DNA of 64,000 bases, from NCBI RefSeq assembly GCF_900169305.1, contig NZ_FWDP01000004.1, positions 1,240,001-1,304,000 on the forward strand, read 5' to 3'. A program made the translations under genes and the position numbers. Origin of the DNA: Marinilactibacillus piezotolerans. Its GTDB lineage: Bacteria; Bacillota; Bacilli; Lactobacillales; Carnobacteriaceae_A. A model generated the notes under the pieces. It saw only the letters and a list, made by a program, of their open reading frames with translations. It did no database searches and was not told the DNA's origin. The first letter of the stretch is position 1; every line of letters begins with the position of its first letter. Positions 1 to 64,000 of this stretch are shown in pieces.

Positions 1-352
1 AGTAACCTATCAGCATTAGCGAGAATGCAACTGCTGCTGAATAAGAAGATTTGTTAATACCAAATAAAAACCTCGAAAGTATAATGAAAATGGTGGTTAT
101 ATAAGTCGGTTTCTTGCCTATAAATAAAATCATCAGCAGAATCGGAATATACCTTAAATCAGCCAGTGTTTCACTTGTTACGTTAATTGAAAAGTGCATC
201 AGAACAAGCCCAAGGACACCTCCGCAGAGTCCATCGATCAGATTGGATACCCACGGGCGATTACTAGTCTCCCGTCTGCCCCACCTAGTCTTCATATAGA
301 TCAGTACAAAAGTCGTTACAATACATATATTTACAAATAAATCTTCAATCAT
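1..352 (-). CDS. N-terminus of 5TMR-type membrane sensor protein (partial)
   Basis: The gene reads off the left edge; only about 117 N-terminal residues are visible. It starts at ATG 352 behind a good AGGAG site. The protein begins MIEDLFVNICIVTTFVLIYM and continues with hydrophobic helices separated by short loops. This pattern resembles the 5TMR-LYT membrane sensor domain found on diguanylate cyclases (GGDEF) and LytS-type histidine kinases. The output domain lies outside the window, so the signalling class cannot be decided. The family call is from pattern memory and is moderately secure. Confidence 0.6.
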   Translation of the reverse strand, partial: MIEDLFVNICIVTTFVLIYMKTRWGRRETSNRPWVSNLIDGLCGGVLGLVLMHFSINVTSETLADLRYIPILLMILFIGKKPTYITTIFIILSRFLFGINKSSYSAAVAFSLMLIGY

Positions 353-502
353 TATTTTTCTCCTAGTTCATCTTATACCTTCTCTTCACTATCATACTGA
401 CTTTTTCAACAAAAATCAGTTAAAATTCTAGAGAAGTGATGACAATTTATGAAAAAAGTCGCTCAAGTCTATCCTAACACTATTAGAAAAAAAAAGACGA
501 AC

Positions 503-545
503 AAAAAAACCTTGAAGTACCCGCAAGGATCCTTCAAGGTTTTTA
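503..545 (-). terminator. Rho-independent terminator after rpmG
   Basis: Stem CCTTGAAG (510-517) pairs with CTTCAAGG (532-539). T-runs lie on both sides, so it can work in both directions. It ends the L33 transcription unit. Confidence 0.8.
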
Positions 546-563
546 TCTGTTATAAAAGCCGAA

Positions 564-713
564 TTATTTTACTTCTCTAAATAAAGCTTTACGGCGTAAT
601 TTTTGAGAATATTTTTTTAATTCTAGGCGCTCAGGGTTATTACGTTTATTTTTAGTAGTGATGTACAGTCTTTCGCCTGTTTCAACACATTGCAAAGTAA
701 TGTTCACTCTCAT
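564..713 (-). CDS. rpmG: Ribosomal protein bL33, zinc-independent form
   Basis: This 49-residue protein begins [15 protein letters not shown] and contains the L33 signature [18 protein letters not shown]. The usual zinc ribbon has two Cys-x2-Cys pairs. Here the first pair is reduced to a single Cys (QCVE) and the second is replaced by KKYSQKL, so it is the cysteine-poor C-minus paralogue. In Bacillus such paralogues replace the zinc-binding form during zinc starvation. An AGGAGG site lies just upstream, inside the end of the 41-residue gene, so the two are co-transcribed. The nearby rpsN C-minus gene and Zur box support a zinc-sparing role. Confidence 0.93.
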
Positions 714-724
714 GATCTAACCTC

Positions 725-850
725 CTATTTTTTCAAGCCTCGTCTTAATTTCTTCGCTTCTTTAATGATTCTAAGCCCTCTTCTTGCTGTTACTTTATTG
801 GGACTTTTCATCATTCTTCTAGCTGTTGCTAAGTCTTTTTTCTCAGGCAT
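725..850 (-). CDS. Small basic protein of the zinc-sparing ribosomal cluster
   Basis: This 41-residue protein starts MPEKKDLATARRMMKSPNKV and ends with a Lys/Arg-rich helix. The start is fixed by GAGAGGAAAG eight bases upstream. It lies 11 bp before rpmG and downstream of rpsN. It has no Cys or His and is strongly basic, so RNA or ribosome binding is plausible. I recall similar tiny proteins annotated in Lactobacillales as putative metal homeostasis protein, but I cannot confirm this. It is too short to be picked up by many gene finders, yet the SD, spacing and context make it a convincing gene. Confidence 0.75.
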   Translation of the reverse strand: MPEKKDLATARRMMKSPNKVTARRGLRIIKEAKKLRRGLKK

Positions 851-1074
851 GTTAATAACTTTCCTCTCTATATTTAATCAATTCTTGGTCCATAATGCAA
901 GTATTAAATGAACGTTTATCTCTTTAATAAATAAGGGGTTTCCAATAAACAGCAGACTAAAGTCTCGTTCTTCTGCTTTCAATGATTCTATCTGGGAAAA
1001 CTGAGAGGATTGAAACAAGAATCTTGCTGATGGCAATCCTTCTTTTCATTCTCTTGTTACGAGCTGATCTTGGT

Positions 1075-1344
1075 TTACCAGCTTGCTTTTCTTACGCCGG
1101 GGATTTTGCCTTCATGTGCTAACTTCCGGAAATTAATACGAGATACCCCAAATTTGCGCATATAGGCATTCGGACGTCCATCAATTCTGTCTCTATTCTG
1201 CAGTCTAGTCGGTGAAGCATCACGCGGCAACTGAGCCAGTGCTTCATAATCCCCTTTTTCTTTTAACTCTTTTCTGAGTGCTGCATATTTTTCAACCGTT
1301 CTTTGTTGTCTTTTGTGTTTCTCAATTTTGCTTTTTTTAGCCAA
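1075..1344 (-). CDS. rpsN: Ribosomal protein uS14, zinc-independent form
   Basis: The 89-residue protein [20 protein letters not shown]... ends [24 protein letters not shown], the conserved S14 tail. It has no cysteine at all, whereas zinc-binding S14 is about 61 residues with two Cys-x2-Cys pairs. It is therefore the long C-minus type (YhzA-like in B. subtilis), which replaces the zinc form when zinc is scarce. An AGGAG site precedes the ATG. The promoter (TTGACT, 17 bp, TAAAAT) and a perfect Zur box lie directly upstream, so zinc-dependent repression is expected. Confidence 0.95.
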
Positions 1345-1367
1345 CCGATTCTCCTCCTTGAATACTT

Positions 1368-1419
1368 AAATCGTAAAGGTTACGATTTACATTTTACACC
1401 CGTTTTCTTGTTTAGTCAA
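1368..1419 (-). promoter_or_regulatory. Promoter and Zur box of rpsN
   Basis: On the minus strand -35 TTGACT (1414-1419) and -10 TAAAAT (1391-1396) are 17 bp apart. Directly downstream, at the likely transcription start, is a perfect inverted repeat AAATCGTAA-N3-TTACGATTT (1368-1388). It matches the Bacillus Zur consensus core TCGTAAN3TTACGA. Zur with zinc bound should block transcription. Confidence 0.92.
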
Positions 1420-1440
1420 GCCGCTGATCAATCTATTTTG

Positions 1441-1472
1441 TAAAAGAAAAGACCCTTGAATAATCAAGAGTC
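1441..1472 (-). terminator. Terminator of the DUF2812 unit
   Basis: Nine-bp stem GACCCTTGA (1451-1459) with TCAAGAGTC (1464-1472), loop ATAA, followed on the minus strand by TTTTCTTTTA. Confidence 0.75.
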
Positions 1473-1489
1473 ATAAGCGCACTGATCGT

Positions 1490-2665
1490 CTATCTGATGC
1501 TGGAATTCAATTCTTCCACAGTTGCTTGAACAACTTTTTCTACAGGCTGTTTCCCTTTATAATCAACATACATTACTACACCATTTTTTGATGCGTAGAC
1601 TTCCTTTTGATCATATTCATCATATACCACTAATCTATCCAAAACAGGATGCTCTTTTTCAATATACAACTCATCCTCTTTTTCGTAACGATGTGCTTTG
1701 ATGAGGTCGTTTATTAATTGATTTGAAAGACTTGCTAATGTCAGATCATACACCTCATTATTCAGATAAGGCGTATATCCTCCGCTTGCATAACCTTCAG
1801 CGTCTCTTAGAACCGCTCCATCCTCATGAACATCAAGCTGCTCAGGCGCTAAGGGGCTCCAATTGCTATATGCGTAAACATTCGAATCTTCTTCACCTTC
1901 TTGAACCAGTAAAGATTCTTCGATAGCACTCAACCTGACAATCGGCAAATCTTCAGAACTTTCAGAAAAAGTCGTACTGTTCAACTGTATCAGTTGCATA
2001 ATTAAAATGAAAAATACAACTCCCATAAATAGACTAATAACAGCTTTCAGAAGCAGCGTTCTTCTATACAGCTTCCTCCACGGTGCTTGATGATCAATTT
2101 TTTTGCCTTCTTTCATATTGTTTCTCAGTTTTCTTATGGAAAGATAAGATTGAAGACCATTATAAGTGATATAAGCAAACTGTATCGTCAGCACGACTTG
2201 CGGAATACCATTTCCTCTCACTAAAGTCAGCAAAGGCGTATTGTAGCCGAATAATATGCTGTATAATAGTCCAATCATTATAATAAATGACCCCACTGTC
2301 AGCAGTGCATTCCAAAGAAGTTTGTCCTGCAGCTATTTTAATGTAAAGGCTTGTTCTGCCGGATCTGTATGTAATTCTGGTGCTTCGTTTTCTTCTGCAG
2401 CAAATACATTGAACGCTTTGTATTCAGCCACATGCTCCCATCCATATTCTTTGTACATAGATATCTGTTCTGGAGAGAGTTGGTTTTCTGGTGCAATTTC
2501 CATACGGTATTTGACTTTTTCAGGGGCACCTTTTTTAAAGCGAGTAAAGTGAACTCCCAGCTTGTCCAAATGATAACCCTTGGCAGACATAACGGTAAAC
2601 CAGCTTTCATGCTCTCCGATTCTCCAATAGTCTCCCGGGTGAATTCTGTAAACGGTTTTAATCAT
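1490..2665 (-). pseudogene. DUF2812 membrane protein gene interrupted by an in-frame TAG
   Basis: The first part (2665-2333, 110 residues, MIKTVYRIHPGDYW...) is a DUF2812 domain. It ends at TAG 2335-2333 after residues QAFTLK. The same frame continues without another stop through LQDKLLWNALLTVGSF into a segment ending at 1490. That segment has three or four membrane helices and an acidic extracytoplasmic tail. No shift is needed, so this is one gene of about 391 codons with an internal amber codon. A fragment could restart at GTG 2296. The ATG overlaps the padR stop by 8 bases, the usual PadR/DUF2812 arrangement. It may be a recent nonsense mutation, a sequencing error or a read-through site. 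Confidence 0.85.
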
Positions 2666-2978
2666 TGTCCATCCCCTCCTCTAGAATGCTGCTGTCACGA
2701 ATCATTGCTTTCAATCGGTCGAGCTCAGTGCGCAGTGCTTTTTCTCCTTCTGCTGTGATCTTGTATACTTTTTTCCTGCCGTCATTCCCTGCTAGTGCAA
2801 TCAATCCATCTTTCTGCATCCTGGAAAGCACTCCATACAAAGTTCCCGGCCCCATCTCTATCCGCCCATTTGAAACTTCGTTAATGGATTGCATCAATTG
2901 ATATCCATGATTAGGATGCATCAGAGCCAGTAAGACGTAATACATTGCTTCTGTCATCGGTCCGCCGTTATAAGCCAT
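2658..2978 (-). CDS. PadR family transcriptional regulator
   Basis: A 106-residue winged-helix protein: AYNGGPMTEAMYYVLLALMHPNHGYQL is the PadR N-terminus, followed by the wing motif MGPGTLYGVLSRMQKDGLI. The start at 2978 is chosen because AAAGAGG lies 6 bp upstream; a longer reading to 3038 has no ribosome site and would cover the operator. PadR proteins repress their own operon and a partner membrane gene, here the DUF2812 gene overlapping its stop. It probably senses a membrane-active or phenolic compound, but the ligand is unknown. Confidence 0.9.
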   Translation of the reverse strand: MAYNGGPMTEAMYYVLLALMHPNHGYQLMQSINEVSNGRIEMGPGTLYGVLSRMQKDGLIALAGNDGRKKVYKITAEGEKALRTELDRLKAMIRDSSILEEGMDND

Positions 2979-3012
2979 AGCTGTCCTCTTTCTTTTTAAA
3001 TTCTCCGTTATT

Positions 3013-3038
3013 ATGTTACGCGATATATCGTGTAACAT
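3013..3038 (-). promoter_or_regulatory. Palindromic PadR operator candidate
   Basis: A 26-bp near-perfect palindrome, ATGTTACGCGATA followed by TATCGTGTAACAT, with one mismatched pair. It lies 35 bp upstream of padR. Known PadR operators carry ATGT...ACAT ends, as this one does. Confidence 0.75.
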
Positions 3039-3065
3039 AACATTACTGTATAAACTATCCTATGT

Positions 3066-3096
3066 AAAGAAATCAGCACAGAAAATCTGTGCTGAT
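3066..3096 (-). terminator. Terminator of the zinc importer operon
   Basis: Eleven-bp perfect stem ATCAGCACAGA (3072-3082) with TCTGTGCTGAT (3086-3096), followed on the minus strand by TTTCTTTA, just after adcB. Confidence 0.85.
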
Positions 3097-3099
3097 CCT

Positions 3100-3921
3100 T
3101 TAATGCTCTTTTCTTTTTGCTGGTTTGAACTTTTTGATTAAGATGGTAACAATGAATACACCAATAAAAATCAGTGTAATGGTCGCTCCCGGCGGTGTTC
3201 CGTATTGATAAGAAGAAATTAAACCGGAGACCATTCCGAATATAGCGATACCGATTCCAATAAGAATGACTCCTGTAAAACTTTTGCTTAACCTCATAGA
3301 AATGGCAGCTGGAAGAATCAGAATAGCGGACACCAGCAAGGCACCTACGATCGGCATGATAACGGCTATCGTTACTCCCGTTAAAATATTGAATAAAATA
3401 GACATCGCTTGAACAGGCAGACCTGATGTAAAGGCTGTTTCTTCATCAAAAGTCAGGATATACATCGGCTTGCGGAAAATAAAGTACAGTCCAACAATGG
3501 TCACGGTCAGAAACAGCAGCATCCAGACTTGCGCCTGACTGATGGTTACGATTGATCCGAATAAGAACTGATCAATGCTGATTGTTGTCCCTCCGTCACT
3601 TAAACTCATTAATACGAGGGCAACTGCCATTCCTCCGGACATCATAATTGCAATAGAGATTTCTGAATATGTCCGGTAAATCATTCTTAAATACTCTAAT
3701 ATGATGGCTGCAATCACAACAATAAGAATATTTGTCCAAGTTGGGTTAGCCCCTATCAGCATACCCAGCGCTACACCCGCTAATGAGATATGCGACAAGG
3801 TATCCGCCATCAGTGATTGTCTGCGCAGAATCAGGAATAATCCCAGTATCGGCGCAACTAATGAGATAAGGAATGATGCTTGGAAGGCTCTTTGCATAAA
3901 TCCATAGAGAAACATCTCCAA
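3100..3921 (-). CDS. adcB: Zinc ABC transporter permease AdcB
   Basis: A 273-residue polytopic membrane protein of the ABC-3 (ZnuB/AdcB) family. [43 protein letters not shown] is the conserved N-terminus, and eight or nine hydrophobic helices follow. It forms the membrane channel for zinc delivered by AdcA. TTG at 3921 is the best start, with AAAGGAG eight bases upstream; this overlaps the end of adcC by 64 bases, which implies translational coupling. It is the last gene of zinT-adcA-adcC-adcB. Confidence 0.95.
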
Positions 3922-4574
3922 GGCGAATTCTCCTTTCTGACCAGCTCAATGTGTTTGTCTACATACTGTTTCAGTTCATCATGATCATGAGTGACCATTA
4001 ATATTCCTTTACCGTGGACTTCACTATTGTGCTTTAATAATTTATAAAATTCTTCTCGAGACCGAGTATCCATCCCTGTAGTTGGTTCATCTAATACAAA
4101 CAGATCCGGGTCTGTCGCGAACACTCTGGCAATTGAAATCCGCTGTTTTTGACCTCCAGATAATTCGCCGACTTTTTTGTGACGCATATCCCACATGCCG
4201 ACAGATTCTAATGAGCGACGGACATGTTCTTTGTCTTCTTGATCCAGTTTTTTGAACCACTTGCCTCTCGGGTAGCGGCCAGATTGAACTAATTCAATGA
4301 CTGTACTCGGAAATCCCGCATTAAAAGAAGCGACTTGCTGAGGGACATACCCTACTGATAGTTTTTTATTCCAGCGATTTTTATTTGACAATTCTACAGT
4401 GCCTTTTGTCGGCTTTAATAATCCTAGGATATTGCGCAGCAATGTTGTTTTCGCAGCGCCATTTTCTCCTGTCAACATGACAAATTCTCCAGAATTCACT
4501 GTAAAAGAGATATTTTCAAGGACAGGCTCATTTTCATAGTGGAACGCTAGCTCATTTACTTCTATATAGTGCAT
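3858..4574 (-). CDS. adcC: Zinc ABC transporter ATPase AdcC
   Basis: A 238-residue ABC ATPase. Walker A reads GENGAAKTT, signature LSGGQKQR, Walker [10 protein letters not shown], and a conserved VTHDHDE switch histidine. It ends [10 protein letters not shown], like streptococcal AdcC. The alanine in Walker A is, as I recall, normal for AdcC. The start at 4574 (MHYIEVNEL) has GAGGG eight bases upstream and matches the family start; a further nine residues upstream are unlikely. It powers zinc import with AdcA and AdcB. Confidence 0.94.
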
Positions 4575-4684
4575 TTCATACACCCTCTCTTCACTTACCA
4601 ATCGTTATATATTCCTACGGTATTCTACTTGAATCGCTTGCTGATTGCAACAGACCAACGGCAGATAAACCGGATAAACGGCAT

Positions 4685-4726
4685 AAAAGGACAATCTTTC
4701 TGTCTTGGCTGGCAGAAAGGCTGTCC
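4685..4726 (-). terminator. Hairpin between adcA and adcC (partial terminator)
   Basis: A 14-bp stem with one mismatch and one G-T pair (4689-4702 with 4713-4726, 10-base loop) is followed on the minus strand by TTTTAT. The short T-run suggests attenuation: more AdcA than AdcCB, as commonly seen for binding proteins. Confidence 0.6.
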
Positions 4727-4750
4727 AATTACCTGGTTCTTTCAGTTCAT

Positions 4751-6343
4751 TTAATTGATGCTCAATTTCAGGGCTTCAATATTTTCTTTCATTGCATCAA
4801 TATAACCTAAATCTTTTGACTGCAACTCTTCTGACAGACTTTCTAAATCATGCAAGACGGCTGTTTCAGTTCCTGTCTCTGTGGCAACAGTCTGAGCAAT
4901 AGAAGAATCGGCACCTTGTTGGTAATAGATGACCGGCACATCATGTTCTTCAACGAGATCACCGATTTCAGCAATTCTGGATGGACTTGGTTCTACTTCA
5001 GTAGACAGTCCGCCGATCGCTATCTGTTCCAGATTGTATCTTCTAGCAATATGTCCAAACGCTTGATGCTGCACGACAAACTCACGGTTTTCAGCACCTT
5101 CAAAGGCTTCAACAAATTCTTGATCCAGCTGTTGGAGCTCTTCTTTGAAAGTAGCAGCGTTTTCTGTATACACTTCTTCTCCTTCAGGGTCGATCTCAAT
5201 CAGCGCATCGCGAATAACGTCGACTTGTTCTTGAACAAGCACTGGATCTAACCAGCTATGAGGGTCTTCATTCTCGTGATTGTCGACTAAAACATCAATC
5301 ACTTCTGTACTGACAACTTCGTTCCCGTCAGCGTCAAGCCCTACTGCTTGTACTTGGAATTCTTCGTCTTCAGCAGTTGCTTCAAATTGTTCTGTTGTCT
5401 GACCTTCCGCTACTGTCCATTCAGCAGATTCGTCTGAGCGAGTTGACCATTGCCATTCGCTGACTTCTGCGCCAGTTTCTGCTACAAGCGTAACAGCATC
5501 TCCAGTGTGATAATGTCCAGCTAGTCCTGCTACAACCACTTCATCTGAACCGGCAGCTTCTTCCTCTTCATCATGATTGTGCTCTGCTTCTTCCTCACCG
5601 TGTTCATGGTCGCCTTCTGCATGATCATGTTCTTCTTCACCTTCATGATTATCTACTAAGATCGCAACCGGTCCAGATTCAGCTAACACTTCATGATCTT
5701 CTCCGTAAAGTTCAGCTTTAACTTCAAAGCTCTCTCCTAAAACGAGGTAGTTCAATTCAGATCCGAATTCGTCTGAAATTTCTTCCCATTCTGCCTCTTC
5801 TCCAGAACGCGTATACCAGTGCCAGTGATCCAGTTCTTCATTGCCTTCCATGGAAGCTGTCAATTCAATTGTATCCCCTGTATGGTAGTGTTCTGCAACG
5901 CCATCGATTGTTATTGCTCCAGCTTCAGTATGTTCTTCGCCTTCTGCGTGAGCATGGCTTTCAGCGCCAACTGACTCATTGACATCTTCCGCTGCACTGA
6001 CTATTTTCAGATCCTCATTTTCAATAGAATTGAACAGATCTTCAGCCCAGTACTCCATTTCAGGACTGCTGTAGACAAACATATCTGCTTCATTAATTGC
6101 TGCAACGTCTTGAGCACTTGGTTCATAACTATGCGGATCTGCATTTCCAGACACCATCAATGTTACATCAGCTCGATCTCCAGCAACTTGACTTGTAAAT
6201 TCATACATTGGGTAAAATGACGTCATGATAGATACTTCAGCTTCTTCGGCAGTATTTTCTGCTGAATCTCCATTTGAACAAGCTGCTAGTGTTGTACCTG
6301 CAATCATCATCAGTAGAGCAGATTTTAACCATTTATGTTTCAT
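4751..6343 (-). CDS. adcA: Zinc-binding lipoprotein AdcA with two inserted HYHTGD domains
   Basis: A 530-residue lipoprotein, signal peptide with lipobox LAAC (Cys22). The cluster A-I zinc binding fold is split: N-lobe about 36-128 (ligand His71 in ADPHSYEP) and C-lobe about 359-530 (PHSW His362, QHQAFGH His426, Glu451 in EVEPSPSR). The flexible His-rich loop between them is greatly expanded. It holds a domain at about 143-232 with GVAEHYHTGD, a His/Glu-rich linker at 233-262, and a second domain at about 268-356 with GLAGHYHTGD. Streptococcal AdcA instead carries a fused C-terminal ZinT domain; here zinT is separate, upstream. The start at 6343 has AAAGGAG; a longer 5' reading lacks a signal peptide start. 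It captures extracellular zinc for AdcCB. Confidence 0.93.
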   Translation of the reverse strand: MKHKWLKSALLMMIAGTTLAACSNGDSAENTAEEAEVSIMTSFYPMYEFTSQVAGDRADVTLMVSGNADPHSYEPSAQDVAAINEADMFVYSSPEMEYWAEDLFNSIENEDLKIVSAAEDVNESVGAESHAHAEGEEHTEAGAITIDGVAEHYHTGDTIELTASMEGNEELDHWHWYTRSGEEAEWEEISDEFGSELNYLVLGESFEVKAELYGEDHEVLAESGPVAILVDNHEGEEEHDHAEGDHEHGEEEAEHNHDEEEEAAGSDEVVVAGLAGHYHTGDAVTLVAETGAEVSEWQWSTRSDESAEWTVAEGQTTEQFEATAEDEEFQVQAVGLDADGNEVVSTEVIDVLVDNHENEDPHSWLDPVLVQEQVDVIRDALIEIDPEGEEVYTENAATFKEELQQLDQEFVEAFEGAENREFVVQHQAFGHIARRYNLEQIAIGGLSTEVEPSPSRIAEIGDLVEEHDVPVIYYQQGADSSIAQTVATETGTETAVLHDLESLSEELQSKDLGYIDAMKENIEALKLSIN

Positions 6344-6524
6344 TTGATTCGCTCCTTTATCTTTTCTTCTAGACATGTATACAATGTCTTTTCGCCAAAC
6401 CATCGAAAGCGACACTATATCCACTAATTTATATTCAAATTGATCTCAGTCAGAAGTTCAGCACCTTACAGGTTCACTTCACCTCTTTTATTCTAAAAAT
6501 CAATTGACTTCAAAGTCTATGTTC

Positions 6525-7496
6525 TTAGTGTGCAAACATATCTCTGACAATGGCGTCTGTATCCCAATCTTTCGGATAGTAGGTTGGCCAGTTTGTCACT
6601 TCTTCTAACAATTCTTGATTATCGTCTCCCCAGTAAATGTGGAAGTGTGTAGCGTCTTGCGGTGCAATACCATGATCGCTGAACTGGATGTATTGCGGCA
6701 TGTCTTCTGATCCGCCCGACTTGCTGAAGATGAAACGAACGCCTCTGTTTCCTCTTTCATAGTTCAGTATCTCATAGCCATCGTAAGCATACTCTGCAGT
6801 CATTTCAGAACCATCTTCATAATAGAAAGTGAAACTGTCGTCTTTAATGTCCATGTGGTCAACGTCTGTTACATAACCTTTTCTGTAGTACTCTTTATAT
6901 TCTTCGGCATTCATTGTATCACTGTGGCTGGCTTTATCTTCGAATATAATATCCAAGTCTCCGTTTTCCAAATAAGGATAAATAGATTGCCATTCGCCTT
7001 CCCAGTCAGCTAGTGTACGATCTTGAACTTCATCATTATAGAAGAAACCATTATAAATTCTTCTGCCGAGTTCATCGTTTGCACCATGATCGTCAATTAC
7101 CACTTCAACTGGCTCAGATTCTGCGATCGCTGCTTCATCAGCATCTAAAAGCTCAGCTTTAACCTGTAGTCCGTTTATTGTAGCTTCTCTAGAAAACACA
7201 TCGGAAGTTAATCCTGCAACGGCTTCCCAGTCGCTGGCTTCATCTTCTTTTATGTACCATTGCCAGTTTGAAAGATCTGTTTCTACATCGGGTACTGCTG
7301 TCAATTCTACTTCGTCACCAGTGTGATAGTGTTCCGCTACACCTTTCACAGTGATTTCACTAGGTACAGCACTCGCTTGACTGCTTTCTTCCGTAGCTTC
7401 CGCTTCGCTGCCTGTCTCTGTTGATGCTGTATCCTGGCAGGCTGCTAACAGTAACCCAACCGAAAGCATTCCTGAAAACTTGACCAATTTATTCAT
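6525..7496 (-). CDS. zinT: ZinT-type zinc-binding lipoprotein with N-terminal HYHTGD domain
   Basis: A 323-residue lipoprotein with lipobox LLAAC (Cys20). Residues about 47-138 form a domain starting ITVKGVAEHYHTGDEVELTA, closely like the two inserts in AdcA. The ZinT (YodA) domain follows, with YNGFFYNDEVQDRTLADWEG, the ligand-bearing FSDHG and THFHIYWGDD, and NWPTYYP near the end. ZinT is a zinc chaperone that feeds the importer, and in many Firmicutes it is fused to AdcA. It lies 181 bp before adcA and has its own Zur-box promoter, so zinT-adcACB is probably one zinc-repressed operon. Confidence 0.92.
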   Translation of the reverse strand: MNKLVKFSGMLSVGLLLAACQDTASTETGSEAEATEESSQASAVPSEITVKGVAEHYHTGDEVELTAVPDVETDLSNWQWYIKEDEASDWEAVAGLTSDVFSREATINGLQVKAELLDADEAAIAESEPVEVVIDDHGANDELGRRIYNGFFYNDEVQDRTLADWEGEWQSIYPYLENGDLDIIFEDKASHSDTMNAEEYKEYYRKGYVTDVDHMDIKDDSFTFYYEDGSEMTAEYAYDGYEILNYERGNRGVRFIFSKSGGSEDMPQYIQFSDHGIAPQDATHFHIYWGDDNQELLEEVTNWPTYYPKDWDTDAIVRDMFAH

Positions 7497-7532
7497 GATT
7501 GATCATCCTTTTCTTTTTTTATTGTAAACCGT

Positions 7533-7585
7533 AAATCGTAACCATTACGATAAACAACAATACATATATTATTCTATTCTGTCAA
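7533..7585 (-). promoter_or_regulatory. Promoter and Zur box of zinT-adcACB
   Basis: Minus strand -35 TTGACA (7580-7585) and -10 TATTGT (7557-7562), 17 bp apart. The Zur box AAATCGTAA-N3-TTACGATAA (7533-7553; two mismatches at one end) begins four bases past the -10, the same layout as at rpsN. Confidence 0.9.
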
Positions 7586-7606
7586 CCACTTTTTCAGAAA
7601 TATTTA

Positions 7607-7641
7607 AAGAGGTTACAATGCTGCCGGCACCATAACCTCTT
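7607..7641 (-). terminator. Terminator of ispE
   Basis: Nine-bp perfect stem AAGAGGTTA (7607-7615) with TAACCTCTT (7633-7641), followed on the minus strand by TAAATATTT. Confidence 0.7.
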
Positions 7642-7649
7642 CTATCCTT

Positions 7650-8501
7650 TTATTTAAGCGTTCTGACTAAATAAACTTCCTTACAAAAGCCCTTTAGTCC
7701 ATTGACGATTCTTTGAGCTTTCGAGAAATGCTGTGTAAAGCCGTAAACAGTCGGACCCGTTCCACTCATCACAGCTGTATCTGCACCAAAGGCTTTCATT
7801 TTTTCTTTTATAATTTGAATATCGGGCTGCTGTTCAATTGAAATCGGCTCTAAAGCATTTCCCATTTGCTGAACCATCTTTTCGTAGTCCTTAGCAGCAA
7901 TCGCTTCTACCATTTGTTGGGCAGGATACTTCGGTAATACTTCCGGCTCCAGCTTTTCAAACACTGTCCAGCTTGAAATCCCTTTCACAGGCTTGACCAA
8001 GACAACCCAGCATTGCGGTATTTCTTCAATCAGCTGGATCGCTTCTCCTCTTCCAGTGGCATAAGCTGTTTTATTATAGATGCAAAATGGTACATCTGAA
8101 CCGAGTGTTTCTCCCAATTCTGCAAGTTCTTCTAAAGAGAGATTTAACTGCCACAGCCGATTCAACCCTCTTAAAGCGGCCGCTGCGTCACTGCTTCCTC
8201 CGCCTAAACCAGCAGCCACCGGAATCTGCTTATTGATTCTGATCTGAACCCCCTCATCAATCTGATGCTTTTCTTTCAGTAAACGGGCAGCCTGGTAGAC
8301 GATGTTCTTTTTATTCAAGGGGATTGCAGCTGAATTGGATACAAGCTTGATTGCAGAGTCCTTTTGAGGTGTAAAGGTTAACCGATCAGATAAATCAACC
8401 GCTGTCATGATCAATTCAAGTTCATGAAATCCATCTGTCCTTTTAAACAAGACATTCAAAAGCAAATTAAGCTTTGCTGGTGCTTTTTCTACAATTTCCA
8501 C
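7650..8501 (-). CDS. ispE: 4-diphosphocytidyl-2-C-methyl-D-erythritol kinase
   Basis: A 283-residue GHMP kinase. APAKLNLLLNV is the substrate motif, PVAAGLGGGSSDAAA the ATP-binding loop, and SGTGPTVYGF the C-terminal GHMP motif. It phosphorylates CDP-methylerythritol in the MEP isoprenoid pathway in the cytoplasm. AAGGAGGGG precedes the start. It usually follows ksgA-veg; here a VOC gene and a Zur-controlled small gene on the other strand separate it from veg. Confidence 0.96.
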   Translation of the reverse strand: MEIVEKAPAKLNLLLNVLFKRTDGFHELELIMTAVDLSDRLTFTPQKDSAIKLVSNSAAIPLNKKNIVYQAARLLKEKHQIDEGVQIRINKQIPVAAGLGGGSSDAAAALRGLNRLWQLNLSLEELAELGETLGSDVPFCIYNKTAYATGRGEAIQLIEEIPQCWVVLVKPVKGISSWTVFEKLEPEVLPKYPAQQMVEAIAAKDYEKMVQQMGNALEPISIEQQPDIQIIKEKMKAFGADTAVMSGTGPTVYGFTQHFSKAQRIVNGLKGFCKEVYLVRTLK

Positions 8502-8662
8502 TTTTCCCCTCCTTCGAAAACGCTCTTCTACTTACTCTTTAGTTTACCGGATGTAACGCTGATTTTTAAAAATAATGCTTGTTTACATTTTAATATAAAT
8601 AAGATAAAAGATGCGAAGGATGACTGTTTCTGTTTATCTTCTCTTTTAGACTTGACAGGTTA

Positions 8663-8698
8663 TGCTATACTTGATGTAAATCGTAACCGTTACGTTTT
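8663..8698 (+). promoter_or_regulatory. Third Zur box over an extended -10 promoter
   Basis: Plus strand TGCTATACT (8663-8671) is an extended -10. AAATCGTAA-N3-TTACGTTTT (8678-8698; one mismatch to the perfect repeat) begins at the likely +1, as at the two other Zur promoters. A TTGACA also lies at 8652. The first gene downstream is the 34-residue ORF at 8732. Confidence 0.8.
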
Positions 8699-8731
8699 AA
8701 CTATACATTTTTAATCTTGGAGCTGATGTTA

Positions 8732-8836
8732 GTGATAGATACTCTTTTTGTACTATTTTGTATTCTAATTATGCGGCCGATGTTGTTCAGTGTGCCGATT
8801 TTAAATAGACACGCAAAATATTCTGTTTTTTTATGA
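8732..8836 (+). CDS. 34-residue hydrophobic peptide, putative Zur-regulated
   Basis: GTG 8732 lies nine bases after GGAG. An in-frame ATG at 8726 is too close to the SD. The product starts MIDTLFVLFCILIMRPML and ends NRHAKYSVFL: one hydrophobic segment of about 18 residues containing Cys and Met, then a basic tail with one His. It looks like a one-pass membrane peptide. No family recognised. It could also be a decayed gene end or a chance ORF; the promoter with a Zur box 34 bp upstream and the ribosome site are the support. Confidence 0.5.
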   Translation: MIDTLFVLFCILIMRPMLFSVPILNRHAKYSVFL

Positions 8837-8843
8837 AAAATGA

Positions 8844-8872
8844 TGGTCAAAATCTGGTACACTGATTACACT
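8844..8872 (+). promoter_or_regulatory. Possible promoter of the VOC gene
   Basis: TGGTCA (8844-8849), 17 bp, TACACT (8867-8872), 39 bp before the ATG. If real, the VOC gene is only partly dependent on the Zur promoter upstream. Confidence 0.4.
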
Positions 8873-8910
8873 CATTTATTTAGTCATTTGAATTTGAAAG
8901 GAGAATATTC

Positions 8911-9309
8911 ATGAGTAAGGGAGCCATTCATCACATTGAACTATATGTCTCCGATTTAGAACAGTCTACTCAATTCTGGGGATGGCTACTGGAAGCATTA
9001 GGCTACACTTCGTATCAAAAATGGGATAAGGGACAGAGCTGGAAACTGGAACAGTCTTATATTGTTTTCGTTCAGGCGGAAGAGCGCTTTTTGGATATCC
9101 CTTATCATCGTTGTCGAGTTGGATTGAATCATTTGGCTTTCCACGCTGACTCCCGTCAGCATGTGGATACACTGACTGAACAATTAAAAGAAAAGCATGT
9201 CCCTATTCTGTATACAGACCGTCACCCTCACGCTGGAGGAGAACATCACTATGCCGTCTACTTTGAAGACCCGGATAGAATTAAAGTAGAGCTAGCAGCA
9301 TCTGAATAA
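8911..9309 (+). CDS. VOC (glyoxalase/dioxygenase-fold) family protein
   Basis: A 132-residue protein with paired beta-alpha-beta-beta-beta modules of the vicinal oxygen chelate fold: AIHHIELYVSDLEQSTQFWGWLL at the start and GEHHYAVYFEDPDRIKVELAA at the end. Candidate metal ligands are His at residue 8, His in LNHLAFH, and Glu in KVELAA. It resembles small glyoxalase-like proteins of unknown substrate. AAAGGAGAA precedes ATG 8911. It sits downstream of the Zur-controlled peptide on the same strand, so metal-dependent expression is possible. The substrate cannot be inferred. Confidence 0.85.
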   Translation: MSKGAIHHIELYVSDLEQSTQFWGWLLEALGYTSYQKWDKGQSWKLEQSYIVFVQAEERFLDIPYHRCRVGLNHLAFHADSRQHVDTLTEQLKEKHVPILYTDRHPHAGGEHHYAVYFEDPDRIKVELAASE

Positions 9310-9369
9310 AAAGACCCTCTCTATCGATTCCTTCTATTGATTCCTTGCTAACCGCTTGCACAAACCTAA

Positions 9370-9400
9370 AAAGAGCAAACCGAGAACCGGCTTGCTCTTT
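9370..9400. terminator. Bidirectional terminator between VOC gene and veg
   Basis: AAAGAGCAAACCG (9370-9382) pairs with CGGCTTGCTCTTT (9388-9400), one G-T pair. T-runs exist on both strands; it serves the converging VOC and veg genes. Confidence 0.8.
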
Positions 9401-9428
9401 ACTAAGTACATTTTTATTCGCTATTTGA

Positions 9429-9668
9429 TTAATTGTTTAAAAATTCTAATTCGACTGTCTGTGTCAATACGTCTGTATAACTGTAGGATACTCGTTCAAA
9501 TGCATTCTCTTCCTGATTCAATTCCACAATGAACACAGCAGGATACGTTTCTGATAAAATTCCTTTGCGTTCCGTTGTTTTCTTTCTTCCGGCTTGAGCT
9601 GTCAATCTAATCTCTTTCCCTAGATGACCGTCAAGATTTTGCTTAATACTTGCTATAGTAATTGGCAT
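9429..9668 (-). CDS. veg: Veg family protein
   Basis: A 79-residue protein, [20 protein letters not shown]..., with the Veg motif [24 protein letters not shown]. In B. subtilis Veg is highly expressed and affects biofilm formation; its biochemical role is uncertain. A GAGGTGA site precedes the start, and a TATACT -10 lies about 40 bp upstream. The position next to ksgA is the classic one. Confidence 0.95.
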
Positions 9669-10146
9669 AATCTATTCACCTCACAAAGTTATAAGCACAG
9701 TATACCATAAAAATCCGAAAATTAAAAGTTTATTTGAAGAAGAAGGTTTGTTTCAAACCTTATCTTAAAAACTCATTTTTCTCTAATAAATACGTCTCAA
9801 GCTGTTTACACCGGTCAAATGCATTGATACCAACAGATTTTTATCGGATTATTTTAACAACCTCAAAATAATCTATCCTTCTTTCTCATCAATCCTTTAA
9901 AAATTAATGCTTATTTACAGTATTTTTACTTTATTTACCTATTCAATATGCAGATATTCTTCAACAATGCGTTAAAATGGTCAGTTTTCACTTATCAGGA
10001 TAGATGACTAATTATCAGTCACTTTCCAGATCACTTATCTGTGATTTTCAAAGAACTTAACGACCGATAAAAGTAAAACCGAACATTACAAGTATCCCTA
10101 ATTCATTTATATAGAAATTCTCTTCATTTCTTTTGAAAATAACCTC
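9669..10146. other. AT-rich gap between veg and ksgA
   Basis: About 480 bp without a convincing gene. It contains the veg promoter (TATACT near 9705 on the minus strand) and small inverted repeats such as AAGGTTTG/CAAACCTT near 9745-9760. I see no riboswitch or tRNA. A small RNA cannot be excluded. Confidence 0.5.
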
Positions 10147-10181
10147 AAAAAAGACGAAGAACGCTCGAGGTTCTTCGTCTT
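10147..10181 (-). terminator. Terminator of ksgA
   Basis: Twelve-bp perfect stem AAGACGAAGAAC (10151-10162) with GTTCTTCGTCTT (10170-10181), then TTTTTTGAGG on the minus strand. Confidence 0.9.
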
Positions 10182-10212
10182 AAGTGATTTATTTAAATGT
10201 TAAGGTGTTTTC

Positions 10213-11109
10213 TTATTTTAAAACTGTTAGTTGTTCAGCCACCAACGCATCTGATAGTCTGCCGAATTCTTTTAAGGACAGCGTTTCACCGCGTCTTTTA
10301 GGATCAATTTCAGCTTGGTCTAAAGCGCGCTGAAGCTTCTCTTTAATTTCTGGTTCTTTCCCGTAAGCTGACTGCAGGTTGTTCCATAGCGTTTTTCTTC
10401 TTTGAACAAATGCTGCTCGTGCGACTTGGAAAAAGGCTTTTTCGTCTTTGACCACAACTTCAGGTACTGATTTTCGACTCAGACGAATAACTGCTGATTC
10501 GACATTCGGCTGCGGCGTAAAGACCGTTTTCGGAACGATAAAGGCAACTTCTGCATCCATATAATATTGTACGGCGATTGAAAGCGAACCATAGGCTTTT
10601 GTGCTTGGTCTAGCTGAAAGGCGATTGGCAACTTCTTTCTGCATCATCAAAACCATACTGTCGATTGGCAGATTCGACTCTAAAAACCCTAGAATAATTG
10701 GAGTCGTTACATAATAAGGCAAGTTTGCAATGACGACTACTCGTTCAGCTTCTTTCAGATATTCTTCTTCAAAGGTTTTTAAATCGGCTTTCAATACATC
10801 CTGATGAATGATTTTTACATTCGGATAAGGAGACAGTGTATCCGCCAGCACCGGCAAAAGTCTATCATCGATTTCAAAAGCTATCACTTCTTTTGCTTTT
10901 TTAGCAATTTGTTCCGTCAAAGCCCCGATGCCCGGTCCAACCTCGATTACAGTCGTTTGGTCATCAATCTCTCCAGCAGAAACGATTTTTTCCAGTATGT
11001 TCGTGTCTACAATGAAGTTCTGGCCTAAACTCTTTTTGGCTGCCAGTTGATATTTATCTAATATCGCTTTTGTTCTGGCTGGGGTCGCAATGTCTTTAAA
11101 TTCAGTCAT
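10213..11109 (-). CDS. ksgA: 16S rRNA (adenine1518-N6/adenine1519-N6) dimethyltransferase
   Basis: A 298-residue RsmA/KsgA methyltransferase. [22 protein letters not shown] motif [15 protein letters not shown] and catalytic [11 protein letters not shown] are present. It dimethylates two adjacent adenines of 16S rRNA late in 30S assembly. The start overlaps the end of rnmV by 8 bases, so the two are translationally coupled in tatD-rnmV-ksgA. Confidence 0.97.
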
Positions 11110-11665
11110 TTGCTTCCTCCTTTCTAATGTCTTTTAACGTTTTTTCTACCGTATCCTGGGAAATACCAAACATGTTCAATCTCTTCTCCAGCTGCTTACC
11201 ATTTGTATATCCAATTCTAAGAGCATCACCGAGTTTGATCCGCAATTGCTTGGCATTCGGACCGCCCATCAGTCCTTCCCGAAGTAAAAACTTGCGGTCG
11301 ATTGTTGGGCTTTCGCCGACCTGTTCACTATATAAGCCGTCCAGTGCCGCTTGAATCGTTTCAATAGAAGCATGCTCGATACCGAGACTGCCTTTTTTGT
11401 TTGGTCTAGCTTCCTCTTGGCTTAAAAAGGCGTGTTTTATGCCTGGTACTCTTCGAGAAATAATTTTCCGGATTTTCTCTCCTGGGGCATCCGGATCCGT
11501 AAAAACGATTACGCCTCTTTTCTGCTGTGCATGTTCAATCTCAATCAGGGTCGCTTCATCAATAGCTGACCCATTTGTTTCAATTGTATCTGCATTGACA
11601 GCAAGCTGAATACGTTTTGTATCATCTCTGCCTTCTACCACAATGATTTCTTTGATTTTCTTCAT
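11102..11665 (-). CDS. rnmV: Ribonuclease M5
   Basis: A 187-residue Toprim nuclease. [19 protein letters not shown] carries the catalytic Glu, and [18 protein letters not shown] the DxD motif. RNase M5 performs the final maturation of 5S rRNA with L18. It follows tatD by 15 bp and overlaps ksgA, the standard Firmicutes order. Confidence 0.96.
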
Positions 11666-11680
11666 CTTGCAGCTCCCAGT

Positions 11681-12445
11681 TTAACTCAATCTGAATAAAC
11701 GATGTGCATTTTCAGTTGTTTGTTTTGCAACTTCTTCAACTGGCAAGTCTCTCTGCTTCGCAATTTCCTCGGCTACAAACCGTACGTAACTTGGTTCATT
11801 GCGTTTTCCGCGATAAGGAACAGGGGTTAGATAAGGGGCATCTGTTTCAATCAGCAGCTTCTCAAACGGTACAGCTTTCGCCACTTCTTTAACTTCAGGC
11901 GCATTTTTGAATGTCACGACTCCACTGAGTGAAATATGCATCCCCAAATCCAGAAATTTTTCCATCCAGTAAGTGTCAACATTAAAACTGTGCATGATTC
12001 CGCCAATGCTTTCAATGTTTTCCTCTTTCAAAATCTTATACGTGTCCTCTGTTGCATCTCGGTTATGGATACTGATCGGCAGATTCAATTCTTTCGCTAC
12101 TCGTATTTGACGTCTGAATGCTGTGTACTGAGCTTCTCGCGGAGTATCCCAGTAATAGTCCAGTCCCATTTCCCCCATAGCTACTACGCCCGGGGTCTGC
12201 AGCTGCTGGATCAATTTTTCTTCCACTGCATCTGTATAAGTCTCTGAGTCGGTTGGATGCCAGCCGATGATAGCATAAACGCCTTCATAGTTATTGGTCA
12301 GCTCTAATGCTTTTTTTATTGTGGGTGTATCAAATCCTACGATTGCCATCTGATTGACCTTTTGTCTGCGCGCTTCTTCGATCAAAGCGGCTTCTTCGCC
12401 TTTAAATTTTTCAACGTTCAAATGCGTATGTGTGTCAAAAAACAT
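11681..12445 (-). CDS. tatD: TatD family metal-dependent hydrolase
   Basis: A 254-residue TIM-barrel hydrolase: FFDTHTHLN (HxH metal site), GEMGLDYYWDTP (Glu ligand), ISIHNRDA, MHSFN and the C-terminal LIETDAPYLTPVPYRGKRNEPSYV. TatD-type enzymes are 3'-5' DNases or deoxyribonucleases that act in DNA repair. It lies between metG and rnmV. Confidence 0.95.
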   Translation of the reverse strand: MFFDTHTHLNVEKFKGEEAALIEEARRQKVNQMAIVGFDTPTIKKALELTNNYEGVYAIIGWHPTDSETYTDAVEEKLIQQLQTPGVVAMGEMGLDYYWDTPREAQYTAFRRQIRVAKELNLPISIHNRDATEDTYKILKEENIESIGGIMHSFNVDTYWMEKFLDLGMHISLSGVVTFKNAPEVKEVAKAVPFEKLLIETDAPYLTPVPYRGKRNEPSYVRFVAEEIAKQRDLPVEEVAKQTTENAHRLFRLS

Positions 12446-12514
12446 TTTCTAATCTGCTCCTTTGAAAATCGGTTACCTTTATAGTAACAGATTGCCTTTT
12501 TTAGTGCACTGTTC

Positions 12515-12548
12515 AAAAAGAAAGAGCTAGGTTTCCCTAACTCTTTCT
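12515..12548 (-). terminator. Terminator of metG
   Basis: Stem AAAGAGCTAGG/CCTAACTCTTT with one wobble pair near 12520-12547, followed on the minus strand by CTTTTTGAAC. Confidence 0.75.
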
Positions 12549-12577
12549 CATTGATATAATCAATGCTTCTTTATTCT

Positions 12578-14707
<2,130 letters not shown>

Positions 14708-14778
14708 TCATTGATATACTTACACAGTATAGCATACAACCACCCTAGATTGAAGATGAGAACCGCAACCGTGTGTTA

Positions 14779-15359
14779 GGAATTGGAGTTGGATTGTATA
14801 TCCTGAATCAGCTCCTGAAAATTGGAGACAATTGTTAGATGAAACAGGAGAAAAGTGGATAGAAAGCCCCCTGCATGATAAAGATATAAACGAAACGACT
14901 GATGAAATAAAAAAACCTCACTGGCATATAATAATTTCGTTTACTAACAAAAAAAGCTATAAACAAGCGTTATATATCTCTGAAATGCTGAATGCACCAG
15001 AACCAAAAAAAGTTGCTAGTTTACAAGGTTCAGTTCAATATTTGTGGCACAGAAACAATCCTGAAAAGTATCAGTATGATAAAAGTGAAGTTGTTGCTCA
15101 TAATGGTTTTAAATATCGTCAATATTTAACAGATGTTGGAGTAGATACGGATGTCATTCTGCAAGAAATAGTGCAATGGATTCGTGAATCTAACTGTTAT
15201 GAATATGGGGATTTAGTTGATTGTGCTGTATCTGAAAAGTTCGATGATTGGTTTCCTACCGTTAGAAGTCAAACGATCTTTTTAACTGCTTATCTACGCT
15301 CTAATCGGCATAAGCCTTTTAAAAAAATAGATAGAGAAACTGGAGAGATATTGGAATGA
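14779..15359 (+). pseudogene. Rep protein of a rolling-circle plasmid, truncated and frameshifted
   Basis: The segment from 14779 reads RNWSWIVYPESAPE, the N-terminal Rep_2 (pMV158 RepB-like) motif. It then loses one A near 14818-14823, so the rest is in another frame: TTG 14832 onward LLDETGEKWIESPLHDKD, KPHWHIIISF (the HUH metal motif as HWH) and GSVQYLWHRNNPEKYQYDKS. The family starts about 10 residues earlier, and those codons are missing. It would have nicked the plus origin. A 176-residue fragment could be made from TTG 14832 but lacks the start of the domain. Confidence 0.8.
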
Positions 15360-15505
15360 TGGATAGAGAAAAAGAATTACAAGCTGAAATTAAAAATTTA
15401 AAAAAAGAGAATGAAGAATTAAAAAAGCGAATTGAGAGATATAGGGAAATTGAAGTGGAATTATCAACGGAAGTTGATTTACTGAGAAATGGAATTATTG
15501 AATAA
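15356..15505 (+). CDS. Small coiled-coil protein downstream of rep
   Basis: A 49-residue protein MMDREKELQAEIKNLKKENE... made of heptads rich in Glu, Lys and Leu: one coiled coil. Its ATG overlaps the rep stop (ATGA). Similar short coiled-coil genes often follow rep in rolling-circle plasmids of Firmicutes; function unknown. The preceding gene is damaged, so expression is doubtful. Confidence 0.6.
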   Translation: MMDREKELQAEIKNLKKENEELKKRIERYREIEVELSTEVDLLRNGIIE

Positions 15506-15562
15506 TAAAAGCCTCCTGACGAAAGTCGAAGGGGGTTTTTATTTTGGTTTGAGGCTTGCATA

Positions 15563-15651
15563 CCTACTGAAAAAGTAGGGCAGCAAAACGTCAAACAGGT
15601 ATCAGCTAATTGCACCATAAGGGTGCGCTGATACTCGGCTCAAAAGAGCCG
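15563..15651 (+). repeat. Cluster of three hairpins, possible single-strand origin
   Basis: Three inverted repeats follow each other: CCTACT...AGTAGG (15563-15579), a two-level stem GTATCAGC/GCTGATAC (15599-15634) enclosing GCACC/GGTGC, and CGGCTC-AAAA-GAGCCG (15636-15651). Position after rep and before oriT fits a lagging-strand origin of a rolling-circle plasmid. No sso consensus was verified. Confidence 0.45.
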
Positions 15652-15681
15652 ACAGAGCCGTCTGCAAGACCCCTCGGCGAG

Positions 15682-15724
15682 CCCACCTTTACGAAGTAAA
15701 GTATAGTGGGTTATACTTTACATA
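15682..15724 (+). other. oriT: MobV-type origin of transfer (oriT)
   Basis: TAAAGTATA-GTGGGT-TATACTTTA (15697-15720) is a perfect 9-bp inverted repeat. It is preceded by CTTTAC-GAA-GTAAAG and CCCAC/GTGGG. This matches, from memory, the pMV158 oriT core in which MobM cuts in TAGTGTG/TTATAC; the equivalent cut lies between 15710 and 15711. No mob gene is present in the window, so it could only work with a relaxase in trans. Confidence 0.8.
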
Positions 15725-15785
15725 GAAGTAGTCACCGAATTCCAGTTAGAAACTATTTTGTAACTACGTTTTGAGGAGGAGTAAA

Positions 15786-15860
15786 ATGCTTTCCTACGTC
15801 CGACATTACCCACTAGCGATAGCTAAATTAATGTGTCTGTGCTCCCCTAAAATCTGCTGA
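15786..15860 (+). CDS. 24-residue Cys-rich peptide upstream of cadD
   Basis: ATG 15786 follows a very strong GAGGAGGAG site. The peptide starts MLSYVRHYPLAIAKL and ends CLCSPKIC: three cysteines and one His in the second half. It stops 33 bp before cadD. It could be a leader peptide coupled to cadD expression, or a chimeric remnant of a plasmid gene start. No family recognised. Confidence 0.4.
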   Translation: MLSYVRHYPLAIAKLMCLCSPKIC

Positions 15861-15892
15861 TTTATTACTGACTAACACAGGAGGTTTTTTTT

Positions 15893-16516
15893 ATGGGACA
15901 GACAATCATATCTGCTATTGGTGTTTATATTTCCACCAGTATCGATTATTTAATTATTTTGATTATTTTATTTGCACAGCTATCACAGAATAAACAGAAA
16001 TGGCATATTTATGCGGGGCAATATCTAGGCACAGGCTTACTTGTAGGGGCGAGTTTAGTTGCTGCTTATGTCGTCAATTTCGTGCCTGAAGCATGGATGG
16101 TTGGATTGCTTGGTTTAATCCCTATCTATTTAGGGATTCGCTTTGCAATTGTTGGAGAAGGTGAGGAAGAAGAAGAAGAGGAAGAAATTATTGAAAGATT
16201 AGAACAAAGCAAGGCAAATCAACTGTTTTGGACAGTTACATTGCTGACAATTGCGTCTGGCGGAGATAATTTAGGTATCTATATACCTTATTTTGCTTCG
16301 TTAGATTGGTCACAGACCCTCGTGGCGTTGCTTGTGTTTGCAATCGGCATAATTATCTTTTGCGAGCTTAGTCGGGTGCTATCCTCTATTCCGTTAATAT
16401 CCGAGACAATTGAAAAATACGAGCGAATCATTGTGCCCTTAGTATTCATTCCACTTGGACTATACATCATGTATGAAAGTGGTACGATAGAGACTTTTCT
16501 GAACTTTATTTTATAG
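15893..16516 (+). CDS. cadD: CadD-family cadmium resistance transporter
   Basis: A 207-residue membrane protein, MGQTIISAIGVYISTSIDYLIILI..., with five or six helices and an acidic cytoplasmic stretch (EEEEEEEEIIERLEQ, about 85-100). ASGGDNLGIYIPYF is the CadD motif. CadD proteins, typical of staphylococcal plasmids, give cadmium resistance by efflux or binding. AGGAGG precedes the ATG. The usual regulator gene cadX is absent. An IS begins 5 bp after the stop, so no native terminator remains. Confidence 0.92.
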   Translation: MGQTIISAIGVYISTSIDYLIILIILFAQLSQNKQKWHIYAGQYLGTGLLVGASLVAAYVVNFVPEAWMVGLLGLIPIYLGIRFAIVGEGEEEEEEEEIIERLEQSKANQLFWTVTLLTIASGGDNLGIYIPYFASLDWSQTLVALLVFAIGIIIFCELSRVLSSIPLISETIEKYERIIVPLVFIPLGLYIMYESGTIETFLNFIL

Positions 16517-16565
16517 ATAAAAAAGCCCCTTAAAGGTACTTACCCCTTAAAGTTAGAGTTTAATA

Positions 16566-17433
16566 TTATGCAGCCTCTTGGCTGGTTTGAGTTCGGTATT
16601 CCACTGGACTTAGGCCAGCCAATTTTTGTTTTCCACGAATAGTGTTGTACCACTCAATATACTCTTCGATTTCTTTTTTGAGTTCCTCATACGCCTTCAA
16701 AGGCTCTCCGTGATACATTTCTTGTTTCATAATGCCAAAAAAATTCTCCATCGCCGCGTTATCAGAACACGTTGCTTTACGAGACATACTTTGAAAAACC
16801 TTGTTTTTCTTCAAATAAGTTCTCCATTTTTTGTATTGATAATGCCAGCCTTGATCGGAATGAATCGTCGTACGCACTGTAGCGTTGTTTTTAACTACCT
16901 GAACAGCTTCCTTTAGTGGATGTATTACTAAATCCAAAGTTGGATGATGACTGAGGCCATAAGAAATGACTTCTCCATTATATAAATCCATAATAGGATT
17001 GAGATAGAGTTTATAGCCTCCAAGACATTTGAATTCCGTAATATCTGTCACTAATTTTTGTAAAGGATAAGGAGTAGTAAACCGTCGGTTTAGAAGGTTT
17101 TTCGCAACTTTTCCTACTGTTCCTTTGTAAGAGTTATATTTACGTGTTTTACGGGTGAACTTAGTACACTTTTAAGTGGAGTTCTTTCATCAATCGATAA
17201 ACTTTTTTATGATTGCTTTTGATTCCAGTCTTATTCAACTCTTTCGTGATGCGCTTGTATCCATATCGCTCTTTGAAGTGATAAAATAGCTCGGAAATAG
17301 TTTCTTTTAAGAATAGATTCTGATCTGCTTTGTTCCATCGCTTTACATGATAATGATACGTAGCTTCAGGAATGCCTACTACTACAAGTACATCCTTTAG
17401 TCTGTATCCTTCTTCTTTGAGCTCGAACGCCAC
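16566..17433 (-). pseudogene. IS150-type orfB transposase, frameshifted
   Basis: The first part (17433-17161) covers the N-terminal helix-turn-helix region FYHFKERYGYKRITKELN. It stops at TAA after HLKVY. A +1 shift near 17165-17175 restores the family sequence TRKYNSYKGTVGKVAKNLLN and then the integrase core: TDITEF (Asp), HSDQGWHYQ (Asp) and ENFFGIMKQEMYHG (Glu). The DDE triad is present but split across frames by one extra base, so the element is probably inactive. Its start overlaps orfA, as in IS3 elements using programmed -1 frameshifting. Confidence 0.85.
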
Positions 17434-17960
17434 CGTTGCTTGTGCTTTTCGAGAAAGGCATTCGGATTCTTCTCGTAAGCTTCTAATTTTTTTAAGTAAG
17501 CATTCTCCAATCGGAGAAGCTCATTTTCCCGTTCCAGTTCTTGTTCTCTAGATAATTTATTTTGATCTTTAACTGTTTTTTTCTTTGGTTGCTTAGACAT
17601 AGAAGATCGCCCCTTGGCTTTAGGTTTCAGGCCTTCTATTCCTTCTTGATGAAACGCTCTATTCCAGTTCGCAATCATAGAAGATTCTCTGATTCCGAAG
17701 GAATCAGCCGTTTCTTGATAAGAAGCACCTGTTCGTTTCATAAAGTGTAATACATCTAATTTAAAATGAACAGAGTAGACTTCTTTAGATTTTTTACGCT
17801 TTAATCCATCTTCTCCAAAACGTTGATACAGCTGAACCCACTTTTTAACAGGTGTTTTACTAGGTAATCCGTATTTTTTCGCTAGTAACATATACCCTAA
17901 AGGTCCCTCCCGATATTCATTTACAATTCTTAACTTGAATTCAAAGCTATATTTTGCCAT
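17397..17960 (-). CDS. IS150-type orfA transposase subunit
   Basis: A 187-residue protein with two helix-turn-helix units (YSFEFKLRIVNEYREG and YSVHFKLDVLHFMKRT) and a basic, leucine-zipper C-terminus (LERENELLRLENAYLKKLE). It binds IS ends and would fuse to OrfB by frameshifting. Its ribosome site lies in the 3' arm of a strong hairpin. The gene itself looks intact. Confidence 0.88.
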   Translation of the reverse strand: MAKYSFEFKLRIVNEYREGPLGYMLLAKKYGLPSKTPVKKWVQLYQRFGEDGLKRKKSKEVYSVHFKLDVLHFMKRTGASYQETADSFGIRESSMIANWNRAFHQEGIEGLKPKAKGRSSMSKQPKKKTVKDQNKLSREQELERENELLRLENAYLKKLEAYEKNPNAFLEKHKQRWRSSSKKKDTD

Positions 17961-17961
17961 A

Positions 17962-18006
17962 CAAAAAACCCCCAGAAGTTAGATTGTTTACTCTAACTTC
18001 TGGGGG
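17962..18006 (-). terminator. IS-end hairpin that masks the transposase ribosome site
   Basis: Fifteen-bp perfect stem (17969-17983 with 17992-18006, 8-base loop), followed on the minus strand by GGGGGTTTTTTG and then the orfA ATG. It looks like a terminator against read-in transcription, and the GGGGG in its arm is the only SD-like sequence. Confidence 0.8.
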
Positions 18007-18163
18007 TCGGTACCAAATGGGGCTTTTCTTATATTTTTTTGAATCCTAACTTCAAAACCTCAGATACGTTTTTTTACCGCTAATTCGCCAAACCAAAGAA
18101 TGGAGTGTGTGTCAAGTTGTTGTAGGAAATCTCTAGAATCGCTTTTTCCTTTTATTGTTTTTC

Positions 18164-18216
18164 GCTGTTTACTGAGGGAGAAAGGCTCTGCGAGCCTTTC
18201 TCCCTCAGTAAACAGC
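18164..18216 (-). terminator. Perfect 25-bp hairpin after the ISLre2 transposase
   Basis: Left arm 18164-18188, loop TGC, right arm 18192-18216, no mismatch. The transposase stops at 18229. No long T-run follows; it may terminate transcription or block read-through. Confidence 0.8.
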
Positions 18217-18228
18217 CTTAAAATCTTT

Positions 18229-19626
18229 TTATTTTAGTACTTTAGCCAATTGTCCAAGAGCGTGAGAAGACGCACAGCGCTTTCCAATCCTGCCTTCAAT
18301 CACACCGATTGAGTTTCTAGTTTTGGATTTTTTTAGTAATGTACGGAGTATCCCCTTGAATTCAGGGATAAATTCCTGTTTAAAAGCAGGGATCGTTTCG
18401 GTTAACGCTTGTAAAAACAACCCATTCTTACGAGCCGAGATAATAGCTGCTAGGTTACCTGCACCTTTCTGTCCGAATCCACGACCTTGTCGTTTCATGC
18501 GATAACTATAGGGACGGTGGTTACTCTCGCAAACCCCAATCCCTTTTCGAAGAGGAAGATAACGTAAGTGAAGTCCCTTTAAACTGTCCCAATTTCGATC
18601 CAAGTAGCTGAGTAATTTTGTCAGTTCAAGCTCATATTCAGTTCTGCGGTAATCGTCTTGAATGCGATCATTCGCTTGAGAAATCACTGCACAAATCCTG
18701 GCATAATCCCATTTTCTAACAGCTGAAATCATCTGATAAGACAGTTCCTTATCGAAAGACAAGCGCTGTTTGATTTTTTGATTCACATGATAGGCATCTC
18801 GAAAGTGTTCGTGTCGTGCGCATTTCCCAATGATCGAATCAAATTTGTCCTTCTCGTAGCCACTACCTCCATCACTATTTGAAATGATGACTGTATTCCG
18901 AAGATCATAGGTCGCTTCAATCCACGCACTCGCTCGTTTAAAAGCCTCTTGGCTTGATTCTGTACTTTCAAACATCATGGAATTCACTAGAACAGGACGC
19001 TTTCCTTTTTTCTCCACACCTTCATGAATCTGCACACGATGAAGCTCCGCACGTTCTTTTCCTTTACGTCTAGTCAAAAGCAGACCATCCCCTTCAATAA
19101 ATAGAACAGGTGCTTTTCTCTTCTCTTTCATCATGGTTTCATCAGACAACGGTTTCTGTTCTGTCCATTCTTGAACTTTTTGACCGACACGTTGGGTAAT
19201 AGAGTGAATAGCTGAATGACTTAAAGAAAAGTTGGTTAATAAGTTAATCGCATCGGCAGCTTTACGATAAACTCCATCTGAAGCCATTTGAGCTGCCTTC
19301 ATTTCTACCAATGGAGAATTTCTTGAACGAGAAGACAACTGTAAAAACTTATCCAGCGGGATAAGGCTTTTTTCTCCTTTTTTACGCACACGTCTACGTG
19401 AAAACTCAACCGTCCCAAAGGTAAATTGCATCGTACGCTTTCTTACACTATCAATCTCGTACCCTTGATCTTTGTACGATTGAATACACTTTTTGTCTAA
19501 GCGCTCTATGCATTCTTGAAAGCATTCTTCAGCTTTTTGCCTGAAAAGCTCCTCAAATAAGATTTCTGCCTCTAAAAATGTCGCTGATCCTTCCAATATT
19601 TCCATCATTTGTGCTATAATTTTCAT
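18229..19626 (-). CDS. ISLre2 family transposase
   Basis: A 465-residue UPF0236/ISLre2 transposase. Recognisable stretches include FGTVEFSRRRVRKKG, VLFIEGDGLLL, SDGGSGYEK and CESNHRPYSYRMKRQGRGFGQKGAGNLAAI. The length is normal for the family, and no break is visible, so the element may still be active. AGAGG lies 11 bp upstream of ATG 19626. Confidence 0.93.
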   Translation of the reverse strand: MKIIAQMMEILEGSATFLEAEILFEELFRQKAEECFQECIERLDKKCIQSYKDQGYEIDSVRKRTMQFTFGTVEFSRRRVRKKGEKSLIPLDKFLQLSSRSRNSPLVEMKAAQMASDGVYRKAADAINLLTNFSLSHSAIHSITQRVGQKVQEWTEQKPLSDETMMKEKRKAPVLFIEGDGLLLTRRKGKERAELHRVQIHEGVEKKGKRPVLVNSMMFESTESSQEAFKRASAWIEATYDLRNTVIISNSDGGSGYEKDKFDSIIGKCARHEHFRDAYHVNQKIKQRLSFDKELSYQMISAVRKWDYARICAVISQANDRIQDDYRRTEYELELTKLLSYLDRNWDSLKGLHLRYLPLRKGIGVCESNHRPYSYRMKRQGRGFGQKGAGNLAAIISARKNGLFLQALTETIPAFKQEFIPEFKGILRTLLKKSKTRNSIGVIEGRIGKRCASSHALGQLAKVLK

Positions 19627-19751
19627 CGTAAAGAAGTCCTCTTTCTCTCTAGTTTCTGCAAATTCTAGATTAAGGGTCTTCTTTCTTTTTGTCTACCCTA
19701 TATTTTTCTACTTCCTACATAAACTTTACACATAGAAAACCTGATAGAACT

Positions 19752-19808
19752 CTGCAAAAAAATCAGCATGATGATCTCTTGACTGATCATCATGCTGATT
19801 TCTTTTTA
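19752..19808. terminator. Bidirectional terminator after the DUF454 gene
   Basis: Seventeen-bp perfect stem (19760-19776 with 19785-19801). TTTTTTTGCAG follows on the minus strand and CTTTTTAAA on the plus strand. Confidence 0.92.
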
Positions 19809-19821
19809 AAAACGCCTCTAT

Positions 19822-20229
19822 TCAATGATTGTGCTCTGTCTCCTCTGTCTTGTTTGCTTCTTGATCAACTTGACGATCAGGAATGACAAACCAGATCATA
19901 ATGGTTAACCCCACAGTCAGTACGCTTAACATCAGTTTGATGAGCGGCAGCGGCGCAAAGTAAATCGAAATTGCCATCAGCACATAACTGTTCAGCAGGA
20001 TTTTCCACTTTCGGTTTCTGGGAATCGATTTTGTTTCTGCATAATCGGCAACAAAAACTTGATACAACTTCGTCTTTTTCAGCCACTTGTCAAATCTGCT
20101 GGAACTGTGGGCAAAACAATAACCGGACAACAATAAAAATGGGGTTGTCGGCAGCACCGGGAGCAGTGCCCCTAACGCACCTAATGCAAAAGAAACCAGT
20201 CCACAACTTACGAGTGCTATACGTTTCAT
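19822..20229 (-). CDS. DUF454 (YbaN) family membrane protein
   Basis: A 135-residue protein with an N-terminal helix, the DUF454 motif LLPVLPTTPFLLLSGYCFAHSS, KWLKKTKLY, and two further helices; the tail is His/Glu-rich (ETEHNH). YbaN-like inner membrane proteins have no defined role. AAAGG lies upstream. It is the first clearly chromosomal gene after the mobile block. Confidence 0.9.
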   Translation of the reverse strand: MKRIALVSCGLVSFALGALGALLPVLPTTPFLLLSGYCFAHSSSRFDKWLKKTKLYQVFVADYAETKSIPRNRKWKILLNSYVLMAISIYFAPLPLIKLMLSVLTVGLTIMIWFVIPDRQVDQEANKTEETEHNH

Positions 20230-20312
20230 TTTATCAAACCTTTATCTTGATTTTTACTTCAGTTGCCTTCGTATACATAATTGCACTGTGTTTTTTCAAA
20301 CTTCACTTTGAA

Positions 20313-21140
20313 TTAAGGAATCAGATTTAATTTCTTCAATCCTTTTTCTATGCCGTCCTCCGATACGTCTGCAGTGATCATATCCGCCACTTGCTTCAGT
20401 TCTTTCCAGCCATTCCCCATTGAAACGCCAGTACCGACATATTGAATCATTTCCATATCATTTAAGCTGTCACCGAATGCATAAGTATCTTCTTTTTTTA
20501 TTCCCAGTTCTTTAATGATGCGCTCAATTCCGGTGGCTTTTGAAATGCCTGAGCTGATGACATCTACCGTATAGTCATTTGATCGAGCGAAATGCAGCTC
20601 CTGGAAACGCTCTCTATATGCAGCTTCTTCCTTTTCACTAACTTCAAGGATCACTTGGCAGATCGCTTGATCTTTATAATCTTCAGGTTTAGGCGGCTTT
20701 CGGATTAGACGGCTGAATATAGACATCTGAATTTTATTTGGTACTAATTTCCCAATTCCTTTCAAAACTTTTAAGATCGAACTTCGTCTAACTAGCGAAA
20801 TAAATGAATTACTATAAATCTCTTCCGTTCCACATAGAACGATGCCTTTTCTATCCTCAGCTGCTTGATCCATCAGTCTCTTTAGTACATCGTCTTGGAT
20901 CGGATTTGTAAAAATCGGTTTGCCTTCCAATACGATACGTTGACCATTCATGGCAATATAGCTGTCGATGTCTAATTCTTCTCTGACTTCTTCTAATAGC
21001 ATGGTTGCACGACCCGTTGCAATGACCGGCAAAACGCCTTGTTTCTTTAAAGCTTTGATCGCTCTTTTTGTCGATTCCGGAATGTAGTTTTGTTTGGAAA
21101 CCAAAGTTCCGTCAATATCGAAAAACACGACTTTCTTCAT
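20313..21140 (-). CDS. Cof-type HAD family phosphatase
   Basis: A 275-residue hydrolase. FFDIDGTLV (nucleophile Asp), VIATGRA (motif II), the C2B cap in the middle, and TYAFGDSLNDMEMI (motif IV) are all present. Such enzymes dephosphorylate sugar phosphates or nucleotides in the cytoplasm; the substrate is not predictable. The start at 21140 uses AAGTGAG seven bases upstream; a GTG four codons earlier is less likely. Confidence 0.92.
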   Translation of the reverse strand: MKKVVFFDIDGTLVSKQNYIPESTKRAIKALKKQGVLPVIATGRATMLLEEVREELDIDSYIAMNGQRIVLEGKPIFTNPIQDDVLKRLMDQAAEDRKGIVLCGTEEIYSNSFISLVRRSSILKVLKGIGKLVPNKIQMSIFSRLIRKPPKPEDYKDQAICQVILEVSEKEEAAYRERFQELHFARSNDYTVDVISSGISKATGIERIIKELGIKKEDTYAFGDSLNDMEMIQYVGTGVSMGNGWKELKQVADMITADVSEDGIEKGLKKLNLIP

Positions 21141-21327
21141 GAATAAGCTCACTTTCTACAAAGAGATTTTTATGTTCACTCTTTTCAAAACTATTGGTAG
21201 TAATCCTATTTCTATTGTACCATTCTAACGAACTACTTCATAACAAATAAGAATGATCCAAGAGAGTGATCTCACTCTGTAAAACAGACAGAACGCTCAT
21301 AAAAAGATGAAAAGATTTTCCAAAAAG

Positions 21328-21359
21328 CAAAAAAAGACTTATACACTGGGCATAAGTCT
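21328..21359 (-). terminator. Terminator of the yeiH-like gene
   Basis: Eight-bp stem AGACTTAT (21335-21342) with ATAAGTCT (21352-21359), then TTTTTTTGC on the minus strand. The rest of the 21153-21470 gap shows no gene. Confidence 0.8.
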
Positions 21360-21470
21360 GAATTGAATGATTTCTTTTATATTGTCTTTCAACATTTGAT
21401 CATTTTTTTGAAAGTAAAATTACGGATGGTCTCCCGATTTAATTAACTGATATTTACGCTCACTTGCTGT

Positions 21471-22481
21471 CTAGATCAATCCTAAAATGAAAATCAAAGC
21501 AATCGCAGCAGCTGTTTGAATCATGCCGACAGAGAGACCGTAAAATATGAAACGAGGACCTTCTTTAATAAACTTGCTTAAATCTAATCTAAGACCGATA
21601 GCTGCCAAAGCCGTAGCTTCAAGCCATGAACTGATATAGTCGGTTGTTTCTGCAATTTCTCCGGGTATTGAAAAGACACTATTCGCGATACAAATGATTA
21701 AAAACCCAATAATATACCAGGGAATCGGAAGCTTTCTGCTGTATGTTTGTTCTGCTGCAGTAGAGGTTGTCTTCTTTACTTTCCTTTCAAAAAGTATAAC
21801 GACGACCACTAGAAACAAAATTCGAGTGATTTTAAAAAGCATCGCATAAGTGACGGTTTCAGGATTGATCAGACTGGCTCCTGCCACCACTTGCCCAACT
21901 GACTGAAGCGTTCCTCCAAGCAGGGCGCTTTTACTTAATAGATGATCTCCGAAAACAGCTAATCCAAGGAATGGCAAGGTCAGCATCATAACTGTTCCCT
22001 GCAGATTGACCAAAGTAATGATCTGTCCTTTTTCTTCGTCATCTGCATGAATGGCTGGTGCAATTGCTCCAATAGCCGAGGATCCGCACACTGCATTCCC
22101 GCCGGCCATCAACAGTGTCATTTTTTCACTGAATCCCATTTTCTTTCCGATCCAGTAGGCTGCACCGATCGTCACTGACATCATACAGATGACGTAAAGT
22201 ACACCTCTTACCCCGATCTGGCTGATCGTTCCAAACGTTACCGTAAACCCGAGCAGAACGACCGCATACTCAAGAAATTTGCTTTCTGCAAACTTAGTTC
22301 CTTTAGCTAAACCTGCCTGTCTGAAAAAAGTATTGCCTAACACAATACCGAATAAAATAGCGAGTGTAGATCCGCCAAGCTGCGGTAAAAGTGTTCCTCC
22401 GATTCTGGCAAGTACGGCTACTGCAACAGCCAATCCTAAACCGGGAATAATCGGACGTAGTGTTTCTTTAAAACTATGCAT
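21471..22481 (-). CDS. YeiH family putative sulfate exporter
   Basis: A 336-residue membrane protein with about ten helices. The UPF0324/PSE motifs LAILFGIVLGN, GGNAVCGSSAIGAIAPAI and the C-terminal LEATALAAIGLRLD are present. The family is annotated as putative sulfate exporters, but transport is poorly tested. It stands alone, with its own terminator. AAAGGAAAG precedes ATG 22481. Confidence 0.9.
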   Translation of the reverse strand: MHSFKETLRPIIPGLGLAVAVAVLARIGGTLLPQLGGSTLAILFGIVLGNTFFRQAGLAKGTKFAESKFLEYAVVLLGFTVTFGTISQIGVRGVLYVICMMSVTIGAAYWIGKKMGFSEKMTLLMAGGNAVCGSSAIGAIAPAIHADDEEKGQIITLVNLQGTVMMLTLPFLGLAVFGDHLLSKSALLGGTLQSVGQVVAGASLINPETVTYAMLFKITRILFLVVVVILFERKVKKTTSTAAEQTYSRKLPIPWYIIGFLIICIANSVFSIPGEIAETTDYISSWLEATALAAIGLRLDLSKFIKEGPRFIFYGLSVGMIQTAAAIALIFILGLI

Positions 22482-22634
22482 TCAATCTTTCCTTTCAGTA
22501 AACAACTATTTCACCAAGAACGTTTCCTCTTTTCACAAAACAGCTGTCTTTTTGACACAATCCTGTTTTATTATACTATGAATCTGCAAAATTATTATAT
22601 GAAAATTTTATTCTCTAACAATAATATCCAATTT

Positions 22635-22679
22635 ATACACAAAACAACCTGATATCAATAAAATCTAGATATCAGGTTG
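22635..22679 (-). terminator. Terminator of the GH31 gene
   Basis: Twelve-bp stem CAACCTGATATC (22645-22656) with GATATCAGGTTG (22668-22679), followed on the minus strand by TTTTGTGTAT. Confidence 0.8.
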
Positions 22680-22767
22680 CTGCATAATTTTTCTTTCCCT
22701 AATCGTCCGCTTAAAAGGTGCTGCTTTAGTGTTTCTTTCTTGCTGCTGCGACAACATCGAGATGATA

Positions 22768-25179
22768 TTAGTCTACATCTCCTGGATTTGCCCAGATCAG
22801 TTCGCTTAATGCTTCCAGCAGGTCAGGATCAATGTCCAGCGCCAGCAGTCCACTAATGACTCGTGCACTGTTTCGGCTTTTCTTCACTGTTGCATAGATT
22901 TTTTCTTTAAGACTTGTCGATAACTGTGCTCGATCCAAGAATTGGAAAATTTCTCCGTACATATCATTGCGTTTAGCTGATACACCACGGAATCTGACGA
23001 AATACCAAGAGTCAATGTCTTGTTCAGGGATTTCCACAGTGGTAAACTTCCCTTTTTTCGTTACAGTAGCGTCCACTTTCTGATCTTTCACAAACACCTC
23101 CGGTTCTTCACTATAAGAGAAACCGACAAAGGTTAAAGTGAATTGACGCTTTTCAGGCAGACACTCCAAGTCTCCTTCAGGTTGGTGAATCTGGAAAATC
23201 GACCAGTCTGTGTCTTCTTCATGCCATTTCAGAGAAAGTTTTGTTGTAGCATGTTCATTATTTTTCCCTAATCCGTCGTCTTCGTATAAAGTGAAGTTCC
23301 CATCCGCACCGGCAAAGATACGAATATCCATATTTTCCGGATTCGCGACACAGTTTTCAGCTGATTGATCCATTGGAATGATTCCGCCCGCTTTTGCAAA
23401 CACAGGCATTGTAGAAACAGGACGATAGACATCCAAGATTCTTCCACCTTCGTAGACTCGACCGTTAAAGAAGTCGATCCACATTCCTTCAGGCAGCCAG
23501 GTTTTTACTTGTGCCAGTCTCAAATCGCCTTTTAGTGGTTCGGTGATCGGCGCAACCAGCAACTGTGTTCCAAAGTAGTATTGATTCGGCACTTCGTACG
23601 CTTCATCTTCCCAAGCATGATGATAGTACATTGGACGAATCAGCGGGAAGTTGTCTGCACTTGTCAGGACGTTCATCGTATACAGATAAGGAATCAGTTT
23701 GTGACGCAGCTGCATAAATCGTGTAACGATCCGTTCTGCTTTTAATCCATATCTCCATGGTTCTTTACCACTAAACTCACCATCTTGACTGTGCAGACGG
23801 TTGATTGGCGAAAAGACGCCGAACTGGACCCAGCGGATAAAGAGCTCGCTGTCTTTGACACCGCCGATATGTCCGCCGATATCATGACTCCACCAGTTAT
23901 AGCCGACATTAGAGGCTGTTGCAGTAAAGTATGGCTGGAAGCTCAGTGCATTCCAGGTAGAAGCCGTATCACCTGAGAAGCCGATTGGATAGCGGTGCGA
24001 CCCTAATCCTGCATAGCGCGAAAAGATCAGTCCGCGGTTTTCTCCTCTGCTGTGATCCAGGAAGTGATAGTGGTTCAGCATCCATAAAGGATCCAGTCCT
24101 TCAACTTTTGTGACACTGCCCTGCTGCCAGTCGATCCACCAGAAATCTACTCCGATTTCTTCATGTGGATGGTGCAGATATTCAAAATAAGCATTCAGAA
24201 ATTTGGGATCTGCAATATCAAAATTAATGGGTTCGTTGTTTTCATAGTCTACGTCCATTTCTTTTGCCATCGGTTCATACAGCTCTTCAAAAGGCTGTAC
24301 ACCGTTGGCCGGATGCAGGTTCAAAGTTGTCTTCATCCCTTTTTCATGCAGCCAGCTCAGAAATTCTTCTGGCTCTGGAAACAGCTCTTTGTTCCACGTA
24401 TATCCGGTCCATCCTGATCCATACTCAGATGGAACGTCTGTCAGATGCCAGTCCATATCCAATACCGCCACAGAAAACGGAATTCGCTTTTCTTCAAATT
24501 GATTGATCAGACGCTTGTATCCTGATTGAGAATAGGCGTAATACCGACTCCACCAGTTTCCAAGCGCATATCTAGGAAGCAGCGGTGTATGACCGGTCAG
24601 ATGATGATAGTCTCTCAACACACCTAGATAATCGCGACCGTACCCTAAGAAATAGATATCGACAATGTCATTAGACCTCTTTTCGACCCAGCCATTATCT
24701 AACAGTTTCATAGAATTGCTGTCATCAATAATGGAGAATCCATTTTTGCTCATCAAACCTTCTTCTAACTCGATTGGACCGTCAGAAAAGTCCAGCGTCC
24801 GGGCTGTTCCTTTTAACGTATCCGGCTTATCTCCAAAATACCATGTACTGTGGTAAAGGCTGTAATTCCCTAATGCCTCAATATTTAAATTATTCTTAGT
24901 AAATCCGCCCTGTTCTTTATGAAAATTCAAGTGAACATGCGAAGTAATGATCTCAATAAATTCTTCAGTTTCTTTCAGTTTGAACTCTGGTGTTTCAAAA
25001 TCTCGATTCAATACTGTCTGCGTGGAAGCATCCTCAAACGCTCCACTTGGATCATATTCTAATCGAATCATCGCTGGTGTCAGTACTGTAAAACGGTACT
25101 GTTCCCATACGACAATGGCGTCTTCCGATGCTTTAGGTTGTGCATTAATTCTGAATGTTTCTTGTCTTTTGGTTACCAA
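22768..25179 (-). CDS. GH31 family alpha-glucosidase
   Basis: An 803-residue cytoplasmic enzyme. The N-terminal beta domain (1-190) leads into the catalytic barrel with ALGNWWSRYYAYS, DMDWH, nucleophile Asp in DFWWIDWQQG and acid/base Asp in GFSGDTASTW. The C-terminal beta domains carry LYEDDGLGKN. It has no signal peptide, so it acts on imported alpha-glucosides or alpha-xylosides. The last roughly 70 residues (RAQLSTSLKEKIYATVKKSR...) form an extra helical tail seen in some GH31 enzymes. Exact sugar specificity is unclear. Confidence 0.94.
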   Translation of the reverse strand: MVTKRQETFRINAQPKASEDAIVVWEQYRFTVLTPAMIRLEYDPSGAFEDASTQTVLNRDFETPEFKLKETEEFIEIITSHVHLNFHKEQGGFTKNNLNIEALGNYSLYHSTWYFGDKPDTLKGTARTLDFSDGPIELEEGLMSKNGFSIIDDSNSMKLLDNGWVEKRSNDIVDIYFLGYGRDYLGVLRDYHHLTGHTPLLPRYALGNWWSRYYAYSQSGYKRLINQFEEKRIPFSVAVLDMDWHLTDVPSEYGSGWTGYTWNKELFPEPEEFLSWLHEKGMKTTLNLHPANGVQPFEELYEPMAKEMDVDYENNEPINFDIADPKFLNAYFEYLHHPHEEIGVDFWWIDWQQGSVTKVEGLDPLWMLNHYHFLDHSRGENRGLIFSRYAGLGSHRYPIGFSGDTASTWNALSFQPYFTATASNVGYNWWSHDIGGHIGGVKDSELFIRWVQFGVFSPINRLHSQDGEFSGKEPWRYGLKAERIVTRFMQLRHKLIPYLYTMNVLTSADNFPLIRPMYYHHAWEDEAYEVPNQYYFGTQLLVAPITEPLKGDLRLAQVKTWLPEGMWIDFFNGRVYEGGRILDVYRPVSTMPVFAKAGGIIPMDQSAENCVANPENMDIRIFAGADGNFTLYEDDGLGKNNEHATTKLSLKWHEEDTDWSIFQIHQPEGDLECLPEKRQFTLTFVGFSYSEEPEVFVKDQKVDATVTKKGKFTTVEIPEQDIDSWYFVRFRGVSAKRNDMYGEIFQFLDRAQLSTSLKEKIYATVKKSRNSARVISGLLALDIDPDLLEALSELIWANPGDVD

Positions 25180-25353
25180 TAGTCGTCTTCCTTTCCGCAG
25201 TGTCTATCATTTATAGTTTATCATAACTAAAAGTTGAGGCGAACTGCTTTGCATACACCCAATTTTTGGATTGACTGATAAACTCTTTCTAGTCTGTTTT
25301 AACATAGTCAGGCTGCATTTAAAAGGATCTGGAAAGAATTATCGCCGGAAGCG

Positions 25354-25382
25354 TTGACGAATGATTTTTTATAAATTATACT
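25354..25382 (+). promoter_or_regulatory. Promoter of the nudix-tyrS T-box operon
   Basis: TTGACG (25354-25359), 17 bp, TATACT (25377-25382). Transcription would start about 25389. Confidence 0.85.
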
Positions 25383-25388
25383 AAACTT

Positions 25389-25647
25389 CAAATCAATTAC
25401 AACTATTGCGATGAACTGGCGCAGTAATGAGTCTGTCCCTATAAAGAAAAACAACTAGAGAGCGAATGGCTGGTGAAAATTCGTATAAACAGACATCATG
25501 AAATACACCACGGAGCATACCTTTACAGGCGCGACCCAGCGTTATGGGTATGAGTGAAAATGAGGAATTTCCTTCATTTTAATCAGGGTGGTACCACGGC
25601 AGCGTTCGTCCCGGTAAAAAGCATCGGCTTTTTATGGGGATTTTTTT
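25389..25647 (+). promoter_or_regulatory. Tyrosine T-box riboswitch
   Basis: The leader contains AGAGAGCGAATGG near 25456, the conserved AGGGTGGTACCACGG (25585-25599) that pairs with uncharged tRNA, and a terminator with stem TAAAAAGC-ATCG-GCTTTTTA followed by TTTTTTT. A TAC near 25516 in TGAAATACACC is a candidate tyrosine specifier. The downstream tyrS agrees with tyrosine sensing. Confidence 0.93.
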
Positions 25648-25686
25648 ATGCTGATTTTTAGTAAATGAATAAAGGAGGTGGTTGTA

Positions 25687-26175
25687 TTGGATGACGTTGA
25701 GTATATGAAGCATTTTGGCGTGTATGGAGTATCGATCTTGGATGATCGGCTTTTATGTATTGAGAAAAATTCCGGTCCCTATCAGAATCGGTATGATTTG
25801 CCTGGCGGCAGCCAGGAGCCTGGAGAAGGCCTGACGGAGACACTGGTCAGAGAAGTAAAAGAAGAAACAGGCCGCACAGTTCTCCAGTATGACCAGCCTC
25901 GTATATACGATACTTTTGTCCATCCCGTTGGACGACCGACAGGAACACACCATATATTTGCGCTATATACCATTACGGTCAGCGAGACTGCTGAAGCGCT
26001 CATAGAAACCGTTGTTGACGGACTGAATGATTCAAACGGCGCTGGATGGATCAACTTGGCAGATCTGAACATGGAAAATGCTTCTCCGCTTATCTTAAAA
26101 GTGATAGACGAATGGCAACAAAACAAGGCAGTTTTGGATAAAAGTTCTTTTGAACAATGGACGATCAAAAAATAG
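25687..26175 (+). CDS. Nudix hydrolase
   Basis: A 162-residue protein. The Nudix box is complete: G-G-S-Q-E-P-G-E, then seven residues and REVKEETG. TTG 25687 is chosen, eight bases after AAAGGAGG; GTG 25678 overlaps the SD. It hydrolyses a nucleoside diphosphate linked to an unknown group, in the cytoplasm. It is the first gene of the T-box operon, 25 bp before tyrS, so it is induced when charged tRNA-Tyr falls. Confidence 0.9.
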   Translation: MDDVEYMKHFGVYGVSILDDRLLCIEKNSGPYQNRYDLPGGSQEPGEGLTETLVREVKEETGRTVLQYDQPRIYDTFVHPVGRPTGTHHIFALYTITVSETAEALIETVVDGLNDSNGAGWINLADLNMENASPLILKVIDEWQQNKAVLDKSSFEQWTIKK

Positions 26176-26200
26176 ACAGATGATGATTAGGAGATGAAGT

Positions 26201-27469
26201 ATGAATATTTTAGATGAATTGGAATGGCGCGGTGCCATTAACCAACAGACAGATGAAGACGGATTAAGAGAACTGACAAATGAAAAGAGTGTCGCATTAT
26301 ACTGCGGGATAGACCCTTCCGGAGACAGTATGCACGTCGGGCATTTGATTCCCTTTATGATTTTGAAAAGATTTCAATTAGCAGGACATAGACCGGTGAT
26401 CGTTATCGGCGGCGGAACCGGCTCGATCGGTGATCCAAGCGGGAGAAACTCTGAGCGTGTCTTGCAGACGATGGATAAAATTACTGAAAATGCTGAAAAA
26501 CTCAGCTCACAAATGCGCAGTCTGTTTGAAGCAGGATCTGAACAATCCGGGATCAAACTCGTCAACAACTATGACTGGTTGAGCGAGCTCAGCTTCTTGG
26601 ACTTCTTGAGAGACTACGGTAAAGAATTCAACATCAATACGATGCTGGCAAAAGATGTTGTGGCAAACCGTATGGACACGGGAATTTCCTTTACAGAATT
26701 CAGCTACCAGATTATTCAGTCTGTCGACTTCCTGCACTTATTCCAAAATGAAGACGTTCAGCTGCAGATCGGCGGTTCTGATCAGTGGGGCAATATCACA
26801 GCTGGTCTAGACTTGATTCGTAAAAAAGAAGGATCCGAAGCAAAAGCTTTCGGATTAACCATTCCTTTACTGCTGAAAGCAGACGGAACAAAATTCGGCA
26901 AGTCAGCGGACGGTGCGATCTGGCTGGATCCTGAGAAGACAACTCCTTACGAATTTTACCAGTTCTGGTTCAATCAAGATGACCGCGATGTCGTCAAATA
27001 CTTGAAATACTTTACATTCTTGTCTAAAGAAGAAGTGGATGCTTTAGCAGAACAAGTGGAGACAGAACCGCACAAGCGAGCTGCACAAAAAGCCTTAGCC
27101 GAAGAAATGACCCGCTTCGTTCACAGTCAGGAAGCACTGGATGAAGCCATCCAAATTTCCAAAGCACTATTCTCCGGCGAGATTCAAGACCTGACAGCAG
27201 CTCAGATTGAAGCGACCTTTAAAGATGTGCCTTCTTCAGAAGCTCCAAAAGGCGAACACAATTTAGTAGAATTCTTAGTTGATACTACTGGAATTGAACC
27301 ATCTCGCCGCCAAGCCCGTGAAGATATCAAAAACGGTGCGATTACAATCAAAGGTGTAAAAGTTCAAGACGTCGACTATGTTCTTTCAGAAAAAGACAGT
27401 TTCGACAACCGCTTCGTGATCGTCCGCCGAGGCAAGAAGAAATACTTTTTGGTGAATTTGACAGATTAA
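26201..27469 (+). CDS. tyrS: Tyrosyl-tRNA synthetase
   Basis: A 422-residue class I synthetase. CGIDPSGDSMHVGHLIPF holds the HIGH motif as HVGH, GGSDQWGNI the tyrosine site, and KADGTKFGKS the KMSKS motif as KFGKS. The C-terminal S4 domain includes PSRRQAREDIKNGAITIKG. It charges tRNA-Tyr. GGAGATG lies upstream. The T-box regulates it through the operon. Confidence 0.97.
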   Translation: MNILDELEWRGAINQQTDEDGLRELTNEKSVALYCGIDPSGDSMHVGHLIPFMILKRFQLAGHRPVIVIGGGTGSIGDPSGRNSERVLQTMDKITENAEKLSSQMRSLFEAGSEQSGIKLVNNYDWLSELSFLDFLRDYGKEFNINTMLAKDVVANRMDTGISFTEFSYQIIQSVDFLHLFQNEDVQLQIGGSDQWGNITAGLDLIRKKEGSEAKAFGLTIPLLLKADGTKFGKSADGAIWLDPEKTTPYEFYQFWFNQDDRDVVKYLKYFTFLSKEEVDALAEQVETEPHKRAAQKALAEEMTRFVHSQEALDEAIQISKALFSGEIQDLTAAQIEATFKDVPSSEAPKGEHNLVEFLVDTTGIEPSRRQAREDIKNGAITIKGVKVQDVDYVLSEKDSFDNRFVIVRRGKKKYFLVNLTD

Positions 27470-27483
27470 ATAGCGAAAATAGT

Positions 27484-27523
27484 AAAAGCCTTACTCATCT
27501 ATTTTGACGAGTAAGGCTTTTTT
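27484..27523. terminator. Terminator between tyrS and DUF1002 gene
   Basis: AAAAGCCTTACTC (27484-27496) pairs with GAGTAAGGCTTTT (27509-27521), followed by T residues on the plus strand. Confidence 0.9.
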
Positions 27524-27534
27524 GATGTGGAAAT

Positions 27535-28509
27535 TCAGCTAAAGAACCCGGTGATTGCTTCCCAGATCGAACGGAAGAAATTTCCGATTTGTTCAAATAG
27601 TCCGCTCTCTTCTGCTTGCTGGAAGGCATCGCTGAATCTAGAGCGAATGTCACTGGATAATTTTTCCAGTTGTTCTCTTACTTGTGCTGAGTCGATTGCG
27701 CCCGTCTGCTGGTACTGTTCAAAGAACGCTAATAAGCGGTCCAGCTGTTCTTGGGAAATGGCATTTTGAAGATTATTGTTTGCCAGTGCATCATTTATGA
27801 TCTGTTCAATCTCTTCTCTTGTTGCCAGCTGTTCTTGCCCTTCTTTAAGCTCTGCCAACTGTTGTTTGATTTCAACGATCGCTTGGTCGAATCTGGATGT
27901 ATCGAATGCTTCTTCACCGCTGTTCTCCTGAGCAATCTGATTTGTCGTTTCTAACTCTTCTTGCGCCACTTCCATGCGGTCTTGATCCAACTCTTCCCCG
28001 TTAACGTCAAAAGCTTTGTAGATTCCTGTTAAGGCACTTTCACCGGTTACCGGACGGATACTCGCAACCATGATCGTCACATCTTCTACTCCGGCAGTGA
28101 TCGCTGCATTTGCGTACTGTTCTTGTGTAATTTCAGTAATATCGTCTGGGGTTTGAATGATGACATTGACACCTTCCCCCTCATTTTCTCGCTGTACGAG
28201 TACTGAAGAAATCATGCTGGCTGTATTTCCTGATCCGGTCCCTAAATATGTCTGCAAGTCTTCTCCTGTAACATCTACACTCGCTACATTCTCCATGCTG
28301 TCGATCTCTAAAATCTCCGCTGTCTCCTGAATCTGCGTTTCATTTAAGCCGCCGCCATAGACATACGTCGGCAAGCCCCACGCTTCATCTACTACACTGG
28401 TGTCGATTCCTTCTGCAGCCTCTGCCTGCTGCATTCCTCCAGACAGTATTGCTGTCGTCAATGTGATAGCTGCAATGCCTTTTGAAAATAATTTTGTAAA
28501 ATGTTTCAT
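27535..28509 (-). CDS. Secreted DUF1002 family protein
   Basis: A 324-residue protein with a cleavable signal peptide (AxA near 30: AEAAEG). Residues 35-180 form a DUF1002 domain with VIIQTPDDITEITQEQYANAAITAGVEDVTIMVAS. The second half is Gln/Glu-rich and helical, likely coiled coil, and it ends in the amphipathic SIWEAITGFFS. The family is found in Firmicutes and its role is unknown. AAGGAG lies before the start. Confidence 0.88.
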   Translation of the reverse strand: MKHFTKLFSKGIAAITLTTAILSGGMQQAEAAEGIDTSVVDEAWGLPTYVYGGGLNETQIQETAEILEIDSMENVASVDVTGEDLQTYLGTGSGNTASMISSVLVQRENEGEGVNVIIQTPDDITEITQEQYANAAITAGVEDVTIMVASIRPVTGESALTGIYKAFDVNGEELDQDRMEVAQEELETTNQIAQENSGEEAFDTSRFDQAIVEIKQQLAELKEGQEQLATREEIEQIINDALANNNLQNAISQEQLDRLLAFFEQYQQTGAIDSAQVREQLEKLSSDIRSRFSDAFQQAEESGLFEQIGNFFRSIWEAITGFFS

Positions 28510-28684
28510 CTTTCGAGCTCCTTCATAGTGTATTTTATATGAAAGCTTTTTTTATAAATAACCTCTTGATGTTGCTGTAAGTATATCATTCCAAAATAGT
28601 TATTTTTAAAAATTCACAAAATCTACAGTAATTCTTAAACTTTATCTCCTAATTTAAAACGTATTATCTCAATTCAACTCAAAA

Positions 28685-28730
28685 TAGACAAATAAGAGCA
28701 GCTGTCTTCGCGAGGAAAATAGCTGCTCTT
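28685..28730 (-). terminator. Terminator of the OmpA-domain gene
   Basis: Ten-bp stem AAGAGCAGCT (28694-28703) with AGCTGCTCTT (28721-28730), then ATTTGTC on the minus strand. The T-run is poor. Confidence 0.6.
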
Positions 28731-28766
28731 ATAGTCTTAAATAAATATCCTTATATCAGCTGATTT

Positions 28767-30593
28767 TTATTCTGCTGCTTCGGAAGTTTCATTGGAAGTT
28801 TCAATCGGAACGTTGGTTATACGCCAAGGCTGCGTTCTTTCGATATCATATTCATTATCTCCTGAGTAAGCAAGATCTACCATTACCTCATCTGTATCCA
28901 AAGCCGGCCAGACAACAGTTGCGGTGAAATAATATCCTTCATCATCTTTTCCTTGCGGCATATTTCTTTCTGCCAGCGGTACAATAAACTTGATGGAATC
29001 ATCATCTATTTCATCAAGCCTTTTTTCATTAAAACTTCCGGCAATCGGTGTCAGATAATAATCGATCGGATAGTAACGCTGATTCTCGAATAACAGAGTC
29101 GGTGCGTAGGCTGAGAACTGATTATAGCCGTATGAATCGTCATTATCTTTTCCTCTGGCGCCAATTCCGGGTATATGTGCTAAAGCATCATACATGGCTC
29201 TCTCTTCTTTCGTTGTAGAGACTTTGATTCGTCCGACAAACAAGTCATCTACTTGACGAATCGACTCGATCTCAACAGCCCCATGTTCTGTATCGACTGA
29301 ATCCGGGAAAGCTGCTTCAGCTCCTTGTGCTTCCGGAATGTTCTGTTCTGTTATTTCTGTTACCACTTCTTCTGAAGCCGGTGTGAACCGCAACTCGACC
29401 CTTCTATTTTGCGCACGCCCTTCTTCGGAATCATTGCTGGCTACCGGATCACGGAAAGATTCTCCTTTCACAATGACTTCGTCAAATACCGACAGATCGG
29501 TCAGCGAATCCAGCCGCTCTCTGACCGACTCCGCTCTTTTTTCTGATAGTTCCTGATTATATTCTTCTGTATGTTCATTGTCCGTATGTCCTATAATTTC
29601 CAGATTGCCGCTATCAGAACCGGCTAATTCAGTTAAGGCAGAGTTTAATTCTGCATCTGCGTTATCAGACAGTTCAGAAGAATCGAATTCAAACAAGACA
29701 TCACTATCCAAGGTCAGCGCGGAATACTCGACTTTGTCTACTCGAGTGACGGTACTTTCCAGGTTTTCCTGATAAGTTTCCAGCGGTTCTTTCCTAGCTT
29801 GAACAGTATCAAAAGTCTTGTCCCATTTTTCAAACTGAACACTGTTCAATTCCATTTCAACGATATCTTCTACAGAAGGAACCACATCTTCTGCTGCTTC
29901 TGCCGGTTCCTGAGGATTTTCCATTGTCGGTATATTTGCTGATTCCCTTTCGACAACTGGAACATTTTCGACCATACCGATCTGACTGAATAAAACTTGT
30001 ACTTCATCCGATTCAGGAGCAGCAAACGTCACAAAATGTCTGACCGGATCCCGATCAGCTCCTGCTGTCATCTGCATATTCCGGCTGCCTTCTCCTACAA
30101 ACGTATGTAAAGCTTGATTCAAGGATGTATCGACAATAGGGATCAGCGCCGGATGAAACACTTCCATCTGCTGAGAATCCACTAAGCGAATATCATAACC
30201 TTGTTCAGATGAAATGCCCTCTCCTGTAAAGACATCTATATCGAATAGACGATCAAATGGAATTTCGGTCTCTGCCTCTGTATCCATGGTAACAGGGAGA
30301 ATTGCATATTCTCCTTCCTTAACAAGCGGACCGACGTCAAAGGTCAAGGTCACTTCAGATTTTTCGGTGGAATCCCATATCGTTCTTTCTACGGTAACTG
30401 GCTCTGCATCTGAGTTTTTCTGCTCTTCAGCAACTTCTGTATCTGCTGAACCTGCTGAATCTGTCGATTCCATACCTTCTGTTTGTGCTTCTTCTGTCGC
30501 TGTTGCTTTTTCTTCACCGGTCTGTGCTGCTTCCTGGCTGCAGCCGGCTAACAGCAATAGACTTAATACGCTGATCATTTTTTTCTTCATCAT
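28767..30593 (-). CDS. OmpA-domain lipoprotein
   Basis: A 608-residue protein with lipobox LLAGC (Cys18) and a Glu/Ala/Thr-rich linker (20-68). A middle beta-rich region follows, and an OmpA-like peptidoglycan-binding domain at about 293-402: DVLFEFDSSELSDNADAEL, IIGHTDNEHTEEYNQELSEKRAESV and GRAQNRRVELRF. A further roughly 190-residue C-terminal domain is unrecognised. It is probably anchored in the membrane and grips peptidoglycan. An equivalent start one codon later (30590) has better SD spacing. OmpA domains on lipoproteins are uncommon in Lactobacillales. Confidence 0.88.
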   Translation of the reverse strand: MMKKKMISVLSLLLLAGCSQEAAQTGEEKATATEEAQTEGMESTDSAGSADTEVAEEQKNSDAEPVTVERTIWDSTEKSEVTLTFDVGPLVKEGEYAILPVTMDTEAETEIPFDRLFDIDVFTGEGISSEQGYDIRLVDSQQMEVFHPALIPIVDTSLNQALHTFVGEGSRNMQMTAGADRDPVRHFVTFAAPESDEVQVLFSQIGMVENVPVVERESANIPTMENPQEPAEAAEDVVPSVEDIVEMELNSVQFEKWDKTFDTVQARKEPLETYQENLESTVTRVDKVEYSALTLDSDVLFEFDSSELSDNADAELNSALTELAGSDSGNLEIIGHTDNEHTEEYNQELSEKRAESVRERLDSLTDLSVFDEVIVKGESFRDPVASNDSEEGRAQNRRVELRFTPASEEVVTEITEQNIPEAQGAEAAFPDSVDTEHGAVEIESIRQVDDLFVGRIKVSTTKEERAMYDALAHIPGIGARGKDNDDSYGYNQFSAYAPTLLFENQRYYPIDYYLTPIAGSFNEKRLDEIDDDSIKFIVPLAERNMPQGKDDEGYYFTATVVWPALDTDEVMVDLAYSGDNEYDIERTQPWRITNVPIETSNETSEAAE

Positions 30594-30734
30594 TATTCTC
30601 CTGTTATCTATTTTTAACTCTTTATTATTTTATCATAAAATAAACAGTCGTTAAATCAAGAACCTTAATTTTAAAATGCTTTTAAAATATTCCAGTTCTG
30701 ATATTCCGAATTAGGATTATTATATTACTCATAA

Positions 30735-30777
30735 GTAAAAAGCACGTTCTCAAAATTGGGCCATTTGAGAACGTGCT
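30735..30777 (-). terminator. Terminator of the NAD(P)-binding protein gene
   Basis: Fourteen-bp perfect stem AGCACGTTCTCAAA (30741-30754) with TTTGAGAACGTGCT (30764-30777), then TTTTTACTTATG on the minus strand. Confidence 0.9.
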
Positions 30778-30812
30778 GATTGTTTTAATATTTACTTGCA
30801 GCTCTATTGTCA

Positions 30813-31469
30813 TTAAAGGGTATTTAAAGCTTCTTCAATTGGATCGTCACCGCTGGTCACATCAAACGACTGAAGATAGGTTTTTGGATTATCCAGAGCC
30901 TTCACGATCAGCTCTGCCACATCTTCTCTAGGGATGGTGATTGGATCTGTGAACTCAGTCAAAGCTCTTGTGATAGATACTTTTCCAAGACCCATTTCGT
31001 TTTCCAGCGCGCCTGGTCGTACGATTGTATATTCTAAATCGCTATTCATCAGAAATCTATCTGCATAGTGTTTAGCTGCATAGTACGGTTTCATATCGTC
31101 GTTCCAGTTGTCTCTGACGTCTGCCTGGAATGCACTAACCATGATGAACCGCTTGATATTCATGTCTTCTGCAGCTTCCATAACTTTCACTGCACCGTCT
31201 AAGTCGATCAGCATCGTTTTATCGGTTCCTGTGCTCCCGCCGGATCCAGCTGTAAAGACGACTGCATCGATTCCGTCCATTTGTTTTTTGATATCTGATA
31301 CAGAACTTTCAAGATTTCCTAATCGTGCTTCTACATCTTTATCTTGAAATTTATCGACTTGTTCTTGTTTTCTAACAAAGGCGATAGGCGTGTGAGTATC
31401 GTTTTCCTTTAATTTATCTACTAAAAGCGTTCCTATTTGACCATTTGCTCCAACGACTAGTACGTTCAT
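30813..31469 (-). CDS. NAD(P)-binding SDR-type oxidoreductase (YwnB-like)
   Basis: A 218-residue atypical short-chain dehydrogenase/NmrA-like protein. MNVLVVGANGQIGTLLVDKL is the Rossmann dinucleotide loop, and FIMVSAFQAD and YYAAKHYADRFLMNSDLEYTIVRPGALENE follow. The start at 31469 is preceded by AAGGAG (10 bp). It binds NAD(P) and may be a flavin/quinone reductase-like or regulatory protein. It follows the iron transporter genes on the same strand with an 80-bp gap, so it might be read through from them. Confidence 0.9.
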   Translation of the reverse strand: MNVLVVGANGQIGTLLVDKLKENDTHTPIAFVRKQEQVDKFQDKDVEARLGNLESSVSDIKKQMDGIDAVVFTAGSGGSTGTDKTMLIDLDGAVKVMEAAEDMNIKRFIMVSAFQADVRDNWNDDMKPYYAAKHYADRFLMNSDLEYTIVRPGALENEMGLGKVSITRALTEFTDPITIPREDVAELIVKALDNPKTYLQSFDVTSGDDPIEEALNTL

Positions 31470-31548
31470 TGACTGCTCGCTCCTTATTAAAATAATTTGA
31501 TACACTTACTTTAACAAAGAAATCGAAATTAACCAATTATTGTGACTG

Positions 31549-32337
31549 TCACGGTTCAGCCAGCTGATAACTCAGCAATGTAGGACGACCGGTCTGAGGG
31601 TCTGTAACGATACTCGCTTCAATATCAAACACTTCTCTCAGCGTGTCAGGGCACATTACTTCCTCTGGCGTACCCGTTTTAATAATCTTGCCATCTCGCA
31701 GAGCAATGAGATAATCTGCAAATTTAGCGGCGTGATTCAAGTCATGCAAAACCATCACGATCGTGCGACCCAGCTCTTGATTCAATTTTTCCAAAACATG
31801 CAGAACTTCCAGTTGATGTGCCATATCCAAAAAAGTCGTCGGTTCATCCAATAGTAAAACTTCTGTGTCTTGAGCAAGTGCCATAGCAATCCAGACTCGC
31901 TGCTTCTGCCCGCCGGACAGTGCACTGACTTTCCGGTCTGCCTGATTCAACAATTGTGTCTGATCCAGCGCCCAGTGGATTCGTTCCCAGTCTTTTGCCT
32001 GCAGCTGTCCGAACCCTTTTAAGTAAGGAGCTCTGCCGTAAGAAACCAGCTCTTTCACAGTCAGATCTTCTGGTGTCTGCGGTGACTGCGTTAAGATGGC
32101 AATCTGCCGGGCAATGGTTTTAGTTGATTCATGATGAATGACCTTCCCATCTAAAGTAGCAGTGCCTCTGGCCGGTTTTAACAGCCGGGCAATGGTTTTC
32201 AGCATAGTTGATTTGCCGCAGCCATTTGGACCAATGATACAGGTTAAACTGGATTCCGGGATACTCAAAGACAACTCTGAAAGGACGTCCTGTTTACCGT
32301 ATCCGATCGTCAAATTATTTGTTGCAAGTTCTGCCAT
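31549..32337 (-). CDS. Iron-siderophore ABC transporter ATPase
   Basis: A 262-residue FecE/FhuC-type ATPase. Walker A GPNGCGKSTMLK, Q-loop ILTQSP, signature [17 protein letters not shown] and Walker B LLLDEPTTFLD (with FLDMAHQ typical of siderophore transporters) are seen. The start at 32337 (MAELATNN) has AAAGGAG eight bases upstream. It powers the two permeases encoded upstream. Confidence 0.94.
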   Translation of the reverse strand: MAELATNNLTIGYGKQDVLSELSLSIPESSLTCIIGPNGCGKSTMLKTIARLLKPARGTATLDGKVIHHESTKTIARQIAILTQSPQTPEDLTVKELVSYGRAPYLKGFGQLQAKDWERIHWALDQTQLLNQADRKVSALSGGQKQRVWIAMALAQDTEVLLLDEPTTFLDMAHQLEVLHVLEKLNQELGRTIVMVLHDLNHAAKFADYLIALRDGKIIKTGTPEEVMCPDTLREVFDIEASIVTDPQTGRPTLLSYQLAEP

Positions 32338-32377
32338 TGACACTGCTCCTTTCTCCTGTTTTTTATATAATTATGAT

Positions 32378-33349
32378 TTACTCCTGGATACTGCTGACGA
32401 CATCATCCATGACTTGTTCGCTGGCAATTGGTCCATAATATAACCAGGAGGTTTCCGGTCCGAACTCATAAACTTGCTCTTGTTGAACAGCCGGGATATT
32501 TTGCCATAAACGGTCTTCGAATAGATCAGCATCTGCACCGTCGCTGTTTACAAAAAACAGATGATCGACATCCATTTGCGCTAATTCTTCAAGAGAGATT
32601 GCAGCCCAGTCGGCATCGCCAGAAAGCTCGTTAACGACTTCAGGGATTTCCAGCCCTAAATCTTCATATAGCACTGCCCCGCTGGACCGTTCAGGATGCA
32701 CGACAAACAGACTGCTGTCTACCATCCAGATGGCTGCCGCTGACTCTTCAGATGCACTATCTGCTAGTTCTGCCGCTTTTTCTTCTGCTTTCGAATTGTA
32801 GTCATCCAGTACTGTTTGTGCCTGTTCTTCCATTCCCAAGACTTCACCTATTTCGCTTAGCGTTTCCCGCCATTCTGTCGGACTGGAGTTCAGGACATAA
32901 GTAGGTGTAATTTCTGAATACTGATCATGCATTTCCTGTTCGATTGGATCTCTGACAATCATGAGATCCGGTTCATATTCCAAAACAGATTCATACGGAA
33001 GATCATGTGGTATCGTCGGAATATCCGCCAGATCTTCTTGTAAATAATCCTGGATACTTTCACCGTTTTGTACTGACCATTGTGCAACAGGCGTCACATC
33101 TAAAGCGACCAGATAATCTTCGAGATAAGAAGCCAGTACTCGTTCAGGATTCTCAGGAATTTCCACTTCATTGCCCAGACCATCTGTCAGCACTCGCGGT
33201 TCATTGCTAGTTTGTTCTGAGTCTGTTTCTCCCGCCGTATCCGTCGCTCCATCGCCTTCTGATTGCTCTGGTGCAGTGGTTTCACTCCCGCAAGCTGCCA
33301 ACAACATACTAACACTTAACATCAAACTGCTTATCCATCGTTTTTTCAT
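32378..33349 (-). CDS. Iron-siderophore binding lipoprotein
   Basis: A 323-residue lipoprotein: lipobox LLAAC (Cys20), a Ser/Thr/Glu linker, then a class III binding fold (FhuD/FatB type) with EVEIPENPERVLASYLEDYLVAL and PIEQEMHDQYSEITPTYVL. It catches a ferric siderophore or related chelate outside the cell. GGAGG precedes ATG 33349. It sits between the permease and ATPase genes. Confidence 0.93.
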   Translation of the reverse strand: MKKRWISSLMLSVSMLLAACGSETTAPEQSEGDGATDTAGETDSEQTSNEPRVLTDGLGNEVEIPENPERVLASYLEDYLVALDVTPVAQWSVQNGESIQDYLQEDLADIPTIPHDLPYESVLEYEPDLMIVRDPIEQEMHDQYSEITPTYVLNSSPTEWRETLSEIGEVLGMEEQAQTVLDDYNSKAEEKAAELADSASEESAAAIWMVDSSLFVVHPERSSGAVLYEDLGLEIPEVVNELSGDADWAAISLEELAQMDVDHLFFVNSDGADADLFEDRLWQNIPAVQQEQVYEFGPETSWLYYGPIASEQVMDDVVSSIQE

Positions 33350-33374
33350 TGTACATCCTCCATTTATAATTGGT

Positions 33375-34391
33375 TTAATCTTCTGAGTTGATCAGAAGGT
33401 AAATAAAATAGGGTGCTCCCAGTATGGCAACAACGAGGCCTACTGGAAGTTCAGATGGGGCTAAAATGGTCCTGGCGATCATATCGGAAATCAGCAGAAT
33501 AATCGCTCCAATACAAGCTGTCACTGGCAGAAACCGCTGATGTCGACTTCCAACCAGTTTTCTGGCAATATGCGGAGCGCCTAACCCTAAAAAGGAAATA
33601 CCGCCTGCTACCGATACACACGCACCCGCTAATGCGACTCCGATCGCGATCAGCTTTATCCGTTCTATCTCAACGGATATTCCCAGCCCTGTTGCCATTT
33701 CATCTCCCAACTGCAGTAAATTCAGCGTGCGAGATTTGTAGAATGCCAGCGGTGTCAGCGTTACAATCCAGGGGAGTGTACTCCAGACTGCCGTCCAATC
33801 AGCATTCCAGATTGATCCGGATAACCAGACTGTCACCTGATTGAAATCACTCTCGCTCATTCGCAGTTGGATCATTGTCAGCAGCGCTGCGAACCCGGCA
33901 TTAATGCCGATTCCAACAAGTACAAGTCGAATAGGGGTCACCCCATTCTTCCAGGCTACTATGTAAATACTGACTGCAGCGATCGCACCACCTGCGAATG
34001 CTGCAAATGGTAAACTGATGGCCCCTAACAGAGGAATGGCAGAGGACCTTGCTGTGAAATATAAAAACAAAACAACGGCTAGTCCTGCCCCTGAGTTGAT
34101 ACCGATAATTCCTGGATCTGCCAGTTCATTTTGTGTAACGCTTTGAAACAACGCACCGGCTATTCCTAAACCGACGCCAACTAACACAGCAATCAATAAT
34201 CTCGGCAAGCGAAATTCCATTAATAGAAGTTCATTGCGCCGGCTCCCTTCTCCTAAAAGGGTTTCACTGATTTCATTCCATGAGATCGAAAGATGCCCAG
34301 TAGTCAAACTAAACACACCCATTCCAATCAGCAGTAAACTTAACACTCCAGTCAAAATAAAAACCTGTTTGGCAGAGTGGATTTTTTTCAT
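33375..34391 (-). CDS. Iron-siderophore ABC permease, second subunit (FecCD)
   Basis: A 338-residue FecCD-family permease with nine or ten helices; typical motifs are LAVLVGVGLGIAGALFQ-like (LPRLLIAVLVGVGLGIAG), NELADPGIIGINSGAG and FLGLGAPHIARKLVG. The start at 34391 overlaps the upstream stop as ATGA, with GGGAGAGG six bases before. A start two codons upstream is too near the SD. It forms a heterodimer with the preceding permease. Confidence 0.93.
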   Translation of the reverse strand: MKKIHSAKQVFILTGVLSLLLIGMGVFSLTTGHLSISWNEISETLLGEGSRRNELLLMEFRLPRLLIAVLVGVGLGIAGALFQSVTQNELADPGIIGINSGAGLAVVLFLYFTARSSAIPLLGAISLPFAAFAGGAIAAVSIYIVAWKNGVTPIRLVLVGIGINAGFAALLTMIQLRMSESDFNQVTVWLSGSIWNADWTAVWSTLPWIVTLTPLAFYKSRTLNLLQLGDEMATGLGISVEIERIKLIAIGVALAGACVSVAGGISFLGLGAPHIARKLVGSRHQRFLPVTACIGAIILLISDMIARTILAPSELPVGLVVAILGAPYFIYLLINSED

Positions 34392-35449
34392 TTCCATCCT
34401 CTCCCATCTCTTCTGGCAAGTGTTAAAAAGAACGGTACACCAATCAGTGCAGTGAAGGCTCCCACAGGTAATTCATAGGGCGGATTAACGGCTCGAGCTG
34501 CAATATCTGCCAGCACTAATAGCCAAGCACCGAAAACAGCAGAAAAAGGGATGATCCAACGGTAATCCATTCCGATCAGTCGTTTAGTCACATGAGGAAT
34601 GACTAAACCGATAAATCCGATCGTTCCGGAAATTGACACAGCGGTCCCTGTCAGCAACAGGACGACTAAGATACCGATCGCTTTAACCAGTGTTGTTCTT
34701 TGACCCAGCCCTTTCGCTACCTCATCACCCAGGCTCATCAGAGTCAGTGAACGGGAAAGCAGTACGGCTGCGGTTAACCCGATCAGCGCAGTGACTGCTG
34801 CTAAATGAACATGCTGAGCAGAAATCCCAGCAACTCCCCCGGCATACCAGAAGCTGATATCTCTTGATACATTAAAGTACAGCGCCAGCATAGTGGATGC
34901 CGATTGCAGCAGAGCACTTACAGCTGCGCCGGCTAAGGCCAGTTTGACAGGGGTGAGCCCCCGATTAGACAGCAATCCTATAGAAAAGACCATAGCTGCG
35001 CCAATTCCCGCTCCAGTAAATGCCCAGAACACCAGTCCCAGTTGACTCGTTCCCGGAAACAATGCAAATGCCACAGCCACCATGAATCCTGCTCCTGAGC
35101 TTACCCCCATAATTGAAGGGGAAGCCAGCGGATTGCGTGTCAGCCCCTGCATAATAACACCAGAAACAGCCAGAAAAGCACCTACCAAAGCTGCAGCAGC
35201 AACTCGTGGAAATCTCAAATCATACAGAATCAAATGTTGTGTCCGTGTTTCATCAAAATTCAGCAACGCTTCCAGGATGACTGACCACGTAATCTCCGCT
35301 GCACCATAGGAGATGGAAACAAACATCGTACCGAATAAAAGGACTAGTACAATTAAAAAATAGGTCAGTGCTGACTTGGATTTAAATCTCTGGAGAATCC
35401 GCTTTTTGGTTTCTTTTTTATTCAGTTGTCTCTTTCGAATTTGCTCCAT
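34388..35449 (-). CDS. Iron-siderophore ABC permease, first subunit (FecCD)
   Basis: A 353-residue FecCD-family permease: RFPRVAAAALVGAFLAVSGVIMQ, RNPLASPSIMGVSSGAG and FIGLVIPHVTKRLIG are conserved. It has a longer basic N-terminus (KRQLNKKETKKRIL) than its partner. AAGGAA precedes ATG 35449. It is coupled to the next gene by ATGA overlap. Confidence 0.93.
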   Translation of the reverse strand: MEQIRKRQLNKKETKKRILQRFKSKSALTYFLIVLVLLFGTMFVSISYGAAEITWSVILEALLNFDETRTQHLILYDLRFPRVAAAALVGAFLAVSGVIMQGLTRNPLASPSIMGVSSGAGFMVAVAFALFPGTSQLGLVFWAFTGAGIGAAMVFSIGLLSNRGLTPVKLALAGAAVSALLQSASTMLALYFNVSRDISFWYAGGVAGISAQHVHLAAVTALIGLTAAVLLSRSLTLMSLGDEVAKGLGQRTTLVKAIGILVVLLLTGTAVSISGTIGFIGLVIPHVTKRLIGMDYRWIIPFSAVFGAWLLVLADIAARAVNPPYELPVGAFTALIGVPFFLTLARRDGRGWK

Positions 35450-35491
35450 AGTGTTTCCTTCTCTTAGTTGAGCTCAACGGTTTATACATGC

Positions 35492-36535
35492 TTACTCTTC
35501 GAATAAACGACTTCTTTTTTCTTCATTTTTTTGATTAAATCGATGATTATGCGAGGATACTTGCGCCTTTTCAGCTGCTTTTGGATCCAGAGAACGCTTG
35601 ATTTGATTAACAGCATTAGCGGCATCGCTATAAGCACCTGCAATCAACCGGACTTTTCCGTCAAAATCTAAAATGTCGCCGATCGCATAGACGCCTTCGA
35701 CGGCTGTCTCTGCTTTAGCTGTTCCTTCAATGTAATAGTCTTCTTTCAAATTGAACCTCAGTTTAGGATCATGGTGAAAGTTCAATTCATTATCGAATCC
35801 GATATTGACAATCAATTCATCCAATTCCAAGTGTTCGTCTTGATTTGATTTACTTTTTCTCATTTTGATGGCTCGTACTCGGTCGCCCGTTATATTCGGG
35901 ATTAATTCTTTGACTAATGTATGTGTATATATTTTTGCTCTTGAAGCAGCCAATTGTCTAGTTGCAGCTTCATAAGCTTTAAACGATTCATTCCTATGAA
36001 TCAGATGAATTTCCTTTGCGATACCCAATAACTCATTCGCCCAATCCACAGCAGTGTTTCCACCACCTACGATAACGACTTTTTTATTTCTAAAATGACT
36101 TCTGCGGTAAACACTATGATGCAGATTTGTTTCTTCAAAGCGAGCATTATAGGTTAACGGCAGCCGCTTTGGATTAAATAAACCACCGCCAGTTGCAATA
36201 ATAATGCGCTTACTAAAATATTGATGTCCGTCCGCAGTGATAACTTTGAATCCCCCCTGTTCTACTTGGGTAAACGTAGTGACTTTCTGACCCAGTATGA
36301 CTTCAGGGTTGAACGTCATTCCCTGCTCAACCATTTGATCAATCAGCTCAGCTCCTAATGCAGCAGGAATTCCACCAACATCCCATATCATTTTTTCAGG
36401 ATAAAAGTGTACTTTACCACCCAAAGTTTTCTTCGTTTCAATGATTCGGACAGACAAGTCTCGCATCCCTGCATAAAATGCGGCATATAGACCTGCCGGA
36501 CCGCCGCCGATGATTGTAATATCTTTGACCTTCAC
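35492..36535 (-). CDS. Ferredoxin/flavodoxin-NADP reductase (TrxB-like type)
   Basis: A 347-residue flavoprotein of the thioredoxin-reductase-like FNR family. DITIIGGGPAGLYAAFYAG binds FAD, VVIVGGGNTAVDWANEL binds NADPH, and GVYAIGDILDF is the second FAD motif. There is no CxxC, which separates it from thioredoxin reductase. GTG 36535 is chosen, eight bases after GAGAGGAG. As the first gene of the Fur-controlled operon it may reduce ferric siderophores or flavodoxin for iron release. Confidence 0.92.
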   Translation of the reverse strand: MKVKDITIIGGGPAGLYAAFYAGMRDLSVRIIETKKTLGGKVHFYPEKMIWDVGGIPAALGAELIDQMVEQGMTFNPEVILGQKVTTFTQVEQGGFKVITADGHQYFSKRIIIATGGGLFNPKRLPLTYNARFEETNLHHSVYRRSHFRNKKVVIVGGGNTAVDWANELLGIAKEIHLIHRNESFKAYEAATRQLAASRAKIYTHTLVKELIPNITGDRVRAIKMRKSKSNQDEHLELDELIVNIGFDNELNFHHDPKLRFNLKEDYYIEGTAKAETAVEGVYAIGDILDFDGKVRLIAGAYSDAANAVNQIKRSLDPKAAEKAQVSSHNHRFNQKNEEKRSRLFEE

Positions 36536-36560
36536 AAATGACACTCCTCTCTAATCTAAT

Positions 36561-36575
36561 TGAGAATGATTATCA
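36561..36575 (-). promoter_or_regulatory. Fur box upstream of the iron operon
   Basis: TGAGAATGATTATCA differs at one position from the 7-1-7 consensus TGATAATNATTATCA. It lies 26 bp before the reductase start and should bind Fe-Fur. Confidence 0.9.
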
Positions 36576-36651
36576 CTTTCAACTTAGTTATAGCATTCAC
36601 ATAGTAGAGTGTCAAGTTATAGCCTATTCTATGGTTGCTAGATATTTGATG

Positions 36652-36724
36652 ATGATTTACTATATGGCAAACCTTTACAATTTGTTATGATAGAGAAGAG
36701 AATAAGACGAATGATTTACTATAT
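36652..36724 (+). repeat. Exact direct repeat upstream of the gntR gene
   Basis: ATGATTTACTATAT occurs at 36652-36665 and 36711-36724, flanking a TATGAT -10 (36686-36691). It could be a regulator binding site. Confidence 0.6.
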
Positions 36725-36740
36725 TTATTGAGGTGCCAGA

Positions 36741-37454
36741 ATGAAAAAAAGAGAATTTGTGATTCAAGACTTATTAAGTAAAATTTATCAGGAGCAATTT
36801 AAAGATGGGAAACTGCCTAATCAGCGGGCTATGGCAGAAGCTTATCAGGTTTCTAGATATACGATCCAAGAAGCCGTCAAAACATTAGAAGAAATCGGAA
36901 TTATTCAAACGGTGCAGGGATCAGGAATGTATGTTAAAAAACAGTTTCAGATGAATCCGCTGATTTTTAATACACTGACACGCACCCCTTATGAACGTAT
37001 CTCTTCCAGATTAATTTCTCTGAAAAAGAAAAAATCCACTCCGGAAGAGGAGCAGATTTTTCAACTCGAACAGCCAGGAGAAATCTGGACATTTGAGCGG
37101 GTGCGGATTGTCGATTACAAAATTGAGCAGATTGAGCATTCCAAACTGCCAGTTTCTCTCTTCCCTGATTTAACTGAATCCGTCATTGAGCAGTCTATAC
37201 AAGAATATGTTCAAAGCAAGCAGTACACCATTTCTCACTACATCACCAGTTACAGCCCCACCGCTTTATCAAAGGCGCAAGCTGAACTGCTGATGTGCAA
37301 GCGAAGTACACCTGCAATGAAGATTGAAAACCGCTGCCTTTTAAGTGATGGTCGAGTTTATGAATACAGCGAGCTGACTGCGATTGATTATGCTTGTACT
37401 TATATCACACCTTTTGACAAAAAAAGTCATCAAGCTCGCCGTACCAATATCTGA
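36741..37454 (+). CDS. GntR/HutC family transcriptional regulator
   Basis: A 237-residue regulator. An N-terminal winged helix (about 1-68: KLPNQRAMAEAYQVSRYTIQ and QTVQGSGMYV) is followed by a UTRA effector domain (about 90-230: WTFERVRIVD, IEHSKLPVSLFPDL). HutC-type regulators sense sugar phosphates or acids. Divergent from the iron operon and convergent with the ManD-type gene, it likely controls the sugar-acid genes to its right. GAGG precedes ATG 36741 by 9 bases. Confidence 0.92.
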   Translation: MKKREFVIQDLLSKIYQEQFKDGKLPNQRAMAEAYQVSRYTIQEAVKTLEEIGIIQTVQGSGMYVKKQFQMNPLIFNTLTRTPYERISSRLISLKKKKSTPEEEQIFQLEQPGEIWTFERVRIVDYKIEQIEHSKLPVSLFPDLTESVIEQSIQEYVQSKQYTISHYITSYSPTALSKAQAELLMCKRSTPAMKIENRCLLSDGRVYEYSELTAIDYACTYITPFDKKSHQARRTNI

Positions 37455-37468
37455 CAACTCATCATTCT

Positions 37469-38668
37469 TTATGGAGTAAACAGTGTTCCATCTGGCAGAC
37501 GACTTTGTGTCCATTCGTGCGGACGATAAACGACTGGGAAGTCTTCTGCTCGTTCTTCGTCAAATTCCACACCGATTCCTGGACGATCTATTGGGTAAAA
37601 GTACCCTTTTTCCGGTACAGGTGCATGGTTGAATAACTGTTTTGTGTTTTCTTTCAAGTCGATATTTTCTTGGATAGCAGCGTTATGCAAGTGAATATTC
37701 AGATGCGTATTAACTGCTAATCCCACAGGAGAAATATCTGAAGGTGTGTGCCACGCTACTTTTACACCGAAAGCATCACATAAATGTGCTAACTTAAGCG
37801 CTGGTGTGATCCCTCCAATTTGAGAAACATGAACACGCAGATAGTCCAACTGGTGATTTGCAATGATGGATTTCCACTCCATAGGATTATTGAATAACTC
37901 GCCAATTGCAATTGGTGTTGCCGTCTGACTTCTGATCTGACTCAGCCATTCTGTCTGATCCGGTGGGAGTACATCTTCTAAAAAATATAAGTTGTAAGGT
38001 TCAGCTTTTTTTGCAAACTGAACGGCTTGATTAGGAGTCAGTCGTTCATGAACATCATGCAGCATCTGGAACTGAGGTCCGTATTTTTCATAAACTTCTT
38101 TAAACATCTTGAGTGTTGTATCCATATATTGCTGCTGATCAAAGTAACTGCCTTCAATTGCATGAGCAGGTGCCTGGATACTCTCAGCCGGACCGCCGTA
38201 GAAGCCTAACTGACATCTGATATAACGATATCCTTCCGCCAAATAACCATCGATCTGGTCAGTCAAGTCTTCCATATTGTCGGCAACCGCATGAGTATAA
38301 GCTGCAATCGCTGTTCTGGCTCTTCCCCCAAATAATTGATATAAAGGCATATCTGCCAGTTTCCCTTTAATGTCCCATAACGCCATATCGATCCCTGAAA
38401 TAGCGTTATTTATAACAGGACCGTTGCGCCAGTAAGCATTGACATACATTAATTGCCAAAGGTCTTCAATCTCATTGGCGTCCTTTCCAATCAGTAATGG
38501 TTTCAAATAGTCTTCAACAATTGACTGAACCGCTTTAGGTCGAAACTGGAATGTCGCACACCCATATCCTGCAACTCCTTTATCGGTTTCCACTTTAACG
38601 ACGACTAGATTGTGCCTGTCTGGTTTGATACCATAACTTTTGATATTAGTAATAATTGTAGGATTCAC
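37469..38668 (-). CDS. ManD-type enolase-superfamily sugar-acid dehydratase
   Basis: A 399-residue enolase-superfamily protein of the mannonate dehydratase/RspA subgroup. [64 protein letters not shown] and [11 protein letters not shown] hold the metal ligands and catalytic His. The end [16 protein letters not shown]...PDGTLF is also typical. Members dehydrate D-mannonate or D-gluconate to 2-keto-3-deoxygluconate; some are very slow. The kinase and aldolase that would use this product lie at 40390-41989. Confidence 0.9.
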
Positions 38669-38853
38669 TTCTCTACTTCCTCTCGTCCCGAATATGTGAC
38701 CTAATAGTATTAGAACATGAAGAATAGAGCGCTGTCAATTTGGACTGATAAACGACATATACACACTATAATACCAATCCAATTTTAAATAAAAACCATG
38801 ATTAACCTTTATTTAATAGCTTTTTCTAGTTTTTTATACAATTTTAGGACTGG

Positions 38854-38882
38854 TTTACGAGCATTCTATTATTTGTTATGAT
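38854..38882 (+). promoter_or_regulatory. Promoter of the PTS EIIBC gene
   Basis: TTTACG (38854-38859), 17 bp, TATGAT (38877-38882), 44 bp before the ATG. The rest of the 38669-38925 divergent gap holds no gene. Confidence 0.6.
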
Positions 38883-38925
38883 TCTAATTGTAAACGGACA
38901 CAACAATCGGGAAAGGAAGAGAGTT

Positions 38926-40308
38926 ATGAAACATCAAGATGTCGCACAACGCATCATTCAAAACGTAGGAGGCGCTGATAACATTCAGAATGTCTGGCAT
39001 TGTATGACCAGACTGCGCTTTAAATTGAAAGATTATTCTATAGTCGATCATGATGCACTGATGAAAGAAAAAGCTGTTGTAGGAACGAATCATAAAAACG
39101 AGCAGCTGCAGATTGTCATTGGAACAAATGTCAATGAGTACTATGAAACAGTCGCTTCGGAATTGGGAATGGACACATCCTCTGCAACACCGGCAGATGA
39201 ACCAGAAGAACGCAAAGGCATTATTTCTACCTTTATGGATATTGTATCAGGCGTTTTCGGTCCTATCGTACCTGCAATCGCCGGTGCCGGAATGATTATG
39301 GGGCTGATGTCAGGACTAAGTGCTTTAGATATTATTAGTAACGAATCTCACACATATATTGTCATTGATATGATTGCTAAAGGGGTTTTCACTTTCCTAC
39401 CCTTCTTTGTAGCTGCTTCTGCCGCGCGGATCTTCAAGACCAACCAATATCTTGCCATTGCTATTGCAGCTAGTCTGCAAGTACCTGCCATGACAAATGC
39501 TGTTGCTGAAGGTGTCATTGATCAATTCAATCTATTCGGATTTTTGCCAGTCCCTGTCTTTAGCTATGCGGGTACCGTCATCCCTATCATTATTGCTGTA
39601 TGGGCACTGAGCCACATTCACCGCTTTATTGATAAAGTTTTACCAGAAGTCTTAAGAACTGTCTTTACACCGACACTGTCCTTATTTGTTGCAGGAATTC
39701 TAACGTTGGTTGTTATCGGGCCAGCGGGAATTTATCTGGGTAACTGGTTAGCAGCTGGTGTTGAATGGTTGTTTAGCGTTTCTCCAATTCTAGCTGGAAT
39801 TGTCGTTGGAGGTATTCGTCCAATCGCAGTATTTACAGGTCTTCACCATGCAATGACGCCTATCGCTCTTCAAAATTTTGCGAACCAGGGTTACGATATG
39901 CTGATGCCGATGATGTTTATGGCAAATATTGCGATTACTGGTGCTACAGCTGCTATGTATCTGAAAGTCAATACAAAAGAAGAGAAGAGTATTGCTCTTT
40001 CTGCAGTTGTTTCCGGTTTCTTAGGTATTACAGAACCGGCTTTATTCGGAGTGCTGACAAAAAATGCAAAAGCCTTTATTGCAGCAACTGTCGGGAGTTC
40101 AGTTGCCTCAGCGTTTATCAGTTTCTTCGGTGTTAGAATCTATGGATATATTTTATCTAGTGTTTTCAGTTTACCGGCTTACATCGGGGAGTATTTCATA
40201 TTCATAATTTTAGGTATGATCATTTCTTTTGGGGTTTCCTTCGCTATTGCCTATGCACTTGTACCGAATGAGAACGGACAACCTGCACCTGCAAAAGCAC
40301 GTTCATAA
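38926..40308 (+). CDS. PTS transporter EIIBC, glucose/sucrose/beta-glucoside superfamily
   Basis: A 460-residue permease. EIIB (1-85) carries the phosphorylated Cys in NVWHCMTRLRF. EIIC has about ten helices with PVFSYAGTVIPIIIAVW, GLHHAMTPIAL and GFLGITEPALFGV. No EIIA is attached, so it uses one encoded elsewhere. The start at 38926 has AAAGGAAGAG; 16 upstream codons are rejected. The context suggests a substrate feeding the 2-keto-3-deoxygluconate route, for example a hexuronate- or aldonate-containing glycoside. Confidence 0.93.
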   Translation: MKHQDVAQRIIQNVGGADNIQNVWHCMTRLRFKLKDYSIVDHDALMKEKAVVGTNHKNEQLQIVIGTNVNEYYETVASELGMDTSSATPADEPEERKGIISTFMDIVSGVFGPIVPAIAGAGMIMGLMSGLSALDIISNESHTYIVIDMIAKGVFTFLPFFVAASAARIFKTNQYLAIAIAASLQVPAMTNAVAEGVIDQFNLFGFLPVPVFSYAGTVIPIIIAVWALSHIHRFIDKVLPEVLRTVFTPTLSLFVAGILTLVVIGPAGIYLGNWLAAGVEWLFSVSPILAGIVVGGIRPIAVFTGLHHAMTPIALQNFANQGYDMLMPMMFMANIAITGATAAMYLKVNTKEEKSIALSAVVSGFLGITEPALFGVLTKNAKAFIAATVGSSVASAFISFFGVRIYGYILSSVFSLPAYIGEYFIFIILGMIISFGVSFAIAYALVPNENGQPAPAKARS

Positions 40309-40343
40309 AACCTATAATAGACAACTAACTGTATCAACCATTT

Positions 40344-40388
40344 AAAAGAGGTTCCGAGCTGTCATTTCGACAGTACGGAACCTCTTTA
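40344..40388. terminator. Bidirectional terminator after PTS gene and kdgK
   Basis: AAAGAGGTTCCG (40345-40356) pairs with CGGAACCTCTTT (40376-40387); an inner CTGTC/GACAG stem lies in the loop. Both converging genes end beside it. Confidence 0.88.
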
Positions 40389-40389
40389 T

Positions 40390-41334
40390 TTATAAAGAAT
40401 GTTGAATAAAGTCAGCAAGCTCGCTGTTTGTCGGCAATCCTTCGTTGTCGCCGGCATGCTGCACTTGCAGGGCGCCGATTGCGTTAGCTTGAACAGCTGC
40501 TTCGGCCCAAGTCATTCCCTTTAAATATCCATGAAGCACGCCTACTGCGAACCCATCTCCAGCTCCAACAGTATCCACAATCTGATCTACTTTAAAGCCC
40601 GGCACCTGTACAGTCTCTTTACCTCGTTCTGATACGAGTGCTCCGTGACCACCGTTTTTCGTGATCACTGCATCAGCCCCTTGCTTCAGGTAAAACGCTG
40701 CGATGGCTTCAGGATCATCTGAACCGGTCAGGACTTCACCTTCTGCGATGCCGGGCAGCACTACATCAGCATACTGTGCCAGTTCGTTTAATACTTCCAC
40801 CATTTCAGCAGTACTTTCCCATAATGCCGGGCGCAGGTTAGGATCAAATGTAATAAAGGTACCCGCTTTCTTCGCTCTGACCATAAGCTGTTTCACGGCT
40901 TCTCTAACCGTTTCATTCAGAGCAGCCGGTATGCCTGTTACGTGAAACACTTTGATTCCGTCAAACTCGATCTGTGCGGCATCCTCTAATGCAAATGTTG
41001 AAAAAGCACTGCCTTGACGGTAGTAAGCCGTCACCGGATCAGCATCTTTCACGCGATTCTTCAGCATTAATCCAGTATTGTGCTTTGCGCTGAATGTAAT
41101 GAATTGAGTCCCGATCTTTTCTGATTGAATTTTCTGTTTAATGAATGCCCCTATAGGATCTTCCCCCAGCTTCGTGGCATATTCGACTTGATGTCCTAGT
41201 CTTGACAGACCAATCCCTACATTCAATTCTGCTCCAGCTACGGATCTTTTAAAGGTCTCAGCTTCTTCCAGTGTCCCGTATTCCACCGCTGCGAATAATC
41301 CCATCGGTTCTCCTAATAGAAGTACATCTGTCAT
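40390..41334 (-). CDS. kdgK: 2-keto-3-deoxygluconate kinase (PfkB family)
   Basis: A 314-residue ribokinase-family enzyme. GAELNVGIGLSRLGHQVEYATKLGEDPIG and VDTVGAGDGFAVGVLHGYLKG (catalytic Asp) are diagnostic of the fold; YYRQGSAFS resembles KDG kinases. It phosphorylates KDG to KDPG. The start at 41334 has AAGGGGG eight bases upstream. It lies 13 bp after eda, so the two form an operon. Confidence 0.9.
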   Translation of the reverse strand: MTDVLLLGEPMGLFAAVEYGTLEEAETFKRSVAGAELNVGIGLSRLGHQVEYATKLGEDPIGAFIKQKIQSEKIGTQFITFSAKHNTGLMLKNRVKDADPVTAYYRQGSAFSTFALEDAAQIEFDGIKVFHVTGIPAALNETVREAVKQLMVRAKKAGTFITFDPNLRPALWESTAEMVEVLNELAQYADVVLPGIAEGEVLTGSDDPEAIAAFYLKQGADAVITKNGGHGALVSERGKETVQVPGFKVDQIVDTVGAGDGFAVGVLHGYLKGMTWAEAAVQANAIGALQVQHAGDNEGLPTNSELADFIQHSL

Positions 41335-41347
41335 TTTCTGCACCCCC

Positions 41348-41989
41348 TTAAGCCAGTTCCTTGTATTTATTGACGAACTGCTCGGCAGTTTCTGTTACAC
41401 TTTCAAACCCGGCTGTTTTCAACTCTTTTGTCAGCGCACTTCCGATCCCCACAGCCCAAGCGCCGTTTTTGACCCATTCGTGCATATTGTCCAAGCTGAC
41501 GCCGCCAGATGGCATCATTTCAACTTGTGGAATCGGCCCGTGTACATTTTTGATAAATGAAGGTCCCAGAATTCCGCCAGGGAATACTTTCACTACTTCC
41601 ACGCCTGTTTCCATGGCAGCGGTGATTTCTGTTACAGTTGCGCACCCTGGTAAATATGGGATTGCATAAGTATTACAGACTTTTGCGATTTCCGGTACAA
41701 AGTTCGGACTGACGATAAACTCCGCTCCTGCAATAATGGCAATACGCGCCGTCGTTCCATCCATAACGGTTCCTGCACCGATAACCATATCTGTTCCCTC
41801 ATATTTTTTCGCAAGGGACTTGATCGAATCATCTGCCTGAGGTGTCGTAAAGGTCACCTCAATATTCTTAATGCCGCCTTTATAGACAGCCTCAGAAATA
41901 TTCGTCGCTTCATCTGATGAATTCCCTCTAATCACGGCAAATAAATAGTTGTCTTTCAGTTTCGATAAAATGGCTTGTTTTTTTGTCAT
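41348..41989 (-). CDS. eda: KHG/KDPG aldolase
   Basis: A 213-residue class I aldolase. VIRGNS, IEVTFTTP, IGAGTVMD and the Schiff-base Lys in VVKVFPGGILG are conserved, followed by PSGGVSLDN. It splits KDPG into pyruvate and glyceraldehyde 3-phosphate. GGAGGG lies five bases before ATG 41989. With kdgK it completes sugar-acid breakdown started by the ManD-type enzyme. Confidence 0.95.
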   Translation of the reverse strand: MTKKQAILSKLKDNYLFAVIRGNSSDEATNISEAVYKGGIKNIEVTFTTPQADDSIKSLAKKYEGTDMVIGAGTVMDGTTARIAIIAGAEFIVSPNFVPEIAKVCNTYAIPYLPGCATVTEITAAMETGVEVVKVFPGGILGPSFIKNVHGPIPQVEMMPSGGVSLDNMHEWVKNGAWAVGIGSALTKELKTAGFESVTETAEQFVNKYKELA

Positions 41990-42004
41990 AATGCCCTCCA
42001 AATA

Positions 42005-42018
42005 GTTAGCGTTTTCTT
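42005..42018 (-). promoter_or_regulatory. cre-like site upstream of eda
   Basis: AGAAAACGCTAACT on the minus strand matches the CcpA consensus TGNAARCGNWWWCA at 12 of 14 positions (only the outer bases differ). It lies 16 bp before the start. Confidence 0.45.
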
Positions 42019-42099
42019 AACATCAGTATACTCTACCTAGTACACTGACTCAACAACCTAACCATGATTCAGATAGACAAAAAACCATTCCAATTTTAT

Positions 42100-42573
42100 T
42101 TACAAATCTTGTATTCGTGTTTGATCGATTTGTCTGTTTTTATCTACTCGTTTTCTAGTGGCAATATAGATCAGAATCAAAATCACTGTTGGAATATTAA
42201 ATAAAACGAATAATAGTATTGACGTCAAAAGGGGGTTTCCTACAACGGCAGATTCCGCTTCTTCCTCTGATCCAAAGATGGATACGCCTTCTTCCATTTC
42301 TACGATTTCTTCACTATCCTCTTCTTTACTTTCCTCTATGAACGCTTCGCTGCTTTCTATTTCACTGCTCTCTGTGGTATAAGACGTCGTTTCATAACTA
42401 TAGAAGCTGATTATCCCGACCAGCATGATCAGTGAGAAGCCGAAACTGATGATAGGTAATATTAGACCTGGAAATTTACTTTCAGTTTTAGATAGCACGA
42501 TCTGCAATAAGCAGACGCCCCCTATTACAATGATGGATATAAATAATGCGATGATAACACTGACGATAGCCAT
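42100..42573 (-). CDS. Membrane protein with acidic extracytoplasmic loop
   Basis: A 157-residue protein with helices at about 3-25, 34-57 and 116-138. Between them lies a Ser/Glu-rich, strongly acidic segment (SSEAFIEESKEEDSEEIVEMEEG), followed by a basic C-terminus. No family recognised. Its start shares one base with the stop of the DUF2089 gene, so they are coupled. The arrangement of a helix-turn-helix protein plus a membrane partner suggests signalling. Confidence 0.75.
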   Translation of the reverse strand: MAIVSVIIALFISIIVIGGVCLLQIVLSKTESKFPGLILPIISFGFSLIMLVGIISFYSYETTSYTTESSEIESSEAFIEESKEEDSEEIVEMEEGVSIFGSEEEAESAVVGNPLLTSILLFVLFNIPTVILILIYIATRKRVDKNRQIDQTRIQDL

Positions 42574-42869
42574 TATGCTGATTCTCCTTTCGTTTTTCGA
42601 TACTCCGTGATGAGGACTTTTGCTGTTTGGAAACTGATTTTCTCTTCCAAGGCCAGCTGCTTGATAGTAGTAATATACGAATCATCCTGCGATTCTTCAT
42701 TGATTTTGACTTTCTGAATCAGACGATCCAGTCTGAGTCGTACAGTCGGATAAGTAACGCCATACTCTTCAGCAATTTGCTTTAGGGATCCTGAAGCAAG
42801 TAAAAACCGCTTGATAAACTTTAAATCTTCTTCATCTAAAGATGTGATCCATTGAGGAACCGGATTCAT
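42573..42869 (-). CDS. DUF2089 family helix-turn-helix protein
   Basis: A 98-residue protein. PVPQWITSLDEEDLKFIKRFLLASGSLKQIAEEYGVTYPTVRLRLDRLI is the DUF2089 helix-turn-helix, resembling sigma-70 region 4. A second helical part follows. It probably binds DNA and works with the overlapping membrane protein gene. TAAGGAGGTAAGATAG lies before ATG 42869. Confidence 0.88.
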   Translation of the reverse strand: MNPVPQWITSLDEEDLKFIKRFLLASGSLKQIAEEYGVTYPTVRLRLDRLIQKVKINEESQDDSYITTIKQLALEEKISFQTAKVLITEYRKTKGESA

Positions 42870-42961
42870 CTATCTTACCTCCTTATAGAAAAATGCAGTT
42901 ATCTTAAGTATTATTTTTAATATTATTATATTAAAGTTTAACTTTGTTAAAGTAAAGCATA

Positions 42962-43007
42962 AAAACTGGCATCCATCTATTTATCATTCAGTCAGGATAC
43001 CAGTTTT
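42962..43007 (-). terminator. Terminator of fbp
   Basis: AAAACTGG..ATCC (42962-42974) pairs with GGAT.CCAGTTTT (42995-43007). A T-run follows on the plus strand and only a short one on the minus strand. Confidence 0.55.
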
Positions 43008-43037
43008 ATCATCGTTTTCCAGCAGAACTCATTATGC

Positions 43038-44993
43038 TTAATTTTTTCGGTTAGACTCTTTGTTGATATACATCAAGAGATCTTGCAGATCATCAATCTG
43101 ATCTTGAATCGAGACACCGATCGTCGTATCTTTGATCAGTTTTCTTTCTAGTTTGTCATCAATAATTTCTTTTAGTGAAGTGTCATCATGCTGCTGTTCA
43201 AACAGATTTTCGACAGAGTCAAACGGTTGGTGGGTTACGATCAGAAATCCATAGGAATTGTTCAGCAGCGAATACCCGGCTATCCCAGTCGACTTCTGAT
43301 ACGCTTCGCTCATACCGCCGTCAATCACAATCAATCGCCCTTCTGCTTTGACCGGATCTTCTCCTTTTTTAGCTTTGACGGGAGTATGACCGTTGATGAC
43401 CTTTGATTCATCCGCATTCAGTTCAAAGTCTTTTAGAATATTTTTCATAACCGTTTTGTTTTGTCTTAATTCAAAATAGGCATTCCGATTTTCTGCGTGG
43501 GTTGCTTCATCATCAATATAGTAGCGCTCAAAAGTGGTCATTTTTTCTCGTCCGAATAATGGAGAAATCGGACCTGTCCAAGCATACCATAATAAGTCAG
43601 TTGCATAATCCTCTGTTTCATGTGGATTCCTTGCTGCCTGACGAATATACTGGTCATATTTATCCAGCATCTGTTTTCCGTTTGCTTCCTTGCCTTCAAA
43701 AGAAAAAGACATCAGCTCTCCTTCATCTGTCAGCGGAATACATCCATGATAAAGCAGCTGGTCATTATAAATCAGATACATACTGCCTTTTTTCATCAAA
43801 AAATCCATATAGCGATTCAACTTTTCGGACTTCTGGAAACTTTCCATCAATGTATTTAAAATATGGGATTCTTCATCCGTCAGTTTCAACGGATCTGTTT
43901 CATCAATCATCTTATAAGGGAAATCTTTAAGCGGATAAGCTTTTCCTTCGATCGTCACCGCCTTATTTGCGTGGTCTATTTGTTCTAGTAATAAACGATG
44001 GTCCATTTCAAAATCAGGTCTGCGCTTGATAATCTGACCTTCAAGCTTGAATTGTAGAATAGCCAATGCCTGATGTGCTTTCGATAACAGTACTTCGCTT
44101 TCCTGCTTGAAGATACTGGACTGGCTGGATACTTTCGGACGAAAAGCTTCATTAAAGTCGTAGTTGGATTCAGCATATAAAAATAAGGGACGCAGATTTA
44201 ATCCGTACGTTGTTTCCAGTTCAAAAAGATAGCCATACCGTGCAGCAACTCGCAGCAGCGTCAGCAAATTGGCTTTCGACCCAAACATTGCACCCATCCA
44301 CAAAATATCATGATTGCCCCACTGGACATCTACTGAGTGATGTTCGATCAGGCGTTCCATAATTTTGGCTTCTCCGCTTGCACGGTCGAAAATGTCTCCG
44401 ACTAGATGCAGATGATCAATCACCAGTCTCTGAATAACGGTACACAGATCTATGATAAACTGCTCAGCTTGACCTAAACTGACCAATCGGTGCAGGATAT
44501 TTCGGTAATAGAGGTCTTTCTCTTTTTGAGATAAATCCGTATACAGCAGTTCTTCAATGACATAAGTGTATTCTTTTGGTAAAGCTTTTCTCAGCTTGGA
44601 ACGTGTATACTTAACCGCACAGAAACTCATGAAGTCAACCAGGTCAATGATTGTATCGACGTACCATTCTGTCGTTTTTTCAGGAAGGAACGTTTTGTCA
44701 TTTAACGCATAGACTGGATAGCTGATCAGCAGTCCGAAACGATCCATTTCTTCAGCGGTCCAATTCTCTTCGAAATAATTACCGATTTTTTCACGGACGT
44801 TTCCGGCACCTGTTCTTAATATATGTTCAAAAGCGGCATCTGCACCATGAACATCAGATAGATATAGTTCTGTTCCTTTAGGCAAATTCTGAATGGCTTC
44901 TAAATTGATCAATTCAGTTATCACTGCTTCTGGTGTCTGAAAGGTTTCTTTTAATAACTCGAGATATTTTTTATCATTCATCTCTTCCATCAT
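43038..44993 (-). CDS. fbp: Fructose-1,6-bisphosphatase, class III
   Basis: A 651-residue Firmicutes-type FBPase with a calcineurin-like core: LYLSDVHGADAAFEHI, HLVGDIFDRASGEAKIM, VQWGNHDILWMGAM, KVINGHTPVKAKKGEDP and VIDGGMSEAYQKSTGIAGYSLL. It removes the C1 phosphate of fructose 1,6-bisphosphate in gluconeogenesis. Several ATGs (44993, 44990, 44981) are possible; none has a strong ribosome site. It is monocistronic. Confidence 0.96.
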   Translation of the reverse strand: MMEEMNDKKYLELLKETFQTPEAVITELINLEAIQNLPKGTELYLSDVHGADAAFEHILRTGAGNVREKIGNYFEENWTAEEMDRFGLLISYPVYALNDKTFLPEKTTEWYVDTIIDLVDFMSFCAVKYTRSKLRKALPKEYTYVIEELLYTDLSQKEKDLYYRNILHRLVSLGQAEQFIIDLCTVIQRLVIDHLHLVGDIFDRASGEAKIMERLIEHHSVDVQWGNHDILWMGAMFGSKANLLTLLRVAARYGYLFELETTYGLNLRPLFLYAESNYDFNEAFRPKVSSQSSIFKQESEVLLSKAHQALAILQFKLEGQIIKRRPDFEMDHRLLLEQIDHANKAVTIEGKAYPLKDFPYKMIDETDPLKLTDEESHILNTLMESFQKSEKLNRYMDFLMKKGSMYLIYNDQLLYHGCIPLTDEGELMSFSFEGKEANGKQMLDKYDQYIRQAARNPHETEDYATDLLWYAWTGPISPLFGREKMTTFERYYIDDEATHAENRNAYFELRQNKTVMKNILKDFELNADESKVINGHTPVKAKKGEDPVKAEGRLIVIDGGMSEAYQKSTGIAGYSLLNNSYGFLIVTHQPFDSVENLFEQQHDDTSLKEIIDDKLERKLIKDTTIGVSIQDQIDDLQDLLMYINKESNRKN

Positions 44994-45098
44994 TCACTTT
45001 CTTTATCAATATACGACAAGTTTACCACTCCGGCAGAAACTTCCCAATCAACATCCTTTCATTCACGCAAATTTCTGTATTTACCTCTATAACGTTCA

Positions 45099-45131
45099 AA
45101 AAGATCAGCCGTTTTATGAACGGCTGATCTT
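45099..45131. terminator. Terminator after the DUF2207 gene
   Basis: Thirteen-bp perfect stem AAGATCAGCCGTT (45101-45113) with AACGGCTGATCTT (45119-45131), then TTTGAACG on the minus strand. Confidence 0.85.
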
Positions 45132-45166
45132 CCTTTTCTGTTTTTCCTCTATTCAGTCTCTGCAAA

Positions 45167-46948
45167 TCAGCGTGCGCCGCCTCCGCCGCCGCCAATCGCT
45201 CCGCCACCGCCTCCGATGGACGTAGCACCGCCTGCACCACCAGCTGCTCCGTACCCGCCGCTGGCCATACCAGCAGTCATGCTTTGTGAGAACACAGAAT
45301 ATCTATAAAAACCGCCATAGAAATAAGGGTACTGAACGACCCATTCATCCCATTGTTCAGGATAGAGTTCTTCCAGACGTTCGACTAAATCAGAGCCTTT
45401 TCCATATAAGGTCGCCCAAATAATGTAATCAGCTTCCGGCAATCCTTGTCGGTAGGCAAGTGACTCGTCAGATTCCAGTTCATCCAGATGGTTTTCAAAT
45501 TGGACAATACGGTCAAACAACCGGTCTCCTTGTGGGAGGGCCGAGACAAACGGCATGGTCATTCCAAGAACCTTTACTGAATCTTGCTTGATATACCCTC
45601 TTTCTTCCAGAATCGCTTTTGAGTCATCTTTTATTTCAGAAGCTAGTTGGCTTAACGACTTAGCATTCTTCTTAGACCATTTTTTCATTTCACTTTCTGT
45701 TACCTTACCGCTTAAGTCTGCTATTTCTTCAAGGATACTCCAGATTTCTTCTTCTAACGTCTGCGGTTTTACATCAGAAAGACTGGCTTGGTTTTTTCGA
45801 GAATCAAATGACTGAGAAAACATGCTGGTTCTCAATGAATCAGACGCACTGAACAGCAGATTATGCCTTTCCAGCAGTTGAATCACCGTCTCTTCCTTAT
45901 CCATCCACCCGTCTTTTTCCACTGTCGTTATATTGATGCGTTCTTCTTTCGACCATTTCAGCAAATACGCAAAAAAGTAGTCTTCAAAGGTTCCGTGCTG
46001 CAGTTGCTGCAGGAAGTAGGCGATATCAGAGAATTCGCCTTCTCTGTAAGGAATATCAGTATAAAACTGTCCTTTATTTCGCCGTTTTCTTGCTACACCC
46101 ATCTCCATTTTGCCCGCCGCTTTTTTACGGGACTCTATCCAGACAAAAAATAATATAACCAGTACAGGCAACCCGATTAAACTGCCGATGATCAGTGCCA
46201 ATATGCCGCCGCTGATTCCGTCACTTTCATTATAGGAAGCACCATCCTGCGAGGTCTCCAGCTGTTCTGCCAGTGTTTGGTCATTTTGCATTAAATTTGA
46301 AAAGGGTGCATTTGTAAACTGCATTAAGATGACTAACGGACTTTCAGATTCTAATGGCTGCTGAGACGTAGAAACCAAATGACCGTTTTCCAGTTCGACC
46401 GTGCCTTCATAGCCGAATCCCCAGATTGAAGTCGTCTCTGAATTAAAATTCTCTGGTCCATTAACAATGATATTCATCGTTTCAGGCGGAATATCCCCAT
46501 ACGTGTTGAAATCCCAGTTCAATGCCTGCCCGTCTTCCAGTTGACGTACCATATTGGTCACCGTATACGTCAGTTCAAATTCTTTTTCTCCATACTCTCC
46601 AAATCCCCAGACAAGTTCCACACCGTTATCTGTTTCAATGACGCCATATTCTCCTGCCTTTGTTTCTCGACTCTCATCACTGTTCCAGTTCGGATTTTCT
46701 GTATAGCCCTCCACATAAAAATCCGTAACCTCAGAACCTTGAAGATTGTCCATTTCGATATAGAGTTCTGTTCCGTCAGTCATCGTCATTTCCCGATGTT
46801 CTGTCACGGTACCCGAACCATCTTCATGCAGCTGAACATCATATTCCAGCAGCGACATCGTATTGCCTTCTGCACTAGCTGTTTGTCCTCCAACAATTAG
46901 CCAGATCCCCATCAGTAACCCCATCCAACTTACATTTTTCTTTTTCAT
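45167..46948 (-). CDS. DUF2207 family membrane protein
   Basis: A 593-residue protein. Signal peptide (TASA near 25), then an extracellular beta-rich DUF2207 domain (about 30-215) and one helix at about 247-267. A long cytoplasmic helical region follows, ending in a low-complexity Gly-rich tail (GGGGAIGGGGGGAR). The DUF2207 family is widespread and uncharacterised. AGAGAGGAAC precedes the ATG. The Gly-rich tail is typical for the family. Confidence 0.9.
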   Translation of the reverse strand: MKKKNVSWMGLLMGIWLIVGGQTASAEGNTMSLLEYDVQLHEDGSGTVTEHREMTMTDGTELYIEMDNLQGSEVTDFYVEGYTENPNWNSDESRETKAGEYGVIETDNGVELVWGFGEYGEKEFELTYTVTNMVRQLEDGQALNWDFNTYGDIPPETMNIIVNGPENFNSETTSIWGFGYEGTVELENGHLVSTSQQPLESESPLVILMQFTNAPFSNLMQNDQTLAEQLETSQDGASYNESDGISGGILALIIGSLIGLPVLVILFFVWIESRKKAAGKMEMGVARKRRNKGQFYTDIPYREGEFSDIAYFLQQLQHGTFEDYFFAYLLKWSKEERINITTVEKDGWMDKEETVIQLLERHNLLFSASDSLRTSMFSQSFDSRKNQASLSDVKPQTLEEEIWSILEEIADLSGKVTESEMKKWSKKNAKSLSQLASEIKDDSKAILEERGYIKQDSVKVLGMTMPFVSALPQGDRLFDRIVQFENHLDELESDESLAYRQGLPEADYIIWATLYGKGSDLVERLEELYPEQWDEWVVQYPYFYGGFYRYSVFSQSMTAGMASGGYGAAGGAGGATSIGGGGGAIGGGGGGAR

Positions 46949-47084
46949 TTTCTGTTCCTCTCTTTTTCTTATGCATTTATCGTATCAAATAGGGATCGAA
47001 AAAAATACGGACTTAAGACTGATTTTTCGGAAATATTTAGCGTTTGTAATCAAATTGAAGTTTATATAAACCGGAATTCATGAA

Positions 47085-47267
47085 CTATCCATTCCAGTTG
47101 CCTGGATTCCATAGGGTACCGTCCAGTTCACCCTGCAGTTGCTCTTTTCGCTTTTCTTGTTCTTCAATCAGCTCTTTTGCAGCCATCAGTAAAGCTTTCT
47201 GCTTGTAATCACGACTCTTGTGAAATAAATCTGTCAGCTGCGCAAGCATCCATTGCTTGTCTTCCAT
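47085..47267 (-). CDS. Small helical protein of unknown function
   Basis: A 60-residue protein, MEDKQWMLAQLTDLFHKSRD..., mostly one or two charged helices (KEQLQGELDGTL) ending in NPGNWNG. GGAATGGTAGT lies upstream. It starts 22 bp after the flavodoxin-like gene and probably shares its transcript. No family recognised. Confidence 0.6.
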   Translation of the reverse strand: MEDKQWMLAQLTDLFHKSRDYKQKALLMAAKELIEEQEKRKEQLQGELDGTLWNPGNWNG

Positions 47268-47289
47268 ACTACCATTCCTTTACTCGTTA

Positions 47290-47988
47290 CTATTGGTGGT
47301 CGTTATCAATATGCATCCTCAGTTCATCCAGTTCTAGACGATTATCCTCAATCATCTCAATAGCTTCATCTAAAATAAATGCGCTGCTGTCTGCTTCAAT
47401 CAACTGCTGATCTGTATTTTCCAACTCTTGGATCAGCCACTGCTCTCTGGCTTTCAAAGAGTCCGGACGATCGATCATCAACCATTGCTGATATTGAATC
47501 AGCAACTGCATTTTCTCCTCTTCAGTCATATAAGGAAACTGGAATATGGATAACGGCTTCAGGTAAGTCATACCCGTTTTGTTAGCCATCGCTTGAAAAG
47601 GCTTTGTCAGCTCACTGATGCTGTAGCCTTCCTGTCCGCCGGTCTGATATTCTTTTTCTCCGACACCAATGACTAAAATCAGACCAAACTCTTTTCCCCG
47701 CAGCTTGTTTCCGCGGTAACCAAATGCAAAATGCTCCTCCAGTACTTCATCTTGCCAGTGTTTCAATAATGGCGGCGAAGAATACCAGTAAAAAGGAAAC
47801 TGAAATAAAATCCGGTCATGCTGTTTCAATAGTTCCTGTTCTTTCTTGATATCAATTTGTCCGTCTGGGTAAGCTCCTTCTAGGTAATGGACAGTAATCT
47901 CTGTTGACTCAGGCAGAGACTGTACGAGAAACTGCTGGCTGCTTGATTCTTCAAGGTTTGGATGGGAAATCAGAATTAATGTTTTCAA
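47290..47988 (-). CDS. Flavodoxin-like NAD(P)H oxidoreductase (KefF-like)
   Basis: A 232-residue protein. The first 180 residues have the modulator-of-drug-activity/NQO fold: LILISHPNLEESSSQQFL, FQFPFYWYSSPPLLKHWQDEVL and FAFGYRGNKLRGKEFGLI. It should bind FMN and reduce quinones or nitro compounds in two-electron steps. The last 50 residues are acidic and helical, an extension beyond the usual length. AAAGGAG lies before ATG 47988. Confidence 0.9.
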   Translation of the reverse strand: MKTLILISHPNLEESSSQQFLVQSLPESTEITVHYLEGAYPDGQIDIKKEQELLKQHDRILFQFPFYWYSSPPLLKHWQDEVLEEHFAFGYRGNKLRGKEFGLILVIGVGEKEYQTGGQEGYSISELTKPFQAMANKTGMTYLKPLSIFQFPYMTEEEKMQLLIQYQQWLMIDRPDSLKAREQWLIQELENTDQQLIEADSSAFILDEAIEMIEDNRLELDELRMHIDNDHQ

Positions 47989-48213
47989 TAAATCTTTCTC
48001 CTTTAAACTGTATTAGGGTATTTCAGGCAGCTGGGTAGTTATTCACTACCTGCTTATTTACATTTCATCATATCATACTTTCCAGCAAGTCAACTGACGT
48101 CTGGATTTCACATTTATAGTATAACAAATTCTTTTTTTACCACACCGTATCATTAGAACTCGCGAATAAAATAATTTACAATGAAAGTGATCATGAAGAA
48201 GGAGGATGTACAA

Positions 48214-49212
48214 ATGACAATGAAAAAAATCATCAATAACCCGGACAAAACAGTAGACGAAATGCTGGATGGTCTGGTTTTTGCTTATGATTCACTTGTG
48301 GAACGTATCCCCGAAACAACGGTGATCCATCGAAGACACGAGAAGAATGGAAAAGTAGGATTAGTCAGCGGAGGCGGAAGCGGTCATGAGCCGGCACACG
48401 CAGGCTTTGTAGGTCAAGGGATGTTGTCTGCAGCAGTAGCTGGGCAAGTCTTCACTTCTCCAACACCAGACCAAGTCTTAGAAGGTATCAAAGCTGCCGA
48501 CGAAGGAGAAGGCGTCTTTTTAGTCATCAAGAACTATACAGGTGATGTCTTGAATTTCGATATGGCTAAAGACTTAGCTGAATTGGAAGACATTGAAGTA
48601 GAATCAGTCGTCGTTGATGATGATATTGCTGTTGAAGATAGTACATTTACTGCTGGAAAACGTGGTGTTGCAGGAACCGTGTTGACACACAAAATTCTTG
48701 GAGCAGCCGCAGAAGAAGGCGCGTCTTTAAAAGAGATCAAAGAATTGGCAGACAAAGTCGTCCCTAACCTTTATTCAATCGGATTAGCTTTAAATCCTGC
48801 AACTAACCCAGAAGTCGGCAACCCGGGATTTGAATTGGCTGAGGATGAAATCGAATTCGGCATCGGAATTCACGGAGAGCCTGGTTACCGTAGAGAAAAA
48901 CTGCAGCCATCAAAAGACCTGGCAGCAGAGCTGGTTAAACAGTTGAAGAAAGAGTGCAACTGGTCTGCCGGAGACCATTATGCTGTATTAGTAAACGGTA
49001 TGGGTGCAACGCCATTGATGGAACAATTTGTATTTATGAATGACGTCAAAAAGCTGCTTCAAGATGAAGAAGGCTTGGACTTGCCATTCAGAAAAGTCGG
49101 TGACTACATGACAGCGATCGATATGGAAGGTGTATCACTCACTCTACTGAAATGCGAAGATTCGAAATGGATCGACTATTTAAACGCACCGACAAACGTT
49201 ATCGGCTGGTAA
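48214..49212 (+). CDS. dhaK: Dihydroxyacetone kinase subunit DhaK
   Basis: A 332-residue subunit. GLVSGGGSGHEPAHAGFVGQGML forms the substrate loop and FGIGIHGEPGYRREK carries the His that covalently binds dihydroxyacetone. ATG 48214 is eight bases after GGAGG; earlier in-frame codons lack a site. It is part of the PTS-type kinase, which uses phospho-DhaM, not ATP, to make DHAP. Confidence 0.97.
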   Translation: MTMKKIINNPDKTVDEMLDGLVFAYDSLVERIPETTVIHRRHEKNGKVGLVSGGGSGHEPAHAGFVGQGMLSAAVAGQVFTSPTPDQVLEGIKAADEGEGVFLVIKNYTGDVLNFDMAKDLAELEDIEVESVVVDDDIAVEDSTFTAGKRGVAGTVLTHKILGAAAEEGASLKEIKELADKVVPNLYSIGLALNPATNPEVGNPGFELAEDEIEFGIGIHGEPGYRREKLQPSKDLAAELVKQLKKECNWSAGDHYAVLVNGMGATPLMEQFVFMNDVKKLLQDEEGLDLPFRKVGDYMTAIDMEGVSLTLLKCEDSKWIDYLNAPTNVIGW

Positions 49213-49236
49213 ATTATTTTAGGAAGGAAGAATCGT

Positions 49237-49824
49237 ATGGTTGAAATCGCAAGCTTAAAAAAATGGATTGAACTATTCGGAGAAAAAGTAACTGAAAACA
49301 AGGAACAGTTGAACAAACTGGATTCTGATATTGGTGACGGCGATCACGGAAGCAATTTGACGCGTGGCGCGGCAGCTGTAAAAGAAAAAGTCTCAGATGC
49401 AGAGTACGACAACCTTTCTGACTTTTTCAAAGATGTCGGCATGACACTGGTCAGTAAAGTCGGCGGTGCTTCAGGACCGCTTTACGGATCAGCTTTCATC
49501 TCAATGGCAAAAGCTGCTAAAGAATCCGACGATGCTGCTTCCTTGATCGAAGCAGGACTGGAAGGCATTCAAAAACGCGGTAAAGCTGAGGCCGGCGAAA
49601 AAACAATGGTCGATGAATGGATCCCTGTTGTAGAAGCTCTGAAAAATGGCGGCTTGACGCAAGAAGTCATTCAGGACAGCCTTGAAAAAACAAAAGATAT
49701 GAAAGCTACTAAAGGAAGAGCGTCTTACCTAGGCGACCGTTCAGTGGGACATATTGATCCAGGAGCACAGTCTAGTGCTTATCTATTTGAAAGTTTATTG
49801 GAAGCGGGTGTTTTAAATGGGTAA
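49237..49824 (+). CDS. dhaL: Dihydroxyacetone kinase subunit DhaL
   Basis: A 195-residue ADP-binding subunit. DSDIGDGDHGSNLTRGA holds the Mg-ADP ligands, and GGASGPLYGSAF, KGRASYLGDRSVGHIDPGAQSS follow. It passes phosphate from DhaM to DhaK-bound dihydroxyacetone. It lies 24 bp after dhaK, with AGGAAGG, and overlaps dhaM by 8 bases. Confidence 0.97.
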   Translation: MVEIASLKKWIELFGEKVTENKEQLNKLDSDIGDGDHGSNLTRGAAAVKEKVSDAEYDNLSDFFKDVGMTLVSKVGGASGPLYGSAFISMAKAAKESDDAASLIEAGLEGIQKRGKAEAGEKTMVDEWIPVVEALKNGGLTQEVIQDSLEKTKDMKATKGRASYLGDRSVGHIDPGAQSSAYLFESLLEAGVLNG

Positions 49825-50194
49825 AGAAATTGGAATGTTAGTCGTTTCTCACGTTAATAATATTGCAAACGGCTTATCTACTTTATTAGATCAAGTCGCA
49901 AAAGATGTAACCATTGTGCCAGTCGGCGGTACCGGAGACGGCGAAGTCGGAACAGACTATGAGCGTATCCAAGAAGCAATGGATGCTTTTGAAGAAGATA
50001 AAGTATGGGCATTTTATGATCTGGGCAGTGCAAAAATGAATCTTGAAATGGCGATGGAATCCACTGATAAGGAAGTCCGTCTATTTGATACTGCATTTAT
50101 CGAGAGTGCGTATACAGCCGCTTCGCTGCTTCAAGCAGATGTTGGCGAAGATGCAATCGTTACTCAGCTGGATGAATTGAAAGTCAAAGAATAA
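49817..50194 (+). CDS. dhaM: Dihydroxyacetone kinase phosphotransfer subunit DhaM
   Basis: A 125-residue EIIA-mannose-like protein; the phosphorylated residue is His12 in MLVVSHVNNIANG. PVGGTGDGEVGTDYERI and DLGSAKMNLEMA are conserved. It takes phosphate from HPr. Only the EIIA domain is present, as in Gram-positive bacteria. Confidence 0.95.
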   Translation: MGKEIGMLVVSHVNNIANGLSTLLDQVAKDVTIVPVGGTGDGEVGTDYERIQEAMDAFEEDKVWAFYDLGSAKMNLEMAMESTDKEVRLFDTAFIESAYTAASLLQADVGEDAIVTQLDELKVKE

Positions 50195-50208
50195 TAAACG
50201 GATTATTA

Positions 50209-50248
50209 AAACAGCCGGCCTATTGTTAAAATAGGTCGGCTGTTTTTT
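50209..50248 (+). terminator. Terminator of dhaKLM
   Basis: AACAGCCGGCCTATT (50210-50224) pairs with AATAGGTCGGCTGTT (50229-50243; one G-T pair), followed by TTTT. Confidence 0.92.
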
Positions 50249-50263
50249 AATGATTATTTCAAT

Positions 50264-50842
50264 TTAATCAATCCATCTTTGAATCCTTTCAGCCACTTCA
50301 TCCGGCGACAAGGCTGTATTGTTGATTCTAAGATAGTTGAGGTGATTCAGTTTTGTTTCTACTTCATAAGGGTCAGAATTCAACCGATGCTTTTTCATAG
50401 ATGTCAGCAACTCATGCTCTGAAAATGCCAGGTTTCTTTTAGATGGCTTCTCCTGCAGTCTTAAGGCTGACTTGTTTCTAATCAGTCTTTCTTCTACATC
50501 TGCTTCCAGCTCTACAAAATAAACTTTTCCGCCATGATGGACAAATAGATCTGTAACTTCCTGTATGTAGTCTATATCGCTATCCAGATCAAATCCTACC
50601 ATCAAAGTAAAGATGATCCTTTTTGTCTGATTGGTTTCTTCATTTTCTACAAAAGCTTTAAACAGTTCTCTGCGCATCCAGTCGGATAGTCTGAATGTCT
50701 CTTTAGTGTAACCAAGAAAGCGGGCAAAGATATCTAATGTCTCATGGTTAAACAATAACTTGGCATCTATCCGCTGCTCCAGTTCTTTTCCTACTGTCAT
50801 CTTTCCCACTGCCTGCGGCCCCACAATAAAAATCAGCTCCAC
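50264..50842 (-). CDS. P-loop nucleotide or sugar kinase-like protein
   Basis: A 192-residue P-loop protein with Walker A GPQAVGKMT, FNHETLDIFARFLG, VELEADVEERLIRNKSALRL and a C-terminal LID-like part. It resembles small AAA/shikimate-kinase-like proteins annotated as kinase-like; the substrate is unknown. GTG 50842 follows AAGGAAGG by six bases, which rejects a start six codons earlier that overlaps the SD. Confidence 0.82.
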   Translation of the reverse strand: MELIFIVGPQAVGKMTVGKELEQRIDAKLLFNHETLDIFARFLGYTKETFRLSDWMRRELFKAFVENEETNQTKRIIFTLMVGFDLDSDIDYIQEVTDLFVHHGGKVYFVELEADVEERLIRNKSALRLQEKPSKRNLAFSEHELLTSMKKHRLNSDPYEVETKLNHLNYLRINNTALSPDEVAERIQRWID

Positions 50843-50880
50843 TCTGTCCCTTCCTTTCATTACACATTACTGGTCAAAAT

Positions 50881-51297
50881 TTATTGATCCAGCATTGCAT
50901 AGAACAGGTCATAAATTTCTTTATGGCTTCTTTTTAAAGAAATCGGTCTATACGTTTCTTTATTTAAGAAAGCATGTTTTGTCTGTCCGGTTGTTCTCAA
51001 CTCTCCGCTGACTGCATCTCTGATTTCATACTCAATGACCATCTTCACCCCAGTGAACTGACTGATTCGTGTAAAAATCTCAACAGTTTCTCCGAACTTT
51101 ACCATACTATTGTATTTTGCTGAAGCTTCCAGAACAGGCACCAGAATATTCAATGCCTCCATTTTTTCGTATCCGAACTGCATCTCATCCATCATCCAGG
51201 TTCTTGCCTCTTCGAACCAGCGAATGGAATTAGAGTGATGTACGATTCCCATCTGATCCGTTTCATAATATTGTACTTTGTGCTGCCAGTTTTTCAT
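50881..51297 (-). CDS. Acyl-CoA thioesterase (4HBT hotdog family)
   Basis: A 138-residue hotdog protein of the YbgC/FadM type: VQYYETDQMGIVHHSNSIRWFEEAR has the catalytic Asp and His, followed by the long helix and sheet. It hydrolyses acyl-CoA or similar thioesters in the cytoplasm; the acyl group is unknown. It lies 39 bp upstream of the kinase-like gene, on the same strand. Confidence 0.92.
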   Translation of the reverse strand: MKNWQHKVQYYETDQMGIVHHSNSIRWFEEARTWMMDEMQFGYEKMEALNILVPVLEASAKYNSMVKFGETVEIFTRISQFTGVKMVIEYEIRDAVSGELRTTGQTKHAFLNKETYRPISLKRSHKEIYDLFYAMLDQ

Positions 51298-51454
51298 TTT
51301 GATTACTCCTTACTATGTATACTATCTATTATTTTAGCATATATAGCGGGAACACGTTTTGTAAAATCAAAATTTATAAATATACACCCTATATGGGAAA
51401 ACAATAATTTTATTTCTTTAAACTTTGAGTATAATCACCATCGATAATAGGACA

Positions 51455-52888
51455 CTAAACGTATTTAGTCACTACATCAAACCATTGTTTATAATCCTCT
51501 GATTTATCAGTTATAGGATAAAAAATAGTTAGTTTTTCATTTTTCGTTTTCAATTTGACTGCAAGATTTAATGCTCCTAATGCTGACATTTCTTCTTTAG
51601 TGTTTAGTACTATATTCTTTTGTAATACATCAGCCAGTAACTGCATTAAGCGATTATTTTTGATAGCTCCACCATCAACATTGATTTTCCTTACTTTTAT
51701 CTGACTCGTTACTTCCATTACGTCAATAACTGCTTTTATTTGATAAACTATCGTATCAAAACCAGCTCGAATAATATGATTTTTTGTACTATTACGGCCC
51801 AATCCCACTATCGCTCCATTTGGTTCCGGTTCCCAAAAAGGCGCTCCTAAACCTAATTGAGCTGGCACAATATAAACGCCATCACTGTCTGAAATTGAAA
51901 AAGCCTTTTCTGATCCTTCTGAGACTGTTTCAAATAATCCTAATTCATTTGACATCCAATTCAAAGTATCTGTGCATGATCGGATAATACCTTCTAAAGC
52001 GTAGGAAGTTTTATTATTAATTTTCCATCCAATCGTCTTCAAGATTGTCTCATTTCCTGAATCTAGATCACTTTCTATTTGCATCAAGACAGAACATCCT
52101 GTGCCTAAAGTTGCTTTCACATCTCCTTTTTCTGTTAATCCTTGTCCGTATAAAGCTCCTTGTGAATCAGCTATTACTCCGACAATCGGAATACCTTCAA
52201 AACTGCCAAACTGACTATCCGAAGAGTAAACTTCAGGTAAAGATTCAATTGGCGTATCAAACAATTCGCAAAGTTCTTTATCCCAGCTCTCTGTATGGAT
52301 ATTATAGAGTAATGTGCGAGAAGCATTACTACTATCCGTTGCAAATATTTTTCTATTGGTCAAGTTCCAAATCAACCATGAATCAATTGTCCCCACTGCT
52401 AAATTCTGATTTTGTCTAATCGCTGGAAAAGATTGAAACAACCAGCTTAATTTAGGAGCTGAAAAATATGTATCTATTTTTAACCCCGTTTTCTTTTGTA
52501 CAACAGCTTCTTTCCCTCTATTGATAAGCTGCTTACAAATATCTAAACTTCTGTTACATTGCCATACCATAGCATTGTGTAATGGTTTCCCAGTATTTTT
52601 ATCCCAGACAACAATTGTTTCTCGCTGATTCGTCAATGAGATGCTTTTAACATCTTCTTTTTGTAATACCGTTTCGTCAAGTAACTGATTAAACAACGAT
52701 TTTACATTTTCTAAAATTTCTAACGGATCATGCTCAACCCACCCTTTTTTGGGATAAATTTGCTTATGACTTTTATCAATTCTTTTTTTAATCAGAGGAA
52801 CGCCTTCTTCATTTATTGACACCAAAAGAAGCTTAGTTCCTGAAGTGCTCTGATCAATAATCACTCTATAATCTTCTTTAACATCCAA
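51455..52888 (-). CDS. FGGY family carbohydrate kinase, candidate apulose kinase
   Basis: A 477-residue kinase with both FGGY domains: VIIDQSTSGTKLLLV (phosphate-1 loop), LTNQRETIVVWDKNTGKPLHNAMVWQ, GTIDSWLIWNLT, ATLGTGCSVLMQ and DGGAIKNNRLMQLLADVL. It looks like glycerol kinase in places, but no glycerol genes flank it. TTG 52888 lies after GGAGGG. It is the last gene of the cluster at 51455-61141 and would phosphorylate the ketose made by the isomerase-like protein. If the cluster handles apiose, the substrate would be apulose; xylulose or similar is the alternative. Confidence 0.88.
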   Translation of the reverse strand: MDVKEDYRVIIDQSTSGTKLLLVSINEEGVPLIKKRIDKSHKQIYPKKGWVEHDPLEILENVKSLFNQLLDETVLQKEDVKSISLTNQRETIVVWDKNTGKPLHNAMVWQCNRSLDICKQLINRGKEAVVQKKTGLKIDTYFSAPKLSWLFQSFPAIRQNQNLAVGTIDSWLIWNLTNRKIFATDSSNASRTLLYNIHTESWDKELCELFDTPIESLPEVYSSDSQFGSFEGIPIVGVIADSQGALYGQGLTEKGDVKATLGTGCSVLMQIESDLDSGNETILKTIGWKINNKTSYALEGIIRSCTDTLNWMSNELGLFETVSEGSEKAFSISDSDGVYIVPAQLGLGAPFWEPEPNGAIVGLGRNSTKNHIIRAGFDTIVYQIKAVIDVMEVTSQIKVRKINVDGGAIKNNRLMQLLADVLQKNIVLNTKEEMSALGALNLAVKLKTKNEKLTIFYPITDKSEDYKQWFDVVTKYV

Positions 52889-52908
52889 TTAATATTCCCT
52901 CCACTACG

Positions 52909-53766
52909 CTATTGTTGTGCATTCAACCACCCTATGAGCAAATTTACCCATGTAGATGCTTGTTTATTACTTTGATTTTCTTTTCTACTTGTTCGGCTAT
53001 CTGCCAAAGCCACACCATGGACTCCTTTTTCGTATATATGAAGCTCATATGGTCTGTCTTTTTCATCCATTGCCATCGCAAATTTTAAAGAATCCGCCGC
53101 TTCCACTAGAGGATCTTCTCCTGTATGCCAAATGAAAGCCGGTGGAGTATACTTATTTACATGATAAACTGGAGAAACTCTCATTAAATCATCTTTTCCT
53201 GCTTTTAGTTTCCCAGTAATAGCTAAAGATATAAGACTTTCTTCGTCTTGTGAGTTAGTTAAATCTAACGCTCCATAAGCAATTATGATATGATTTGGTT
53301 GGTAAGATGCTTTTTTTCTTCCCACTAATTTTTCTAACCAATTTTCATTCCAATAAACTCCAAGTAACCCTACTAAATTACCACCTGCTGAAAATCCTAA
53401 TACAGATATTTTATCTTCTTCTATAAACCATTTTTCTTTATTTTCTCTTAATAGTGATAGAGTTTCTGCTAACTCTAATAAAGGATTCGGGAATTGAGAT
53501 ACAGGCTCCTTTGGTAAGTCAGCTTTAGATTGATAAGCTTCCAATCCTTCTGTGCAGTAACGTACTACTGCTACATGATAATCTTTAGCAAAAAATTCTA
53601 AAGCGATTGGCTCAGCTTCTCGATCAGAGGTCCACATATAACCACCACCTGGTACCACCACCATAACTGGATATTTTCTATTTTTATCAATTTCATCACT
53701 CGGTTCATGTAAATAAAAAGTAATTTCTGCATTATTTTTGCCAATTGTATTCTTAAAATATCTCAT
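52909..53766 (-). CDS. Alpha/beta hydrolase, sugar esterase-like
   Basis: A 285-residue BD-FAE/acetyl-esterase type hydrolase. VVPGGGYMWTSDREAE gives the oxyanion hole, VLGFSAGGNLVGLLG the nucleophile Ser, HTGEDPLVEA the Asp and EKGVHGVAL the His. No signal peptide is present, so it acts on imported, acylated sugars. GGAGG lies before ATG 53766. It is 20 bp before the kinase gene and 75 bp after the PTS gene. Confidence 0.9.
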   Translation of the reverse strand: MRYFKNTIGKNNAEITFYLHEPSDEIDKNRKYPVMVVVPGGGYMWTSDREAEPIALEFFAKDYHVAVVRYCTEGLEAYQSKADLPKEPVSQFPNPLLELAETLSLLRENKEKWFIEEDKISVLGFSAGGNLVGLLGVYWNENWLEKLVGRKKASYQPNHIIIAYGALDLTNSQDEESLISLAITGKLKAGKDDLMRVSPVYHVNKYTPPAFIWHTGEDPLVEAADSLKFAMAMDEKDRPYELHIYEKGVHGVALADSRTSRKENQSNKQASTWVNLLIGWLNAQQ

Positions 53767-53840
53767 TTTATCTCCTCCATTGCATTCTCAAAATTCATAC
53801 TTATATTTGAATTCTATTCTATAAGTTATTTCTTCAGTTT

Positions 53841-55109
53841 TTATTTTGTGTTTATATCAATTTCAAGATTTTCTAATTCACGTTTTTGCTTATCTAGTTT
53901 TTTTACAAAAGGATAATAAATTAACATACAAACTGGTACTAGCAATACCTGTAAAAGTGCATACTTCCAGCTTCCAGCTAGAAATCCTTGTAGTATTATC
54001 GGAGTCCCAAAAGGAAGTGTAATACCAAAACCGATCGGTAAAATGTTGAATACAACTAAAATATAGCCTACAAGTAAACATACAATTGGAGATAAAATAT
54101 AGGGAATAGCCAAAATCGGATTTAAAACAAAAGGTACTCCAAACATAAGTGGTTCATGTATTCCAAAAAGAGCTCCAGGTGCGCCAAGTTTAGCAATAAC
54201 TTTTAATTCTTTACTTTTTGTGAAGAATAACAAGACTAAAACAAAACCAATCATCGGAGGCAGCATGCTATAAACTGTCATTCCTGAAATGATATTTGGT
54301 CGCTCAACACCAGCTCGAAATGCTTCTAAATTTTGAAGATCAAGTGCTGTCCAAATAGGAGTCATTACAGACATAACAACTATTGCTCCGTGAATCCCCA
54401 AAACCCACAATATTTGCATCAAAAAAACAGCAAACAGCATTGACCAAATTGAATTTCCCAACCCTTGTAATGGTAGTTGTAACACTGAATAAACCATTTG
54501 ATGTAAACTACCAAATTCTGTATTCTCAAAAATCCAATAAAGAATTACAGATAATATACAAATAACTATAGCTGGAATTAAACCAATAAAGCTTCTAGAA
54601 ATTGTAGGCGGAACACTATCTGGCATTTTAATCACAATATCTTTTCTTACAATCCATACATACAGTCGACATGTTGTTAATGAAATTATAATAGCTGCAA
54701 ATAATCCTTGTGGACCTAGCCATTCAAAGCTTAAAGCAGCAATCGATTGAGAATCTATTTCAATATTGGTAACGGGAGTAATAATAAAAAAAGCGAGTAA
54801 AGAAACAATGCCTGGTATTATACCGTCCATGTCAAATGTCATAGCAAGCCGATTAGAAATCATGTATACTGCATACACTGAAAGCATACTTGTTGTAAAC
54901 ATTGAAGGAAGCGCAATATAACTTCTTATAGGATCAATCCACTCTTGGTATTTCCAGATTTGCATAGAAGCTAATAATGAACTGAAAGCTCCAATAACCA
55001 TCAACGGAAGCAAAGAAGCAAGTCCATTTGAAATAGCTGACATATATCTATTTTGCTGTATCTTTGATGCAATTAATTGCCCGCTATTAATTAAGCGTTG
55101 AGTATCCAT
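53841..55109 (-). CDS. PTS EIIC permease, lactose/cellobiose family
   Basis: A 422-residue EIIC with eight to ten helices. GLFAAIIISLTTCRLYVWIVRKDIVIKMPDSVPPTISRSFIGLIP, ILWVLGIHGAIVVMSV and LGAPGALFGIHEPLMFGVPFVLNP are family motifs. EIIA and EIIB are not nearby. The start at 55109 (MDTQRLINSG) has AAGGAAAG; 13 upstream codons are rejected. It is a second transporter for the cluster, probably for a beta-linked di- or oligosaccharide. Confidence 0.92.
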   Translation of the reverse strand: MDTQRLINSGQLIASKIQQNRYMSAISNGLASLLPLMVIGAFSSLLASMQIWKYQEWIDPIRSYIALPSMFTTSMLSVYAVYMISNRLAMTFDMDGIIPGIVSLLAFFIITPVTNIEIDSQSIAALSFEWLGPQGLFAAIIISLTTCRLYVWIVRKDIVIKMPDSVPPTISRSFIGLIPAIVICILSVILYWIFENTEFGSLHQMVYSVLQLPLQGLGNSIWSMLFAVFLMQILWVLGIHGAIVVMSVMTPIWTALDLQNLEAFRAGVERPNIISGMTVYSMLPPMIGFVLVLLFFTKSKELKVIAKLGAPGALFGIHEPLMFGVPFVLNPILAIPYILSPIVCLLVGYILVVFNILPIGFGITLPFGTPIILQGFLAGSWKYALLQVLLVPVCMLIYYPFVKKLDKQKRELENLEIDINTK

Positions 55110-55237
55110 AATCTTTCCTTCTTTCTTATATAAGTCATCATTATCCAAATACTTTATCTAAAATTAAAATAATCCGCTTACATTTTTCAAAAACAGCCAT
55201 TGTACCCAATATTTTTATTAGATACAATGCTGTAATT

Positions 55238-56194
55238 TTATAATATTTTTGTTAATAGATTTTTTGCTACTTTTGTTAGATGATCCGGATGTAGCCCATA
55301 ATGTTTGAATACTTCTTGACTATTACCAGTAATAGCTGGCTCATCTGCTATTCCAACAATTTTATGAGGAACAGAGTGTTGATCACTTAAAGTTTCTGCA
55401 ATTGCTCCTCCAAGCCCTCCATAAATACTGTGTTCTTCCACAGAAATAATGGCTTTCGTTTCTTCTGCAGCTTTTATAATCACTTCTCTGTCTAATGGTT
55501 TGATTGTGTGCATATTGATTACTCTAGCAGCAATCCCTTCTTTTTCTAATCGTTCAGCAGTATCTAATGCTGGTCGCACAGTTTCTCCTGAGGCAATAAT
55601 CGTTATGTCATCGCCATCTTTCAAAGTAACTGCTTTCCCAATCTCAAAATCATAATCTGTAGAATCATACGTATCTTCTACTGGATTACGTCCAATACGA
55701 ATATACGCTGGTTGATCTGAGTGACACAATGCTTCAAACATCTTTTCAGTCTCAAAGCGGTCAGCTGGCATCATCACTTGTAAATTTGGAATTGCTCGTG
55801 TCACTGCAAGATCTTGTAGCGAATGATGGCTCATGCCTAATTGTCCATACGCAACACCTCCACTTATTCCAACGAGTTTAACATTGGTATCAGAATACGC
55901 TACGTCGACTTTCACCTGTTCTATACTTCGCATGCTCAGAAAGGCTGCAGGTGAAACAGCAAAAGATCTCTTACCACTATGAGCCATGCCTGCTGCAATA
56001 CTAACAATATTCTGTTCAGAAATCCCAACCTCTACTAACTGATCAGGTAACGCTTCTGCAAAGTCGGCCAATTTAGCAGATCCTCTTGAATCGCTTGTCA
56101 AAACAGTAATATCTCTATTTTCTTTTCCCTCTTTCAGAAGAACTTTACACATAACTTCTCTGTTGGGAATGCTATTATTTTCTTTAAATGTCAT
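55238..56194 (-). CDS. Transketolase C-terminal subunit
   Basis: A 318-residue subunit with the pyrimidine-binding domain (KLADFAEALPDQLVEVGISEQNIVSIAAGMAHSGKRSF, with Glu of the TPP site) and the C-terminal domain (ISVEEHSIYGGLGGAIAETL). With its partner it makes the split transketolase found in specialised sugar pathways. AGGAGGTGC-like GGAGGTG precedes the start, overlapping the previous gene by 11 bases. In apiose pathways a split transketolase acts on apulose 4-phosphate. Confidence 0.94.
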   Translation of the reverse strand: MTFKENNSIPNREVMCKVLLKEGKENRDITVLTSDSRGSAKLADFAEALPDQLVEVGISEQNIVSIAAGMAHSGKRSFAVSPAAFLSMRSIEQVKVDVAYSDTNVKLVGISGGVAYGQLGMSHHSLQDLAVTRAIPNLQVMMPADRFETEKMFEALCHSDQPAYIRIGRNPVEDTYDSTDYDFEIGKAVTLKDGDDITIIASGETVRPALDTAERLEKEGIAARVINMHTIKPLDREVIIKAAEETKAIISVEEHSIYGGLGGAIAETLSDQHSVPHKIVGIADEPAITGNSQEVFKHYGLHPDHLTKVAKNLLTKIL

Positions 56195-57026
56195 TCTTCA
56201 GCACCTCCAATTGACTATCGAACGACTTCATTGCTCCTGTAAATTCTTCTTCAGTAGCAACCTTGTGATGCCAATTAATTTGGTTTTCAGCAAATGATAA
56301 TCCCTTTCCTTTTGTAGTATGAGCAATAATCATTTTAGGTTTTCCTTTTTCATGAGCAGTATTAAATGAATTCAGCAACTGTTCAATCGAGTTCCCATCA
56401 TCAATTTCAATAACTTGCCATCCAAATGCTTCAAATTTTTCTTTTAGCGGATCTACTCCCATTACCTCTTCGCTTTTACCTGTAATTTGAAGTCCATTTC
56501 TGTCAATAACTGCAGTCAGATTATCTAATTTATAATGAGCTGCAGCCATTGCGCCTTCCCAGACTGATCCTTCTGCTAATTCCCCATCACCCAATAATGT
56601 ATACGTATGGTATGATTTATTATCTTTTTTAGCAGCTAATGCAATACCGACAGAAAGTGAAAGCCCATGTCCTAGTGAACCTGTGTTCATTTCTATTCCT
56701 TCTACTTTATTATTCGGATGTCCGATTAAACGAGATCCAAATGAATAGAATGTTTTTAGTTCTTCTTTCGGAAAAAATCCTTTTTCAGCCAACACAGCCC
56801 ATAAAGCTTCAGCCGCATGTCCCTTACTTTGAATATAACGATCTCTGTCTGGGTCATCTGGTGTGTTAGGATCTATATTCATCATTTGAAAATAAAGAGT
56901 AGTCAGAATATCTGTACAAGACATGTCAGATCCAGTATGCCCACTCTGTCCATATTCAATGATTTCCATAATTGATTTGCGAATTTCAATAGCTTTAATT
57001 TCTAATTTTTTTACAGTTTTATCCAT
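56184..57026 (-). CDS. Transketolase N-terminal subunit
   Basis: A 280-residue TPP-binding subunit: GHTGSDMSCTDILTTLYF, KGHAAEALWAVLAEKG, TGSLGHGLSLSVGIALAAK, LLGDGELAEGSVWEGAMAAAHYKLDNLTAVIDRNGLQ (GDG...N motif) and HTTKGKGLSFAEN. AGAGGAG lies eight bases before ATG 57026. It pairs with the next gene; a housekeeping full-length transketolase would be encoded elsewhere. Confidence 0.95.
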   Translation of the reverse strand: MDKTVKKLEIKAIEIRKSIMEIIEYGQSGHTGSDMSCTDILTTLYFQMMNIDPNTPDDPDRDRYIQSKGHAAEALWAVLAEKGFFPKEELKTFYSFGSRLIGHPNNKVEGIEMNTGSLGHGLSLSVGIALAAKKDNKSYHTYTLLGDGELAEGSVWEGAMAAAHYKLDNLTAVIDRNGLQITGKSEEVMGVDPLKEKFEAFGWQVIEIDDGNSIEQLLNSFNTAHEKGKPKMIIAHTTKGKGLSFAENQINWHHKVATEEEFTGAMKSFDSQLEVLKNDI

Positions 57027-57028
57027 AT

Positions 57029-58462
57029 TTACTCTCCTCTTAGATATCCTTGAACCTCTTCTTCAATTGGATCATAAAAATCTGGAGTAATCCCAAGATA
57101 TTTACAAGCTTCATATAGTACAGGTACAACTTCAGCATGAACGACTGCAACATGATGGATATAAGGACCGTATACTAATTTTGTTTCTAATCTTGCTAAG
57201 TTATCAAATTCAACCCATGAATAAGTTCCTTGCGTATAAGGTCCGTCAATCACTTCAGCATTTCCCATCAGTAATGAATATTCTCCATTGTCTCCATCAA
57301 AACGACAAAGTGTTAAAGTTCCAGGTTTAGCTTCGAATGCAACAGAGCCAGGATAGTCAAAAACAAAGTGACTTTCAGGTAGTACAGGTTTGTCTTTAGC
57401 AGTAGAGAAAGGGAACACCCCTAAGTGTTGCAGCAATTCTCCATTATCATTGTGAGGATGACGATTATTAACGTCTGCAAACATCGCTCTATGCTCTCCT
57501 AAAGTTGCTGCTTCTACAAGCAATTCCGAAATCACACCATGCACATCAGTTTCACAAGTTACTGGCAACCCTTCATCTTGTAAAAGTGATTCCGTTGCAT
57601 AAGGTAAGATGCCAATTTCATCTTGTAAAGCTGTCCAGCATTGTATAACGCCTGAATTACATCCATATTTTTCAGTTAAATTCCTGATTGCAACTTTCAA
57701 TGCTATAACCATCTCTACTTTATCATCAGCAATTTCAACAATAGCAATACTGCGAAGGTTTTCAATTCCTTCCGCTAGTTTGCTTTTTTCCTCCACTAAA
57801 ACTCGATCAATTTCTTTTGTCAATTCTTGCAATGGAATAGGAGACAACTGAATATTAAATTTTTCTAGCAGCTCGCCCTCATTTGTCATTGTTGACCAGA
57901 AATCAAAAGGTCTTGTTCCGATTTGCAAAATTCTAGTATTTTTAAAGACTTTAATTACGTTACATACTTTTTCAAAAACTTTGACTCCACGAGAAAATGT
58001 TTCGTCTTCTAAATCACAGTTTGGAATGTATGTGAAAGGTACTTGAAAACGTCTAAGCACTTTTCCTATAGCAAACAGACCACATTGACTGTCTCGTAAT
58101 CGCGACCCATCCTCTGCTGGATGCTCGTCTCTTGGTCCCCATAATAAAACTGGAACATTTAATTTTTTTGCTAATCTTGCAACCGCCCATTCATTACCAA
58201 AATTTTCGTTAGCAACAAATAAACCATCAATTCCTTCATCTGTAAATTTTTTATAGATTCTCTCCACACCTTCATCATCGTATAAAAGACCATCGTCATT
58301 AATATCTTTTATATCGATATAATCTATATCAAGTTGATCAAGTTTTTTTCTTGTCAGGTCAGCATATTCCATTGCAGTTTCTGCACTAAATAAATTTCTT
58401 CTTGTTGGAGCAAAGCCAATTTTCACTTTATCTTTTTTCACTATATTCATTCCTTTAGTCAT
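57029..58462 (-). CDS. L-fucose/L-arabinose isomerase-like protein
   Basis: A 477-residue protein with the FucI/AraA fold: VKIGFAPTRRNLFSAETA, FVANENFGNEWAVARLAKKLNVPVLLWGP, CETDVHGVISELLVEAATLG (candidate metal Glu and Asp) and HNDNGELLQHLGVFPF. The family is distant from true fucose or arabinose isomerases. The ATG overlaps the previous stop (ATGA); GTG 58441, with AAAGGA nine bases upstream, is an alternative start. In this cluster it most likely interconverts an aldose and its ketose, possibly apiose and apulose. Confidence 0.85.
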   Translation of the reverse strand: MTKGMNIVKKDKVKIGFAPTRRNLFSAETAMEYADLTRKKLDQLDIDYIDIKDINDDGLLYDDEGVERIYKKFTDEGIDGLFVANENFGNEWAVARLAKKLNVPVLLWGPRDEHPAEDGSRLRDSQCGLFAIGKVLRRFQVPFTYIPNCDLEDETFSRGVKVFEKVCNVIKVFKNTRILQIGTRPFDFWSTMTNEGELLEKFNIQLSPIPLQELTKEIDRVLVEEKSKLAEGIENLRSIAIVEIADDKVEMVIALKVAIRNLTEKYGCNSGVIQCWTALQDEIGILPYATESLLQDEGLPVTCETDVHGVISELLVEAATLGEHRAMFADVNNRHPHNDNGELLQHLGVFPFSTAKDKPVLPESHFVFDYPGSVAFEAKPGTLTLCRFDGDNGEYSLLMGNAEVIDGPYTQGTYSWVEFDNLARLETKLVYGPYIHHVAVVHAEVVPVLYEACKYLGITPDFYDPIEEEVQGYLRGE

Positions 58463-59730
58463 TTTTTCAACACAATAACGCTATCTTTAATAATGGAAGT
58501 CATTTCGATTTTTGTTATTCCTTCAGAAGCTTTTTTCTTGATTGGAATATTGACTTTATTTTCTAAATCAATGGCATAATCAGTTGACGACTCAAACACT
58601 CCTTTTATCGAGAGAGGAATATTGACTGGCAAATAAATATAAATTTTATCTTCACTTTCAGAAATTCTAATATCTGCTATATCATTTATTAGATACTCTT
58701 GATTTGGCTTTAATTCTACTAAATTTTCTTTAGTGAAAAATTCTTTCAAAAACCCATAATCGTTTGCTCCTTCAAAGTTAAGCGCTGTTCTCCAATTGTA
58801 AGGTGGAGCAAACCCTTCACCAAGATCGGAACCAAACACGCTACCTACTTCATGCCAACTCCAGATTCCGTGAGCTCCATAGGCTATACCTGCAAAGGCT
58901 CCGGATAAAATACTCTGCCAAGCTGCTTTTCTTACATCTTCTCTACTAAAACGACCATACAAATTCCTACTATAGGATATTAATTCATAACAAGGTTCAG
59001 AATTGATCGTAGGACGAATTGGTGATTCATTATAAAAATAATCAGCAAATTCATACGCTACATTTTGATACTGCAAATTGTGACCGGATTGATAAAAATA
59101 CATATCTAGATCTGGATGATTGAGAAGTTTTTCTGGAATATCTTTCAATCCTCTTTTTATATGCAACACTTTTAAACTATCAGCATCATTTGCTTGCGTA
59201 GCTTCTAAACACCTCAGGTAATAATCTACTACGTTTTCAGTAAGGAAATCTGTATCTCCACTAATTAAATAAATCGGATTATATTTTTTGAATCGATTAA
59301 CCATTTTTTCCGTATATGTTCTTACATCTTGCTTTCTAAAGTAAGGGGTTTTTTCCATATTTCCAGCCCAAGTTTCTGGTAAATAATTACTCCAAAGAAG
59401 GACTAATGCAGGAATGAAGCCTTTTTCTTGAGCTATTTCAAGCATTTTTTCAGCATGATCGAAATAATGTTCATCCATTTTATTGATATTAAAGTACTGA
59501 TCTTCTACTTCAAAAGGATAAACCACTTCTTTGGTTACACTGCGATCCCATTGCGGCATTATATTGATTTGCAGAACGTTAAATCCTTGTTCTTTCCGCT
59601 TATCTAAATAGTATGCCCAATCATTTAATTCAATATTAGTAAACGCACTCCAAACCGTATCAGCTAAATAGAAAAAAGGTTTATTATCTAGTTGTAAACT
59701 TCTTTTATTATCACTTACTCTTAACAACAA
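58459..59730 (-). CDS. Apiosidase-like glycoside hydrolase (DUF4038, GH140-like)
   Basis: A 423-residue TIM-barrel hydrolase. KPFFYLADTVWSAF and KEQGFNVLQINIMPQW begin the DUF4038 domain; YLISGDTDF holds a candidate catalytic Asp, and PTINSEPCYELISYS a candidate Glu, followed by AYGAHGIWSWHEVG. A small beta domain follows at about 330-423. No signal peptide: it acts inside the cell. GH140 enzymes cut apiose-Rha or apiose linkages of rhamnogalacturonan II; exact specificity here is unproven. The start is TTG 59730. Confidence 0.85.
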   Translation of the reverse strand: MLLRVSDNKRSLQLDNKPFFYLADTVWSAFTNIELNDWAYYLDKRKEQGFNVLQINIMPQWDRSVTKEVVYPFEVEDQYFNINKMDEHYFDHAEKMLEIAQEKGFIPALVLLWSNYLPETWAGNMEKTPYFRKQDVRTYTEKMVNRFKKYNPIYLISGDTDFLTENVVDYYLRCLEATQANDADSLKVLHIKRGLKDIPEKLLNHPDLDMYFYQSGHNLQYQNVAYEFADYFYNESPIRPTINSEPCYELISYSRNLYGRFSREDVRKAAWQSILSGAFAGIAYGAHGIWSWHEVGSVFGSDLGEGFAPPYNWRTALNFEGANDYGFLKEFFTKENLVELKPNQEYLINDIADIRISESEDKIYIYLPVNIPLSIKGVFESSTDYAIDLENKVNIPIKKKASEGITKIEMTSIIKDSVIVLKK

Positions 59731-59755
59731 AATACCACCTGTCCTTTTACTTTTT

Positions 59756-61141
59756 TTACTTAGTTAAAACTTTATCTTCTTTAAACCCAATAAAATATGT
59801 TAACAATGTTGAAATCAGGAATGCTGCGCCAAGAGAGATCAAAAATCCTATGAACCCTGCTGTAACTCCAGTTGATGGATCTATAAACATTGGAATACCG
59901 AAAACTCCTCCTGATGCAAATCCACCAAACATATTAGCACCGAACGCTCCTGCAATCGCTCCTCCAACACCAGATCCAATACAAGCCATAATGAATGGTT
60001 TTTTCGTAGGGAGATTAACTCCGTAAATTGCTGGTTCAGTTATTCCCAGAAATCCTGAAATCGTTGCAGTAGTCGCAAGCCCTTTCAATTTAGCATCTTT
60101 TGTCTTAAGCATTACAGCTAATGCTGCCCCTGTTTGAGCAAATACAGTACAGTACAACATTGCATTAATCGGATCAAAACCATAAACAGAAATATTATTG
60201 ATAAAAATAGGAATAAACGCCCAATGTAAACCGAATATAACCGTTACTTGCCAGATGGAAGCTAAAAGTAGTCCCGCTACTAATGGACTTAATCCATAAA
60301 GCGCTAATGCTCCATCAGCCAAAAGATTACTTATTGTTTGCGTAACTGGTCCTACAACCATTAATGAAATAGGTACCACGATGATCAATATTAATAAAGG
60401 TACGAATATCATTTTCAATGTTTTAGGTATAACTTTGTTTAAGAATTTTTCTACAACACTCAAAAAATATACAGATACAATGACCGGTACAACAGACTGA
60501 GTATAATTCATTAGAACAACCGGTATATTTAAGAACGATAACTGCGCTCCACTAGTGGCCATTTCTACCAGAGTCGGATAAACCAGTGCCGCTCCCATCG
60601 CAGCACCCATAAACTGATTTGTTTTGAAGACTTTAGCAGCTGTAAAACCTAGAAATATTGGCAAAAAGTAATAGAATGCGTCACTAGCTGCAAATAGAAC
60701 TTGATATACACCGCTTGTATCATCAATTAATCCTACTACTATAAGTGCTGTTAAAAACCCTTTCAAAATACCCGAAGCGGCTAGTATTCCTATAACTGGT
60801 GTAAAAATCCCTGAAACAATGCCTAATATTTTATCAAAAATAGACTGATCTTCTTGTTGATCGAAATCTTTTGCATCAACTTCATCTTTAAAGTTTATCC
60901 CTAATATATTGATAACATGTTTGTACACTTCAGAAACTTGATCTCCGATGACTACTTGATATTGACCACCGCTCTCTATAACTGTTATCACATCTTCTAA
61001 ATTCTTTATTTCTTCTGTATCTGCTTTACTACGATCTTTCAAGTTAAACCTTAATCTAGTGGCACAGTGAATAACATCATTTACATTATTTTCCCCGCCC
61101 ACTTTCTCTATTATTATGGCTGCTAATTTATCATAATCCAT
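59756..61141 (-). CDS. PTS transporter EIIBC, beta-glucoside/sucrose superfamily
   Basis: A 461-residue permease. EIIB (1-85) with active Cys in VIHCATRLRFNLKDR, and EIIC with SVVPVIVSVYFLS, GLHWAFIPIFINN and SGFLGITEPAIYGV. No EIIA. AAAGGATAG precedes ATG 61141. It is the first gene of the cluster, directly behind the LacI operator region, and is the likely main importer of the glycoside, phosphorylating it on entry. Confidence 0.93.
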   Translation of the reverse strand: MDYDKLAAIIIEKVGGENNVNDVIHCATRLRFNLKDRSKADTEEIKNLEDVITVIESGGQYQVVIGDQVSEVYKHVINILGINFKDEVDAKDFDQQEDQSIFDKILGIVSGIFTPVIGILAASGILKGFLTALIVVGLIDDTSGVYQVLFAASDAFYYFLPIFLGFTAAKVFKTNQFMGAAMGAALVYPTLVEMATSGAQLSFLNIPVVLMNYTQSVVPVIVSVYFLSVVEKFLNKVIPKTLKMIFVPLLILIIVVPISLMVVGPVTQTISNLLADGALALYGLSPLVAGLLLASIWQVTVIFGLHWAFIPIFINNISVYGFDPINAMLYCTVFAQTGAALAVMLKTKDAKLKGLATTATISGFLGITEPAIYGVNLPTKKPFIMACIGSGVGGAIAGAFGANMFGGFASGGVFGIPMFIDPSTGVTAGFIGFLISLGAAFLISTLLTYFIGFKEDKVLTK

Positions 61142-61176
61142 ATTCTTCTATCCTTTCTATTTGAAAACTAATATTT

Positions 61177-61256
61177 TTAAATCGCTTTCTTTAACAAAAG
61201 AATAACCCATCTACTAAAATAAGTCAATTCTTTTATATAAACTAATCGCTTTCTTT
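61177..61256 (-). promoter_or_regulatory. Two cre-like direct repeats upstream of the cluster
   Basis: AATCGCTTTCTTT occurs at 61180-61192 and 61244-61256. On the minus strand they read as AGAAAGCGATTTAA (12 of 14 to the cre consensus) and AGAAAGCGATTAGT (11 of 14). They would allow CcpA control. Confidence 0.45.
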
Positions 61257-61298
61257 TATGCTATTTTTAGTTATTTTTATATAAAAACCTTTATTTAT

Positions 61299-61355
61299 GC
61301 TAAAAGCTAATACTTTAGCTTGTTAATTTTACTAAAAATGATATAATTTTAGTAA
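61299..61355. promoter_or_regulatory. Two operators for the divergent LacI regulator
   Basis: GCTAAA-N9-TTTAGC (61299-61319) and TTACTAAAA-N9-TTTTAGTAA (61329-61355) share CTAAA-N9-TTTAG. Their centres are 33 bp apart, about three helix turns. They lie between the cluster and lacI-type gene. Confidence 0.7.
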
Positions 61356-61383
61356 GTTATTTTAGTTGGTAGGAGAAATGAAA

Positions 61384-62391
61384 ATGAAAATTGAAGATAT
61401 AGCTCAACTAGCCAATGTTTCTAAATCAGCTGTTTCCTTAGCTATAAATGGAAAGCCTGGTGTAAGCAATGAAACGCGTGAGAAAATATTAGCTATTGCA
61501 AAAGAATATAACTATAAACCACTACGAAGTACATCTAACCGTACTAACAATAAATCTACTATTAGGTTTATTATATCCAAAAGTCCTGACCTTATAACAG
61601 ATCAATATTATAATCTGCCTTTTTTCAATGAATTAATAAGCCATTTATCTTCAAGTATTAGTGATTACCCTTACGATTTAGTCATTTCAACTTTTGATGA
61701 AAGAACGCTTTTAGAGGAATTAGAAGCTGCAGAAAGAGTACAGAAATCCAAAGGAATCATACTCTTAGGAACAAACATTGATAAACCTAATATTAATCTC
61801 ATAAGAAAACAGTTTAAAAATCTTGTAATTTTAGATACTCACTACTCTGATGTTGATGCAAATTTTGTTTCGATCAACAACTTTTTAGGTGGATATTCAG
61901 CTGCAGAGTTCTTAATAGATAAAGGACATAAAAAAATTGGATATATAATGGGTATTCCACGAATTGCTAATTTTAAAGAAAGACAAAAAGGATTCTTTTC
62001 AAAACTTCACAATGAAGGATTATCAATTTCTGATGACTACATTTTCAAATTACCCGCAATGAAAATTCAAGAAGGATCAGAATTAGATGCGGTTTTTTTG
62101 AATGTTGAAGATTTACCTACAGCTATTTTCTGTGAAAATGATTATATGGCAATCAGCTTGATTAAGTACTTGAAAAATTCAAATATACATGTCCCTGAAC
62201 AAATTTCAGTAGTCGGATTTGATGACATTCCTGAAAGTAGAGTCACAACTCCAGAACTGACTACTATACAAGTAGACAAAAAAGAGATGGCTATTCAGGC
62301 TCTTGATCTTTTAGAAAAACAAATTCAAAATTCTAATGCTCATAAACATATTCAAGTCAATACTTCGCTAATAGTACGAGAAAGTTCTTAA
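61384..62391 (+). CDS. LacI family transcriptional regulator of the sugar cluster
   Basis: A 335-residue regulator. KIEDIAQLANVSKSAVSLAINGKPGVSNETREKI is the LacI helix-turn-helix with hinge helix; a periplasmic-binding-like ligand domain follows, ending SLIVRESS. ATG 61384 is eight bases after AGGAG. It is divergent from the cluster and has two operator-like palindromes next to it, one overlapping its own promoter. Confidence 0.95.
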   Translation: MKIEDIAQLANVSKSAVSLAINGKPGVSNETREKILAIAKEYNYKPLRSTSNRTNNKSTIRFIISKSPDLITDQYYNLPFFNELISHLSSSISDYPYDLVISTFDERTLLEELEAAERVQKSKGIILLGTNIDKPNINLIRKQFKNLVILDTHYSDVDANFVSINNFLGGYSAAEFLIDKGHKKIGYIMGIPRIANFKERQKGFFSKLHNEGLSISDDYIFKLPAMKIQEGSELDAVFLNVEDLPTAIFCENDYMAISLIKYLKNSNIHVPEQISVVGFDDIPESRVTTPELTTIQVDKKEMAIQALDLLEKQIQNSNAHKHIQVNTSLIVRESS

Positions 62392-62397
62392 ATATGT

Positions 62398-62448
62398 AAA
62401 AGATCTACAAAGCTAGGAAATATTCCAAATACTTTGTAGATCTTTTTT
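62398..62448 (+). terminator. Terminator of the lacI-type gene
   Basis: AAAGATCTACAAAG (62398-62411) pairs with CTTTGTAGATCTTT (62432-62445), then TTT. Confidence 0.9.
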
Positions 62449-62482
62449 CTTTATAATCAGATTTCTACCAATAGAACATTCA

Positions 62483-63730
62483 TCACGTTCGTTTCACTGC
62501 AGCTTTTTTACCTTGCGCTACAGCTTCTACTTCTTCTTTAGCAATATATTGATAATAAATTTTTTCTACCACAAGAGTAATGGCGTTATCACAGGAAACA
62601 TTCGCTGCTGTGCCGAAACTGTCTTGTGTAAGGTACAGTGTGATCAGAAGATTTCCTAAAGTCCCTGTCGGGTCAATCCCAACAATAGTCAAAAACGGCA
62701 AAGCTGACATGATGCCGCCGCCCGGTGCACCTGGCGCTGCCACCATCGCAATACCAAGTGTTGCAATAAAGCTGAACATCATTTGGAATTGAATCGGCAT
62801 ACCGTACATATACAAAACAGCATAGACACAGGAAACAACGGTTACCATACTACCCAGCAGATGAATCGTCGCACAAAGAGGAATCATAAACTCCCGGATC
62901 TTGCTTGAAACTCCATTTTTTCTTGCACATTCCAGATTGATTGGAATCGTCGCTGCAGAAGATTGTGTTCCAATTGCTGTAAAATAACCAGGCAGCTGAT
63001 TCTTGAGCAATATGAGCGGATTCTTCTTGCGATATGCCCCGGCTGCAGTGAACCATAGAACAATCAGTGTGATATGCAGTGCAATAACGATCAGGAAGAC
63101 ACGCCAGAAAACGGATAGTATCTCAAAAACTTGTCCAGTGTAACTTAAATTTACAAAGTTTCCGAAAATAAAAAAAGGCAGCAAAGGAATAATGGCAGTA
63201 TTTAATACTTTAATGATGATCTGATTGAATTCATCAAATACATGATAGAGTGTCTCTCCTTTTTTCTGACCTCTCAGCCAAGAGATACTCATGCCCATAA
63301 TAAAAGAAAAGACAATCGCAGAGGTTACATCCAGCATCGGCTCCAACGGAATTTCAAAAAGAGTCGTCAATCCTTCTGCTGTATCTTGCACATCCGTATT
63401 CACTTGACTTGCAATAAACAGCGGGAAGATATTTGAGGCTGCAAAGTAAGCTGCCAGCCCTCCAAGAATCGTCGATCCATATGAAATCAGCGTGGCAATT
63501 CCAAGCAGCTTTCCTGCTCCTTCTGTCAGATCAGAGATCCCTTTGACGATAAATCCGATAATCATCAAAGGAATAACAAAAGCCAGCAGACTGCTGAATA
63601 AGCTGGAAAATGTAACAGGTATTCTTAGTACACTTTCTGGTATAAAAGATAATTGCCCAATGATAACGCCCAGTATAATTGCTACAATCAATTTAGGCAC
63701 TAGTCCTAAATGAATCTGTTTAACATTCAT
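62483..63730 (-). CDS. Dicarboxylate/amino acid:cation symporter (DAACS)
   Basis: A 415-residue transporter: GVIIGQLSF, TQSSAATIPINLECARKNG (SS-rich hairpin 1), APGAPGGGIMSALPFL and DSFGTAANVSCDNAITLVVEKIY. These are the hairpin and TM8 motifs of the GltT/SstT fold. The exact substrate (serine, glutamate or dicarboxylate) is open. ATG 63730 has AAAGGAG; nine upstream codons are rejected. Confidence 0.93.
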   Translation of the reverse strand: MNVKQIHLGLVPKLIVAIILGVIIGQLSFIPESVLRIPVTFSSLFSSLLAFVIPLMIIGFIVKGISDLTEGAGKLLGIATLISYGSTILGGLAAYFAASNIFPLFIASQVNTDVQDTAEGLTTLFEIPLEPMLDVTSAIVFSFIMGMSISWLRGQKKGETLYHVFDEFNQIIIKVLNTAIIPLLPFFIFGNFVNLSYTGQVFEILSVFWRVFLIVIALHITLIVLWFTAAGAYRKKNPLILLKNQLPGYFTAIGTQSSAATIPINLECARKNGVSSKIREFMIPLCATIHLLGSMVTVVSCVYAVLYMYGMPIQFQMMFSFIATLGIAMVAAPGAPGGGIMSALPFLTIVGIDPTGTLGNLLITLYLTQDSFGTAANVSCDNAITLVVEKIYYQYIAKEEVEAVAQGKKAAVKRT

Positions 63731-63838
63731 ATTTACACTCCTTTTATGATTTTTCAATTAAAACTCTATTTGAATTATCATATTACAAATTATATTCAAA
63801 TGCTTTATTAATTTTCCGATAAAGCTATTTTCCTATAA

Positions 63839-63881
63839 AAAAGAACCATGCCCCGTTATGAATACGGTTCATGGTTCTTTT
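63839..63881. terminator. Terminator between aquaglyceroporin gene and symporter
   Basis: AAGAACCATG..CCG pairs with CGG..CATGGTTCTT, with T-runs on both strands. Confidence 0.88.
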
Positions 63882-63912
63882 CAGCTTTATCTTTTTAAGT
63901 GTTTGTTCAATT

Positions 63913-64000
63913 ACATAGTAATGAGCAAGAAGATTCCGGCACCAGCAACTGCTCCGATGAATGGTCCGATGATTGGAATCCATGCATAAGCCCAGTCAGA
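63913..64000 (-). CDS. glpF: Aquaporin/glycerol facilitator, C-terminal end (partial)
   Basis: The last 28 residues, SDWAYAWIPIIGPFIGAVAG..., match the end of GlpF-type aquaglyceroporins (WIPIVGP-like loop before the last helix). The rest is beyond the right edge. It would allow passive glycerol or dihydroxyacetone entry, fitting the dhaKLM genes in the window. Confidence 0.85.

Follow-up and report, generated by a model that had tools for sequence, protein, structure and literature searches.

A candidate D-apiose utilization operon with a beta-glucoside-type PTS gene in Marinilactibacillus piezotolerans

The core module of an operon in Marinilactibacillus piezotolerans, composed of a FucI/AraA-superfamily isomerase, an FGGY kinase and a two-part transketolase, is quite likely to act on D-apiose. 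These genes are kin to those of the D-apiose set found in E. coli, Rahnella, Sodalis and Klebsiella; the pathway itself is probably the known one, and what appears to vary is the uptake and the branch of the isomerase. The operon lies in a window of 64,000 nucleotides, by which we mean the whole stretch of DNA analyzed (assembly GCF_900169305.1, contig NZ_FWDP01000004.1, positions 1,240,001 to 1,304,000, forward strand). The sequence-only reading of this DNA had placed eight minus-strand ORFs and a divergent LacI gene at 51455-62391; the ORF list gives the same content, order and positions, and Pfam agrees with the families named.

51455..52888, minus: FGGY kinase, proposed D-apulose kinase (FGGY_N/FGGY_C by Pfam; GlpK-like, below the GlpK cut-off)
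52909..53766, minus: BD-FAE-type esterase, accessory (PF20434, 86 bits)
53841..55148, minus: PTS EIIC of the lactose/cellobiose family, accessory (PTS_EIIC by Pfam; TIGR00410, 305.6 bits, cut-off 236)
55238..56194, minus: transketolase C-terminal subunit, AptB-like (PF02780/PF02779, Transket_pyr/Transketolase_C)
56184..57026, minus: transketolase N-terminal subunit, AptA-like (PF00456, Transketolase_N)
57029..58462, minus: FucI/AraA-superfamily isomerase of clade A, proposed D-apiose isomerase (Fucose_iso_C, 29.7 bits, cut-off 29.3)
58459..59730, minus: predicted GH140-type apiosidase (Apiosidase PF13204, 298.4 bits, cut-off 26.5)
59756..61141, minus: PTS EIIBC of beta-glucoside type, without IIA (PTS_EIIC and PTS_EIIB by Pfam; TIGR01995, 588.9 bits)
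61366..62391, plus: LacI-family regulator, divergent (PF00356, PF13377)
61331..61353, no strand: inverted repeat ACTAAAA-9-TTTTAGT, weak candidate operator, kept in the M. psychrotolerans locus L006

The spacing is operon-like, with a 4 bp overlap between the hydrolase and isomerase genes and an 11 bp overlap between the two transketolase genes. A non-oxidative D-apiose pathway (ApsI, ApsK (AplK) and AptAB), from which we took the order of reactions, was reportedly described by Carter et al. in 2018; it has in common with the window a FucI/AraA-superfamily isomerase, an FGGY kinase and a two-part transketolase, which in the window all lie in one operon. In our model, the beta-glucoside-type PTS would import an apiosyl-glucoside while phosphorylating its glucose moiety, and the intracellular GH140 enzyme would release D-apiose. 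The isomerase would convert D-apiose to D-apulose, the kinase would produce apulose 4-phosphate, and the transketolase would form xylulose 5-phosphate and DHAP by moving a two-carbon unit onto glyceraldehyde 3-phosphate. The leftover phospho-glucoside would be cut by a GH1 enzyme encoded elsewhere in the genome, and LacI would repress the operon until the sugar is present. The gene families, their linkage and their kinship to the enterobacterial set come from comparison, whereas the individual reactions, the substrate of the PTS, the GH1 step and the regulation are our inference.

According to PMC13001218, which treats the Pectobacterium and E. coli versions of the pathway and cites Carter et al. 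2018 for apiose use in Bacteroides and Clostridia, E. coli strains carrying the D-apiose gene set grow on D-apiose. We compared the proteins in trees of chosen subsets (58 kinases, 50 transketolases, 53 isomerases), built by a quick method with SH-aLRT as the only support value and with long branches flagged. The two-part transketolase is related to AptAB: the N-terminal subunit is 47% identical to E. coli SE15 AptA and clusters with enterobacterial AptA (support 97), as do three transketolases from loci with the enterobacterial type of isomerase (clade B, below) and another two, while other split transketolases lie outside. The C-terminal subunit is 63% identical to that of Listeria and 36% to Rahnella AptB. 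The kinase groups with cluster kinases including E. coli AplK with a support of 91, i.e. below 95, and is slightly nearer to the cell's own GlpKs (38-39% identity) than to AplK (35%). Its score against the GlpK profile TIGR01311 was 470 bits, under the cut-off of 590, and two other genes of the same genome pass with 736 and 727 bits; the operon kinase was therefore rejected as the cell's glycerol kinase.

The isomerase had been called unusual, which is not borne out. All three enterobacterial apiose-type clusters that have an isomerase (Rahnella, Sodalis and Klebsiella) use the same FucI/AraA superfamily, with the gene flanked by the transketolase pair and the kinase, a position suggesting that the Rahnella-type protein is ApsI. 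We therefore rejected the idea of a one-off oddity and regard the window isomerase as another branch of the expected kind. It is not a direct orthologue of the enterobacterial, presumed ApsI protein: the two are 29% identical and belong to sister clades, A for the window and B for the enterobacteria (support 99), which have 11 of 18 listed polar positions in common, unlike the SftI-like majority. The predicted fold resembles L-arabinose isomerase (TM 0.82), and PDB searches by single sequence and by profile gave no match. Transketolase genes were absent within the stretch seen from the deep clade A loci L167 and L168 and the clade B loci L161-L164, so the clade alone does not determine the sugar. 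The remainder of the route proposed earlier, with apiose as the sugar and an isomerase, kinase and two-part transketolase set, holds up by comparison.

The window hydrolase resembles the GH140 apiosidases 8t9w and BT_1012 (5msy) in sequence and fold. Its Apiosidase domain scores far over the Pfam cut-off, and the nearest solved structure, which bears the name apiosidase, is 8t9w (TM 0.83, E 2.3e-26, model pLDDT 81), although identity to 8t9w and BT_1012 in the fold alignment is 20-24%. D159 and E245, invariant in 10/10 alignment rows, align with the Asp and Glu that we take to be catalytic in BT_1012. Unlike these two enzymes, the window hydrolase showed no signal peptide on inspection by eye, suggesting that it is intracellular, and we propose that it is an intracellular apiosidase releasing D-apiose.

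The module recurs in other genomes. Among the best 80 of 390 confirmed stretches, a sample skewed to close relatives, the isomerase, both transketolase parts and the kinase were all present in 75/80 loci, counted by score anywhere in the locus and not by adjacency, so the grouping is not due to chance. Within these 80, five loci have no kinase (L031, L045, L065, L074 and L078), and L031 and L045 are also without transketolase B; for each of these except L078, the contig runs out shortly afterwards. For 52/80 of the loci, the stretch examined yielded no PF13204-like gene; the profiles used here had been made from the PF13204-like proteins of the loci themselves, and Pfam itself covered only the window protein, L092 and L087. 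In a survey of 295 Lactobacillales genomes, the isomerase was found in 18 (leaving out a 22%-identity paralogue in G163) and an over-cut-off PF13204 gene in 15 (leaving out G023, below the cut-off and itself without the isomerase). All 15 have the isomerase, and in 13/15 the two genes share a contig and are separated by under 6 kb; 7/15 come from one genus (g15), so these genomes are not independent. The three isomerase genomes without PF13204 are G204, G210 and G292. The isomerase is present in 2/5 genomes of the window's own genus. Two isomerase matches in the survey, G192:C3 and G071, show a stop within the aligned stretch.

A sugar-binding protein 49-67% identical to that of the Rahnella cluster occurs in 16 clusters elsewhere with a clade A-type isomerase, namely 15/80 loci (best 80 of 390) and L166, where the module is paired with an ABC importer. 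L166 combines a clade A isomerase with the transketolase pair and kinase, with DUF2291 and ABC genes, and with a binding protein sharing 67% identity with that of Rahnella, although the isomerases of the two are only 24.5% identical. The best PDB match of the tested cluster binding proteins is 5ibq, presumably solved with apiose. Taken together, the kinship to the enterobacterial set, the GH140 hydrolase, the co-occurrence of PF13204 and isomerase genes and the shared binding protein make apiose the best-supported sugar.

Two other sugars were considered. PF13204 is a broad family, the isomerase has limited identity to the enterobacterial one and both clades include transketolase-free loci, as would fit a PF13204 protein and an isomerase acting on another branched or furanose sugar resembling apiose. 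We consider this unlikely, because the binding-protein type, the transketolase group and the sister clade of the isomerase are common with the enterobacterial apiose clusters and the nearest solved hydrolase is named an apiosidase. Far more improbable is a sulfoquinovose route through the sulfo-transketolase pathway (SqvD/SftI, SqwGH), with which the window has the isomerase superfamily and a two-part transketolase in common; SqwGH is two-part (PMC11659671). SftI (NF048012) is indeed the sole NCBIfam match of the window isomerase, but at 103 bits against a cut-off of 700, and the Rahnella isomerase scores a similar 116. None of 299 Bacillota genomes passes this cut-off, and the proteins we label SftI-like, by 444-536 bits only, form a tree group apart from the window isomerase. 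As described, that route has no place for a kinase or an apiosidase. We rejected it on the SftI score and the tree grouping.

With apiose as the preferred sugar, the less usual part would be the uptake, a beta-glucoside PTS coupled to an intracellular apiosidase. Enterobacterial apiose clusters use ABC import where the window has a PTS and a sugar-binding regulator where it has LacI, and the apiosidase gene sits in the window operon. Whether an apioside enters by the PTS we judge to be about an even question. EIIBC has matched IIB and IIC parts without IIA, no EIIA is encoded in the operon, and the score against TIGR01995 (beta-glucoside PTS IIABC; positions 1-452 of 618 matched) stays under the cut-off of 614.7. 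The second PTS gene, EIIC, is missing from the M. psychrotolerans operon. The two PTS parts belong to different families and neither is complete. Together with the ABC importer in the loci above, this leaves some room for a less likely alternative within the same pathway, in which the PTS imports other glycosides, apiose enters by a different carrier and the hydrolase acts on unphosphorylated apiosides. Against it, the bgl-type PTS and GH140 genes are neighbors in the window, in L006, in Listeria L087 and in several lactobacilli, and none of the Pfam matches in the window operon is to an ABC importer. As to the proposed GH1 step, a GH1 gene was found in 9 loci, near the module in lactobacilli though not within the window operon; 2/3 tested exceed a 6-phospho-beta-glucosidase cut-off, and the Marinilactibacillus genome has 9 GH1 matches, one a fragment. 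More tentatively, and with somewhat less than even confidence, we suggest a PTS-coupled second apiose route in Lactobacillales including Listeria, in which apiosyl-glucosides would enter as 6-phosphates, GH140 would accept the phosphorylated glycoside and clade A would be exchangeable with clade B in otherwise equivalent sets. Nothing was found in support of seagrass apiogalacturonan, the source suggested earlier; the beta-glucoside-type PTS makes small apiosyl-glucosides more probable.

The Listeria monocytogenes locus L087, which we take to be lmo1030-lmo1036, shares LacI, the isomerase (63%), the transketolase pair (62-63%), the kinase (49%), the bgl PTS and GH140 (58.5%) with the window. 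It differs in gene order, in a PTS with a IIA domain and in lacking the second EIIC and the esterase. Its annotation includes glycerol kinase and DUF4038, and lmo1036 has been named a beta-glucosidase (PMC8079631). Among the titles and abstract openings surveyed, none connected apiose with the operon or with its counterpart in Listeria; an earlier report on a clade A isomerase may have escaped notice. No paper turned up on apiose together with apulose and transketolase, or together with 5ibq or a solute binding protein. If correct, our reading would give a function to genes misnamed as glycerol kinase, beta-glucosidase and fucose isomerase in lactobacilli, gut Lachnospiraceae and Listeria, point to possible bacterial use of apiose from plant glycosides and pectin, and offer a source of apiosidases with possible activity on phosphorylated glycosides, with the known chemistry of apiose breakdown unaltered.

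The esterase, perhaps de-acylating glycosides, is missing between transketolase B and the kinase in L006, and a relative adjoins PTS/GH140 in L016 and L171. Three plus-strand genes at 48181 to 50194 look like dhaK, dhaL and dhaM from translations read by eye. The earlier proposal was that dhaKLM could handle three-carbon by-products, but the non-oxidative pathway has no need of it: its C3 product is already phosphorylated. Promoter and terminator scans gave sites no more numerous than in shuffles, and the cre (catabolite-response) pattern matched at 2 places in the window, where 1.5 would be expected, neither of them in the operon. The inverted repeat, conserved in L006, overlies the -10 of a promoter-like site of the regulator gene (61320-61347) and might be an operator.

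The eight minus-strand genes and the divergent LacI gene claimed by the sequence-only reading were all found, in the order claimed, when ORFs and Pfam matches were read in the window (G000:C1:1240001-1304000 of a 2.29 Mb genome), and the sugar served by their core, namely the isomerase, the transketolase subunits A and B and the kinase, is probably apiose. The pathway itself is already known; the variant parts are the uptake and the isomerase branch. The features of the window are as follows.

51455-61141, minus strand: kinase, esterase, lactose-family EIIC, transketolase B, transketolase A, isomerase, hydrolase and EIIBC genes
55198-55229, minus strand: hairpin of 14 pairs with a T-rich tail behind it, located between the genes for transketolase B and the lactose-family EIIC
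61181-61192 and 61245-61256: two copies of ATCGCTTTCTTT, between LacI and the operon
37469-42001: mandelate-racemase-type dehydratase, PTS EIIBC, PfkB-type sugar kinase and KDPG-aldolase-like gene, which by eye, from translations, look like a further sugar-acid cluster

The nearest named relative of the window in the isomerase scan was Marinilactibacillus psychrotolerans DSM 19582 (L006, 97% identity), and because its operon lacks the lactose-family EIIC and the esterase, these two genes are regarded as accessory. The hairpin sits exactly at the point where that operon is without them; taken as a whole, the hairpin/T-tail scan gave fewer such sites than shuffles did. The repeated ATCGCTTTCTTT, a possible regulator site, is kept in M. 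psychrotolerans as the first copy alone.

Among the best 80 loci of 390 confirmed stretches from the isomerase scan, transketolase A was present in all 80, transketolase B in 78, and the kinase, like the complete four-gene core, in 75. A PF13204-like gene was found in 28 of these 80, scoring at least 384 bits in 27 and 42 bits in the other; of the 14 Lactobacillales loci (L006-L019), 12 have one. When 295 Lactobacillales genomes were surveyed, an isomerase orthologue (identity at least 63%) occurred in 18 and PF13204 over its cut-off in 15, every one among those 18; in 13 of the 15 the two genes share a contig and are separated by under 6 kb, and in the other two (G045 and G215) they lie on separate contigs. 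Fisher tests, which ignore shared descent, gave p = 1.4e-22 by genome, with 7 of the 15 genomes from one genus, and p = 6.7e-8 when genera were counted instead (7 of 10 versus 0 of 64).

The operon hydrolase matches PF13204 (Apiosidase) at 298 bits, and its solved relatives by sequence, 8t9w 'Apiosidase', BT_1012 (3kzs/5msy) and 4qfu, also top the fold comparison of its model (pLDDT 81). D159 and E245, invariant in 10 of 10 relatives, line up with an Asp and a Glu of BT_1012 that we take to be the catalytic pair. No signal peptide was seen in it by eye. A second sort of apiosidase-like enzyme, a DUF5060-PF13204-DUF5605 protein, recurs close to the module in 17 loci (e.g. L092 16694-18229), and an alpha-L-rhamnosidase-type family recurs in 12.

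The window isomerase barely exceeds the Pfam Fucose_iso_C cut-off (29.7 versus 29.3 bits); the Listeria homologue scores 23.9, under the cut-off, and that of Rahnella 110. Its sole NCBIfam match is the sulfoquinovose isomerase (SftI) model at 103 bits against a cut-off of 700, and the Rahnella protein likewise matches this model only (116 bits). Its predicted structure (pLDDT 89) has the L-arabinose isomerase fold (TM 0.82). In the tree, window-type isomerases (clade A, 24 rows, support 99) and a clade including the enterobacterial ones (clade B, 12 rows, support 100) are sisters with support 99, and SftI-like proteins are separate. Eleven of 18 polar positions conserved in both clades differ from the SftI-like majority, and the remaining seven (R22, W276, E304, D306, D330, H346 and H437) are common to all isomerases compared.

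PMC13001218 describes growth on D-apiose of those strains of E. coli STc131 and STc14 whose cluster includes aplK, aptA and aptB, and places the isomerase gene apsI in Pectobacterium and not in Escherichia. Searching plasmid records with AptA of the E. coli SE15 cluster and the window isomerase, we found transketolase A, B, isomerase and kinase genes to be consecutive in Rahnella, Sodalis and Klebsiella; the isomerase, annotated as 'fucose' or 'L-fucose/L-arabinose isomerase family', is presumably ApsI by its position. One locus (L160) carries transketolase A, B, kinase and LacI with a clade B isomerase, and another (L166) combines a clade A isomerase with a transketolase pair, a kinase, ABC genes, DUF2291 and a binding protein. 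This binding protein shares 67% identity with that of Rahnella, whereas the isomerases of the two share 24.5%. An apiose-type binding protein, 49-61% identical to that of Rahnella, occurs in 15 of the best 80 of the 390 loci, and E. coli's own shows 42-44% identity. All three binding proteins tested (Rahnella, L166 and E. coli) have as best PDB match 5ibq, which we take to be a structure holding apiose; that of L166 scores 442 bits to it versus 224 to a ribose-binding protein. These binding-protein findings are the strongest evidence for clade A acting on apiose. Clade A loci L167 and L168 and clade B loci L161-L164, which have no transketolase within the stretch examined, argue against a simple rule that the clade means apiose. 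One contig (L075) has both types: a distant clade B isomerase with an FGGY kinase (3557-6468) and, about 3 kb further on, a complete clade A module.

The operon transketolase is made of two separate subunits, and the same genome also codes for one full-length and another split transketolase. In the transketolase A tree, window-type and enterobacterial subunits form one group of 38 (support 97), outside which fall the genome's other split enzyme (N part at G000:C1:711181-711915) and some transketolases adjoining clade B isomerases. In the latter loci (L158 9934-15963 and L159 9839-15928), two differing two-part pairs lie behind one clade B isomerase, one of them outside the apiose-type group. 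The kinase is the weakest line of evidence. It is GlpK-like yet under the GlpK cut-off (470 versus 590 bits), as are the E. coli and Rahnella cluster kinases (495 and 476), and two GlpK genes elsewhere in the genome exceed it (736 and 727). The kinase tree places 36 kinases of the clusters, plus a further L075 kinase, on one side (support 91), and 13 GlpK and two others on the other (support 87), but the window kinase is 38-39% identical to its own genome's GlpKs versus 35% to AplK.

Enterobacterial apiose clusters carry ABC genes. In the window, in Listeria monocytogenes (L087) and in several lactobacilli, a beta-glucoside-type PTS gene adjoins the hydrolase gene, and such a PTS occurs in 8 of the best 80 of the 390 loci. 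That it imports an apioside is an evenly balanced proposition; in the simplest reading, a small apiosyl-glucoside would be imported as the 6-phosphate and then cut inside the cell. A GH1 gene flanks nine loci, eight of them Lactobacillales by our own grouping, and two of three GH1 proteins tested were over a 6-phospho-beta-glucosidase cut-off.

The Listeria locus (NZ_LR134403.1, 4004-13086), presumably lmo1030-lmo1036, holds LacI, isomerase, transketolase pair, kinase, PTS and a DUF4038 protein, and is annotated in its record with 'glycerol kinase', beta-glucoside PTS and DUF4038; reading these as apioside genes would be a re-annotation by homology. PMC8079631 names the products of lmo1035-lmo1036 as a beta-glucosidase and a subunit of a beta-glucoside PTS, and reports that their transcript is bound by the small RNA RliI.
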